DNA from: Aphrocallistes beatrix
Lineage: Eukaryota > Porifera > Hexactinellida > Sceptrulophora > Aphrocallistidae
NCBI GenBank assembly: GCA_963281255.1
Contig: OY725488.1
Location: 744,001 to 808,000, forward strand
Reading direction: 5' to 3'
DNA length: 64,000 bases
Shown here: positions 1 through 64,000 of the stretch, one piece after another
Numbering within the stretch: the first letter of the stretch is position 1
Layout: each line of letters starts with the position of its first letter
Notes under the pieces: generated by a model
The model's database searches: none
The model's input: only the letters and a program-made list of their open reading frames with translations
Told to the model about the DNA's origin: nothing
Position numbers and translations under genes: made by a program

Positions 1-1049
1 TAGCTGATGAACTCAGACAGAAAGTGGATGAATTCCAATCCATTCCACCCGGTGCTAGGAAGAAACTGCTGGAAGGTAGCGGCGAGGTAAGCAACGTCCA
101 GGTGCTGTTGAGTGAGCTAGTCAGCTGTCAGAGCCGGTGCATCCAGGTGGGAGCTGAAGCGGAAGAAGAGTTCCAGACAGAGCAGGAGGTATCGGATGTT
201 CTGCACGACAGATCGCAGGAGTCCGAACTGCACCTGCAAATACTGAAAGACGAAGTGAACGACCTGAAGAGGTTTCGAGAGCTGGGAGAGGGAGTCAGCG
301 ACCCTAATGAGGTCATAAGAGGAGAGCTCCAAGAGAGAGGCCGCCTGATCAGACAGATGGAGCAGTTGAAGCTTGAAGAGATGAATGCCGCTCATAGCTT
401 ACTGGGGAGGAAAGCTGAGTATGATAAACTGAACTCAAAGTTCCTTCATCTCCAAGAATTCTTTTCCCTCTTCTCCCCATCCCAGACCATATACTCGGAC
501 ACAGCATCAGATATGGAGATGATGCCACGCGATATCTACGAGCTGCCTCTCCCTCTTTTCATGATCTACATGCGTCTCTCTGTCTACGTCATCAACAAGA
601 AGGACCCAAATCTAGAATGCGTGGCAGAGGAGATTCAAGACTTGCCCGAGAACTCACACCCTGCTACTCTCCCGTACTCGTTCTCCATCGTTCTCAGCTA
701 CAAGCGCAAGTACCTGAAGTTCTATTTCCATCCTGACATACAGGTGGTCAGTGTGAGGCATAACATCGCTACGCAAGACGGGATTCTGCTCAAAATCTAC
801 CAGAATGACGATGGTGCAACTTCTCCCAATCCTTCTACTTTCTACTTGCTGAAAGCCGCGAGTTCCAGCCTCTCAATGGATGCTCTAGTGTCTGAAGGAC
901 ACACTGGTCGTATGTACAGGTGGGGTCAGGTGTTGGGGGGTCTCTCTTTCTATCCGGAGAGACAAGACGAGTTAGAGATTCAGGTTACGTCGTTCGATGT
1001 TATTCGAGAGTTAGACAGCATTCTGTCATCAGACACAAAGTCCCAATGA
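1..1049 (+). CDS. THOC5: THO complex subunit 5-like protein (5' end outside the window)
   Basis: This is the 3' part of an open frame that is already open at base 3 and ends with a stop at 1047-1049. The first residues read ADELRQKVDEF, so the true start lies upstream or in an earlier exon. The N-terminal half is Glu/Leu-rich and likely coiled coil. The C-terminal half has a run of features shared with THOC5: a DIYELPLPLF segment like the PPPLYVLF region, a beta-rich core, then NPSTFYL and WGQVLGGLSFYPE, matching the WVQKLGGLHF region. THOC5 belongs to the THO/TREX complex, which couples transcription to nuclear mRNA export. The gene stops at GGLSFYPE plus about 30 residues, so it is shorter than the roughly 680-residue vertebrate protein at its C-terminus. 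It lies 132 bp upstream of the XPD gene on the same strand. The assignment is by remembered motif similarity and could be confirmed by profile search. Confidence 0.75.
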   Translation, partial: ADELRQKVDEFQSIPPGARKKLLEGSGEVSNVQVLLSELVSCQSRCIQVGAEAEEEFQTEQEVSDVLHDRSQESELHLQILKDEVNDLKRFRELGEGVSDPNEVIRGELQERGRLIRQMEQLKLEEMNAAHSLLGRKAEYDKLNSKFLHLQEFFSLFSPSQTIYSDTASDMEMMPRDIYELPLPLFMIYMRLSVYVINKKDPNLECVAEEIQDLPENSHPATLPYSFSIVLSYKRKYLKFYFHPDIQVVSVRHNIATQDGILLKIYQNDDGATSPNPSTFYLLKAASSSLSMDALVSEGHTGRMYRWGQVLGGLSFYPERQDELEIQVTSFDVIRELDSILSSDTKSQ

Positions 1050-1181
1050 TTACATAAGTGTTAGTCTATTATTATTGAACTATTTTCTCTTATGATAAGT
1101 TTCCAGAATTCAGAATTGAGAGGAGAGGCTTGCATCAACTAAGTATCCACATGTGCTATTCCTATTTAGACCCTCACTGCC

Positions 1182-3624
1182 ATGATCTTGAGTATCGACG
1201 GGCTGGAAGTGGTGTTCCCCTTCGAAAGCATCTACCCCGAGCAGTACGAGTACATGCTCGAGTTGAAGAGGGTGCTGGACGCCAGGGGGCACGCAGTGCT
1301 GGAGATGCCGTGTGGCACAGGTAAGACGATTTCGCTCCTCTCTGTGATACTCTCCTACGCACTCAAACACCCTCACGCGGTCTCCCGCCTCATCTACTGC
1401 TCCAGGACAGTCCCGGAGATAGAGAAGGTGTTGGAGGAACTGAGTCTCCTGTTCACAGCGCATAAGAAGGAGATGGGGTCACACCCTCGTGTCTTGGCGA
1501 TCGGACTCAGTGCTCGCAAGAACCTGTGTATCCATCCGGAAGTATGTAAGGAATCGGATGGCAGAATTGTTGATGGGAAATGTCAACAGATGACGTCATC
1601 ATTAGTGAGAGAGCAGCGAAGAATTGATCCAACATTGTCGCAATGTGATTTTTTCGAACGCTTCGAGTCGTTTGGAAAAGACAGTCCAATCCCAGACGGT
1701 GTGTACACGCTGGAAGGGTTGAAAACATACGGAAAGGCGAAAGGATTGTGTCCTTACTTCCTTGCTAGAAACGCGCTTCTGAATGCTAAAATTATCGTCT
1801 ATAGCTACTACTATCTATTGGATCCTAAAATTGCAGAGATTGTCTCAAAAGAGTTTCCCAGGAATTCGGTTATAGTGTTCGATGAAGCACACAACATCGA
1901 TAACGTATGTGTGGAGTCGATGAGTGTTAAGCTGACTCGGACTACACTAGCGGGTGCGCTCAAGAATCTGCAAACACTCTCTAGCGAGATTGAGAGGATC
2001 AAGCAGGAGGATGCCAATAAGCTCAGACAGGAATACCTCCGGTTAGTTGTACACACTAACGGACGTCTTATTTGACTCAAAACTTGATTTGAATAATATT
2101 ATAAGTGTGTTAGTTCTGGATATTGTTATTCGCAGGTTGGTGCAAGGCCTGAGAGAGGCGCGCATCGCCAAGCAGGCAGATCAGTACATCGGCAGCCCGG
2201 TGCTTCCGGATACGGTCCTAGAGGAGGCAGTGCCTGGCAACATCCGGAAGGCGGAGCACTTTCTGAACTTCATGAAGAGGTTCGTCGAGTATCTCAAGTC
2301 TCGCCTGAGGAGCACTCGTGTCATCTCTGAGACGCCGCCTCTCTTCCTGACTCACGTCTCCAAGACAGTCTGTATCGAGAGAAAACCGCTCAAATACTGC
2401 TATGAACGACTGAAATCCCTGCTCTCTGCAACCGAAATATATAACATAACCGATTTTTCACACCTCATTTTGGTGGCCAACTTCGCTACACTCGTTTCTA
2501 CTTATGAAAAGGGCTTCATGATGCTAATTGAGCCGTACACCGATCTCAACCCGACCGCACTCAATCCGGTCATGCATCTCAGCTGCCTCGATGCATCAGT
2601 AGCCTCTAAATCAATTTTCCAGAGATTTCAAAGTGTCATCCTGACCTCTGGCACCCTCTCTCCCCTTGACATGTACCCTAAGCTACTCGCCTTCAATCCA
2701 GTCCTCACCATCTCGTTAAGTATGTCGCTGTCTAGGCCATGTGCATGTCCTCTTGTCATTTCGAGAGGGAACGATCAAATGGCCATAACAACCAAGTTCG
2801 GAGATCGAGAAGACGCGAATGTCGTCAGGAACTACGGTAACCTCCTCTCAGAGCTCTCCCACATCGTCCCTGACGGGATGGTTTGCTTCTTCACTAGCTA
2901 CACCTACATGGAGTCAGTGGTGGCTGCTTGGTGCGAGCAAGGAATTCTCAGCAAAATTCAGAAGAACAAATTAATATTCATTGAGACTCAGAATTCGAAT
3001 GAGACCCGGTTGGCTCTCACTAATTACTGGTGTGCATGTGAAAAGGGAAGAGGAGCTGTCTTGTTGAGTGTCGCTCGTGGAAAGGTGTCAGAAGGCGTGG
3101 ATTTCACAGGACACTACGGGCGGTGCATCGTGATGCTAGGTCTGCCTTATGTGTATACTCAGAGCAGATTGTTGAAGTTGAGACTCGACTATTTGAATGA
3201 AAATCTGCAGATTCGAGAGAATGACTTCTTGACGTTTGATGCAATGAGACATGCAGCTCAGTGCGTGGGGCGGGCAATCAGAGGAAAGAGTGATTACGGA
3301 GTGATGATATTCGCAGACAGAAGATTCGGAAGACTGGACAAACGGAAGAAGTTACCGAAATGGCTTCAGGAATGTCTCCCAGATTCGAATTGCAATCTTT
3401 CAACTGAAGAGGCAATACAAATTGCGAAGCATTTCTTCAAACAAATGGGACAGCCCTTTCGCAAGGAGGATCAATTGGGCGTGTCTCTCCTCACGAAGGA
3501 GCAGGTGATGGAGAGAGAGTCGAAAAGAATCGAAGAGGAACCTGACTACGCGATGGAACAAGAGGTCGAGATTCAATTTGCTGAGGGATCAGAATTCCCG
3601 GAGGAATTGATGGATACACTCTAG
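1182..3624 (+). CDS. ERCC2: TFIIH helicase subunit XPD (two exons)
   Basis: This is a complete XPD/ERCC2 5'-3' DNA helicase, the TFIIH subunit that opens DNA in nucleotide excision repair and bridges core TFIIH to the CAK kinase. Exon 1 is 1182-2041 and exon 2 is 2136-3624, around a 94-bp intron with GT..AG ends and a split Arg codon. The spliced product is about 782 residues, close to the 760 of the human protein. The start [14 protein letters not shown] matches the family start. Motif I is MPCGTGKT (about 42-49) and the Walker B box is DEAH (about 234-237). The four iron-sulphur cysteines fall at 116, 134, 155 and 190, the same numbers as in human XPD. The C-terminal helicase half has [18 protein letters not shown] and [10 protein letters not shown]. 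No damage is visible. Its 3' end faces the eEF2-like gene about 170 bp away. Confidence 0.97.
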
Positions 3625-3794
3625 TTTTTTGTTATTTTAAAAGCATTAATATGATGTTATTATTTTGTAACAGTTAATTCCTAATTCCCTACGCAAGGAG
3701 AGTAAAATATATCCAACACATTACTGCACTCTACATATATTTATCTAGAAATCGTCTACAGACATTACAAATTGAAACTAGAGATAAACCATTT

Positions 3795-6299
3795 TTAGAA
3801 TTCCTTGAACCTATCTAAGGGCGGGATACTCTCTGGAAGTCCCTTGCGTCTCCGTATCGCTGCCACAATCAGCGCAGCGCAATTATTTTTACTAAGAACA
3901 TCCAAGGGATCACCTGGTACAAGTTCCCAGTGATCGAATGCAGAATGGTGGTGCGCTCTCCCTCCAGTGCTACTCCTCAGATCAGCCGTGAACCCAAAGG
4001 ATGTTCTTACTGGAATGCACGACTTAATTAGACAAGAAGAAGCTTCAGCCATCTGCCGGTCTTCAGCGATAATATAACCTTTCCTTTTATCCAGAATTTG
4101 GTAGACTTTAAAGATATCTTCTTGTGGGCATTTAATATGGCATAGGTAGACGGGTTCGAGGATGCGTGGATTAGCAGTTAGGATGGATGCATAGAACACT
4201 CGCCTCGCTGTTGGTATTATTTGTCCACCACCTCTGTGTATAGCATCGTAATTGAGAACTACGTCTTGTAGATCGAAACGAATTCCTCTACACTTCTCAC
4301 TACACAATACTCCCTCTTTCGTTGCCCACTGGAATCCAGCCACCACACTATCTCTGATCTCATTAACGTACTGGACTCCCTTGGTGCAGTCGACGAGGAG
4401 ATTGGGGCCATTATTTTCAGGTCCAAATGCCCATATTTTCTTTGCATCCGTTTTGCTCCATGCGTACTTTTCATATAGTTGGTTAACTAGAGATTTGTCA
4501 CTTGTATTTTTTATAATATTTTTGTCAATATCCAGTGCGATGCCATCATTTAGAGGCAGAGCTTGGCAAAAGAGACGATTGCTTTTGTTAGGAGACTTTG
4601 CGAGACAAATTTCACTACTCATTTCAGAAACAGTTTCACGATAAGAGACAATATGTTCTGATACTCTTAACGGAATTGTGTTTACAGTCTCTTCCGTGAG
4701 TATCTTCAAGCTCCTTTCCAAATGCAATTCTCCAGTACCCGCTATGCTGTGCTCTCCAGAATCCTCAATGATGCAATCGGTGAATGGATCCGTTTTCACC
4801 AAGCGTGTGAGCCCTTCAACCAGTTTGGGGAGATCTTTTGGAAACTTCGGCTCCACCATAACCCACACAACATGATTAACACTGTATCTGAACGTACGGA
4901 TTGGGTGTGCCTTCTGGAAAGTGGTAACCGTGCATGTCCTCCAAATAGACTGATCCACATCTGAAATACTGAGTAGATTCCCGCACGGAACATCTCCAAT
5001 CTTATCCATACCACTGCCAAAATTCATTTCAGTTACGTGTATAATTCTACTGTGCGCATCCTCTTTATGGCCCGCATTGTTAAAAGGACCTACGATACGA
5101 ACTTGTTGTCCTGTGAATATTGTTCCTGAGAAAATGCGCCCAAATCCATTCATTCCCTTTTTGACAGAAAGAACCATTTTGGATACGTAAATCATCACAG
5201 GTGCCTTAGCGTCACAGTGTTTGATGCCAACAGCAGCGTCATCGTCATACGGACCTTCATACAACATGTTCATGCGATAGCTCTGAGCTGTGACTGGGGA
5301 TGGAAGATGAATTGCTATCATTTGGAGCATCGTATCCTCTAATGGAAGCCAGCGAAGCATACAGACTTTTACCAAGTCTTTTCCGTCCAACTTTTGCTCT
5401 TCCGAGTCAAGTTTGATGTTTAGTATCCGTAGGAACCTCAAAAGATCTACTTTGTTAAACGACAAAATTGAGTTAACAAGCTTAAGAATAGGGTATAAAA
5501 TGAAAAGTGAAAATCCCCTCTCATAACCATCACGCGATTCTTTCCGCCACCTGTGTTCAGATGCGCTATAGAAATTATCTCCCCAAAACCTTTTCATCAG
5601 TACCCTAGCTTCAACATGGAACATCTCTGCATAAACTTTAGCAAAATGTTTCAGGGAGAATCCCCACTCCTGTAGGCTTGATCCGAAACCGACATTGCCA
5701 AGTGATGGATTCATTGTTAACTCTCCCAATGGTGAATCTTTTCTACATGCATGAATTAGGACGTTAATTGACTTCATGATCCCTGATAATTTTTGGTAGA
5801 CCTTTTCTTGATCTAGTTGTAACTCAAACAATAGACGATCTATTCTGTCAATGAAGACAATTGGCTTGACGCTCTCTAACACAGCCTCACTTAACATTAT
5901 TTCCCTTTCGAAACAGAGACCATTGACACAATCAATCACCACCACAACACCGTCTGTTATGCGTAGAGTGGATATCGCATCATATGAATCCGGTTTCTGG
6001 GAATCGATTAGGTTATAGAGGAAACTTTTCCCCGATGTCTTTTGCTGGACTTGCTCAATATCAGAATGATTAATTTCATAATATAATAGTGAATTTGTCG
6101 AGTCTTGTTCTGTTTTGTTCATCAATTCCGTACATGGCTCCCCTTTATTATTATTGATGATGGTGATGCTCGCTCTCGAGTTGAGTGATTTGTATATTGT
6201 AGACGCTTCATCGTCGATATTAGCAATGATAGATATGTTACGAATGTTATTTTGCTTGTTCATGAGAGCTCGAACTTGTTCAATAGTGAAATAAACCAT
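3795..6299 (-). CDS. eEF2 paralogue with a degenerate GTPase domain
   Basis: A single-exon 834-residue protein collinear with elongation factor 2 (about 858 residues) from start (MVYFTIEQVRALM) to end (GLPESIPPLDRF). Domains II-V are well kept: LLQMIAIHLPSPVTAQ-like, SGEHSIAGTGELHLE and FGPENNGPN, and the tip of domain IV still reads DAIHRGGGQIIPTARR, so the His that becomes diphthamide in eEF2 is present (about residue 688). The G domain has lost its GTP-binding signature. The P-loop AHVDHGKST is ANIDDEAST (26-34). The DSPGH box is DSQKP (99-103), losing the catalytic His. NKMD is DRID (151-154). The switch I segment with the regulatory Thr is unrecognisable. EFL1 and the Snu114 spliceosomal GTPase are less good matches because alignment to eEF2 itself is end to end. 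A working GTPase is unlikely. Full-length conservation argues for a protein under selection, perhaps a ribosome-binding regulator (inference). Confidence 0.93.
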   Translation of the reverse strand: MVYFTIEQVRALMNKQNNIRNISIIANIDDEASTIYKSLNSRASITIINNNKGEPCTELMNKTEQDSTNSLLYYEINHSDIEQVQQKTSGKSFLYNLIDSQKPDSYDAISTLRITDGVVVVIDCVNGLCFEREIMLSEAVLESVKPIVFIDRIDRLLFELQLDQEKVYQKLSGIMKSINVLIHACRKDSPLGELTMNPSLGNVGFGSSLQEWGFSLKHFAKVYAEMFHVEARVLMKRFWGDNFYSASEHRWRKESRDGYERGFSLFILYPILKLVNSILSFNKVDLLRFLRILNIKLDSEEQKLDGKDLVKVCMLRWLPLEDTMLQMIAIHLPSPVTAQSYRMNMLYEGPYDDDAAVGIKHCDAKAPVMIYVSKMVLSVKKGMNGFGRIFSGTIFTGQQVRIVGPFNNAGHKEDAHSRIIHVTEMNFGSGMDKIGDVPCGNLLSISDVDQSIWRTCTVTTFQKAHPIRTFRYSVNHVVWVMVEPKFPKDLPKLVEGLTRLVKTDPFTDCIIEDSGEHSIAGTGELHLERSLKILTEETVNTIPLRVSEHIVSYRETVSEMSSEICLAKSPNKSNRLFCQALPLNDGIALDIDKNIIKNTSDKSLVNQLYEKYAWSKTDAKKIWAFGPENNGPNLLVDCTKGVQYVNEIRDSVVAGFQWATKEGVLCSEKCRGIRFDLQDVVLNYDAIHRGGGQIIPTARRVFYASILTANPRILEPVYLCHIKCPQEDIFKVYQILDKRKGYIIAEDRQMAEASSCLIKSCIPVRTSFGFTADLRSSTGGRAHHHSAFDHWELVPGDPLDVLSKNNCAALIVAAIRRRKGLPESIPPLDRFKEF

Positions 6300-7417
6300 A
6301 TCTAGTAAAATAATATACTGTTAAATTCAGCACAAGTCAATTTTTCGAATTCCTGTCACAGAACACTAAAATAACAAACTAATATTTGACGTTCCATTGT
6401 ATTCATTCATTCTAACAATTGTCGAAATACATTATTACCTAAGTTGACTAATTCATTAAAAAATGGCAAGGAATTATGATTATTCGAATAATTCATAATT
6501 CAGGAATTATCAAGATTCGAAAATGCATTCATATAATGTACGATATTTTCTTGTAAAAACTCTCAATTTTGAATAATTCTTCTCATTCATTAATTCGTGA
6601 ATTAGTAAACTTAGATTATTATATTAATATTGTGTATACTCTTACGATAGACATGGAGTGGATATTTTGCCCCTTTAGCGGTGTCCTCGTCAAGATCATA
6701 CTAAAGTACTGGCTAGAGTGACAATTTTCTCTTATTATTTGCTCTTATGAAACATGCATACGTATATTGATGTTTGTTAAACCATTACTGCGATCAACTC
6801 TTTTTCTGTCGATGAATTGAGAATTTCGGAAATTTCTCAATCCTTGCTTTAAATTTCTAGAAAGTAACTGCTTAAGTGAACAAAGAAGCTCGTCAGACAT
6901 GAATACTATACGTACCTCTCTTAGCAACCACTAGGTTTTGTTCTACGTTCAAATTTTGGAATAAACGTTTTGTACAAACTTAATAATAATCTTGATAATA
7001 ATCAAATAATCTTACATTACAAATTTCATTGTCAACAAACCCTTTGTATACTGTATGTTGTGTACATATGTAGCTATCTTTTGCTTGTTAATCAAATTAA
7101 AGTTATTTTACAAATATTTTATGAGGTCAAATTACAAATTCAAAATGTTTGTAGATAAAATTCTAACAGTGTAGTATGTGTGGTGGATTTTCAGATGTTT
7201 GCGTGGACAGTACTGTGCGACTCAGACAGTGATTCGTAAAACTATGTTCTTATTGTAAGCAGTGATGGGTCAGATATGGCATATTCATTACTTATAAGAT
7301 GTGTGATTAGAATTGGGAAACTCAATCCTTTTGTCAAGGTATGTTAAAGTTAATTGGACAACTTTCAGTCTTGATCGGTTAGGCAGATCGTTGCATGATC
7401 CTTCTCCATTTTCACGG

Positions 7418-7462
7418 ATATATATATATATATACGTATATATATATATATATATATAACTA
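7418..7462. repeat. TA microsatellite
   Basis: An alternating TA tract of about 45 bp interrupted once by CG. It is simple sequence without other visible features. Confidence 0.9.
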
Positions 7463-8389
7463 TAATGTTCTGTCTGATGTTCTTTCTATTCCACTACTAA
7501 CTTGACTGTAACTATATTGATAAGTAAATAGTGTCTCTTTTAATACTGTTTATGACAGGTAAGGTTTGATTGGTGATTGGCATTTAGTCAAACATATATA
7601 TTAAAGCTCAATTTTTTTAGTGCAGCTCCTAGTATAGGAGATGCCTTATATCATGATCGGCGTGCGACGTCCGTACGTCAGTCTGCTCGCCTCTGGAAAT
7701 TTAATTGGACCAAATTGCACCAAATTTGGACCATATAATTCTTATATGGTGGAGATTTGAACCTGGGTCCAAATTCCAAAAAAAAATTCACACCCCTTAT
7801 CAAAAGATGCCAATCAGAATCTAGGATTTAACATTACAGTTGGCTTTGATTTTATTGATTAATAGGGATTATACCTAACTCAATGAACATATACAATTTG
7901 GAATCACTCTCTAGCCTATATTAATAATTATTCATATTTTAACACCGTGACTCAAAATGTGACAAATTTGTCGACCAATGAAATTTCAGGGTTTTTATTT
8001 AACAGTACAATTTAATATAACTGGTCAATATGGAATAGACCTGACTCAATACACATAAACAAGTTAGAATCACTCTCTAAACTTGAAATTTGGTTGACTG
8101 AAAGGAAAAAGAATCGTTTGAAGCTAGTCTCTAACTTATTTTTGTAATTTGTTTACTTTATGTATGTATTGTAATCAAAAGTAAACAAATAATTTATCAT
8201 ATCGATAATTATAGAATAATTATATAATTATTATATAATTTTTAAGGGTGTAGATTCCTAATAAAAATACTTTCGATCTTATATTGATAATTCTTTTGAT
8301 ATTTTTATACAATATTAAATGAACAAATTTGAAATGAATTAGTCGAAGTATCAATTATTATCACCCGTAGGGGCTTCTGAATTTTTTGA

Positions 8390-8960
8390 ACATTTCCAAC
8401 GCCCGCAAGGGACTCGCGCTACGCAAGTGCACGAAGCGCGAATGTTTTATACAAATTTAATTTGCGTACTTGCGCAGCGAACACTGTCCGCGAACCCAGA
8501 GTCGCCCAATGGGCGCCTAATATTAATTATTTTCACTAATCCGGATACAAAGTTAAATTCAAAATGAATGAAAGTGACAATGAATGCAACCCCATAATGA
8601 GTAAGCATTTCGATCAATGGAATAATAAAATAGAGAATGTTATTATGTATTTGTGTGTCCATTTTAGTGGTTGTAGAATATATGTATCCCAGGATATCAG
8701 CTTTGTAATTATAATGATTATAGATGCGCCATGATGATGTAATAAAACTGATCATTAGGTTGATGGTGGTAATATCATATTGGGAATGTTATTATACACC
8801 TCTAATTCAAAATTCAACCTTCTATCTCTTATAATGGAAGGGTAGTTATGAAAAAATTGAAATTTCTGATAAAAATGGTGACAATGATGTCATAATTCCA
8901 TGATGAGTTGACAGTTTTGTCTTGGACTTGAACTTGCTCGAACCAGTGAATAATGCGGAA
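8390..8960. repeat. Dispersed repeat family copy 1 (CGCTTCGC/TGACGTCA family)
   Basis: Begins with a GC-rich palindromic head (CGCCCGCAAGGG, GCGAAGC words, GTCCGCG and GGGCGCCTAA) and ends with a tail including GACAATGATGTCATAATTCC and ATGATGAGT. The same head and tail recur at about 32738-33010 and 36160-36540 with many substitutions, so this is an old non-autonomous interspersed element. No coding capacity is seen. Confidence 0.65.
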
Positions 8961-9120
8961 ATCAGCTTTCTGCGACTGGCAGTTTCTTCAATCAATTCGT
9001 TACAGAGCAATGTGTAGTATAAATGCACACACAGATATACAAATAAACAAGTACACATATTGAGTTTTAATAGTTGAGATTAATTTTTTTAATTTCTTTA
9101 GGGAGATTTCAATTTCAAGT

Positions 9121-12100
9121 ATGATGCATCTGATTTTCAAAACAATAATTGTTTTGGGATATCTTTTGGTAAGTATTATACTTATTATTACATAAATTCT
9201 AAGTCGTAAAATAATTTCATATCCTGTTTTAAATAGGGGACAACAAAAGGTACAGGAAATATTTACGTCGATTACGAATATTTTAACACGAGAGGAAGAG
9301 ATAGTGCAGGGGATTATTGTGACCTATACATCTTTTTTTACAACCCATGTGATCCTGTTTTTGATATTTGCCTGAGGTTTGGGCATACTACTGAAGCTTT
9401 TACTTGCAGCTCTTCAAGAATCGAGTATCCTAAAATCCATTCTGGGGAGTATGTGGATACTGATAAACCATACTTTGGTTCAAGTATTGGAGGGACAACC
9501 AACCCAGTTCGTTATCCAACTCCTGACTGGTTTAATGTGAGCAAATTAATTTAATTTAATTTAATATTTTCAAATTTCTTTTTAAAGTAGTATATAATGT
9601 GTCTCAATCCACATTTCATTTAAAGGGACTACACATTTTTTCACATTTTTTCTTCGTTTATTAAAAAATGATTACTACCTGTTTTAGGGATTGTTTGAAA
9701 TATCAATATTTGCCAAAGATGAGGATGGGATTTACTCTGGAGATGACGATATTGATCATGTTTTATTTCGCATAACCGCTTCAATTCGAACTTCATATAG
9801 TCCTGTGTACACCGCCTCTGGGACCCGTGGTTCCTACCCTGCCACTGCTGCAGTTCGGTACAAGTTCTATTGTGACGCCCACTACTACGGGAGCACGTGT
9901 GGAGTCTACTGTCTAGCTCGTGACGATACAAGTGGACACTACTATTGTAATCATCTGACAGGTGCTATCATCTGTTACACCGGATATACTGGACCAAATT
10001 GTGATGTTGGTAAGTCATTATACATCTTTCTAATCCAGCATTACTTAATGCAGTACAAGGGGTGTGTTGAATTTTACCGACTCTCTTCTAGGAACCTGTG
10101 GGACAGGATACGAATGGAACGTTGCACTTCATACGTGTGTAGATGTAAATGAATGTACCAGAGGAACAAGTCATTGCGAACAAACCTGTATCAACAACGG
10201 TGGCTCCTACACTTGCAGTTGTAGTAGCGGCTACCAGCTCTACAATAGTTTCCATTGTAGTGATATAAACGAATGTAGCGCCAATCCATGTGCTGGAACA
10301 TGTACCAATACAGTTGGAAGCTACCAGTGCGCCTGTGGGAATGGATACAGAGTTGATACAACTGATATGAGAATGTGCAATGACATCGATGAGTGCCAGG
10401 AAAGTTTGGATAACTGTGATCATAACTGTGTGAATATCCCTGGTTCATACTACTGCGGCTGCAGATCAGGATATGTGTCAGGCAGTGGCGGTGGATGTGA
10501 TGATATAGATGAGTGCGCTCTGGACACAGATCAATGCGATCAACTTTGTGCGAATACGGTGGGAAGCTACACATGCGATTGCACGAGTAATTATTACCTA
10601 TCCAGTACATATACATGTTCAAGTGTGAACTTCAGTGTTGTTGTAACAGGGACTGTACTGTCCAGTACTTCTATACGACTCGCTTGGACCACCGACTACT
10701 TTCCCTCGTCAAACCCTGTATCCCTCTCCTACCAGGTGTGGTTACGTGACATTACATTCTCAACTGCCACTTCATACACGAACCACGCACAAATAGCAAA
10801 CAATCTACAAGTAGATGCGACCAACTTACTTCCTTACAGGAGATACCAACTCTATATCAGCGCTGTTGGTGGTGTAGCTACCAATGATTCAAATATTGTA
10901 ACACTAAGGACTAATGAAGACAGTCCAAGCACTGGTCCCAGTCACGTGGATGCTGTCGCATTGAACGCAACACACATTCGTGTGTCCTGGTCTGCTCCGA
11001 GCAGAGAAACTCAGAGCGGGATACTCACCACTTACACTCTTCAATACGCCACCTCACAACAGAGACAGATGAATGGAATTGGCAACGAGGTAACCGTCTC
11101 TGCATCCATCACTTCCTATACATTGACAGGATTATCCGCCTACACAGAGTACTGGTTAAGTGTCGCAGCTTCTACTTCGGTGGGAAGAGGACCCTACACC
11201 AACAGGTCCAGTGCTGTTCGCACCTATGAAAGTATACCAACAGCTGCTCCAGTTATGGCCGTCGCTAGCAAAACATCCACTTCCATCACACTCACACTCC
11301 AGCCACCCACCAACACGGCTCTTATCAACGGTGTCATCATATACTACAGCGTATCATTCACTGGGATCAATGTTGACACTAGCACAACAAATTTGAGAGT
11401 GACACCGTCTAGTGGAAATTACCTGTCACCTGTCACTAGCGTACTGAGTCCACTACAAGAAGGTGTTTCTTACAATATTGAGGCTAGCATGTACACGAGT
11501 GTGGGAGGAGGGCCTTCTTCTAACATCCTCACCGTCACAACACAGGAATCAGTTCCTGCTGGTACTCTTCAGAATATCCAATTCACTAGCGTGCAGACTA
11601 CGAGCTTGACTCTTAGCTGGGATCCTCCTCTACTTATGGATCAAAACGGTGTCATATCGGGATATAGACTGTCGTATAGAGGAGTAAGTGTTGATACGGT
11701 GTGGAGGAATTTCACATTAAATACGAACGAAGTCGCGTTGAATAACTTAGCAGAAGGCTGTCAGTACTTGATCTACATCTGTGCATTCACGAGTGCAGGA
11801 GATGGACCTTGTACACGTCTGGTGCATTCGACTCTAGATATTATTCCGTCAGGTGCTCCTGCTATGTTAGCCATTGAGAATGTTGCATCCACATCGATTT
11901 CCTTCTCATGGTCCCCCCCTCCCCCAGCTCAACAGAATGGAGTCATCACAGGTTATAATATATTATCGATTGGACAGGTGCATGATACGGAGAGGTTTGA
12001 GGTGAATGTTAGTGCTACTACTTATCTGTATCAATTGAATGGGTTAGAAGAATATGAGGGTTATTCCATTTTCGTTCGTGCCCGTAATTCCATTGGGTAT

Positions 12101-15100
12101 GGACCTTTTGCTGAGTTAAATGGAACCACAAGTGAAGCTCTACCAAATTCTCCCAAGAATCTAACGGGTAGCTCGGGACAAACCACCATCACTCTCTCTT
12201 GGATGCCGATACCTACAGACCAACAGAACGGCCAGCTGCTTAACTATGAAATAAACCTCTACTCACTAACTCCGTTCATTAGCCACGAGCATGTCCTGAT
12301 CAATGTATCGGATACCAACACACAGCAGACTATAACGGGGCTAGAACAAGCTGTAGAATACATTCTGAAAGTAAGAGCTTATACTTCCATTGGTCCTGGT
12401 CCTTACTCTCTCGAAATCACAGTGACAACCCAACCATCCGAACCATCCAGTGCACCCACTAACCTACAAGCGTTAAGTTTAACTAGCACACAAATACAGG
12501 TCACATGGGACCCACCCTCTGCCATAGATCAGAATGGACCCATCACTCAATACCAGATCGTATTGTCACCATCCTCAACCACCTATGCCACCTCACAAAC
12601 TATTCACACCATCAATGCTCTCCATCCCTACACTCGCTACTCGGTTCAGGTCAGAGCGGAAAACAGTGTCGGAGCAGGGCCTTACACCTCCTCTGTCACA
12701 GTTACCACCAGACAAGCAATGCCATCAGCTCCACCCACACACCTCACACTCATATCTGTCACTCACAACTCTGCTAACGTCTCATGGAGAAGTCCGATGG
12801 ATGATTCACTCAACGGACCATTACAAGGTAACACTCTCAATGTCACCAATACTCTCACATCCACTTCCTTCATCGAGACAGCCACCACTTCTCACACTCT
12901 CCTCGATAGTCTAACTCCTAACACTCGTTACTCACTCATTGTAGCTGCAGTCAACAGTCAAGGAACAGGTCCATATACCTCGGAGCTCTTCTTCTCCACC
13001 CAACAATCCTCTCCAACACAACCACCTCACATCACACAGATCTCTGACGATTCACCTCACAGCATTAGCTTACAATGGAATGCAATTCTTGCACACTTCC
13101 AGAATGGACCCATCCTCTCCTACACAGTCAACATCTCAACAAGTGAGGACGACCTGCTTGTCTCTTCACAGACTGTGCTACACCCCACAACGACTGCTAC
13201 CTTCACCGACCTGCATCCCTATACTGAATACACACTAGCAGTGAGCGGAAACAATGCAGCAGGTACCAGTCCATCCGACTACAGAGCTCACACCACCGAG
13301 GAAGATAGTCCAACTGGAGCTCCCACTTCCCTGTCAGCTGTTCCATCCTCCACTTCAATCACTCTCTCATGGCAGCCTCCTAGCAGCGATTTACAGAATG
13401 GGATCATCATTGAGTATTCCATTCGGTTCCAATCTTCCAACTACGTTACCAACATGACAGAGTACGTGATCACGGGTCTGGAGGAGTTCACAATGTTCCA
13501 GTGGAGTGTAGCTGCTAGGACTAGTATCGGGATAGGACCTTACAGCGATACACAAACTGTGTCTACCCTTGCCAACCCTCCTTCTCAGCCACCTCAGAAT
13601 GTCACAGGCATGGCTCTGACTTACCAATCCATCTTTGTCAGTTGGGATCCCATTCCTCTATTACATCAGAACGGACTAATCCTGAATTGTATCGTTTATT
13701 ACCAGATGGAGGGCGAGAAAGATAATGAATTAAAACAAGAAGTCGACTCAAGAGAGATGAGTACAACGCTCTCGTCGTTAAAACCTTTCCAATCATATTC
13801 GATATATGTTGTGTGCGAGAACACGGAAGGCTCTAGCCCTGAGTCTTCAACTATTTCCGTGATGACACTAGAAGGTTCGCCATCTGCCGCTCCTACTGAT
13901 CTCTTCGTCACCTCAACTTCCTCTACTTCAGCTCGAGTCTCTTGGGTAAGGATTCCTCCCGACCAACAAAACGGCATTCTTGTATACTATGAAATCGTAT
14001 ATCAAGGTCAGACACTGAACACAGCTATACTAACATTCAGAGCATCTGCCAATCAAACTAGCGCTGTTTTGGTCGACTTGCATCCAGCCATCGAATATAG
14101 GGTGTATATCCGTGCATTCACGCAGGTAGGAAATGGTCCTGATTCACCAATATTCACGATAGAACTCCCCGAGTCAATTCCCAATGCTTCACCTACATTC
14201 ATAGACTCTACATCGCAACATGACTCCATTTTCCTGACTTGGTCCCCCGTTAATAATATTGATCAGAATGGCATAATTATTACTTATGAACTCCGCTATT
14301 CCCTCTACAATAGTAACAACTATGAAAATCTAACACACCGCAATGTCAGTGCATCAAGTTTTAACACAACATTCACAGACCTGCTGCCTAACACATATTT
14401 CGAGTTCGAGATTCGAGCTTTTACCAACGTAGGACCAGGTCCTTATTCATCAAAATATTTCATCTCCACTAAGTCTCATATCTGCACGGTGTGTGACAAT
14501 GGTTATTGCGTGCAAGATTTGAACGAGTATTCTTGTGAATGTAACCCCGGGTATACTGGAGAAACGTGTAGTGTTGACATTAATGATTGTATCAGCAATG
14601 AATGTGTACATGGGATTTGTAAGGATGGCATTAACCAATACACTTGTGAATGTAACAGTGGGTACAAGGGGCAACTTTGTGATATTTTGTCGAGCACCCC
14701 CACATGTTCACAGGAAGTTAGTTTGAAATTTGAATGGCCCGAAACAGCTTACGGTTCTAGTGCAGCTCTTCCTTGTTCAGATTTTGATGCAGATTTGCAT
14801 GGTGAAGCTACTCGTGCATGTGATTCGGTTGGAAGTTGGTCTCTCGTTGATTTGTCTCAATGTAAAAGGAAACTGTTTGATACTTTGGATGAATTCGATA
14901 TGGGTTCTGGAGTGGTTGATCTGACACCTGGTGAGATCATTGATTTTATTCAAAACAGGCTTTGCAATGGATCTTTTGGTCCACCATATACACCGGGAGA
15001 AATGGAGGTCCTGGTGAAATTGATCAATGGATTGATCTCCGATATAGAGAGGCAAGACAAGACGATTCGAGTTGAGTTAATTAAAAGAATGATGCCCGGA

Positions 15101-16453
15101 GTTTTGTGTGTTTTATCGAACGTACTTGATGCTGGGAGTTTGGAAATATTTTTACTCTCCAATGCAATGCAACAAGCCATTGCTCTCACTGACCTGATTG
15201 AGAGAATGGCTAAGCTAAATGCACAAAATTTTGACTTTACCTCTCCGCACCCTTTGCTCTATTATCATGAAAACCTTCAAATGTTTGTAGCCCCACTTAC
15301 TAACAAACATTCCGCTACTATTCCAGACTACGAACTTGCTGCTGCAAAAGATACAGGTCTTTATCCAGACAGTGTTTACATTCCTGAGAGCGAAGTATCT
15401 GCTTTGTTTTCAAAAGCTAATGGAGACACGCCGGTCATTACTCTAGTTTTCAGTCGGTACCTAGGACAGGCATTGGGTTCACCTTCCGCGTCAAGTTTCA
15501 GTACGAGAGTGATCACTGTACAAAGTAGCATAGAGAAACCACTTGATTTCACATCTCCCATCACTCTGACCTTCACTTTATTCCCAGTTGCTTTTTCACC
15601 CGTAAAATCTAACTGTGTGTATTGGGATGTTAATGCGGAGGATTGGAGCAGCTCAGGTTTAAATCTCGAATTGGAGCAATCTGATCATGTTAGCTGCTCC
15701 AGCGTCCACGCGACTAGCTTTGCAGTACTTTCTAGTAAATCTTCTGTGGTAGCTATAGCTAGCGCACAAAATAATTTGATTTTGGGAGTCGGAGCTGCAA
15801 CCAGTGTAGTTTTATTACTAATTTTTGCTATAGTATTCTGCTTCCTGATTATTTGTTTGTGTCGACTGCGCCAAAGTAGGAAAAAAGCAGCTATACGAGG
15901 ATATTCTCGGAGACAGTCACAAGACGGTGTCCTTAATGTTCAGAATTCGGTCCCAAATCCCTTGTATGGCCATGTTGATAATGCACTTGGTCTTTTTAAG
16001 CATCCTACTAAAGGAACCTACAGTTCATTAGATTTGGATAACAAAGACAAGGATTTTTACTACTCAAAATTAGATCCAGACCTTGACAAAGATGCTAAAA
16101 ATAAAGACACAAATACTCATCGAGACGAAAATGTTTATTCGACTATAAGTTCTGTGGCTTACGATGATAACGCTTACTCAGAAATTGTACCAGACCCTTC
16201 TCTCAACCCTTTTATAGATATATCCTTCGATAAACGTGAGAAAAACGAAACTATCTCAGGAATAAATCATCATCCATTTGATGTTGCGTCGATTCCCAAA
16301 ACTAGCGGAGACAAGGCTGGAATAGAAAATCCGATTTACAACTCCCAACCGATCCATGCTCATTCTTCCCAGCCCATGGAAGAATCGACCGAACCTTTAT
16401 GCTCCAGGATCTCAAGAGTAATGGAGTCCTCAGAAAATGATAGTTCATGTTAA
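9121..16453 (+). CDS. DSL-EGF-FN3-GAIN/GPS single-pass receptor (Delta-like/adhesion-GPCR chimera)
   Basis: Four coding exons are inferred: 9121-9168 (signal peptide MMHLIFKTIIVLGYLL), 9237-9536, 9688-10009 and 10092-16453, all with GT..AG junctions and a continuous frame, about 2343 residues. Exon 2 encodes an MNNL-like domain (FNTRGRDSAG, CDLYIFF, CDPVFDICLRFG). Exon 3 ends in a DSL domain (YKFYCDAHYYGSTCG, RDDTSGHYYC, CYTGYTGPNC), the Notch-binding module of Delta/Jagged. The last exon encodes about four calcium-binding EGFs (DINEC/DIDEC), 13 FN3 domains (10625-14480), two EGFs, an HRM-like domain (14700-14870), a GAIN-like region, a GPS (CVYW..CSSVHATSFAVL, 15610-15745), one membrane span (about 15772-15860) and a roughly 200-residue tail with NPLY, NPFID and NPIY motifs. 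The GAIN/GPS region is homologous to that of the convergent GPCR gene at 21594. It could act as a membrane-anchored Notch ligand with a GPS (inference). Confidence 0.9.
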
Positions 16454-16990
16454 TCCCTTTTTTTACTATCATTTTATATAAATGTACAAACACCCTACCC
16501 TGTATTATTTAGACTATAGTTATGATGTACACTGTAGGTGTGCATCTTTTTGATGAATTATCTTTTTACCTATTGACTTTTTGATGATGTGTCTTTTTAT
16601 TGATACATTGTATTGTTGTATGAACGTGAAGCATAACTATAGTAGAGTGTAACTAGTATGTGGTGGGAATGCAAGAAATAACAATTAAGAACTACGAAGA
16701 TCCTTTTAAAAAGGGAGGTGATGTTATTGAAATAGCCTAGATAACCGCAAGTAATCGCCACTTCTAGTGCATTTACCAATTGCAATACATAATCAGTGGT
16801 TAGCAAGTGAACCGCTAACTACTGACTATTTATTGCAATTGGAAACTGCCACTAGAAGTAGCGATAACGGTTCTCTAGGCCATTTCCGTAACCTATTTAT
16901 TGTATTTGGATTATGTATCTTGTGATGTTTTTATATGACTATGTTATGTACTCATTTGAAATCTAGATTCATTCAGTATATTTCACAGAT
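16454..16990. other. Intergenic interval with a hairpin element
   Basis: 3' flank of the DSL/FN3 gene and 5' flank of the tau-like gene. The only structure seen is the inverted repeat at 16723-16892. The tract TATATTTCACAG just before 16989 could be a splice acceptor, so the tau-like gene may have an upstream exon here. Confidence 0.5.
16723..16892. mobile_element. Short inverted repeat (MITE-like hairpin)
   Basis: Two arms of about 75-80 bp are imperfect reverse complements. The left arm contains CCAATTGCAATACATAATCAG and the right contains CTGACTATTTATTGCAATTGG. Outer ends are GTTATTGAAATAGCCTAG and CTAGGCCATTTCCGTAAC. The loop is about 10 bp near 16803-16812. It has no coding capacity, and no clear target-site duplication was found. 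Confidence 0.7.
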
Positions 16991-17896
16991 ATGCTAAATA
17001 ATATAATAAAGAATGAGAATACTGGCCAAATAAGCGTTGTCCGAACTGAAAAATCTCGAGCATCATTTTTACCACGACCAATACGTGCTGTGTACCCTGA
17101 ACACGATTTTTCTCTCCCTGATAAATCTTCATGTTACACCCCAACGCAAGAGGATACAAATTTTAAGAAGAAATCCAAATCTTTCTTTAACGATAGGGAG
17201 AGTAAAACAACTCGTCATCACATCCCAGGAACTTTGTTAGGAGGCAGAAGAGTGTTCCACTCATCAGTGGATGTCTCGCGCATAAGTTCCAGGATAGGAT
17301 CCTTCGACAACATCTCACACCAACCTCAAGATAATGACATCAAGATTTTTCATGAGAAGCCTACCTATACCCATGTTGGACCAACCATTGCCACACAAAG
17401 TAAGGCATTCACGTTAAAAACCAGTCCCGATGAGAAAGAGAAAGTCTTCCACCAAAAATTAGATTACTCCCATGTGACTCCACTTGTGCCTTACAGGGAC
17501 AACGAACTCCATTCTCCTGGAGGTGGCAATGTAAATATTCCCAATCAAAAGTTGAACTTTAGAGAGACAGCGAAGCCAAAAATTGAGGCTAGATCCAGCT
17601 ACCAAACCAAGTTATCTGAGATAAGTATTCCCATTCATAAGCTTAGGTTCAGAGATTCTGCGGCAACTAGGATTGACTCAAGAAGAAACCTTGGTTTGCA
17701 GGAAATACCTAAGAATACGCGGCATCTAATTGACCTCTTGACAGTAAGTCTGCCAGACCTACGGAAGGAGGTTGGCGAGCTTCAGGTTAGCAAATATCAC
17801 CCCGACCACTTAAACATCCCTTCCATTCCACCGTCCCAATTAGGTTGTGAAGAGACTGAAACTAATCCAGGAGAACCAAAAGATAACGAGTTATAA
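16991..17896 (+). CDS. Tau/MAP2/MAP4-like microtubule-binding protein
   Basis: A 301-residue, basic, low-hydrophobicity protein in one exon; an upstream exon is possible because an AG acceptor-like sequence precedes the ATG. Two stretches resemble the tubulin-binding repeats of tau-family MAPs. Residues about 92-112 read VDVSRISSRIGSFDNISHQP, like the SKxGSxxNIxHxP core. Residues about 153-203 contain the spacer SPGGGN followed by KLNFRETAKPKIEARS, like the [20 protein letters not shown] segment that ends the tau repeat domain. A further degenerate unit follows at about 213-231 (IPIHKLRFRDSAATRI). The N-terminal projection region is short. Tau-family proteins bind along microtubules and stabilise them. 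The two large receptors flank this gene, with no visible functional link. The call rests on motif recognition, and the repeats are divergent. Confidence 0.72.
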   Translation: MLNNIIKNENTGQISVVRTEKSRASFLPRPIRAVYPEHDFSLPDKSSCYTPTQEDTNFKKKSKSFFNDRESKTTRHHIPGTLLGGRRVFHSSVDVSRISSRIGSFDNISHQPQDNDIKIFHEKPTYTHVGPTIATQSKAFTLKTSPDEKEKVFHQKLDYSHVTPLVPYRDNELHSPGGGNVNIPNQKLNFRETAKPKIEARSSYQTKLSEISIPIHKLRFRDSAATRIDSRRNLGLQEIPKNTRHLIDLLTVSLPDLRKEVGELQVSKYHPDHLNIPSIPPSQLGCEETETNPGEPKDNEL

Positions 17897-19183
17897 CAGG
17901 ATATTCGACTTTATGATAATCTCAATTCGTTTAGTCTTATTTTATTCATTTCCCGCAAACATTTTATCTCGATTTTTAGTCGCTGAATTTGGTTATTTGG
18001 TACTACTAAATATATTTTACATTTTACAATCATTTTGAAAAATATTATTTTCAGTTTTTATCGATGAACATGACTAAGCAAGGAGGAAGTCGTGCGTGTA
18101 ACCTAACATACCAAATTCAGAATTTGTGATTCTTTTAGTTTAATAAATATCAGGTGCCATGATATTTATTTTCAAAATCTCTTTTCAGGTTTTGATTCAT
18201 CACTGGGTTTATAATTTTTCTTTATCTTGAGACCGCTAGAAATTGCTTCTGGATGCCAATCTGAGAAATAATATCTGGTCCGCAGGCTGGAAAATAATAA
18301 TATATTTGTATTCCAGAAGTTTGGTTGTATAACTTTACATTCCCAAAACATTATTGCCATTTTAGATTCTTAATATTTATCCCAATGTAGTAGATTCGAT
18401 TAGACATTAGTTACGAGCCAAGGATCAAACAATTCAATGGTTTAGGAAACACTAATAATATTTTGGTTTAATTATTGGCTACCGTTAACTAATACAACTT
18501 CAACAATGTTTTTGCATGTGCTATGCAATATCGCTTAATAAACGAATGTGATGATGGTATACATGGATATCCTTTTTTCACAGATTGTTTTGGAACTCTG
18601 TTCGATGAATTAGTCAAAGAAGAGTGTCCATATAAATTGCCCCTCAAAGATGTGCATAGGCATACCGTTCATCATTTAATTTTATTCCTAATCAAGCTAT
18701 AAATTTTTTTATTTTCCTTATTTATATCCAAAATATTTTTTCTGTACGTGTACTACTAAACAGGGTTTTGTGGACACATATCAGGTGGGGTGTCAAGTTC
18801 TCATATCCGAATCCCCAAGTCTTTAATGATTAAAACGTTTTTGTCAAGTTGTGTTTGATTTTCTCAGTAAAAAACGCCCACTCTCTCAAAGCTCCGATCT
18901 CGGGCGCTAAGTCTATTCCGTACATGCCAACCGTTTCGTTTTGGCGGGACGTCCCGCTTTTTTCACTCTTCTTTTGAGCTAATTTTCACGAGTGTCCCAT
19001 TTTTACATGAAATTTCCCCATTATATCCCGCTTCTTTTATTCCATGTATATTACTTTTCTATTGTGTCCCGTCATGTCCCGCGAAATTCAACGCTGCGTT
19101 CCGCTATTATCATGGCTATGGTCTATGCTAAGTCAAAATATTTCTAGATTAGTAAAGAAACTAGTTCAGTATCGATCAACAAA
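17897..19183. other. Gene-free interval upstream of the EFHC1-like gene
   Basis: No gene was recognised. The segment 18890-19100 is rich in GTCCCG/TCCCGC words (GGCGGGACGTCCCGC palindrome near 18952-18966; TGTCCCATTTT; TATCCCGCTTC; GTGTCCCGTC). It contains ACATGCCAACC, whose reverse complement lies in the hAT-like element at 35497-35868, so it is probably a decayed transposable element sitting next to the promoter. Confidence 0.5.
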
Positions 19184-20824
19184 ATGTCTCTTCCCTTCCT
19201 TCCTGGCAATACATTCACTGACCCCTGCAAGGATAAGTTCCATGTATCCCAATCCCTGGGATACAAGAACGGCTACCCGCTCACTAAGCTCTCAGCTATA
19301 GGAATTGGAGGCGAACCACACCCAGTTTCCAGTGCTGACCAGATGTCCGCAGCTGAGTTTGAAGAGATAGCCCAGATGAAACCAACGATCACTTACGGGG
19401 ATCCAGCGCCCGACCATCCTGTCCAATTTGTGCCAGCTCACGTCGCTTTTGACAAGAAGGTCCTCCAATTCAAAGCTTTCTTCAACCAAACAGTGCTTGA
19501 GTCAGCGGTGGAAGATTTTCGCGTGCGTTTTGTGAAGATATACTATTACCTGGAAGATGACAGCATCTCTGTGGTAGAGCCAGTTGTTGAGAATTCTGGC
19601 ATTCCGCAAGGCAAACTCATCAAGCGACAGAGACTACCTAAAGACGAACTAGGACAGATTTGGCACTGGAAAGACCTGAACTTAGGGATCGATGTCCATT
19701 TCTATGGAACAAGTTTCCACGTCTATGACTGTGATGATTACACTCGAAATTTCATGGAGAGTGAAGGCATGGACCTGAATCTGCCTGAGGGCTGTCCCGA
19801 CGACCCCTACACGCAGTGCCGAATGGCGGCACATTACTCCTATCAAACGCCAGCTGCCTTTGATAAGCTGAAACAGTTCTTGGATATGGACAGGAAGGTG
19901 CTGAGGTTCTTCTGTGTCTGGGATGATCGAGACAATATGTTCGGTGAGATGCGCAAGTTTGTCCTGCACTACTACCTTGTGGACGACAGCATTGAAGTGC
20001 TGGACATAAGACAGACGAATGACGGAAGAGACCCTTACCCTGTGTTTCTAAGGAGACAGCGTCTCCCGAAAGATCGGTCGGAGATATCTAAAGACTTCCC
20101 CGGAGTCGTTCTAGAACTGACTGACCACGAGGTGGCTGACTGGTACACGCCTGCCGACCTGAGGATTGGCAGGAGGGTGGATGTGCTGGGGAGGAGATTT
20201 CTACTCTACGACTGTGACAACTTCACCAAGGAATACTACCGCGTAATATACAATGTGCAGGATTTCACACCTCTGGATATAGACACCCCCCAATCCAGTC
20301 TAAGACAGCCGCAGTTGCCGCCTTACAACGGCTACGGTACAATCGAGGATTCGATACAGAACTGCCGCTCCCTCATCCCGCAGCCCCCTAAGAAGGACTT
20401 CATACGGATGCTCGAGAATGACGGGAAAGTCCTGCGATTCTCTGCCTCGATGGTTTCCAAGTTTCCAGAGGATAAAAACCGCAAATTTATCATTTCCTAC
20501 CGCCTATCCGACGACATGTTCACTATTTACGAGCCTCCTCAAAGAAATGCTGGTATAATCGCGGGGAAATTTCTTGAGCGGACCCGAATCAAGAAACCGG
20601 ATTGCGACCCCCAGAACCCGGAATTCTACGGACCTCAGAATCTCATTGTGGGTGAGACGATTCGGGTGTTTAGTCACAAATTCTTGATAGAAGACGCTGA
20701 CCATTACGTGCTCAAGTACATGGAGGAGCATAGTGAGGAGTTTCCTCCTGAGACAATTGAGGCTTTGAGGAAGAAACACGCGCCAGAAAATGCTCCTGAA
20801 GATGGCACTGCCTCAAACTCTTAA
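19184..20824 (+). CDS. EFHC1: EFHC1-like ciliary protein, three DM10 domains
   Basis: A single-exon protein of 546 residues. The N-terminus LPFLPGNTFTDPCKDKFHVS, the segment HVAFDKKVLQFKAFF, and VVENSGIPQGKLIKRQRLPK closely match EFHC1. Three DM10 domains lie at about 75-190, 225-345 and 400-510. The second ends in YDCDNFTKEYY and the third in IEDADHYVLKYMEEHS. EFHC1-type proteins are microtubule inner proteins of motile-cilium doublets, binding protofilaments of the A-tubule. Human EFHC1 has about 640 residues with an EF-hand region at the C-terminus. This protein stops about 30 residues after the third DM10 domain, so that region is absent. EFHC2 is an alternative, but the N-terminal signature favours EFHC1. 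Confidence 0.93.
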   Translation: MSLPFLPGNTFTDPCKDKFHVSQSLGYKNGYPLTKLSAIGIGGEPHPVSSADQMSAAEFEEIAQMKPTITYGDPAPDHPVQFVPAHVAFDKKVLQFKAFFNQTVLESAVEDFRVRFVKIYYYLEDDSISVVEPVVENSGIPQGKLIKRQRLPKDELGQIWHWKDLNLGIDVHFYGTSFHVYDCDDYTRNFMESEGMDLNLPEGCPDDPYTQCRMAAHYSYQTPAAFDKLKQFLDMDRKVLRFFCVWDDRDNMFGEMRKFVLHYYLVDDSIEVLDIRQTNDGRDPYPVFLRRQRLPKDRSEISKDFPGVVLELTDHEVADWYTPADLRIGRRVDVLGRRFLLYDCDNFTKEYYRVIYNVQDFTPLDIDTPQSSLRQPQLPPYNGYGTIEDSIQNCRSLIPQPPKKDFIRMLENDGKVLRFSASMVSKFPEDKNRKFIISYRLSDDMFTIYEPPQRNAGIIAGKFLERTRIKKPDCDPQNPEFYGPQNLIVGETIRVFSHKFLIEDADHYVLKYMEEHSEEFPPETIEALRKKHAPENAPEDGTASNS

Positions 20825-21593
20825 ATGTTAAGATGACGCGACTGTTAACTAGCTTATCTCCTAATATTTAACCCGTAACACTTGTATCTGAACTGTGACA
20901 CGTATTATCATTCTATTTATAGTCATATCCGAAGCTTGGTCTTATGATAGCATCGACTTACACTGTTGACACTTTATTGTTAATCCGGTTAGTGTGGCTG
21001 ATGCACAATAATGGTTTTAATGTGATTTAGATTTTACAGTTCAATCACTTGAGCCCTTTAGAGCTTGTCAGGTTTGTTTTTAATTAAGCGGCTTAATATG
21101 AGCACATCTTAAAGTGGCCCAGGGGTTTGTTTTTCTCGATTATCTGTTAAATCTGATTGTTGAGTAATAAGAGTTTAATAATTCTCTACTTTTTTATTGG
21201 GTTTATTGGTTCAAACCTAAAAGAATCCAAATTTTGTTGTTATGGTAATTCAATGATCGATGAATCATATCAAAGCTTTTAGTTAATTGAAACAAATTCA
21301 CCTTATTATCTAGACTACTTTTCGCACGATCCATCCTATCATTAGATTGGAAATTGTTTTTTTTCAGTTTAATTTTTTATCTCAAAAAGCAAACAACCAA
21401 CAACTATACAATGATAATACATAATAACATAAAAACTTAATTTTCTCCACACACAGTTTTCGATTAATATAAATTATAGAGCAAACAAACATTTAAGAAA
21501 TATACAGATATGTCCTAAACCCAGGCTAGACTAGGTTTGGCTATGGGGAAGGGGAGAGGAGAAAACAACTAAGTTAAGGGGTAGCTTAAGATA
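20825..21593. other. Convergent 3' flanks, no gene seen
   Basis: AT-rich interval between the EFHC1-like gene and the end of the minus-strand adhesion GPCR. It presumably contains both 3' UTRs. No RNA gene, repeat or open frame of note was recognised. Confidence 0.5.
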
Positions 21594-24500
21594 TTACGCA
21601 TCAGTTCCACTGTCAGAATCATCGCCTGACATTCGGTCAGCTCCAAAGTTTATGATGCCCTCCACTACCTGGTAACAAGGATTCTCTTGACTGAATCCTT
21701 GTTCGGCGTAAGACTGTTCGGAGAGGAGCTTTTCTTTTGCTTCCTTTTCGTCATGGATATCATAGGACATTTCAGAAGTGCAGGAGATTTTCGCTTCTGC
21801 AAACCCATTTTCAGTGAATGGATTCATCTTTGACATTCCCACCTTTTGTGAAGTATCTTTTTCAAGTTCATCAATGCCAGCAGGTTCAGTAAACGGATTA
21901 GCACGATCGTTTTCATGAATTTCCATATAAGGATTGTCCTCTGCCATAGGTGGCATTTTCTCCATGCTTTGGTATGGACTTTCTTTAGAAACATGCATTT
22001 TTGAAGTAAAAGTTAGACTAGAATGTCCTTTTTGTAAATCTAGATTGTCCTTGTATTCGTTTTCACTAAATATCACCTCGTAGGGATCTTTAAAATCTGA
22101 TTTTTTACATTCCATATTTTCCGTGTCGAAAAGTGGGTTGACGTAGTCAGACTGTATCACGGGGTTAATGTTGAAGTCATCACGTGTGCGACCTCTTTGC
22201 GACCCATTATTGTTTGGTGGATCTTGCAAGTCACCAGACTTCCGTTTAAGTTTGAATAATTGAGTTCTCACAGATCTGTTTCCAATGACGTAAAAAATGA
22301 AGAAAAATAGTCCTTGCAATGCGTAAGAAATGGGGAAACCCCATTTATAGAATTGGTATGGAAAGAAGAAATTAACAAGGCTCATTCCCCAAGGCACAGT
22401 TGTCACTACTACCATCAACAATAGCCCAAACACAGCACTCCTTGCATCGACATACCATTCTGCTTTAGGTCTCGATGTAGATATTCGACAAATAGTGTAC
22501 AAGGACAGGATTAGGATGACCAGATTCGTTCCTAATATTGGACCTGCTATCAACCAAAAGGTGAGAGTATCCTCAGATAACCAACAGTATTTATTATCTA
22601 CCCCATAATCGGACCACTTAACCCCTGCTACAGGGGCGACAACAATCAAAGGTAACAGCCAGCCACTAACTAACATGATTGGTATTGTACGTCTCAGTTT
22701 CACTTTGGCATGTAACATGTAGATGATTTGTACCGCATTACACAAGGACCAGGACAATGATGCGAATGCGAAGTATTGGAATGCAACCGCGAATATTTTG
22801 CATAAAATCGGAGGTAGCTTTTGAGTACCAAGAACACAGAAAATAAGAGCGAATGTTAGCGCTATTCCCAGATTGAAATGTATCAGGAAGAGATCTTTTT
22901 TCAACAGTGTTTTCCCTAACAGAATCAGCATTAACAAGGATGCGATCATTGAAAGGAGCGAAACCAACGCAAGGGCATACGTTATGATACTGTCTATCAA
23001 ATAATCTTCTTCCTTGAGTGGCAATGGGACTGCTTGGGAGGATAAAAGGATTGCAAAGCTGGTAGCATGACTGCTGGCACAGGTTATCGTGTTGTCCCCC
23101 CTGGTGGCAATATGCATTCCTTCATCACTCCAATTCCCTCCGTTCCATGACGAGCATACTGCCCTGAGTGTGCTATTGTACGGTGGGAATATCCAGTATT
23201 TGAGATTAATAGGATCCGTGAATGTGAGATGATCCTCCATATTGCTCTGTACAGTGATCACTCTGGTACCAATATTGAATGATGAATCAATAAAATGCAT
23301 CCCCATCACTTGCCCAATGTACCGATTGAACACCAGAGCTATAACCGGCGTGTTTCCATTGGCTTTCGAAAACAAAGCAGAAACTTCGCTCTCAGGAATG
23401 TGGACACTATCTGGATAAAGTCCTGTATCTTTTGAAGCCGCAAGATTGTAGTTTGGAATAGAAGCGGATTGTTTGTTAGTAAGAGGCGCTATAAACATCT
23501 GAATGTTTTCATGGTCAAACGTTAAAGGTTCTGTGGTTTTGGATGTGTCAAAGTTTTGTGCATTCAACTTGGCCACTCTTTCAACCAATTCATTGAAGAT
23601 AATCACTTGGGCAGTAGAATCTGTGTTGTGAAATATCTCAAGGTTTCTGGGATTTATGATACGGGAAATCACACATAGAACTGCTCGTGTAATCATTGGA
23701 ACCGTTACAGCTTGCGTAGTTTTATCTTGAAGCTCAATTGACTCAACCAAATTTGTCAACACCTGAGCAATTACAGATATTCCGTAAGGGTAAAACGTAG
23801 GGTTTGAACCTTCGTTGAATTCGCTGTTGTTACATATTATTTCTTCCATTCGATTTGACAGAGTCTCAGCAACAATGGGAGAGAGTTCAGGTGATTGTTT
23901 AGTTTGGTTCTTGAATTCTATTTCTAGTTCTTCAAAGGTTGGACGAGTGCAATTGGAGATGTCCAATTTGCCCCAATTTCCTTCTTTAGTACACATTCTT
24001 GTCGCTATCCCGATTAGGTCTGACTTAGCATCTTTACAAGGCACGGTTACACTCGTACCCTGTTTTGTCTCGTCCCATTTAAATCCTACCAACTCTTGAC
24101 TCTCACAAGTGTTGGCTGTTACCTTAATTTCACAATAAGTGCCCCTGTATTCTTCAGAACAGTCGCATGTATATTCATTGACACCATCGATGCACTCCCC
24201 ATTCTCACAATCATTGTCTTTACAGTCATCAATGTTACTTTCACAATGGTTCCCTTCATAACCGAGCTCACAAGTACAATTGTACACGTTATTCTCCCAC
24301 GAACAAGATCCGTGGACGCAAGGAGACGAGGAACAGGTGTTAAAGTATTGGCAATAAGTTCCATTGTAGTTGGGGAAACAAGAACACGTATACTCTTCAA
24401 GGCCGTCTACGCATGTACCATTTTGACAATTGTGTTGTTCACAATCATTAATATTGTCTTGACAATGCTCTCCTGTAAATCCAGCGTCACAAACGCACAT

Positions 24501-27500
24501 GTATCCATTAATCTGGTCAACACATCTGCCATTTGTACCACAATGGTTTATTTCGCAATCATTTATATTCGTATAACAGACCGGACCTGTGTAACCTGGC
24601 ACACATTGGCAATCATAAGGAATATCCCCACCCGAAAGACATGTTCCGTTGTTATGGCAAGGATTGTGGAAATATTGGTTGTAATAGCTGTAACACTGTA
24701 TCAGCTCTGGTGCTGTTGTTCCGGTGAAGACATCCGAATATGGTCCAGGACCAACTGCAGTGTAACTTCGTACACGGATCTCATACATTGTCCCCACTGC
24801 CAAACCATTCAGCGTTACATTCAGTGCTACTAGACTCGAGTTTTGATAGGATGCAGGATTGCTGTTATTAGTATCTGAGAGTGAGTATGTAACTTCGTAT
24901 GCAATAATGTCTCCGTTGGTTTCACTCTGACTAACTGCATTCCAAGCTACGAAGATGTCAGTGGTGGAAACAGCATCAATTTGTTGAATCCTGGGCGAAC
25001 CTGAAGGAATGGATTCTGGAAGGAGTATGTCTACACTTGGTGAGTTCGGTCCATTTCCGACATTGGTCAACCCACGAACAAACACTGTGTACTGAACATT
25101 CGGATGTAAATCGAGTAACATTCCTGAAGTGGCATTGCCTGGTGTAGTGAGTTTACTCTGAACAACATCGAACTCATTTCCGTAAAATATGATTTCATAA
25201 TTAATGAGATAGCCATTTTGTTCGCGACCAGGGATCGCAATCCAGTTAGCTGATATGGATGTTGGAGATGTGTACTGGGCAGTGAATCCTGTGGGGGCAA
25301 CCGATGGTGTTCCTTCAAAAGTGGTTACAACAAGTGTTGGAGATCGAGGACTGGAACCCTGACTATTTTCAGCCACGACACTTATCTTGTAGTTTTCGAA
25401 GGGTTTCAGATGTCTAAGGATTATTGAAGTTGTGTTTTCTGGTTGAACTATTTTCCCTTCACTGACATCATATTTTCTTCCTTCGAAGTAAACAATGTAA
25501 TTAATGATGATACCGTTCCTATGTGCAGGAGGAACTGCTTCCCAACTGACAAAGATGGATTGGTCAGACAGAGCCATGCCTGTGACATTCTGAGGTGGCT
25601 GAGAAGGAGGGTTGGCAAGGGTAGACACATTTTGTGTATCGCTGTACGGTCCTATTCCGATACTAGTCCTAGCAGCTACACTCCACTGGAACATTGTGAA
25701 CTCCTCCAGACCCGTGATCACGTACTCTGTCGTGTTGGTAACGTAGTTGGAAGATTGGAACCGAATGGAATATTCAATGATGATCCCATTCTGTAGATCG
25801 CTGCTAGGAGGCTGCCATGAGAGAGTGATTGAAGTGGAGGATGGAACAGCTGACAGGGAAGTGGGAGTTCCAGTTGGACTATCTTCCTCGGTGGTGTGAG
25901 CTCTGTAGTCGGATGGACTGGTACCTGCTGCATTGTTTCCGCTCACTGCTAGTGTGTATTCAGTGTAGGGATGCAGGTCGGTGAAGGTAGCAGTCGTTGT
26001 GGGGTGTAGCACAGTTTGTGAAGAGACAAGCAGGTCGTCCTCACTTGTTGAAATGTTGGCTGTGTAGGAGAGGATGGGTCCATTCTGGAAGTGTGCAAGA
26101 ATTGCATTCCATTGTAGGCTAATGCTGTGAGGTGAATTGTCAGAGATCTGTGTGATGTGAGGTGGTTGTGTTGGAGAGGATTGTTGGGTGGAGAAGAAGA
26201 GCTCCGAGGTATATGGACCTGTTCCTTGACTGTTGACTGCAGCTACAATGAGTGAGTAACGAGTGTTAGGAGTTAGACTATCGAGGAGAGTGTGAGAAGT
26301 GGTGGCTGTCTCGATGAAGGAAGTGGATGTGAGAGTATTGGTGACATTGAGAGTGTAACTTTGTAACGGTCCGTTGAGTGAATCATCCATCGGACTTCTC
26401 CATGAGACGTTAGCAGAGTTGTGAGTGACAGATATGAGTGTGAGGTGTGTGGGTGGAGCTGATGGCATTGCTTGTCTGGTGGTAACTGTGACAGAGGAGG
26501 TGTAAGGCCCTGCTCCGACACTGTTTTCCGCTCTGACCTGAACCGAGTAGCGAGTGTAGGGATGGAGAGCATTGATGGTGTGAATAGTCTGTGAGGTGGC
26601 ATAGGTGGTGTTTGAAAGTGTAGATGAGGATGGTGACAAGACGATCTGGTATTGAGTAATGGGTCCATTCTGATCTATGGCAGATGGTGGGTTCCATGTA
26701 ACCTGTATTTGTGTGCTAGTTAAACTTAACGCTTGTAGGTTAGTGGGTGCACTGGATGGTTCGGATGGTTGGGTTGTGACTGTGATTTCTGAAGAGTAAG
26801 GACCAGGACCAATGGAAGTATAAGCTCTTACTTTGAATTGGAATTCTGCATATTCTTGCAAGTTTTCGATGGTAATGGTATTTTGTGATGCTGACACATT
26901 AGCTACTTTTTGCTCGATGGATAAGAAATCAGATGTGGAATAATATTCTATTTCGTAATACCTTAGTATTCCATTCTGATATTGGATAGGTGGTGGATTC
27001 CAGTGCAGAGTAATGGTCGTTTCGGTGGAATTTGCGGTCAGGTTCATTGGGGCGGCTCCAGTTGCAGCTTCTAACGTTATTATTGTAACAATGGTTGTGA
27101 ATGGTCCAAATCCAATAGCGTTCATCGCTCTCAGCTTGATGTTGTAAGCGTGTGACTCTTCAAGATTTTCAAAAGTATAGGAAAGCATATTTTCGTTTAG
27201 CCTTGTTTTATATTCATTTGTGTCGTGCTGTTGTCCAACTGCGATAACTTCGTAGCCAGTAAGTATCCCATTTCGAAGTGGGAGAATCGGAGCTTCCCAG
27301 GAAAGAGTTATGGTGTTAGCAGTTATGGCTTGTATCTGTACATTGGTTGGAACGCCTGTTGGAATTGTCTCAGAGGTGAAATTCATCCACTGGATACATG
27401 GTCCTATGGAAATAGTCATAGCACAGACTTGAATGCTGTATTCTGCTCCTTCCTCTAAATCTGTTAGCGTAGCTGTGTTGTTAGTGGTCGTAATAACTGT

Positions 27501-30500
27501 TACACTTGTATCAACTGCCGTTCCTTGGTATGTTATTTGATATCCAACAATGATCCCATTTTGCAGTGAAGGATCTGGAGCGTCCCAGCTGAAACTTAAT
27601 GTATTCGAAGAAATAACGGCCTGTATATTTCGGGGAGGACCGGTGGGAGCGGCTTGTTGAGTTGAAACCGTTAACGGCGGAGAGTAAGGACCGGTTCCAG
27701 GTTGAGTAGTTGCTCTTACTTTGACAATATAGTTAGTGTATGGGTGTAGGTTAGTGAATGAATAAGTTTGTCTTGGAGCTGTAACAGATACGTCATCCTG
27801 ATAGGAATTGTCCTCTGAAACTAGGTTGAGATCGAATCCAGTGAGCACGCCGTTTTGATCAGCCAAAGCGGGGTCGTTCCAATTGACCGTAATTTGGGTA
27901 TCAGAGTCAGAGATCAAATTGACTCTTTCGGGAGCTGCGGTTGGTCTACTTTCAAGTGTTTTAATCAATATCACAGTCGAATAAGGCCCTGCTCCGAATG
28001 ATGTGAATGCACGCACCCGAATTTGGTATATTTCATTTACATGAAGGTTACTGAGAACTGCCATTAACCCAGTCTCGTAAATGCTGTAGTTTGAACTCGC
28101 ATCTAGGGTTGTTCCTTCGTACGACAGTTCATATTGGGTAATTTCGCCGTTATGATCTGGTGCAGGTGGAGCGTTCCATGAAACAAATATTGATGTCTGG
28201 GTTGAATTTCCGCGGAGATTCTGGGGAGCAGAAGAAGGTGCACCCCCATTAGTTAATACTGTATAATTCTTAGTAAATGGTCCACTCCCTGCTTTATTTT
28301 CCGCAGAAATACTAATGTCATAGTATTGACCTTCTTCCAAGTTATTAATGATAAAAGATCTCAAGTTAGGACCAACGTTATGTCGATATACAGATGAATC
28401 ATGACCTTTCCCGATTGTGATGATAGTGTAACCTGTTATTATTCCATTTCTGTAAAATGTCTCCGGAGGCTCCCATGAAATCAACAGTGATGTAGAACCG
28501 CTTGCATTAACCGTAACATTTTGGGGAGACTTGCTCGGTGGAATTGGGATGGTGGAATTAGTAAATGTCAAACAAGGACCAACCCCCACAAATGTATATG
28601 CGCACAGAGATATTTGATAGTCGTTTCCTGGATGGAGATTTTCGAGGAGGGATGCAATACTGTTGGTTGTCAAATTTTTCATTTCAGTATCGACCTCCAA
28701 TCCTCTGTACATAACTAGGTAGCCAGTGATTACTCCATTTTGTTCTGAAGCAACGGGTGCCTGCCATTGTAAAGCAATACTTCTCATGAAACGCGTTGTC
28801 TCAACCCTCAGTGGCGTACCAGAAGGAGCAGCTTGGTGGGTCTCGACTGTGATGGCGGTAGAATACGGTCCGAGACCGGGGCTTGTCTCAGCTTGAACTT
28901 GAACACTGTAGTTAATATAGGGATGCAGATTCATGAAAAGATGATTGGAATCGGTTGCACCAACTGAAACCCTTTGACTGAATGCATTAGAATCGGACGT
29001 TATCAATATTTGAAAACCAGTCAGAACTCCGTTTTGATCGTTTATTGGTGGGCTTAGCCAGCTCAAACTAATTTCTGTGGAAGAAACTGCATTCGATTGT
29101 ACACTGCGGGGAGGTGCTGATGGCGCATCCTGGAGTGTCCTGATTGCGAGCTGAGAAGAGAAAGGGCCTGGACCTATCGCAGTGAATGCTCGAATTCGGA
29201 TTCGATAGAACTCGTATTGCTCGAGGTTGGAGATATTGGTTGTCAATGCTTGCGCATAAAATGAACCATTGTTCTGGTCAATATTCGTACCTGAATATTC
29301 AATTTCGTATTCCGTTATGTTACCATTTTGTTCTGCGACACGGGGCGGATTCCACAACAGGGATATCCAAGTTCTGCCTTGGAGTGCTTGGAAACCTTCT
29401 GGGGGCGTTCCAGGTTCAGATTCTCTCGTCGATATGATAATTAGATTAGTTGCTGGGCCTAATCCTACGCTGTTTCGGGACTTGATGGCAACTTGATAAG
29501 AATGACCTTTTTCAAGACGATAAATTGTATGTGAACGAATCGTCCCAGTGACGTTGATCAAGTAAGCGCTGGTGTCATACGCTCTACCCACGAGTTCAAT
29601 CTGGTAGCCCGTAATTATTCCATTTTGATTTTCTGCGCTTGGTGCTTGCCAAGTTAGAGATATCGAGGTGGGGCTATTTGATCGGGCAACGAAATCTCTA
29701 GGTGAACCATTTGGAGCAATCTCAATCGTACTACTTGTTGTTACTACTGATGGACCATTTCCTGCGCTATTTTGAGCCCAAATATCAATTGTGTATTCGG
29801 AACCTTCTTCAAGGTTACTGAGGGTAACATAGGAATTCACAGTATCTATAACCATCACCTGAGTGTCAACACTTACTCCTCTATACGACAGTCTATATCC
29901 CGATATGACACCGTTTTGATCCATGAGTGGAGGAGGATCCCAGCTAAGAGTCAAGCTCGTAGTCTGCACGCTAGTGAATTGGATATTCTGAGGGATACCA
30001 GCAGGAACTGATTCCTGTGTTGTGACGGTGAGGATGTTAGAAGAAGGCCCTCCTCCCACACTCGTGTACATGCTAGCCTCAATATTGTAAGAAACACCCT
30101 CTTGCAGTGGACTCAGTACGCTAGTGACAGGTGACAGGTAATTTCCACTAGACGGTGCCACTCTCAAATTTGTTGTAGTGTCAACATTGATCCCAGTGAA
30201 TGACACGCTGTAGTATATGATGACACCGTTGATAAGAGCCGTGTTGGTGGGTGGCTGGAGTGTGAGTGTGATGGAAGTGGATGTTTTGCTAGCGACAGCC
30301 ATAACTGGAGCAGCTGTTGGTATACTTTCATAGGTGCGAACAGCACTGGACCTGTTGGTGTAGGGTCCTCTTCCCACCGAAGTAGAAGCTGCGACACTTA
30401 ACCAGTACTCTGTGTAGGCGGATAATCCTGTCAATGTATAGGAAGTGATGGATGCAGAGACGGATATTGAAGTTCCTCTCCCATTTAACTGATCAGAGCT

Positions 30501-33500
30501 TGAGGTGGCGTAGAGAATGGTGTATGTTAGGAGAATGCCATTCTGATCTTCCAATGACGGAGCAGACCACGAAACATGGATTTGTGATGAACTCTGGACG
30601 GAAGGAGTGAGTGTACTTGGACCTGAACTCGGTATGTCTTCATTCGTTCTTATTGTCACGTAATTCGAATCGATTGAAGTTGCACTGCTAACAGCTCGAA
30701 TAAAGAACCGATAGTTCCTGTAAGGAAGAAGTCCGTTTATCGTAGCTGTTAAGGAAACCGATGTCGTTTGATAAATATTAACATTAAGAATCGAAAATGC
30801 AAGGTCGCGACTATAGAGATAATGGTTTACGGTGGTTGATTGTGAAGAGGGAGAAAAGGTCGTAGTCCAACTAAATCGTACAGAAGTGCTGGATATTACA
30901 CTTCCTGATGCGCTAACTGAGAATCCGACGAGTGTACACCCATAAGTACTGGACTTGTAGTAACCGCCGTTACAACTGCAGGTATAACTGCCTATGTTGT
31001 TAGTGCATCCCTGAACGCATCGATCGGTATTAAGGGAACATTCATTTATATCATTACACGACGTTCCTGATGCCAGCTGATATCCCGTTCCACATGTGCA
31101 GAAGTAGGAACCAGCTGTGTTATGGCAATTCTGACTACATCCACCGTTAGAAGTACTACACTCGTCTATGTCAACGCATTGACCGAGCGAACTCCTCGTA
31201 TAACCAGTTTTACAAACGCATGCATAACTCCCGGGCGAATTAGCACATTCCTCATTCGTAAGAACACAGGGTGAAGTGGCACACTCATTGATATCTTGAC
31301 AATTTGTCCCAACTCGGCTGTATCCTGTAATGCATGTGCACGTGTAGCTACCTGCGTTGTTGTTGCAGTTCTCCAAGGATGTACAAGGAGAATTATTGCA
31401 CTCGTTAATATCTAAAAAGAGAGATTATGATATAATGTAGAAGACAAATTGGATTATTATATTATCATTCAGTTATCAAAACGAAATCTATTAACATAAA
31501 CTGTATCTAAGATCGCATTTAGTAGTGTGATATTTTTCGATTAATCAACAAATGAAAATATTCGAAAAGTGAAATTTAACTATTTTGTTAGGTCTTCAAG
31601 GATTTTTTTATTTGTTTTACATATTCATATTCATCTATATACATATTCATTCATATTCATAAATTGAACACTTGTTTGTGTTTATGCAGGTAGTTAAACT
31701 AACTTACCGGTAGGGCAGTATGTCCCAGTCCATCCTGGATTGCAATTGCATCTCGTACTTCCCGATCCACAAGTAGCCCCATTATAACAAGTGTAGTAGA
31801 CCGTAGCAGTGTATGATACTCGAACATAGTAAGTTGTTCCAACCGTTCGATATCTAAATTGAAAAAGTTAATTATTATCATTGTTTACCAAATGGTTGGA
31901 AACTTTTTTCAATTTCGAAGTGATGATATTTGTAACTCATAATATATGAGTTATGCCAGATAGATTTGGATCAGGTTTTGCACAGGGGATGAAAGATTCA
32001 CGAACGGAATGGATAAATGGAATTCAATTCATCTCAAATCGACGCGCATTCAGTTCGTTCAGATGGGTGGGTTGCTCCATCCCGTTTATGATCGCTGTTC
32101 AATCCATCTAAGCTGCTATTTAAGTTCAAGGTTAAGAACTATTTATTGAAATTATAATTTCATGGACGCGAAGATGTCGGCAGATCTTCTTGAAGCCCTG
32201 GTGGTGAGTAAGTACAACAAGCAGACATGAGTCCACGAGGGATGTCTAAAATTAGCACTCTTAGTGATTTATTTCCATTTTATGAATCAATATTTAGCAC
32301 TTATCATCATTCAGTTTAGTTTGTTCAGTTCGTTCAACTGCCGTTCGGCAACCGTTGGCATTCGTTCAATTCGTTCAGTGTAAATCCCTTAAAAGCTTCA
32401 CGTTCAGTTCGTTCAGTTCAAGTTGAACCTTTCATTCCCTGAGTCACGAGACAAATTTCATACGGAGTTCAGATTGCTGCATATGATGATCTTATGATGA
32501 CTGTACCAATATTGTAGACAAATGTTCCTTTCATAAAGATTTTAAATTTCTATTTTGAATTGTTCTCAGCAACAGAATGAAATCAAAAAAGCCATTATTT
32601 AGTGGTACGTAGTTCTAAACACTTTCCAGAAAACGCTTCTACCGTCGAAGATAACCAATTAATTATTTGTACTTACGAAATTCTATATTAATACATATAC
32701 AAGTATTTTCTAAAATTTTATAAATTTCAATTTCAAATTCACAAGCGCGTTTCGCTTGCTTGCGATGCGAGCGGCTGGTGAACACAAAGTGTCCGCCAGA
32801 GGCGCCTAGGCTCACATTGATTAATTATAAGGTAGATAACAATACGTTTGTCTTGCTGTTATAATCACTCGAAAAATCACCAAATTTGTCAATTTTTCGA
32901 TTTCTGATGCGTAATGATGACGTCATAACAGAGTGATGAGTCATCATATTTGGATGAGAGTTGTATCATATGTGAGATATATTAATATACACATTATATA
33001 TATATAGTATATATATTAATCGAGTTTTATTAATAGTAAGGATATGTAACAATGACATCATCATTTAATGAAGTTATAAGATCTATTCATTCGCGCAAGT
33101 TTTCAAATATTTAAAACTAGCTGTATAGTAAGTATCTCAGCTAAGATATGCACCTACGTCTCTTCGATGAGCACATTCTCGAAAATTTGTACATTTAATA
33201 CTGTACCAAAGCGAGAGAAAAAATAATATAACCATTTCTAATAGTTACCTTGCAACACTCCTTGATCTTTTACAAAGATTGAACCAACAAGTGTAATAGT
33301 ATTGTGTGATGTAATATTTTTGCCGAGAATAACTGGTCCTTGCATCACTCCGATACCTTGTGACAGTGTAAGAACATGTTCGGGTTGATCTTTTAGCTAT
33401 GTCATGTCCGATTTCTTGATTCATAGTTTCATCACCTGTTATATAAAAGAACGTTATTCCATTCTCCAAATTTGCGAACTTCATGTACGTTTTGATATTG

Positions 33501-34045
33501 ACAACACATCGATCATGGACAGATCAATGCTCAGATTTTAAAAATAACTTTTCTTGATATTAAAAAGCATTTCTAGTAATGAAGTTTCCTTACATCGCTT
33601 CTCCATTTTAATTTTCACCAAATACGTATAAATTATTTAACCTAGTTTCCCATATTATAATTTATTTTTTAAACGTTACGGAGCTGAATAATAACGATGA
33701 CTGAGCATTTAAGATTATGATGCTACTTTCAGTTTGTGAGGAATGATAATATACACCTGCGATTCAAATATGAAACTCTTAATGCGAAATCTTGCATTTA
33801 ATGTATATTTAGCTTACCAGATGAAAGTACTTTTAAATCTGTTTCGTCATGGGTTGATCCCTATACGGAGCCATAATATAAATATGGTGATAGATTTTAG
33901 AAACATAATATACTCATTTACTATCATCAATTTGAATAAGTTAAAATAAATTCCGAGTATGTAGTATACTTATTCATAATGGTGACCTTACCCATACAAT
34001 TCCGATTAGAACAAATATTGTAATGAGATGAATGACCAATTTCAT
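21594..34045 (-). CDS. Giant adhesion GPCR: EGF, 21 FN3, 5 EGF, HRM/GAIN/GPS, 7TM
   Basis: The main exon 21594-31411 (about 3270 residues) is preceded by an EGF-type exon at 31708-31853 whose last bases join in frame. From the N-terminus the main exon encodes four calcium-binding EGFs (30940-31411), 21 FN3 domains (about 24710-30930), five EGFs (about 24115-24700), an HRM-like domain (CTKEGNWGKLDISNC, about 23940-24105), a GAIN-like region, a GPS (CSSWNGGNW..CASSHATSFAIL, about 23040-23150), seven hydrophobic spans (about 22250-23000) and a cytoplasmic tail of about 220 residues. Family-B2 hallmarks are the TM3 segment CKIFAVAFQYF with SWSLCNAVQIIYM, and KYCWLSEDTLTFWL before TM5. The tail has NPLF, NPYM, two NPFTE and NPCYQ motifs. 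A signal-peptide-like exon, MKLVIHLITIFVLIGIVW with a GTAAGG donor, lies at 33992-34045. The exon joining it (about 33240-33400) is unresolved because reading frames do not connect simply. No DSL domain was found. Confidence 0.88.
32738..33010. repeat. Dispersed repeat family copy 2, inside an intron
   Basis: Within the 5' intron of the adhesion GPCR. It starts with CAAGCGCGTTTCGCTTGCTT, passes GGCGCCTAGGCTCACATTGA and TGATGCGTAATGATGACGTC, and ends in TA-rich sequence at about 33000. It is a close relative, in the same orientation, of the copy at 36160. Confidence 0.8.
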
Positions 34046-34133
34046 CTCTAAACTGATTATCTAAAAAGAGAAAAATATATAATACAAAGGTAACTAGATT
34101 GATTGTTGCCCTGAGAAGAGGGATACTTTAGTG

Positions 34134-34260
34134 CAGTGGTTCCCAACCTGGGATCCGTAGATCCCTTAGTGGTCTACGAAATATATCAGGGGGGTCTGCA
34201 GGATTCGAAATTTTGTATAACGGTTAATGGGAAGGGGTCCAGGGTCAAAAGAGGTTGATA
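34134..34260 (+). mobile_element. hAT-type transposon terminus fragment
   Basis: Begins CAGTGGTTCCCAACCTGGGA, followed by a GATCCGTAGATCCC palindrome. This is the classic terminal sequence style of non-autonomous hAT elements in animal genomes. I could not find the opposite end or an 8-bp duplication, so the 3' boundary given is approximate. Confidence 0.55.
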
Positions 34261-35332
34261 AAGAAGAAGTTGATTTTAAAAAAAGAATTTTTTCTGTCTA
34301 TTTCTAACAGAATATATTTGTTTGTTTTTTAACTAGCAAGATTACTAAATATGGGGGACACAGCGTCCGCAGGCCTCGCAGCGCAAGCGAGCGAAGCGGC
34401 TTGTATTGAATTAAAACCCATACTAATCCTACGCAAAATTTGCTATCAACTCATTAGTTTAAATTACAGATTGAAAATCCTTTGACTGAACTCACTTGTT
34501 TCGTATCAGAATAGCGAAATTCTCTTTAGAATGAGCTGAATAAATCGTGGTTGAAATGTTTGAAAATTCTGTTTTGATGTTACAGTATTGCGAGGTCTGT
34601 AGATAATTGAAATTCCCATTTGCCTATAGGTATATATATCCGTGTCAGATATCAATTCATAAGTTTGAAGAAAGCTTGTTTAAGGCGTGGTTCATGAACT
34701 AATCGGATTACAAGGTCAAGGTGCTTCTGTAAATTCACCATAGAGCATAACTGCTAGGAAGTTGGGTATTGTTACAAAGTGAGCTAGATTCTTTGATGCC
34801 ACATGCTCACAATACTTTCTCCTCCCATTCTTTCTTGAGATTCTTGAACAAATTCCCTGGCACAGTACATACGTACATAATCTAGTTTGAAAGGTAAGGT
34901 AAACCCACGCGTCTCGATTATTCATTTGAGATATAGAAGCTTTTAGCTGTAATATCTAATACTATGGTCAATTTCTTGGTATCTATAATTGGTAGTCAGC
35001 ATTTATAAACTCACTAACTTTCATTTGCGGGAGGTTTCGAGTGTTTGAATTGTGACACAAGTTAATTAGTTCAACTTCAGATAAAATTAGGTTTAGAAAC
35101 GCGAGAGGAGATGATACAATAAGTTTATGCACTTCCAATGCAAGGAATGATAAATCCGGCGACACTTTACATTGAGCATTTAGAACTTTCACTGAAAGTT
35201 GATTCTTTTCAATTATATTAGGACAATCTAAGCTATAGTAAAATGCAGTGATAATCTTAAATCATTGTGAGATAAACCAAAGAAGAACACAAGCATGATG
35301 TGGAAGCTAGATTATAAAACCGCAAATTCTAA

Positions 35333-35410
35333 CGAGCCCTTTGGGCTCGGTCGCTTTGCGACCTTTGTTTGTTCGCTTCGGCAGCTTTGCAGCCTCACTA
35401 CGGCACATTC
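35333..35410. repeat. Cluster of short perfect hairpins with TTT loops
   Basis: Consecutive palindromes GAGCCC-TTT-GGGCTC and GGTCGC-TTT-GCGACC are followed by a related run GTTCGCTTCGGCAGCTTTGC. GC content is far above the surroundings. Related GC-rich words occur at 8400, 32740, 34370, 36170 and 49808. Confidence 0.7.
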
Positions 35411-35496
35411 GGGCATTTGGATACTGTTGTATGGTGCAGATAATAATTTCTCTACACTTTGAGTCCAAAATCTTCAAAGACTTGATACCTTCCTAT

Positions 35497-35868
35497 CAGG
35501 GGTGTAGTGCTCAAATTTCTTTTGGGGGAGCGCTTATAAAAGAATATATTAAGCAAAAATTGGTGTCGCGCGAAAACGTTGCAAAAAGTGTAATTGTCCC
35601 GCTAAAAGTACTACTTATGTCCCGTTATTTTGCATGCAGAGGTTGGCATGTATGCTTTCAGTACATTATAAAACAGTCGACTCCGCAATCCATTCTTGCC
35701 AAACGATTCTATAGGTAATAACTATCGTCAAGTTAAAGTGAGGGAGCGCCGATCCCCCTTAAATTTGTAGTGAGGGAGCGCCGATCCCCCTTAAATTTGT
35801 AGTGAGGGAGCGCTGCTCCCCCTTGAATTTGTAGGGGGGAGCACCGCTCCCCCTACACTACACCCCTG
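35497..35868. mobile_element. Non-autonomous hAT-like element with 8-bp target duplication
   Basis: The 372-bp element has 13-bp terminal inverted repeats, CAGGGGTGTAGTG and CACTACACCCCTG. It is flanked by an exact 8-bp direct repeat CTTCCTAT (35489-35496 and 35869-35876), the target-site length typical of hAT transposases. Near the right end three tandem 32-bp units start at 35737, each with GAGGGAGCGC and CCCCCTT, followed by a partial unit. It has no transposase and would need one supplied in trans. Confidence 0.9.
35737..35862. repeat. 32-bp tandem repeat inside the hAT-like element
   Basis: Three 32-bp units (35737-35768, 35769-35800, 35801-35832) and a partial fourth. Units 1 and 2 are identical by eye, and unit 3 has small changes (GCTGCTCCCCC for GCCGATCCCCC). 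Each unit is itself partly palindromic around GGGAGCG..CCCCC. Confidence 0.85.
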
Positions 35869-36159
35869 CTTCCTATAACTTTTCACTTCGATAACTTATT
35901 TTATCATTTTACCTTACAAATGATTAACTCTTCACACTTGATTGTTTGTATGTATAATTTGTTGTTTGACATGTGAACAAAATAAACATGACACGATTGG
36001 CTTTACTTGATAATAAACCGCACAGAAATCAAATCGCCATCTTAAATCCTGTGAAGCTGCTTTCAGAATTTAAATGTAATTTTAATGAATTTTGAATGCA
36101 GGAACGGTTCACAAAAATGATTAAAATTTCATTTGAATTCAAGTTTGTTTATTATTATT

Positions 36160-36540
36160 GTTTACAAGCGCGCTTCGCTTGCTTGCGCTGCGCGGCTGGC
36201 GGACACTTTGTGGGCGCCTGGGGTCACATTGATTAATTATAAGGGAGATTACATCTCTAAATACGTCTGTACTACTGTTTTAATCGATATCGCACGGAAA
36301 ATCACCAAATTCGTCCATTTTTAAAAATTTTTGATGCGTAATGATGACGTCATAACAGAGTGATGAGTGATCATTTAAAAATGATAGTTGCAGCATATGT
36401 GAAGAATATGAATATACACACCTTCTATCACCTAAAATGGCTGAGTTATAGTCGAAAAACTGAAATTTCTAATTATAAAAAAGGTGACAATGACGTCATA
36501 ATTCCATGATGAGTCGACATTTTCGTCTGAGCTCAGAATT
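36160..36540. repeat. Dispersed repeat family copy 3
   Basis: Head TACAAGCGCGCTTCGCTTGC, middle TGATGCGTAATGATGACGTC and CATAACAGAGTGATGAGT, tail GACAATGACGTCATAATTCC and ATGATGAGTCGAC. It aligns by eye over about 260 bp with the copy at 32738, and in its tail with the copy at about 8800-8930. No open frame is credible. Confidence 0.8.
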
Positions 36541-36911
36541 TTGTGGAGCCATAGCCAAAAGACCCCCACATGCCAAAAATTGGAGACTTACCTTCGAATT
36601 CAGGCTGATTAGTGTGTTGCTGTTGTTGAGTTGATCTTGTATGTGTCAAGCATTTGATATGAAATTGGGATTTATACAACCTATGTGGATATGATTTTAA
36701 AAATTTCGATCATAATAAAATGGATATGTTTGGTAAAATAGTTGGATCTATCAATTTTATAGACAAGCAGTATCATTGTTACCTCAATTTATTTAACCAT
36801 GCATCCATAGTTAGTGAAAGTAGTCATAGTAGTGCAATTAGCCAGCCGCGTAGCACAAGGGACGAAGGGGGTGCGCCTGTTTAGAAAATATAGATAGTAA
36901 CTTCAAGGTTT

Positions 36912-37507
36912 TAAATCACGGTGTAGAGGTCAAAACTGAAAATTTATTAAAATTTATTTTAAGTTTTGTGTGCACCAAAAATCCCACCAAACATCCTTTC
37001 GAGGATTTTTTTGTCCTAAATAGCCACTTAACTCGATAACTTTGAATTCAAATTTTGACAAAATTCCCAACCTCGAATCCTTGGTGGCAGCATAACTCAA
37101 TATTCATTATATAGAAATGCCATATTATAAAGTAGTTGTGACGCTTCAAAGTAAAAAAGTCCGAGTTTTGGGGTAACTTTTGATTTTGATGCGTCATTAC
37201 TACCATGAAGGAAATTTTTCAAAAATCGAAGCCAGTCATTCTGTAGACGACGGGGCGTCATTTTGAGCTGGATATTTTTGATATAATGAATACCTTTTGA
37301 GTTATGCTGCCACCAAGGATTCGAGTTTGAGAATTTTGTCAAGATTTAAATTCAAAGTTATCGAGCCAAGTGACTATTTAGGACAAAGAAGCCTCGAAAG
37401 GATGCTTGGTGGGATTTTTGGTGCAAAACTACAAATTTCAACCTCATTCCCGTCCGAAAGTGGGATTTTTAACAACTTTTTAATTTTGACCTCTACACCG
37501 TAATTTA
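36912..37507. mobile_element. Fold-back (long inverted repeat) element
   Basis: Left arm 36912-37111 and right arm 37279-37507 are imperfect reverse complements. Outer ends are ACGGTGTAGAGGTCAAAA and its complement. Inner ends include GGTGGCAGCATAACTC and its complement. The loop is about 170 bp. No transposase-like frame is present, and I could not identify a target-site duplication. Confidence 0.8.
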
Positions 37508-37976
37508 TACCCTTAATACTTCTTTACTGCCAATTCATTCGGACATTGACATTTAACATATTTGCAGTTAAGATTTTAAATGCGTCATCTGACTCATCTC
37601 AACTAATTTGCTTTGAATCAAGGCTACTATCTTATGAATAGTAAGCAGGCCCGCCATGAGGGAGTAGATGGGGTAATTGCCTCAGGGCTCGGAATACTGG
37701 GGAGTTTGGGGCCGGAAATTGGGTAGCCTTATTTCCCGGAATCGTACCGCTTAATTCCTTAATTTAGGCACTGAGATATCCCTGAATGGTACCGTTCCCA
37801 TATAAATTAGGTAGACTCGTACTTATGTATTTTAGATCATCTCTTACAGTATAGATTTGGATTGAAAATACGTATATTAATAGTTACTACTTAATAAAGA
37901 TGTTTTTGTTCCTCATTTGAAATTTTTAAATACTATAATATTTATATTTATATCAGCATATGTTTTGACAGTTAAA

Positions 37977-39053
37977 ATGGAAGTTGAAATAAAAGGTTTA
38001 ACTTTTCGAGAGTCAATAAATACCTGTGCGAGCATGCGTTTGATTCCACAAAAGGTAGCTGACCAACTTAAGAAGGCCAATGTCATCGAAATCCAGCACT
38101 TAATGCTCGGGTCAATACGCGAAATTTCTCACCGGTCTCAGCTCTCTGAGTTGGACCTTAAACACTTCAGAAATATGATTGGCAAGCGAATAGCATCTAT
38201 CTGCTACTTGGGAAATGCAGCTAACCTACTGGCCTCCCCAACACCACTCCATCACAAGCTGAGTACAGGTTCTTCTTGTTTGGACGCAGTATTAGGGGGT
38301 GGCCTCGTCTACCCGAGTCTGGTAGAGATAGCAGGAGACAGCGGGACGGGAAAGACTCAGCTTTGCTTGCAGCTTGCTGTCAGTGCTCAAATGCCTGTAG
38401 ACCTTGGAGGGGTTGGTCTCAACAGGAGCGTCGCATATATTTGTACGGAAGATAGTTTCCCTAGCTCGCGATTCAAGGAGATAATCGAAGCTCGTGCTCC
38501 TCAGATATACAGACACAGATCCGTTCCAATTGACAAGTCTCTATTCCAAGAAATTAGCGACCGAGTGTACATTGAGAAAGCAGACACATCTTCTGGATTG
38601 GAACACTACCTAACTAGATGGATTCCTAAACTTGTAGAAGAAAAAAATCTCGGTCTGTTGTTAGTGGATTCCATCGCTGGTGCGTTAAGGGACGAGTTTA
38701 TAGTAGATCCGCACGGACTCCGCGCAGAAACTCTATGGAGAATAGCCAAACTGCTCCGCTCCATTACTTTTAAATACAACATCCCAGTTGTATGTATAAA
38801 CCAGGTTACAGCTGTTATTGAGAATGGGGAACTCAGCCCAAAAAGAAATAGCAAAGCTGCAATGGGGCTAGTTTGGTCCAGTGTAGTGAATGAACGTTAC
38901 GTACTCTGCAAGAGAGAGGTACTGACAATTGATACGAACGACGCGGAATGTTCTACTACGACTAGAAGGTTATTCTCAGTAGAGTTGTCTTCTCACTTAC
39001 CAGAAATCACTGTCCCTTACATTATTAACACTAAAGGCATTAAATTAATTTAA
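37977..39053 (+). CDS. XRCC3: RAD51 paralogue, XRCC3-like
   Basis: Single-exon protein of 358 residues, started at the ATG at 37977. The frame extends 60 bp upstream but without an ATG, so this is the first possible start. The N-terminal region (about 1-75) is a helical segment like the HhH linker of RAD51 paralogues. The ATPase core has LSTGSSCLDAVLGGGL, Walker A GDSGTGKT (120-127), the VAYICTEDSFPSSR segment matching the VYICTEDAFP signature of XRCC3, Walker B LLLVDSIAG (about 227-235) and VVCINQVT. XRCC3 pairs with RAD51C in homologous recombination and Holliday-junction processing. It is a little longer than the human protein (about 346). No damage is seen. It converges on the PCYOX1-like gene. 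Confidence 0.88.
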   Translation: MEVEIKGLTFRESINTCASMRLIPQKVADQLKKANVIEIQHLMLGSIREISHRSQLSELDLKHFRNMIGKRIASICYLGNAANLLASPTPLHHKLSTGSSCLDAVLGGGLVYPSLVEIAGDSGTGKTQLCLQLAVSAQMPVDLGGVGLNRSVAYICTEDSFPSSRFKEIIEARAPQIYRHRSVPIDKSLFQEISDRVYIEKADTSSGLEHYLTRWIPKLVEEKNLGLLLVDSIAGALRDEFIVDPHGLRAETLWRIAKLLRSITFKYNIPVVCINQVTAVIENGELSPKRNSKAAMGLVWSSVVNERYVLCKREVLTIDTNDAECSTTTRRLFSVELSSHLPEITVPYIINTKGIKLI

Positions 39054-40962
39054 AATCTATTTCTAATTAAATGTACTATTATGTAACATTTTCTCATCTG
39101 TAAAAGTTTAGAAACTTCCACTCAGATTAAATCTTATTAAAGGCATTCTTTTTAGTTTGCCGACCATACTTTGCATTGTGGCCTACTTTTGAAATCCCGC
39201 TACCAATATTTTTTCAGATTAGTATTTTTATTTCGTTTTCATGGTAATTGCACACATTCCAGCTTAATGAATAAATAATCACAATTACGAATTTGCTACA
39301 CAGCATAGCTCAGGTTTGTACGTATTTAAATGTTATAAGTGTCGAGAGATAATATTTAATTTAAGTCCGGTCGTTTCGATATCATTTCAATCCATGCCAT
39401 TTTAGTTTTCGTAACAACTTGATATCTAGAACAATGGTTACGTAGTTCATTACTGATATAATAAATCTGCAAGCTAACATTATGAAGCAGTTATACTGTG
39501 TGATGATTTTAAGGTTGGCCCACCCAATAGCATGGAATCAATTACAGACCTTGTTAACAGAAAAATGTGTTGTTTTGTGGGTATGACTTTATGACTGATC
39601 TCCTTCATCAATAATAAATCCCAAAACATTTTTGATCGAATTGGATGAGCAGAGATGAAAAACCAGCTCAGCATGTATTTAAATCTTAGAGCAACATCAT
39701 AGTAGAGTTGATGAGATCATTTGTACTCCAGACTAAATAACCTCAGTGAAAGGAAATATATCACAGATACGCCAACGTCGAGGTGTATCACAACTGAACT
39801 TACTTGTCTCTGATTCAGATCGTGACATCATGAGCATTAATGCTTCATTTATTTTGTCATACATTAACGTCTTATAATGCAAATTTGATGTTACTGTGTA
39901 AGTAAGTCTCAGCATAGCCAAATATCTTAAAATAAACAATTTTTGGATGAATTTATATATTTGAAGCAGATATTGATGAATTAATGGAATACAAGTACTT
40001 GAATATTCTTGCAGATATATTGGGGGTATCTTTGTCTGAAAAGCTATTTTTTCCAATGGCACTAAATGTGTCTAGAAGGGCAGCGAAAATATACATACTT
40101 TCCAACCATCCCGGGATTTTCCGGGGTGAATCAATAATTTTCTAATATTTATTCATCTACAAGTCGTTTATTCACCCTTTATGGTGACAAATATCAGTAA
40201 GCCTCGATTTTCGCAAGAATATCTTAATTGAGGGATGTTTTCAAATAAAGTCAAATTATTTAGTACATCAAGCAATAACCACTCCAAATCCTAGAAAACC
40301 TTAAACATCCAGGATTACTATTCATTAGGATTTTAAAGATGTTGTATATTATTAAACGTAAATAATATCTGTTGACCACGATTCTAATCTGTGTTTGGTT
40401 TTGAGATTTCGCAATTCAGTTTATTTTTTAAATGTGCCCAATACAGGGTCGCAGGTTTGTCTAAGTGATTAAATTAAGTAGCTTAAACAAGCTTTGTCCA
40501 TCACTTTGCAAAACCTGTGTTGGACGGACAAAACTCAGCCCTAGTACAATAACACTCTTGTTTTTGACAACGGGCAGCGTAACCAAGACAACAGCAGAAT
40601 CATCCAGGAATTTCGTCGTTTGTTCAGGCGTCCACGGGTTTTAGTTTGAGCAAATCTACCATGTGTTAGGTTTTAATAAATTAGTTAGCTAGGAAATCCC
40701 TAGATGTATAGATGACTGCAGTTATGCATAAAAAACAAAGCCAAGATTAAGAAATAAATACTTTTTATAGATATTTAGGCGAAAAATAATTGATTCCAGA
40801 GATTTGATGTTAAAAGTTGGTACGACAGGAGTATATTTTCTAAGTAATAGTACGATTAACATTGAATTAGTTATATTGATAGTATATGAAATTTCCTAGT
40901 TCAATTTCTGAAAACTCAAAAGTTATTAGGATAAAAATCCAACAATTAAACTCAAGACCAAT
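39054..40962. other. Convergent intergenic region, no gene seen
   Basis: About 1.9 kb of AT-rich sequence between the 3' ends of the XRCC3-like and PCYOX1-like genes. Two minus-strand open frames of 64 and 109 codons have no recognisable motif. I see no RNA gene or clear repeat. Confidence 0.5.
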
Positions 40963-42513
40963 TCACAATTCACTCCTCCCTTCAAAAGCCCCTGATATAT
41001 GATCCTTCAGCTTCTGGCTTCTCCCTCGAATGTTCTCCTCAACTAAAAGAGCGGAATTTTTCGCAGCGATCATCGACATTTCCATCGCACTTGCGGCCCA
41101 TTCGATAGCATTGATATAGATCAGCTTGTCCTCTAGCACCACGGGAGGGAAGTTCTGCCCGGCACGGTACTTGGGGTAGGCGTACCAGGATTTAGAAATC
41201 ACTTTTCTTTTGGTGAGGAATATTTTATCGAGGTCCTCGTCAAGCAATTCCTTCCTCGACCAGAGTTTCCAAACGGTGTTGTCGTCATGAACCAAATGTT
41301 TCCGCATCTCTTCTGGGTCCACCACATTTACGGGAATTACCTTTTGGAGAGTTGAGAAGTCGACTGATGGGTCAACCATCTCTGTGGTTAGGATAGCATC
41401 AGGGACTTGTGTCAGGTCGTCCAGACCGAAGAATTTAGGATTGACACGCCCCTGCACGAAAGTGCCTACTGTTTTCTGGAATTCCCTCTTCACCTGCTTG
41501 CTGGGTTTCTGTCTTAGCAGGTCGAACTGCACACCACTGAGTTCCAAAGGGTGCGCAATGATAACGTAGTCGAACTTGTGATCTTTGGGAAGGGATGGGT
41601 CATCCTCCATGGTGTCCACGACATAGAATATTTCTGTTCCTTCTTTGAGCTCCTTCACTCGAACTACTGGCGTGTTGTGGAGTGTGGCGCCGGATTCTTG
41701 TAACATTCTCTCAGCAAGCACTTTATTTCCTCCCCGAATCGACCTGAGTGAGTCGTCCTGAGCCCCGCAGAGAGAGATCATAGCTACGAAAGCGTGCAGA
41801 TTGCAATCCTGTCCATAGTTCCCGCGCATTATGCCGGTTACGAGCTCATCCGTCAGCTCACGAGGAAAGTTCTCACGACTAAAGTATGTGAACGCAGTAA
41901 CCTCGGTGAGGTTTAGAAAGAAGGGGTCAAGGGAGGTGAGAAATTCTGGTACACTTTCGAATGTGTATCCATACGCCTGATACTCGTATATAGATGTGAA
42001 CTTGTCAAGCATCGAGGAGATGTAGGAATTGATGAAAAAAATTTTCGTGCCGTATCTGTAGAGGAGTTTCAGGTATTTTACAAAGGGCCACCCAGTATCG
42101 AGATAAGTGAAGCCACTTCCATCATAAACGCCCAACTTCCCGTCGGGTTCTATACGCTTTTGAAGGCCAAACTGGTCCGATAGAGACATCATGTACTGGT
42201 TAGATATGTGGAACACTGACCCGCCTGCCTCGTAATCCCGTCCGTCAACTTGTATCACGTATGCCCTCCCGCCCACAGCCTCATCTTTCTGTTTGAAGAC
42301 GTGGATGTCAGCTGCCAAACGTTCGTGCAGGAAGTAAGCAGCTCCTGTGCCGCCCAACCCTGCTCCTAAGATTGCGATGCGTGGCCGCCTACTACCCACC
42401 AACTGATGACCGCTGCCTACCAACAACAAGACCACCACGACAAGGAGGGCTAAGCTTTTGAATAGTTTATGCGTGGTACTGCGCTTTTGTGTCATTTCGC
42501 TCGTCTCGACCAT
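40963..42513 (-). CDS. PCYOX1: Prenylcysteine oxidase-like flavoprotein
   Basis: Single-exon protein of 516 residues, close to the roughly 505 of PCYOX1. An N-terminal hydrophobic stretch (about 19-34) is a signal peptide or anchor. A dinucleotide-binding motif ILGAGLGGTGAAYFL (48-62) starts the FAD domain, followed by GGRAYVIQVDGRDYEAGGSVFH and the NYGQDCNLHAFVAMISL region with GGNKVLAERML, which is typical of the family. PCYOX1 oxidatively cleaves farnesyl- or geranylgeranyl-cysteine, made when prenylated proteins are degraded in lysosomes, yielding cysteine, an aldehyde and peroxide. The C-terminal part IYINAIEWAASAMEMS is the usual FAD-closing segment. PCYOX1L is an alternative name, and the two are not separable here. 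Confidence 0.9.
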   Translation of the reverse strand: MVETSEMTQKRSTTHKLFKSLALLVVVVLLLVGSGHQLVGSRRPRIAILGAGLGGTGAAYFLHERLAADIHVFKQKDEAVGGRAYVIQVDGRDYEAGGSVFHISNQYMMSLSDQFGLQKRIEPDGKLGVYDGSGFTYLDTGWPFVKYLKLLYRYGTKIFFINSYISSMLDKFTSIYEYQAYGYTFESVPEFLTSLDPFFLNLTEVTAFTYFSRENFPRELTDELVTGIMRGNYGQDCNLHAFVAMISLCGAQDDSLRSIRGGNKVLAERMLQESGATLHNTPVVRVKELKEGTEIFYVVDTMEDDPSLPKDHKFDYVIIAHPLELSGVQFDLLRQKPSKQVKREFQKTVGTFVQGRVNPKFFGLDDLTQVPDAILTTEMVDPSVDFSTLQKVIPVNVVDPEEMRKHLVHDDNTVWKLWSRKELLDEDLDKIFLTKRKVISKSWYAYPKYRAGQNFPPVVLEDKLIYINAIEWAASAMEMSMIAAKNSALLVEENIRGRSQKLKDHISGAFEGRSEL

Positions 42514-43788
42514 CTTGATATTTTTAAATGGTAAACAGGATCAGAATTGGTTGAGCTTATTCTGCGCGCATCTAATATTTATGAAAGAAAAAAGTATGTA
42601 CAAGCCAAGTGATTATTGAATATGTATACAATAGGAACAAGTCTAGATGAATGGATTGTTTACTTAGTGCAGCTAGGGAATTTCTAAATAACAAAGCAGG
42701 CTTACTCGCAACTTATGTCTTTTCAGTTTTCACCATCTCAAATAACAAACAAGTACGATTATTTTATAAGAGCACATAGTGTGAATTATTGTTTTAATTA
42801 ATAAAATTAGGCATTGTTTGAAACACTCGAATGAAATATGCGGGCAAATAAATTAACAAGCATTTTCATTGGCTTTAACTCGTGGAAGAATTCAGTTTGC
42901 ATGGATTGATTTGGAATATATATTATCATCTCAGATACTATACACGACGTATATGGCTGGAATTTTTGAAAACTGCCGTTATGCAAAAATACATCATTAT
43001 GTGTGTATTATTAGCGAAGTAGACTTGATTGTGAGGCAAATTGGAAAATTTCAGCTGGTAGAGCAGTTGGACTGAAGTACTTTTTTTACCAGAAATTACT
43101 TATTGTTTTCTAATATAGTCAAAATTCCACATACTATATTTCAGATCCCACAATGCAAGAGACGTGAACATTATGCTCAAAATAGATACTATTTAAATGA
43201 ATAGATTCATGTGATATCGAGTCATGAAACCATGAAACCATTTTAAATTGCATGGGTTGTATTATTTCATTATTGTTTCTATCAAAATTCAAAAACCATT
43301 TATCGCATGAATCTGCAGATGCTCGGAAGAACGATTATACCGTATTGTTCCAGACGGAGGAATATTAATGCGGGTTCCTTCTGGATGATATACTTAGTAG
43401 AAAATTCCAATAAACATATATCCCCATAAACTTCTTGAGTTATCAGAAGTTTTTTTTCGGAAATATACTTGTACATGAGTTACTTACATTTTGGCTTTAC
43501 TCTGCTTAAAATTAATTAGGAAATCACATGCTGGACTTCGAATCAAACATTGGAGATCTATTATTTCAAGTGAAACAGCGTCCTCGTATTGGATGCGCTA
43601 TCGCGAATGCCAATGACCCCCAGTCACAATTTTATGTCAAAGTCAATTTAGAAAATTTGAATAATATTTTATTGAATTCATTTAAGATACACACCAAAAT
43701 GTACAAAATATATACCTAAACTAGAAATAGTGGAGTAAACTAGGAAAGAGTGTTTAGTAATCCTGAGAAAACACACAAAGTTGGAGAT
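42514..43788. other. Intergenic region, no supported gene
   Basis: AT-rich, with no repeat recognised. A 63-codon open frame at 43528 (LDFESNIGDLLFQVKQRPRI) looks more protein-like than random but lacks homology I can name and runs into AT-rich sequence. It could be a decayed exon. Confidence 0.45.
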
Positions 43789-46109
43789 CTAGTATACATC
43801 AGCTTCATCTGCACCACCATCTCCATCTTCACCTCCGTCACCAACGACTTCTTCGTAGTCCTTTTCCAAAGCTGCTAAGTCATCTCTGGCGTCGATAAAC
43901 TCTCCCTCCTCCATACCTTCACCAACGTACCAATGTACGAAGGCTCTCTTTGCAAACATCATATCGAATTTGCTATTTAAACGTTGCCAGACGGAGATTA
44001 TTGATGTACTATTTGCCAACATGCAAACTGAGCGGTCAATCTAAATGATGATAAAAAAAATTAAATATAATAGGAAGCACACTAAAAATATAGCACAAGC
44101 GTACTTGTTTCAGGAAAAAAATCTTACCTTAGCCATGTCTCCTTGAGGTGGGATGACAGGTGGTTGAGAATTGATTCCTACCTTGAAACCTGTTGGACAC
44201 CATTCGACAAACTGGACTGAACTCAACCCTTTGATGTGTTCAATTGATGTTGTTATATCTTTCGGCACGAGATCTCCTCTGTATAGCAGACAACAAGCCA
44301 TGTACTTGCCAGATATCGGATCACACTTAATCATCTGACTGTTCTTTTCAAAACATTCCAATGTGAGTTCTTTCGCTGAGAACATGCTCTTAGCTGCTTT
44401 GCTACTTGAGATGATTGGGGAGTAGGAAGACAGGGGATAGTGAATGCGTGGGAAGGGGACCAAGTTGGTTTGGAATTCATTCAAATCAACATTTAGTTGA
44501 CCTACAAAGTTAGAGTTAATGTTAAAACTGAATTTGTATCAAAATAAGTAATTTAACATTTTTTAACATTTTGATTAACTGACCTGTGAATCTTAGGGAA
44601 GCTGTAATGGATGAAACAATCTGACAGATAAGACGGTTGAGATTGGCATAGGCTGGTCTCTCAATGTCAAGATTGTTTTTACAAATGTCGTAGATCGCTT
44701 CATTATCGAATAAGAAGCTGCAGGTGGCATGTTCTAGTGTTGCATGGGTCGTATGGATAGCATTATATGGTTCGACGACTGCTGTGCTAACCTGAGGTGC
44801 TGGATACACTGCAAACTCAAGTTTGTCCTTCTTCCCAAACTATGTAAAGATTTATATAAAATGTATCTTAAGCACTGGCGAGTAAAATGTTTGAACTTAC
44901 CTCATTGTGGAGCTCACTCATGATTAGACTTGTGAACCCAGATCCTGTGCCTCCCCCGAATGAGTGGAAGATGAGGAACCCTTGGAGCACGCTGCATTGC
45001 TCGGTCAGTTTCTTAGTCTGCTTCAGCACAGGCTCTAGCATATTCCTCCCCACTGTGTAGTTTCCTCGCGCATAGTTGTTGGCTGCGTCTTCCTTCCCAG
45101 ATATGAGTTGGTTAGGATGGTAGATCTTACGATATGGTCCACTCCGGATGTTGTCTGTGGAAAAAATTTGTATATAATTAAACACAAATTATAGGTGACA
45201 AGTATTTTTGTTTATAAATTCCTAAAAAAACTTAAATGCTCACCTATGACTGAAGGTTCTAAATCAACAAACACAGCACGGGGAACATATTGTCCAGCTC
45301 CAGTGTTGTTGTAAAATGTACTCAGAGAATCCTCTTTTTTTGAGTCATCTTCAGGCAGCCGTCCTGTCGGTTCTAGTCCATGCTCAAGACAGTACAGTTC
45401 CCAACATGCCTCTCCGATTTGGCATCCTGCTTGTCCAATGTGGATTGATATGATTTCACGCTATAGGGAACAGATTATAACTAGAGAACCTAGCTGCAAC
45501 ATGACAGCTACCAATAGGTAGATTGTTTTCATGACGTGATCCATTTCTAGGTATTAGGTAGTATGTCTTGCTCAATAGAGGTATGATCGAATTACATTTT
45601 TCTGATGTAAAATGATATTTTAATAATTATAAACTAAAGTTCAAACATAGTTTAATGCAGACAATTAGTAGTTATTCCAACAATGTTTAAAAGGGTAGCT
45701 ACACATTTATTACGGTACTAAATAAAACTAGAATTAGTCTTGCGGTCAATTCTATTTATGACCCCGCCCAAAATGACAACCAGAAATGAGTTAGCGAAAT
45801 AATCTTAGTTAAATTTCTACTTCTTAAAATAGAAAAAATACGAGAAGAGAATAAATGATGCATGATTACAAATTTTGAATTGTTTTATGTAGCAATGTGT
45901 TCTATACTTGAAGTCTGTATATTAATCACATTAATGAGTGAAAATATTCAGACATTTGCTTTAAAATTTCCAGCTGTTCGTATACAGTATAACGTTATGT
46001 AGTCAAAGGATTTAGGTAGGATATTACTAATCACTTCTAAAAGTTTATCAGAAGATTACAGTAAATTGTATTAATAATAACGGATAATAAATAGAGTCAA
46101 ACATACCAT
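43789..46109 (-). CDS. Divergent alpha-tubulin A (six exons)
   Basis: Exons, 5' to 3': 46107-46109 (ATG only), 45244-45460, 44901-45154, 44584-44839, 44128-44501, 43789-44040. All junctions are GT..AG and the frame is continuous, about 451 residues. It starts [20 protein letters not shown] and has the GTP signature [12 protein letters not shown] and the alpha-specific catalytic Glu in LNVDLNEF. It ends in an acidic tail, DEADVY, with a C-terminal Tyr. It is clearly alpha-tubulin but diverged. The loop that carries Lys40 in ordinary alpha-tubulin is two residues shorter and reads [14 protein letters not shown], so the acetylation site is not conserved. A probable specialised isotype, for cilia or a cell type (inference). 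It is followed, on the same strand, by the related gene at 48162-50748. Confidence 0.92.
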
Positions 46110-48161
46110 TTTGAATGATTTATTCAAATAATAGAAGTTGTCAGATAGTTGGAAGCTCGAGTTTATCCAGGTTAGAATCCTCTGCTATTTATACAAGGCA
46201 TTCACTATATCCAGCACTGTGAAGTATCCTATGGAAATTAATATTATATATTCTACTGTGTGGATTTCATATAATGGCCTAGTTGCAGCAGCCCTTTATT
46301 GCATCGACACATTATCATAAGAATCCTGCTATCACGTTGAATAGCTTCGTTGTATTCTCGGTACCAGGCTCTGAAGAATTCCATTGCTTCACAAATGTAC
46401 AGAATCCTATGCTATACACAATTACTTGAAAAGGCTTTGGGCTCAAAGTGCACCTGGTATTATTGCTCGCCTAAACTTGATACTACTCACTTCTAATCTG
46501 AAACTTAGAGTATTAATTATTCAATTACATCTCTCCAGGAATGTACTGAAGAAATGTGTAATAGTGTATGTGGTGACATTAATACTAATTGATCAATCAA
46601 ATGATTCTAATTAAGAGTGTCTTGATACGGTTTAAGTGGATGGTGATATTAATGAACTAACCACAGCTGCCGTTATTTTATTAGTAATTACCATTAATTA
46701 CAGACTTCAATCGGTAAAAGTACACGCTGCTTTAATAAAGTGGGTGGCAACGGAGAATGCGTAGTGAGGAGTGTGAGTAGGATATTGGAATCAGATTTGC
46801 ATATTTGAACTTAGAGAGCGATTATGATAAGGCCGCTGTTAGTTGGAAATATGTTTCAACTCCTCCTCCCGCATCAGAATTTAGCATATTGCATATAGTG
46901 TCATTATAACCATCATTGCAATCAGTAGCCCTTTAATTTTGAGAGGCAGGAAAGTTACCGTTAATTGAGATAGACAGTCGATACAACTAGCATTCCAAAA
47001 TATCTTGATGGTTATTGATGCTTCAATGCGTTATTAAATATTTGTATCTAAGTATAGACCAAACTGTCAGTTTTGATTATACAGTGCATCCTCGGTAATC
47101 CGAACTTTTCATTATACAATTCGAACTCCCAAAATATAATCTTATTCGCCTCTATGCTTTGAATCAACGTATAAAATAAGATTGAGAAACCTCGTTAAAA
47201 AAGAAATCATAACAAAATAAAATCCTTAATATTCTAATACGTATAAAAGATTTATTAGAGTTAATACCCCATTGAATTAGTGTTACTTCACTAATCGGAA
47301 CAAATTCACTAATCAGAACGATGTTTTGATCATTGGCAAAGAGCTGCTCGGATTAGCGAGGGTGTACTGTAATATCAAATTATGAGAAAATGATGATGAA
47401 ATACCGCATCCCTACTGATGGTTTTTTGGAGCTGAAACAAGTTTTCTATTAACAGTGGCCTCAATTATTATCACCTGATTGTTGAGCAACAAAAACAAAT
47501 TTTGCAAGCGAAATGTTTCTAAAAGAATATACAATCTGTAAGCATATGAAAAAAATTGAATTGTACTATACGTAAAGGTCACATCAATCCTAGATCCAAA
47601 ATTAGAATACCATGTCTCTTAATATAGTTTTACCTTTTCTCTCTTCCATGTTATCGCTTCGCGTACATCCAAGGATCTGAGTCCTAGTCGAGAACTACTA
47701 CATACCATCATCTAATAGTAGACTTGGATTCTTTGGGAAGTGTTAATCGAGATAATCGGTCGATTGGATAAGTCTCATACATAAGCAGGTGCGTCGGAAC
47801 CAGGGGTTTATCTAGGTGCTCGTCCGGCACTTTTAGGCGCCAGTTTGGTACCGTCCGAGGAGTCAAGGTGCTTGCATTGTTTTCGACTTTGGTTCTGGGT
47901 TGCCACCACCCCTGGAATTACAAGAGAAACCCTGTTTGGGTGTCATATAACTTTCAACCTTTAAATTAATTTAAATTTTACAATTAATTAATAGAGAAAT
48001 TTAGTTTCTAACACTGACTCTGGATATGCGTTGATTTTTAAAATGGTCAGATAAATAACAGCAATCTTTTTAATAGCTCTAAAGAGAAACTTTAATTTAA
48101 TGAAGAGCAATAAAGTGGCACAAATTAATTCAGTTAAGATAGCTACAGAGAGCTAAAACAC
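46110..48161. other. Spacer between tandem alpha-tubulin genes
   Basis: Contains the 5' flank of tubulin A, the 3' flank of tubulin B and a pogo/Tigger-like element at 47082-47369. A short segment at 47797-47920 between CCAGGGG and CCCCTGG words may be another small element. Open frames at 46138 and 46384 have no recognisable features. Confidence 0.5.
47082..47369. mobile_element. Pogo/Tigger-like non-autonomous Tc1/mariner element
   Basis: A 288-bp element bounded by inverted repeats, left CAGTGCATCCTCGGTAATCC and right GGATTAGCGAGGGTGTACTG, flanked by TA on both sides. Terminal CAGT plus the CCTCG..TAATCCGA pattern and TA target are typical of pogo/Tigger elements. Internal copies of CTAATCxGAAC occur at about 47290-47320. 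No transposase is encoded. Confidence 0.85.
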
Positions 48162-50748
48162 TCAATATTCATCTGAGTCTTCATCTTGACTTTCTGCGTT
48201 CACTGTTCCGATCTCTAGATAGTCTTTTATCAAGCACTTAATGTCATCTTGAGACTCTATGAATTCTCCTTCTTCCATTCCCTCACCAACGTACCAATGT
48301 ACAAAAGCTCGCTTTTGAAACATCATGTTAAATTTTTTCGTTACACGTTCCCAGACTGATGTAATTGATGTATTGCTTGTTAGCATGCAAGCTGAGCGTT
48401 GAACCTGTGAAGTAAAGTGTTTTGTTGTTGTTGTTTTAGTTTAGCAAATAAAGATCATCAGAATAACCTATACTACCTTAGCCATGTCTCCTTGATGTAG
48501 GGAAACAGGTGGTTGAGAATTGATTCCTACCTTGAAACCTGTTGGACACCATTCAACAAACTGGACTGAACTCAATCCCTTGATATGTTCAATTGATCGA
48601 GTTATATCTTTCGGCACGAGATCTCCCCTGTATAGCAGACAACAAGCCATGTACTTGCCAGATATCGGATCACACTTAATCATCTGACTGTTCTTTTCAA
48701 AACATTCCAATGTGAGTTCTTTCGCTGAGAACATGCTCTTAGCTGCTTTGCTACTTGAGATGATTGGGGAGTAGGAAGACAGGGGATAGTGAATGCGTGG
48801 GAAGGGGACCAAGTTTGTTTGGAATTCATTCAAATCAACATTTAGTTGACCTACAAAGTTAGAGTTAATGTTAAAACTGAATTTTTATCAAATAAGTAAT
48901 TTTAAACATTTTTTGATTAACTGACCTGAGAATCTTAGGGAAGCTGTAATAGATGACACAATCTGAGAGATAAGGCGGTTAATATTGACATATGTGGGTC
49001 TCTCAATGTCAAGTTTGTTTCCACAAATATTGTAGATTGCTTCATTATCGAATAAGAAACTACAGGTAGTATATTCTAGTGTTGCATGGGTTGCATTGAT
49101 AGCGTTATACGGCTCTACTATTGCCGTGCTGATGCAGGGAGATGGGTAAATCGCAAACTCAAGGATATCTTGTTTTTGATACTAAATTAAATCATAAATT
49201 AGAATTTGTTAACAAAGACATTGAAAAAAAATGTAATTGACAACTTACATCAGCAAACAGTTTATCTAAATAAAGACTAGTAAATCCAGAGCCTGTACCT
49301 CCCCCGAATCCATGGAAGATCAAATAGCCCTGTAAACAGTCGCACTGTTCCGCTAGCTTTCTTGTTTGATCCATTACCTTAGCAATGATAGAACTTCCAA
49401 TTGTATAATAACCTCGCGCGAAATTATTAGCAGCATCTTCTTTTCCAGATATCATCTGATTTGGGTTGTACATTGCGCGGTAATGCCCATTTCGAATATG
49501 ATCTAAATGGTGTGAAGGATAAATAGAATCGATCTAAAAATATCATTCTCTATACCCACACAGCTTTGCGTTGGTGTAGAGAATGATAATTTTAGTATTT
49601 ATATAAAATATTGTACTTGTAAAATCCCATAAAATGCAATTTTTACTCATCCTTCCAGTTTCCCATGAGCTACTATTTAACAGCTGTTTTTGCCTATATC
49701 TTTCAGATTCCTGCATTATTTTTTCTACTTGTATTTAAATAGTACCTAATTTATCCTTGCGGTGGCCAAAACCATTATCGTTCAAGCTGAAAACTTGTGT
49801 TTATATACAAACGCGCTTCGCTTTCTTGCGCAACGAAGCCTGCGGAAGCTTTGTCAGGCTAAGCTACCCTCTAACCCTCTCCTCTATCCATGAGTAATGC
49901 AGGAGAATTTGTTTCGTTGTTTTCGGGCAGGTGTAAATTTCGCTTAGATATTCGAACTTATATATTCATTTGACACCTCCACACCAATGTTTATACTCCC
50001 ATGTTAGTACTCGTACCTTCAAATCAACTCGGACGAAATTAAATCAACTATTAGGATTACCAATGACTGAAGGGTCTAAGTCCACAAACAAAGCTTTCGG
50101 GACATATTGTCCATTGTCTATTGCTGTGTAGAAAGTTCTCATTGCATCTTCGCTAAAGGAATCACGATTGTCAGTGAGACGTCCATTCGGATCCAGTCCG
50201 TGTTCAAGACAATAGAGTTCCCAACATGCCTCTCCAATCTGACAGCCCGCTTGGCCGATGTGAACAGAAACAATCTCTCTCTAAGGAATTACAAGTATTT
50301 AATATCAAATGAATTGAGTATACGTACATAGTATAATGAGGTTCGTCTAATTGCAAGCAAAATTAGGTTCGATTCGCTCGTTAATTAATAAGCGAACTTG
50401 TATAAAGACAGATTAACATCACTAAAGTATGCTTTGGACCTAAAGGAAACTTGTTAATAGATGAGAATAAATAAATCGACTAATTGTTCTAGGCAAACCC
50501 TTACAATATAAACATTCATGTATCATAATTAATCTATCTCCAATATCAAAAAAAGAGAATTCATGGGTGGATGGAATCATGTGGTACCTCGAAACATAAT
50601 TTGGTGACGGGAAGAAATTCTCTCCAGGGGTAGCAGTCGGGGATTGAATGTTCTTATTAATATTCATTATATTCAAATGTCTAAATGATCCGGGACCTCG
50701 AATTAATTCGGATATACACGTTCCTTTAGCTTAACAATAGCTTACCAT
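48162..50748 (-). CDS. Divergent alpha-tubulin B (six exons)
   Basis: Exons, 5' to 3': 50746-50748 (ATG only), 50061-50280, 49249-49502, 48926-49181, 48477-48850, 48162-48404, about 449 residues, with the same intron positions as tubulin A. It starts [20 protein letters not shown], then [20 protein letters not shown] and a tail QDEDSDEY. The Lys40 loop is again altered ([17 protein letters not shown]), and TGAG in the following segment is IDNG. Exon 3 ends [12 protein letters not shown], unlike canonical alpha-tubulin. Exon 5 (374 bp) is nearly identical to tubulin A exon 5 while the other exons differ clearly. The gene pair is a tandem duplication. It is a probable alpha-tubulin isotype with an unusual lateral-loop region. 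Confidence 0.92.
49797..49870. repeat. GC-rich palindromic word cluster in a tubulin intron
   Basis: ACAAACGCGCTTCGCTTTCT and TGCGCAACGAAGCCTGCGGA in the second intron of tubulin B. It resembles the head of the dispersed repeat at 36160 and is a probable fragment of it. Confidence 0.55.
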
Positions 50749-53700
50749 TATGTCAAAATCAGTGAGTATTTCCTTAGGAAAAAGGGAGAAGTCGGAATAA
50801 TCAAAATAGATAAGAATTTATTATAGATCTAGTAAGGACTGATATACATATTGGAAGCTATTGTATTTCAACAAAAAAAGCATAGAAGAGCTCTGCATCT
50901 GGTGATATTATATTGTCCATTCAAAGTGCTAGACTCTTTATCAACTAGCTCAGTGTAATAAGTACCATGGTTACCAAAGTGTATACGGCCAGTGAAACTG
51001 TTATTTTGATAGTCCATTAATCCATAGTCAGCAGGGCAACATGATATTCTAAAAGACCATTACTACAATAATATTAAACCATAGCAATCAATACATAAGG
51101 TACTTCCGCGCTCAAAAAAAATTGAACCAGGGATGGACTAGTATAGTTAGGGAATTTCACAAAATGAACCAAAGTTTTTTTCTAGACACGATAGACTTTT
51201 AAAATATATTACCAGAATATATAAACACATGAGAGTCCACGAATCCATAATCAAAATGTGCATTGTCATCATCATATTGCGCAACGAGTCCTTTTTTTAG
51301 GAAATTTAGGCAATTTTATCACCTGTTTTATACAGTTATAATCCATCATTAACGTCTGATTATCACAGCAAATCTTACTCTGGACCAGTTGTTTAGAAAT
51401 ATGTGGACATTTTCATCGGAATGTTGACACATTCCTGCGTTGCTAGGGAAATGTAATTTGACTAATTTGGACTATTCTCGAAATTTGCAAATGCTAGACG
51501 CCAATAAATGGTACCATCAGGTAAGCAATAGGCGACTTCTTATTCACCAATAATACACTTTGTCTCTCTAAATATAATAGTTTTATATTTATAGATCAAT
51601 TTATAATGTATGTCCAAAATTATAAATTGCTCCATAACTGTATAACTGCTGTATTCAGAGAGATAAAGTGTATTATTGGTGAATAAGAAGTCGCCTATTG
51701 CATACCTGATGGTACTATCTATTGGCGTCTAGCATTTGCTAGACGCAAAAATTCGAGATATAGTCTAAATTAGTCAAATTACATTTCCCTAGCAACGTAG
51801 GAATGTGTCAACATTCCGATGAAAATGTCCACATATTTCTAAACAACTGGTCCAGAGTAAGATTTGCTGTGATAATCAGACGTTAATGATGGATTATAAC
51901 TGTATAAAACAGGTGATAAAATTTAAGCCTAAATTTCCTAAAAAAAGGATTCGTTGCGCAATATGATGATGATGACAATGCACATTTTGATTACAGATTC
52001 GTGGACTCTCATATGTGGTTTATATATTCTGGTAATAGATTTTAAAAGTCTATCGTGTCTAGAAAAAAACTTTGGTTCATTTTGTGAAATTCTAACTATA
52101 CTAGTCCATCCCTGGTTCAATTTTTTTTGAGCGCGGCAGTGTCTTATGTATAGATTGCTATGATTAAACTTTATTTTGTAATTTTCTTTTGAAGAACTAA
52201 CCTACTAATTTTTTGCGAGCGAAATAAGCGAAGAGAAAGTAGAATACTTAGTCATTGCGTATAAGGACTTACAAAATGTGGCGAAATTGTGAAGAAATAC
52301 AGCTTAAAGCAGTGGCAGTAGTCAAGGTGGTGCGTGGTGTTGCAGCGCACCACCTGGTGTACCACCACAGAGCAAAGACTGGCTACACCTCTGGCTATAA
52401 TATTGGCAAATAATACGATGTAATGATAGTGAGGGGTATATTTTGGTTAAATTCATTCAGAATTCATAGATTTGACACCTTTTAAATCCGAAAATTTGGT
52501 ATCATAAAAAGTTAGACTTGTCTTTAAAGTGTGGTAAACCAGCGAGTACCTTCAGGCTTATCTATATTGCTGCACGCTTCCTTTCATCTTTATCTGTACA
52601 AATTATTGAAACAAATAAATAATGGATAAATCTTGGATATAATATTAAGAATACAATAGGGGATATAGCAATAGGAAACGTGGAATATGTCCTATACAAA
52701 TATCGGTGTCTAGGGTAGGGACAGATTCCTATATTTGTAGAACATATTCCGGCTAGCAATACATGTAGAACAATGTGTTTACAGCTGCTAATCTCGAGTT
52801 ATACGTACGTAGATCCTAGTTCAAAATATTTCAAATAATTACTTGCATGCACGTGGTTTCTCTTTTACTTGACTGTATTTGATCGTTAATTGTCCATTCA
52901 ACTCACATTATTTGCTTTAATAAGATTTGAATTTGTGAGACCATTGTATTAGACTTGTGTATATTCACCTGTATACGTGATTGGAAACCTACATCTAAAT
53001 ACTATTTCGACCTAATAACAATATAATCAAAATTTGTCATACATAATTGGCGTTTTAGAAACTGCGTAGTTGTCCAGACTAATTTACTCGGTACTACAAA
53101 AACAATAAAAATATTGTTTCATTTAAATATTTTATGGATACATATATGCAATCAACAAGCTGTTATGCTTAACTGATTCGTTTGAATTAAATCTGAAACA
53201 TAATCTTATGATTCAAGCCAGTTGGTTTCTGAGAATTGTATTGATATATTCTTTAACACAATGAACACAATTTACCACGTGGAAGTAGAAGGCTGAGTGC
53301 CCAAAAAGTTATCCAGAAAAATGTTATCGGTTTACTTAATTTAAAAACTGCACACCAGCAGTTTTATGGTTTCGACTGCTGAAGACATTCGTGACATTAA
53401 GCACGATTGTGGCAGATGGAAGTGTACATAATAGGATTACTTTTATCTATGACATTGCAACTGATATCGATATGAAGTGCAGCAAGCAAAACAATGTACC
53501 ATCAATCCCCCAATAATATATCCTTTATTCCAGAAATGAATTCGCAACAATCCATAATACTAGCAATTATCATTGCAGCTTTGAAGTGGGCAAGATATTG
53601 ATCAATCGAATAGATAATGGTTGATGAATTCAATAGTTACCATATTCATCCACAAGAATGTAACGTATAGTTGTAAACTGCTTGATTGTTCAATTTGTGT

Positions 53701-55905
53701 TTTGCTGAGACTGAGATCATATTATTTATGCATACAAAATTGCTATATTGGGCAAAGTAGAGTGAACTTTGATGAATATTGTGGACTTGTGGTGGTAGGT
53801 TTATCTATAACACATTTCTTGTCCACATTCAAATAATTGATTTTTCAGAAATACAGATGAAACTTTTATTGAGAAAGTATACTGATACCCGATATGTCTA
53901 TCAATGAACACATTTAACTCGAGACTAAAAGATAACTGTCGTATTGCAATCAGTACATTCTGCAGAGTTGTAGTAAGACAGTATTGCATAGATGTATGAC
54001 GAATGTGGCTCTTGTATGAATGCCTTATTCAGTACAAGTAGGATATTAACTTTTAAAGGTTGTTCATGTGGCTTTGTGGATATTAGTTCATAGCGTCTAA
54101 CTCCTAATTGCTTGTAAGTTAAAACGCAACTTCTTCAAATTGCATTTGCTTACTATGTACTAAGAAAAGTATTTTGTAATTTCTTAGGAATTTCATTATA
54201 AATCCATACTTTGAGCACTTTATCCAGCAGGTCTACTTCTGCAGTAGACGCAATTGATCAAATATGTTTGTTAATGTCTTATTCAGCAGTTTTCACCTCA
54301 TTGCATTTGACTGAATAAATATGCATTTCGGATAGTTTAGGAGTTGGAGCTATCATCAAGATAATTCATGCATAATTAAATAGTCTACTAGACTAAAAAT
54401 ATTGAGATGATAAAAATAGTTCTTGTCTGTTGTTTACATCAGATAGCGCAGTTCCATTGGAACACCCAGCCGGAGAAGTGAAACTAAGTACACATAAATA
54501 TGACGTTACGTAACTCGTCAAATATTTACATTATTACTTTCTGGTACCAGAATCGCATTCTACAAAGTAAAATGTGATTCTACGTGTATGTATATTAATT
54601 AAGCTGCTGAGATCTCTCACATGACAATAACTCATGAAATATTCACACCATTGTTTCCACAGAAATCATATTTAACATAGTAAATCCATCCTATGTAAAT
54701 TGGTTGTTGAGATCTTAAATACAATTTGTGGTGAAAGTGAGTTATTTTAATAAGATTCATAAATACACTTATAAAAACAGGAATTGATAGAATTTCGCGA
54801 TAAATCTATGTCGTAAAGATAGAGTAGATACAAACCCGAATTTAATTCAAAGATCTATTATAATAAGTATTTTCTTAAATTAAAAATGAATAGATAAATA
54901 TAATTGAAACAGTTGGGATATCTATTAAGAGTTGATAGACAGAAAGTGAGCTCATTTAGTCAATTTAGAAACAAAATAAAAAGATGGATATAAGACTATC
55001 TGTTTTAGTATAGGCAAATGATATCATTCAAGGTCTTGATAGTAAGCTAATGACTCTCCCATCTACAATTTCAACAAGTCCTTATCGTCAAATAGGACGG
55101 AAGAATGGTTTTACTTGAAGTTGATCTCTTAGCTTGTTCTAGTTTTTTCTAAAAGGATTGCACTTGTAATTCTAGCTGCATAAATCAAACAAATATATTT
55201 CTATTTGTTCAGGCCAGTATAAACACTTCCAACATTCCACAAGAAATAATAGTTGGAATGTATACAATTTAATTAAGTACACCACGCTATTCTAATAGAA
55301 AGTAGAGCTCTGCTGGCCTGTGCGTTATATGCACTACACATCTGTATTCCATACACTTGTATAAATAGCTATCTTGCACACCTAATTCACTAGCAAAATA
55401 AATCAACTACACATTCCCAGATATAACATTAGGAGAGGGCAGAGTGAAATCATCTCACCAGGTTATATATATAATATCTTTTGTTAGAAAAAGTAATGAT
55501 ACGTTATACGTATGTGTAATATTGACTATTATTTAGTAGTGAAATGAAAATTTCGGATTCATTTCAAATAGAAAACATAATATATGAAAGTTCATATAGA
55601 TAATAACCAGACTAATTAACATGTCGATATCTAAATTGGAGATACCGCAGATAATGAATCATAATATCTTTCTAAGTATCTAGACAGGATAGATACTACA
55701 CGTGCTTAATAAGTTAATAATCTCTCATGAGATTTATCTTGAAGCTAAATTTATTAATTATACTGCACATATAAATCCATCTTTGTAGATTAACACCAAA
55801 TAAAATTTCGTGCGTGCCACTACATACCAATAGGTATATCACATAGCCAATATATATATATGTATATCGAGTAAATTTATTAAATTGTGTTATTTGTAGG
55901 TAGAA
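50749..55905. other. Gene-free AT-rich interval
   Basis: About 5.2 kb with no supported gene. It holds the 5' flank of tubulin B, the 1.1-kb fold-back element at 51062-52185, a small inverted motif GGTGGTGCG..CGCACCACC at 52327-52364, and otherwise unremarkable AT-rich DNA up to the VWA/FN3 gene. A TA tract lies near 55848-55865 just upstream of the first exon. Confidence 0.55.
51062..52185. mobile_element. Large fold-back element (about 500-bp arms)
   Basis: Left arm about 51062-51580 and right arm about 51655-52185 are near-perfect reverse complements, e.g. CCAGGGATGGACTAGTATAG at 51127 and its complement near 52100, and GCAATAGGCGACTTCTTATT near the loop. The central loop is about 70 bp. 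The outer 30-40 bp match less well. The identity suggests recent origin or gene conversion between arms. The 60-codon frame at 51938-52120 lies in an arm and is probably not a gene. Confidence 0.88.
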
Positions 55906-58900
55906 ATGAATATATTTTCAATCTTCACAGCTGTCCTGCTGCTAAGCATCATAAGGACACAGCCATCAACAGCACAACAGTAAGTAGCATTGCATTCCTT
56001 AGTTGACATGTTGCAGTAAAGCTCTCAACTTAAACTTGGACAATTTATCACTGTATCATATATTCAGTATTATTTTTCTATCGGGTACTGTCACGCTGTG
56101 GCTCCCCCACAAGGTTGGTCTATTCCTTCGGCGCCAGAGATAACAAAGTTTATAAGTGTTTATACCGACTTAAGAGTTAAAGGATGATTGGTATTGATTG
56201 AGGTCTGTTTGATGTGTTAAAAGGAGGGTTGCCTCTATCAAATAATTATCTTTTTGTGAAGCCACGTAAGAACTTAATATCATGCACTTACATATCATGC
56301 ATGTGTTACGTACTCCAAGCAAATTTGGATATTTGAAGTTATACAAATAATTATGAATTATATTACGTAATTACATTACCGAAGACCACAAAAAGTTAAA
56401 ATCACACGAATAATTAGGAACATTTTAGGTAGGATTTAATTATGACATCATTTGTGACAGTATAATTATGGCATTCGAAGAATAATGGCAGATTTCTTAT
56501 ATTGGACAAGACTTGTTTCAATTCGTCCAATAAAATATACTCGAACAATTTTTTACTGAAAATCTATGACATAACGATGATAAACTCAAAATATTAATGC
56601 AACAGGAGATTTGTCTTTATAAAATATTTCCGCAGATCCCAACTGGACTGTTCAGATAAGCTTGATATTTTCTTCGCATTGGATTCTTCTGCTAGTTTGA
56701 CAAGTGAGCAATTTAATCAAGAGAAACAATTAGTCGCTGAATTGTTGCAGAGGTTGAGAGATACTAACAGAGATGCACGTGCAGGATTTTTGACCTTTAC
56801 AGAGAGTGTCAGTAATGTTCAACAGTTAAGCATGGATATCGCTCTTGTACAATTTGAACTAAATAGGGTCATCTTCGACAGTGAAGGAACAAGCCTTTCT
56901 GCACCATTGAACTATGTCCATAATAACATCTTCGATGCTTCCAACACCGAACTTCGGCCCAATTCTAGGAGAATTTTCTTTCTGCTTACAGATGGAAGAG
57001 ATGAAGTCAGTAGTGAATCTGAGTTGGCAGATATATCAAGGAGACTGTTTGTTGACTCGAATGTGACAACAGTCGCAATTGGATTAGGACAATTAATTGA
57101 CTCAGGTCAACTAAATGCCATTGCAACAGATCCGAATGAGGAAAATGTGATTATTTTCTCTGATTTTACAGAGGCTCTTGGAAATGTCTCAGATATTTTC
57201 GACAGGACATGTAAGTGCTTCAAATATTATAATTTTACAAAATATTTGTAAGCTGATTTTACGACTTTCCGATAAACTCGTGAACATAGAATAAATCGAA
57301 ATTTATCTTTAACAGGTACGATACCAGCAGTAGAAGTTGTAAGTGCAGAAAAAGTATCTGGTACCAGCATCAATATTACATGGATTTCCTACACCTTTAC
57401 AACTGTTAATTATTACAAGATTTGTCTGAAAACTGATCGTCAGTCTATCAACTGTAATGTTTCAGTCGTAAATATTGGTTCAACACTAAATCAACTACTC
57501 GTGCAGAACCTAATACCAAACACTCTCTACTACATTACGGTGTTCGCCTTCACTGATCTTGGAGTTACACCAATCAGTAGAGAATTACAAGCTGCAACCA
57601 TAGGTTTGTTGAAGATTAGAATATTTAAGTCCTAAATACTGGAACAAATCTTTTTATCGTCTCATTCAACAGATATTCCAGGACCCCCACTCCAACTCAT
57701 GTCCACTGCATCCACTGCTAGTTCCATCACGGTCACTTGGGTGCAGCCTTCCCTCGTCAGCAACATTGAGAGTTACTTAATTTGCTTCAGTTTGACAAGC
57801 GGAGGCAGCTGTGCATTCGAAGGTTCAGTTTCTGGGATTTTGGAGTACACACAAACAGGACTTAGCCAAAACACGGCGTATTATATCCGAGTGAGAGCAG
57901 TTAATTCAGGCGGGACCGGAGATTATAGTGTAGAAATAATGGCAAGTACAGGTTAGTTGAGTCACATGCCATACATTATACACAATGCAACAAGATATAA
58001 TTTTCAAATCCATTTTACTGAAAATAATTTAATAGAAAGTTTATCATTTTAAATAATTAGAGGCGTGCCAAATAACCACCTATAAATCCCTTATTGCCAC
58101 AATCTTGCCAGGTTCAGAAAAAGGTGTATTTATGGAATAAATTATTACCTGGATAGAAAACACGTAATAATATATGTTGGTACCATGACTAATTTATTCC
58201 GTCAAGTTTAGGTTTATGACATCTCAACACAAGGAAGCTTAATTTTCTATTGGGTTTAGGTGGTTTAAATGCGTATTAAGAAATTATAACTGTTATCACC
58301 ACAAGATTAATGCGAAGTTAATCGTACAGCGAGAGTAGGATAACTCAAAAGTTTCTAGTCGTGGTTGATATCTTCATTTTAATATTATAGAATGAACCAA
58401 TCACGTTTGGTTTCTGTTACAATATGAAATCTTTTAGCAATTCTTGATGTTCCGATTCTCCAAAGTGTACAGGCCGATGCTAATTTTAATCATCGAATCG
58501 AAGTTACGTGGAATGCTTACACAGCTGCAACAGTCACTTCCTATGAAATATGTGTTAGGCTAAATGGAACAAGTGCATGTGTGAGGAATGTGTCTGTAAC
58601 AGCACCTGCCACAAGCATAACTATTTCATTTTTGGACTCTTTTACATATTATCAAGTAAGTAGTGTGGCTGTCACAGATGTTGGCAGAAGCTTAGAAAGC
58701 AGTCAGATTTCGGTCAGGACAGGAGAGGCCCGTAAGTAAACATTGGTTTATAATATTTCATTATATTATGATAATATATTATATTAGTATAATTTCGCCT
58801 ACTCAATGAAATGCATTATTTAACACATTTTCCAAAATCATTCATCTTGCTAATTAGTTTATTTGACATTACATTAATTATATTTTCACTTTGTTCTTTC

Positions 58901-61900
58901 AGAATCTGCTGGCCTTTTACGACGCCGTACTTTCGCATTTGCTTTTATTCCTCACTTAAAATACCCGAATTGTCCCTATTTTTGCCTCGATTCCTCCGAT
59001 AAAGTAGTCACTTGACCACCTTTTCTCAGGAAATGCCTTCCACCTTGACTTTCAGTATTCCAAACAAATTGTTGAAACCCCAAAAATGTGTCAAACAATG
59101 CATTTCATTGAGTAGGCGAAATAGATAACCGTCCAGGCTTGTATAATTAATTAAAATAATTTGCTGAGAGCATGACGACAAAATGTATATTCAATTGAGC
59201 AGGATTAGGTTTCAACTGTGGCATTATTACATATTTTAATAAGGAAATAGCAAGGGAGAATTTAATCTAGATTATTAAACCAAAATATGTTTACTGTGAT
59301 TCAATATTGACACTCCTCATTTTTAATTTATAAAAGGGATATTGGGATATCAAATATCATCATTAATAAAATCTTTGTTTTGAAAACAAGTAACAACATT
59401 TGCTATAATTAAATCAAACATTGAAGATCTGCTTATAATGAAATGAAAGTTGTACTTACGTTAAGATTAAATAAAAGATGACCAAATTTAATTGTTCATT
59501 TGTCAGAACCTGGAAGACCTACAAATTTGATTGTCACTGCACTCTCTCCATCATCCATTCAGATCAGCTGGAACCCTCCTCTACCGAATGAGCAAAGGGG
59601 AATTATTACTCGTTACTATATTTGCATCAGAAGAGAGACTGGCGAATCTTGTCTCTTCACTCTAAATGTCACGGCTAGCGACCCTCTCACCACAACACAT
59701 TCCCTCCTGCTTCCTAACACTCTGTATCGAGTTAGAGTGCGAGCTGAGAATGGAGCAGGTCTTGGTCCATACACAAGTGACATGACTGTCATAACTGGTT
59801 AGTTATCTATACTTCAAAACTGAACTTTCCCACACTACATATACATATTAGTATTTATATTACCAATATTCTCTAGATTCCCTCAGTGCTGTTATTGTAG
59901 ACGCACAAATTGAAGATACAAACAATATAAGGATAACTTGGTCAGAAGTACCGATTGACTCAACTCTAGTCAGTGGTGCCGTTATCATTCTGAAGACTAA
60001 TAACATTCAGCAAGTGTTCACTCTCTCACAAACGGACGCATTGCTTAGGAATTACTTGATACAACAAGTACAGTCAGCTTCGATGCACACCATAATCGTG
60101 ATAGTAAATACCACGGAAGGAGACACCCCACCGAGCACTGAAATAGGAGTCTTTACGAATGAAACTGGTGAGTTCAAATTATCAGATTAAAACCAACCAG
60201 TGTTAAATTATTATTGATTTTTTATTAAATTTCATCTAAAGCTCCAACGAGTAAACCAACAATCACGGTCACCAATCAAAGTTCTAACTCAATCACGCTC
60301 ACATGGACTCCTATTCCTCTTTCGCATCAGAATGGAGTCATTCTCTTCTACTTTATACGCTACCGTATTAGGGGGACTAGCACTTTTACAATAATCGATA
60401 TCCCGGCTTCAATATTCCCCTTGACCTACACAATCACCGGATTGAACCCTAATACTGAATACGAGTTCCAAATAAATGCAAATAACTCAGCAGGAGACGG
60501 TCCTCGGACAGAGAGTACCTTCGCGAGTACAGGTATGAGGGAGGATCATGATGTAGTGTAGGGGTAATCTTGATAGTACACACTTGTATTATTATAATTG
60601 TTTTTCTAGAAATGTTGGGACCAATTGGAAATATAACTTTGGTCTCTACCTCCCAATCAATAACAGTCACTTACACAGAATATACCGAGGCAGTGTCAAC
60701 AGGATATATTGTGTGTTTGAGCACAACTTTAGGAGGAACTTGTGTACAAACTCAAACAGTCACAGGGTTGACTGTTACATTTTCCAACCTCAGCCCAGCA
60801 CAGGAATATTATGTCACAGTAACTGTAATGACTTCTTTTGGATCGAGTCCCGCCAGTCCTCAGCAATCTGTTACCACTCTTGAAGAAGGTAATATTCCAT
60901 TCATTCATTACTGAATTATTGAGTATCGCGGGCAAACAACATTATTATATCATGACTTTGTCCTTAGAACCTGGAGCGCCAAGCAATGTCATTGCAACCT
61001 CAACTTCAGCTGTTAGCATCCAAATAACAATCACTCCAATTCCATCTGATCAGCACAACGGAGTTCTTCTAGGATATTCCATCTGCATCAAGGAATCTAA
61101 TTATCCAAACTGTACTTTCGAGCAAATAGTTAGTGTGAGTGATCAGACTTTCACTGTTAACCAGACTGGACTCAAACCCAACACCACTTATACGGTGGTA
61201 GTGCTAGGATTCAACTCAGCTGGTCAGGGGGCTTCTATCCAAGTAACAGTTACAACTGGTTAGTATCATTAATTTCTCTGCTAAATATTAAAATACATAT
61301 TCCTTATACTGTGCCACTATTTCATTGCATTACCTTTAGATCCTCTACAAGCAGTGGTAGTCACAGCATTAGTATTAGACTCAAACAGTATATTGCTAGC
61401 CTGGACTGACAGCAATGTACCTTCCGACTACACTACCGGAGCGATTCTCAAATACTCTCTATTATCAGCCACTTCTACCTCAATATCTCTCACAAATGTG
61501 CAAGCTCAGTCAAAAAGTTATACAATTGAGGGACTTAATGCAGGAACAACTTATTATTTTACAGTACAACTTGAAACAACCGTGGGGACAACCCCACCGA
61601 GTATCCAGGTGTCAGGATCAACTCTAGAAACAGGTACTTATTGCAGAATTATTTTGAATGAGATTTTTCAACTAAAATGTATGTTACAAATTATATAATG
61701 TTATTTTTCCCAGCACCTACTGGTCCCCCTACAAGTGTGCGAAGTGAAATCATCTCTGCAACATCAATCAAAATACTTTGGGATTCACCTCTACCAAGTG
61801 ATTCGAATGGCGTTATAACTATGTACACGGTATGCTTTGGTGATCAGGGTCAGACTTGCACTGAAACAGTCGTTAACGCCTCTCCAACGTTAGAGTATAT

Positions 61901-64000
61901 CTACACTAGCTTAGTTCCTGAGACCACCTATGTGTTCCAAGTGAGAGCCCACACAGGAGTTGGTCCAGGCCCTTACAGTGTATTGCAGAACCAGACAACA
62001 CGTGAGTATACTACTATGTTGCTAACCTTTTTTCATAAAATATCGAAATATTAATTGACTTCCACCAACAGCGACTCCAGGAGCTTTGATGATTGAGAGG
62101 ATAGAAGCAGTAAACGCCAGCGCAGTGGACTTGAGTTGGAGCAGATTGAACATAACGGTATCAAGATATGAAGTTTGTGTGAGGGAATCGGAGACTGGGA
62201 ATTGTGTATTTTCCATTTCCATTAACGACGAGACACAGGTGTCTACAGTAGTAATGAATCTTAAAGCTTTTACACTGTACTACATTGTTGTGACTGCAGT
62301 CACTCAAAGCGGATACTTAGTTATAACTCCTGTGAGAAGTGTGAGAACCCTAGAACTATGTAAGTAACCATTTATCAAAATAGAACATGCGTCGTATATT
62401 GCATAACATATCTGTGATGAATGTTAAATTATAAATCCCATCTTTAGCTCCCACTCTCCCTCCTACGCCAGTAAGCTTGGTTTCTAAGGATGATGTTTCA
62501 ATAATAATCGAATGGGGAGAGGTCCCTCTGGGTGGCAGAAATGGCATCATTATCACTTATGAAGTCTGCCTTCAACTGGTTGCAAATGGTTCCTGTACTT
62601 TCATGACCAACGTCTCTGCACCCAGCAGACGAGTTGCTATTAACGGACTGACTAACAGCACGCAATACATCATAATTGTCCGCGCATACACTATAATCGG
62701 AGGAGGTCCTTACAGCCCTGGACTATTTGTAATGACTACAGAACGTAGGTTTTAGACTCGATGATAACTTTATCTACGCTATATATATACGTATTTCAAT
62801 CTAATATTAATTCTCTAGCTAAGCCCGAAGAACCTGTAGTAGAGGTCACGAGTCAGAGCAATACCTCCATTTCTATAATCGCCATGACACCACAAACCGG
62901 GGCACCCATTACGGAATACAGGATCTGTGTCACTCTCCCTTCACAGTCGGAATGTGTCGCCAACAAGACAATCTTGACCAGCGCGAACCTCATCAACGTT
63001 AACATTTACAATCTTTCAGCTTACACTCAGTACAGTGTGGTAGTGACTGTGATTGGACCTGGTGGATCCTCAAGTGGAGCAGACACTATCACTACGCTAC
63101 CTGGATGTGAGTGAAATTAAAGTACTATAGTGTTCATACAAATACATAGTATTAGGGAGGTTTAATGGTTCTATGAACCATAAATATACGTATAAGTATA
63201 TATAATACACTAGTAAGGATAGTAATGTATGACACTTACGTGTTTTAGTGCCTGATGCTCCTGTATCCGGAATCCAAATAAACTCTCCCTCTTCAACAAG
63301 TTTGGAAGTGAACTGGGGAGCTCTTATGCAGATAAACTGGAATGACGCATCAATTGGATACTTCGTCCAAATAGAGTTTGGAGGAGTTGTGTTAGAAACT
63401 AAGAATACTAATGGCTTATCCTCCACATTCACTGGACTTATCTCCAACAGAAAGTATATAATCATAGTAACGCCATTCAATTCAGTGGGAACTGGACCAA
63501 CTAACTCAAATTATGGATTTACCCAGCAAGGTAACGTTTCTAGAATTCATACCGTATACGGTAACTTGTAGTAACAAGTTAATTATATTGTTAATGTCTC
63601 TGTAGTACAACCGGTAGCTCCTCAAGTTGATGTCATCTCGGAGAATACAATCAAAGTAACCATCAATGTAGACGCGACTGGTAGCTCTGGTACGTCTACA
63701 AAGCATCGCGAAATATGTTTGAAATTGAGTGGGAGCGATGTCTGCAATCGCACAATCATATTACCTGAAGGTGATACTAGCGTCAACATCACAGACCTAA
63801 CGCCTAACACGGAGTACATTGTTACTATCACTGTGATCAATACCAATAATGATGCAAGCCCTTCATCTCCTCCTGTTCCTGTAATCACCCATCCATTAGG
63901 TATGAAATTTAAAAATATTTATTTAGTTCTCATTGATAAACTGACATAATCTCTGATTTTCTTATAGTACCGATCCACTCTGTGTTGAACTTACGAGGTG
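55906..64000 (+). CDS. VWA plus 16 or more FN3 extracellular protein (3' end outside the window)
   Basis: Exon 1 (55906-55979) encodes a signal peptide, MNIFSIFTAVLLLSII. Exon 2 (56636-57210) encodes a VWA domain with an intact MIDAS: DSSAS, GTSLS and LTDGRDE. FN3 domains follow, one per exon: 57316-57603, 57673-57951, 58438-58731, 59507-59797, 59877-60167, 60242-60532, 60610-60888, 60968-61258, 61340-61633, 61714-62001, 62072-62359, 62448-62744, 62819-63106, 63249-63530, 63606-63899 and a partial one from 63968. Every FN3 exon is a multiple of three long and begins and ends in phase 1. VWA followed by FN3 arrays is the plan of FACIT-type collagens (XII, XIV) and related matrix proteins; a membrane or collagen segment might follow beyond the window. 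Many domains have paired Cys (for example YKICLKT..INCNV). It is probably a secreted or surface adhesion protein. Confidence 0.9.
58792..59122. mobile_element. MITE in an intron of the VWA/FN3 gene
   Basis: A 331-bp element with 26-bp perfect terminal inverted repeats beginning ATTTCGCCTACTCAATGAAA, in the intron between the third and fourth FN3 exons. No coding capacity is credible, and the target duplication was not resolved. It accounts for part of this intron being longer than its neighbours. Confidence 0.85.

Follow-up and report, generated by a model that had tools for sequence, protein, structure and literature searches.

The analyzed window, 64,000 nucleotides of a contig from the glass sponge Aphrocallistes beatrix, carries two related genes in inverted orientation, here called A and B. 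Gene A (9121..16453, + strand) is predicted to consist of four exons separated by three GT-AG introns with phases 0, 0, and 1, which join into a single open protein of 2343 amino acids. Exon 1 (9121..9168; donor GTAAGT, phase 0) encodes a signal-peptide-like start, MMHLIFKTIIVLGYLL; exon 2 (9237..9536, end phase 0) encodes the N-terminal half of a Delta-type MNNL (C2) domain; and exon 3 (9688..10009, end phase 1) encodes the C-terminal half of the MNNL together with a DSL domain (9871-10005). After a GT-AG intron of 82 bases (10010..10091), exon 4 (10092..16453) runs as a single open frame up to the stop (2134 codons stop to stop). This frame lacks a signal peptide of its own, and its first methionine lies, by eye, inside an EGF. 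Reading through the 82-base intron also stays open and would give a retention form, a 270-aa MNNL-DSL product. The protein is ordered as a signal-peptide-like start, MNNL and DSL, EGFs, 13 FN3 domains, EGFs, HRM, GAIN, GPS, one membrane span, and a 196-residue tail. The preliminary description had proposed this four-exon, in-frame layout, and every element from the DSL head to the single span was found in its place. Its signal peptide fared less clearly: it was read by eye from the 16 residues of exon 1, and a 19-residue hydropathy scan did not list it. Overall, the sequence supports the reading of gene A as one gene that joins a Delta-type head to EGF, FN3, and HRM/GAIN/GPS domains and one span.

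We then scored the head against domain models and known structures. The DSL call held up in Pfam (PF01414; 46.6 bits against a cutoff of 24.2; E = 4e-12), and a whole-genome DSL scan found the same segment (window 9871-10005; 50.7 bits) as one of six matches genome-wide. The six cysteines are kept and YYG is present (CDAHYYGSTC). The MNNL was detected only by phmmer against PDB sequences, in which the head is homologous to Delta/Jagged structures and matched Drosophila Delta (7alk; E = 6.2e-14; residues 9-202 of 203, across the exon 2/3 splice) and DLL1 (E = 1.6e-11; residues 74-201). The Pfam MNNL model, in contrast, was silent on gene A at E ≤ 0.1, and its three matches in a whole-genome scan all fell at Delta genes and none at gene A. 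According to a passage in PMC5684314, this model is negative for most sponge Deltas. The intron within the MNNL has the same position and phase in gene A, in a Delta gene of this genome (gene E), and in the two further genes C and D described below; the introns within the MNNL and after the DSL have the same phases in genes A and E. A profile search of bacterial and archaeal genome contigs with the head alignment returned no relative.

The stalk begins with EGF repeats of the calcium-binding type (10142..10630; four EGF_CA stretches), followed by the 13 FN3 domains (10631..14480) and a second EGF block (14480..14690), all with approximate limits from Pfam. When the region beyond was scanned alone, the HRM (14702..14866; PF02793, E = 1.4e-6, 29.0 bits, cutoff 26.2), GAIN (14984..15496; PF16489, E = 3.1e-8, 33.7 bits, cutoff 26.5), and GPS (15611..15730; PF01825, E = 4.1e-10, 40.5 bits, cutoff 22.5) models all exceeded their cutoffs, in agreement with the initial domain calls; none of them appeared in a scan of the full 2119-residue exon at E ≤ 0.1. 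A profile of four rows (genes A, B, C, and H) matched latrophilin-3 from the HRM into the first span (E = 1.4e-24). The gene A region by itself matched six PDB sequences, four of them ADGRF1 (best E = 9.4e-8, in two weak stretches) and two the parathyroid hormone receptor. Foldseek with the gene A GAIN model, taken from a low-confidence AlphaFold prediction of the region (mean pLDDT of 49.7), gave six matches at E ≤ 0.001, all of them GAIN structures (query TM-scores of 0.26 to 0.34).

At the GPS, gene A has an H-X-T triad (HAT, 15707-15715) with CVYW upstream, a tyrosine at the histidine-stacking site, and the glycine, but not the cysteine, of the Gly-Cys motif. The stacking site of gene B holds a serine. 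The triad alone does not prove cleavage, because BAI2, which has HLS, is reportedly uncleaved in its crystal structure. Passages of PMC13062082 give both the H-X-S/T triad and an aromatic residue at the stacking site as features of GPS cleavage. The self-cleaving module that the preliminary description had raised thus keeps its triad and aromatic partner but lacks one conserved cysteine, and self-cleavage of gene A is possible. We had at first placed the stacking position at a strand residue in ITLTF; this placement was dropped, since F803 and H836 of latrophilin-1 are 33 residues apart, a distance that, assuming equal spacing in latrophilin-1 and -3, fits the F of CSFW in latrophilin-3.

Gene A is predicted to cross the membrane once (15806..15862, from hydropathy and the structure model). 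In its hydropathy profile, residues 2129-2147 form a strong segment (3.54) that is followed by basic residues, and the one other segment, a weak one (1.82), lies within the GAIN. The secretin-type 7TM that follows the GPS in genes B, C, and D is absent from gene A, and tblastn with the 7TMs of B and C found no remnant in window 8000-21500 (best E = 5.2), consistent with the single span first reported. The predicted cytoplasmic tail (15863..16450) resembles that of gene B weakly (E = 0.005). By pattern matching, it contains NPLY and NPIY as well as two ITAM-like motifs, YSSL-x10-YSKL (16019..16072) and YSTI-x9-YSEI (16136..16186), the latter two judged against the ITAM consensus.

Gene B (21594..34045, − strand; exons 34045-33992, 33860-33818, 33435-33249, 31853-31708, and 31411-21594) ends 5 kb from gene A, and the two have nearly identical tracts in common. 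It is the closest stalk relative of gene A and encodes a signal-peptide-like start, an EGF-like head, EGFs, 20-21 FN3 stretches, EGFs, HRM, GAIN, GPS, and a secretin-type 7TM. No DSL was detectable in its head by Pfam or profile comparison. A degenerate DSL was considered and is not claimed, as the profile comparison aligned just 14 end residues and an EGF_DL_JAG match stayed below the Pfam cutoff. Over HRM-GAIN, dN/dS between A and B was 0.30 (354 codons), with dS near saturation (1.77). The FN3 blocks turn over by conversion and duplication.

Elsewhere in the same genome, genes C and D carry head exons like those of gene A, in the same phases, ahead of an EGF/FN3/GPS/7TM frame. Their DSL domains (63.3 and 60.6 bits, respectively) precede this frame on the same strand, in a phase that fits, across introns of 3.8 and 3.3 kb; the head-stalk join over these gaps is inferred from phase and from likeness to gene A. 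Residues 20-403 of A align collinearly with residues 4-394 of C from the MNNL through the DSL into the EGFs (35%; 2e-55), and the stalk is also collinear. Gene C has a GPS (8.2e-9) and a 7tm_2 match (51.8 bits); it is not listed by the Pfam GAIN model, and its HRM falls under the cutoff (25.2 versus 26.2). The large exon of gene D has 12 FN3, 10 EGF_CA, GPS (3e-7), and 7tm_2 (2.1e-12) matches, with neither GAIN nor HRM listed by Pfam at E ≤ 0.001. No signal-peptide exon was identified for C or D: a search of ∼4 kb upstream of each for an exon with an ATG, a hydrophobic stretch, and a phase-0 donor gave two candidates in C, of which 2174738-2174688 was the better, and, in D, a single poor candidate per scan in two scans with different settings. 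No candidate was conserved between C and D. The dN/dS of the C/D head was 0.75 (183 codons) and that of the DSL alone 0.49 (46 codons); we make no claim of selection from these values, because the codons are few and dS varies fourfold along the gene.

Genomewide, three of the six DSL matches lie within 4 kb upstream of, and on the same strand as, one of four family open reading frames. Simple arithmetic puts the chance of this near 1e-11, a figure to be read with the fact that the 4-kb limit and the four frames were picked after the data were seen. Trees grouped A with B by their GAIN domains (support 93/97, below the tree tool's mark of 95) and B, C, and D by their 7TMs (95/93), with a warning from the tool about long branches, including that of B's 7TM. 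In the GAIN tree, A+B, C+D, and C8+C10 form one open fork, which by itself does not unite A to D. The genome also contains a Notch, recognized with the LNR model as a single gene that combines two LNRs with EGFs and ankyrin repeats, and the three Delta genes matched by the MNNL model, which are presumably Notch ligands. The NOD model had no match in the genome; this is uninformative about Notch, because NOD has gone undetected in sponges according to a passage in PMC6040629. Glass sponges read AGR as serine, and in this genome AGR codons of mitochondrial cox1 fall, as judged by eye, at conserved serine sites; together with long genes of a single exon and the lack of a Wnt match, in a search whose control also matched nothing, this suggests a glass sponge. 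Passages of PMC10695373 describe the mitochondrial code simply as distinct.

To compare the heads at the Notch-binding face, we used the Jagged1 residues F199, R201, R203, D205, and F207 named in a passage of PMC3415683. Against this reference (F,R,R,D,F), genes C and D read Y,R,R,D,Y and gene A reads Y,L,R,D,S. Genes C and D thus appear to keep nearly all of the face and gene A part of it, with the R203 and D205 equivalents kept and two of the five residues, at positions 201 and 207, changed to unlike ones. In Jagged1, the F207A change reduces Notch-1 binding to background, as stated in PMC3888931. The two comparable genes among the three Deltas were not better conserved at this face than gene A: gene E has F,I,Q,S plus an insertion, and gene F2, joined by hand, has F,V,R,D,G. 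Given its two changed face residues, Notch binding by gene A is less certain than the preliminary description implied.

Among known systems, PKD1 also has a GPS ahead of a membrane span, as does gene A; however, the Pfam list for gene A contains neither PKD nor REJ, and its GAIN pairs with that of the adhesion GPCR gene B. Gene A resembles Delta/DLL and Jagged/Serrate in its signal-peptide-like start, MNNL to DSL to EGF order, and single span, but differs in its 13 FN3 domains, second EGF block, HRM, GAIN, and GPS, as well as in the two Notch-face residues of unlike kind. In DSL ligands, only EGFs (and VWC in Jagged) lie between the DSL and the span, an arrangement that gene A does not share. 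Conversely, it has the HRM-GAIN-GPS order, H-X-S/T triad, and EGF/FN3 ectodomain of adhesion GPCRs of the latrophilin (ADGRL) type but one span in place of the 7TM, and in the literature passages found, a DSL head is not described as part of an adhesion GPCR. The open-licence literature searched yielded no report of a Delta-headed adhesion GPCR. The DSL passages in an adhesion GPCR review (PMC13197933) concern Caenorhabditis elegans LAT-1 and LAG-2. LAT-1 binds LAG-2 in cis through its RBL and GAIN domains, and an adhesion GPCR GAIN and a DSL ligand there cooperate at the sending cell in tuning Notch, according to passages of PMC12255766. Whereas these are two proteins in cis, gene A has both modules in one chain.

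On balance, we favor reading gene A as a single gene that encodes a type I protein of the cell surface, the member without seven spans in a small family of adhesion GPCRs with Delta-type heads, and consider this reading, together with the history and mechanism that follow, somewhat probable. The preliminary description had presented a Notch-ligand-like protein bearing a GPS. That architecture stands, but the direction is turned round: in this genome, the stalk is that of an adhesion GPCR family, and because two members, C and D, combine the Delta-head exons with a 7TM, the better reading is that gene A derives from a Delta-headed adhesion GPCR and lacks its 7TM. Under this history, Delta gene exons (phases 0, 0, and 1) would have been joined onto an EGF/FN3 adhesion GPCR, and a later duplication would have given rise to A, which kept the head and lost the 7TM, and B, which kept the 7TM and lost the DSL or had it worn away, with C and D keeping both. 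The head, on its long stalk, would touch a partner on a neighboring cell, either Notch or some other EGF-rich protein. In C and D, a pull on the bound head could detach the N-terminal fragment at the GPS, releasing a tethered agonist for the 7TM, such that the ligand-bearing cell would itself receive a signal upon engagement of its ligand. In gene A, the GAIN may be a force-releasable joint. If cleaved, it would act as a force-limited coupling of the head to an anchor that spans the membrane once and bears NPxY and ITAM-like tyrosine motifs; engagement would then lead to endocytosis or tyrosine phosphorylation, not to G proteins, and the coupling would set an upper bound on the pull exerted on the partner.

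Notch ligands and adhesion GPCRs have mostly been studied as separate systems, and here the two appear fused in one predicted molecule. We tentatively propose, while considering it rather unlikely in full, that a sponge lineage joined a Notch ligand and an adhesion GPCR in one protein, making C and D force-activated receptors that turn the Notch pull into a G-protein signal in the ligand cell, and A, with its single span and tyrosine motifs, a ligand with a mechanical fuse, so that Delta-Notch contact would be two-way. The 2025 C. elegans work, in which latrophilin binds LAG-2 on the sending cell, linked the two systems (passages of PMC12255766); a genome with both seemingly in one polypeptide would be independent evidence of a partnership that is old or repeatedly useful. 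Such a genome makes testable whether a pull on a Notch ligand activates a receptor in the presenting cell, and the family offers natural variants for separating the parts, namely, head with 7TM (C and D), head without 7TM (A), and 7TM without DSL (B).

Alternatively, gene A could encode a plain adhesion or recognition protein with a Delta-type head that no longer relates to Notch, binding another surface partner, or phospholipid through its C2-like MNNL, with GAIN/GPS as a structural hinge. The altered positions 201 and 207, the turnover of the FN3 blocks, and the silence of the Pfam MNNL model suit this account, which we judge unlikely yet worth weighing; against it are gene A's retention of all six DSL cysteines and of residues equivalent to R203 and D205, the face retained by its siblings C and D, and the fact that Delta genes E and F2 are no better conserved at that face. 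A role for gene A in cis, as a partner or decoy, is less probable still; it would then titrate Notch or pair with Delta or with B, C, or D on the cell that bears it, and the 270-aa retention form would be a secreted MNNL-DSL decoy. The cis binding of LAT-1 and LAG-2 through GAIN and RBL (passages of PMC12255766), the changed F207 position, and the open 82-base intron point in that direction, but a decoy would have no need of a long, motif-rich tail. That gene A arose from a 7TM gene by accidental loss of the last domain and is now decaying seems very improbable: the 7TM is gone and paralogue B, 5 kb off, shares nearly identical tracts, but the 2134-codon frame is open from stop to stop, dN/dS against B is 0.30 over HRM-GAIN (dS near saturation), and a strong span with basic residues after it leads into a tail weakly like B's. 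The idea that exons 9121-10009 are a separate Delta-like gene beside a headless GAIN gene, favored by the failure of the Pfam MNNL model on the head, is scarcely credible, being rejected on account of the small (82-base) intron between the DSL and EGF exons, its phase, the lack of any other signal peptide for a large frame whose first methionine falls within an EGF, and the recurrence of like exons in the same phases ahead of the same kind of open reading frame in C and D, with chance adjacency near 1e-11 under limits set after the data were seen.

Gene A (window 9121 to 16453, forward strand) was modeled as four exons (9121 to 9168, 9237 to 9536, 9688 to 10009, and 10092 to 16453) that join at GT-AG borders in phases 0, 0, and 1 into a stop-free protein of 2343 residues, in agreement with the in-frame splice proposed in a preliminary description. 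The finding is real, and we consider the architecture nearly certain as described. Its DSL domain scored 46.6 bits in the spliced protein with the Pfam model and 50.7 bits in a whole-genome scan, where all six matches exceeded the cut-off. The upstream exon had been called MNNL-like. The Pfam MNNL model gave no match to the head in either the protein or the genome scan; however, a phmmer search of solved-structure sequences aligned fly Delta with residues 9 to 202 of the 203-residue head (E = 6.2e-14), and all 12 sequences listed were Delta, Delta-like, Jagged, or Serrate. In published accounts of sponge Deltas, the MNNL model likewise fails except for one Amphimedon copy, and the cysteines are kept (PMC5684314, PMC2770060). 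The stalk bore the 13 FN3 stretches claimed, flanked on both sides by EGF blocks. The HRM, GAIN, and GPS assignments held when that region was scanned alone (each over its curated cut-off) but were unlisted in a scan of the whole exon at E <= 0.1. A four-row profile of the HRM-GAIN region (genes A, B, and C and the adhesion GPCR gene H on contig 11) aligned with latrophilin-3 from the HRM to a point within the first span (E = 1.4e-24); every one of the 20 listed matches was an adhesion GPCR. Gene A's region alone found six sequences, four of them ADGRF1 (best E = 9.4e-8) and two parathyroid hormone receptor, at the HRM. The closest solved GAIN is that of latrophilin for the profile and that of ADGRF1 for gene A alone. 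With a poor AlphaFold model (pLDDT 49.7), all six Foldseek matches at E <= 0.001 contained a GAIN (query TM-scores 0.26 to 0.34). As claimed, gene A has one membrane span, and no 7TM remnant was found in window 8000 to 21500.

Judging from exon structure, gene A is most likely a single gene. The intron between the DSL and EGF exons is 82 bases, and no signal peptide of its own was found in the large frame. The same arrangement recurs on the minus strand of contig 19 in genes C (2171747 to 2151791) and D (2398554 to 2386550), where an exon pair, MNNL-N (phase 0) and MNNL-C plus DSL (phase 1), lies upstream of a long EGF/FN3/GPS frame, the first acceptor of which is likewise in phase 1. In gene E, a Delta-like gene on contig 13, the MNNL intron and the post-DSL intron match those of A, C, and D in place and phase. 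The alignment of genes A and C runs collinearly across MNNL and DSL and continues into the EGFs. Of the six genomic DSL matches, three fall within 4 kb upstream of a member of the four-gene family; by arithmetic this is not chance, with the 4-kb margin chosen post hoc. A scan of about 4 kb upstream of C and D found no signal-peptide exons.

The preliminary description had presented gene A as a Notch-ligand-like protein bearing a GPS. That architecture is real, but gene A is best seen as a member of a Delta-headed adhesion GPCR family, in which C and D appear to carry both head exons and a 7TM. The large exon of D encodes 12 FN3 and 10 EGF_CA stretches, a GPS, and 7tm_2; C has a frame of the EGF/FN3/GPS/7TM type, uninterrupted for 5186 codons (contig 19:2167348-2151791), with a large internal duplication of its EGF-FN3 block. 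The genome scan detected the 7TM of both D (52.6 bits) and C (51.8 bits), the Pfam GAIN model listed neither gene, and the HRM of C fell slightly below cut-off. Gene B, a paralogue on the opposite strand from A (window 34045 to 21594), has HRM, GAIN, GPS, and 7TM; its head exons splice in phase, and no DSL was detected in that head, where a profile comparison aligned only 14 residues.

The family search listed 95 matches in all, many of them EGFs alone, and trees were built from 12 selected loci minus L015 (overlapping L014) and L021 (EGFs only). The ten-row GAIN tree grouped C with D (100/100) and A with B (93/97, just below the tool's mark of 95). Because these pairs and a third (C8 and C10) join in an open fork, the GAIN tree alone does not unite A with D. 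In the nine-row 7TM tree, B grouped with C and D (95/93), with long-branch warnings that included B. The most parsimonious scenario starts from an ancestor that had head and 7TM together, after which A lost the 7TM and B lost the DSL, and we regard this proposed history as highly probable. Gene A may instead, with lower probability, have gained its Delta head later. Cnidarians have odd DSL genes, with DSL domains alone or MNNL plus three DSL (Gazave et al., PMC2770060, in part). The terms "adhesion GPCR" and "DSL domain" occurred together in the main text of none of the open-license papers searched, and the word DSL was absent from the main texts of the Amphimedon GPCR survey and a 2025 choanoflagellate survey. 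Databases may hold an unremarked predicted eukaryote protein of this kind.

A canonical GPS reads H-X-S/T; stacking against a Phe or Tyr holds its histidine in place, and cleavage is helped by a Gly-Cys motif and flexible flaps (PMC13062082, passages on cleavage). We placed the stacking residue by a 33-residue spacing; it directly precedes the W in CxxW. Gene A (HAT) and genes C and D (HLS) have Tyr there, with the Gly kept and the Cys lost. Gene B (HAT) has Ser, as does BAI2, which resists cleavage. Seven GPS counted had two cysteines each, and the remaining three of the ten tree rows were alike by eye; in a genome with 69 GPS matches, this may be a local habit. Self-cleavage of gene A is plausible from these residues.

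The Notch face of Jagged1 comprises F199, R201, R203, D205, and F207 (PMC3415683, in part), and F207A reduces Notch-1 binding to background (PMC3888931, in part). The equivalents are Y,R,R,D,Y in C and D and Y,L,R,D,S in A. The residues of Delta-like gene E are F,I,Q,S plus an insertion ahead of FG, which puts its aligned Q at position 207 out of register; for F2, a hand-joined sequence, they are F,V,R,D,G. The comparison leaves out F1, also joined by hand (F1 and F2 are Delta-like genes at ~3.42 Mb on contig 19). Conservation of the face is thus higher in C and D than in E or F2. By eye, no FN3 was seen in E, F1, or F2 within the stretches read. Since bilaterian DSL binding sites are also not conserved in Amphimedon (PMC3482393, in part), the altered face of gene A is no proof of lost function. 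In this genome a single gene combines LNRs, EGFs, and ankyrin repeats and is a Notch; the second LNR pair sits in another protein.

Direct support for a link between Notch ligands and adhesion GPCRs comes from C. elegans, where the latrophilin LAT-1 contacts the Notch ligand LAG-2 in cis via its RBL and GAIN domains (PMC12255766, in part). In the mechanism that we tentatively propose, and hold to be possible but short of probable, the head of A, C, or D would contact Notch or another partner, the contact would put force on the GAIN joint, and a signal would pass via the 7TM in C and D and via the tail in A. Taken whole, the reading of gene A as one gene and a seven-span-less member of the family, with this history and mechanism, seems to us slightly favored, a judgment weighted to the parts shown. 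The tail has two NPxY and two ITAM-like spacings (0.03 on average across 20,000 shuffles, of which 0.12% gave at least two), patterns sought only after the tail had been read; their consensus and meaning are presumed.

Over the HRM-GAIN region, A versus B gave a dN/dS of 0.30 (354 codons; dS 1.77, near saturation). Their FN3 blocks were 88% and 95% identical over 876 and 1346 alignment columns. Such near-identical tracts beside a GAIN dS of ~1.8 suggest gene conversion between the inverted paralogues (window 10092 to 16453 and 31411 to 21594). Between C and D, dS was ~0.30 just before the DSL (52 codons) versus 0.07 over HRM-GAIN-7TM-tail (815 codons), reflecting either a head diverging faster or a head escaping conversion.

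Elsewhere in the window, reading by eye showed a VWA-like exon together with numerous single FN3 exons at 56598 to 63949 (forward strand, up to the window end) and two tandem sets of tubulin-like frames at 44110 to 45188 and 48162 to 49533 (minus strand). On contig 11, a weak DSL exon (L036, 3496378 to 3497551; 19 bits versus a cut-off of 24.2) lies ~320 bases upstream of a frame with an AbfB domain (8.5e-26), with which it may form one gene. A single-frame adhesion GPCR on the same contig (L030, 3542049 to 3545873) has EGF, GPS, and 7tm_2 (1.4e-28) and ends in a tyrosine-kinase-like domain (PF07714, 2.2e-52); GPCR-kinases of sponges and choanoflagellates are treated in PMC12716839 (in part). 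Of 134 7tm_2 matches genome-wide, a dense cluster, many partial and some with stops, occupies contig 4 at ~4.94 to 5.89 Mb. Contig 28 (17,996 bases) is mitochondrial, and its cox1 has AGR codons at conserved Ser sites, by eye, within the 10,000 bases read.
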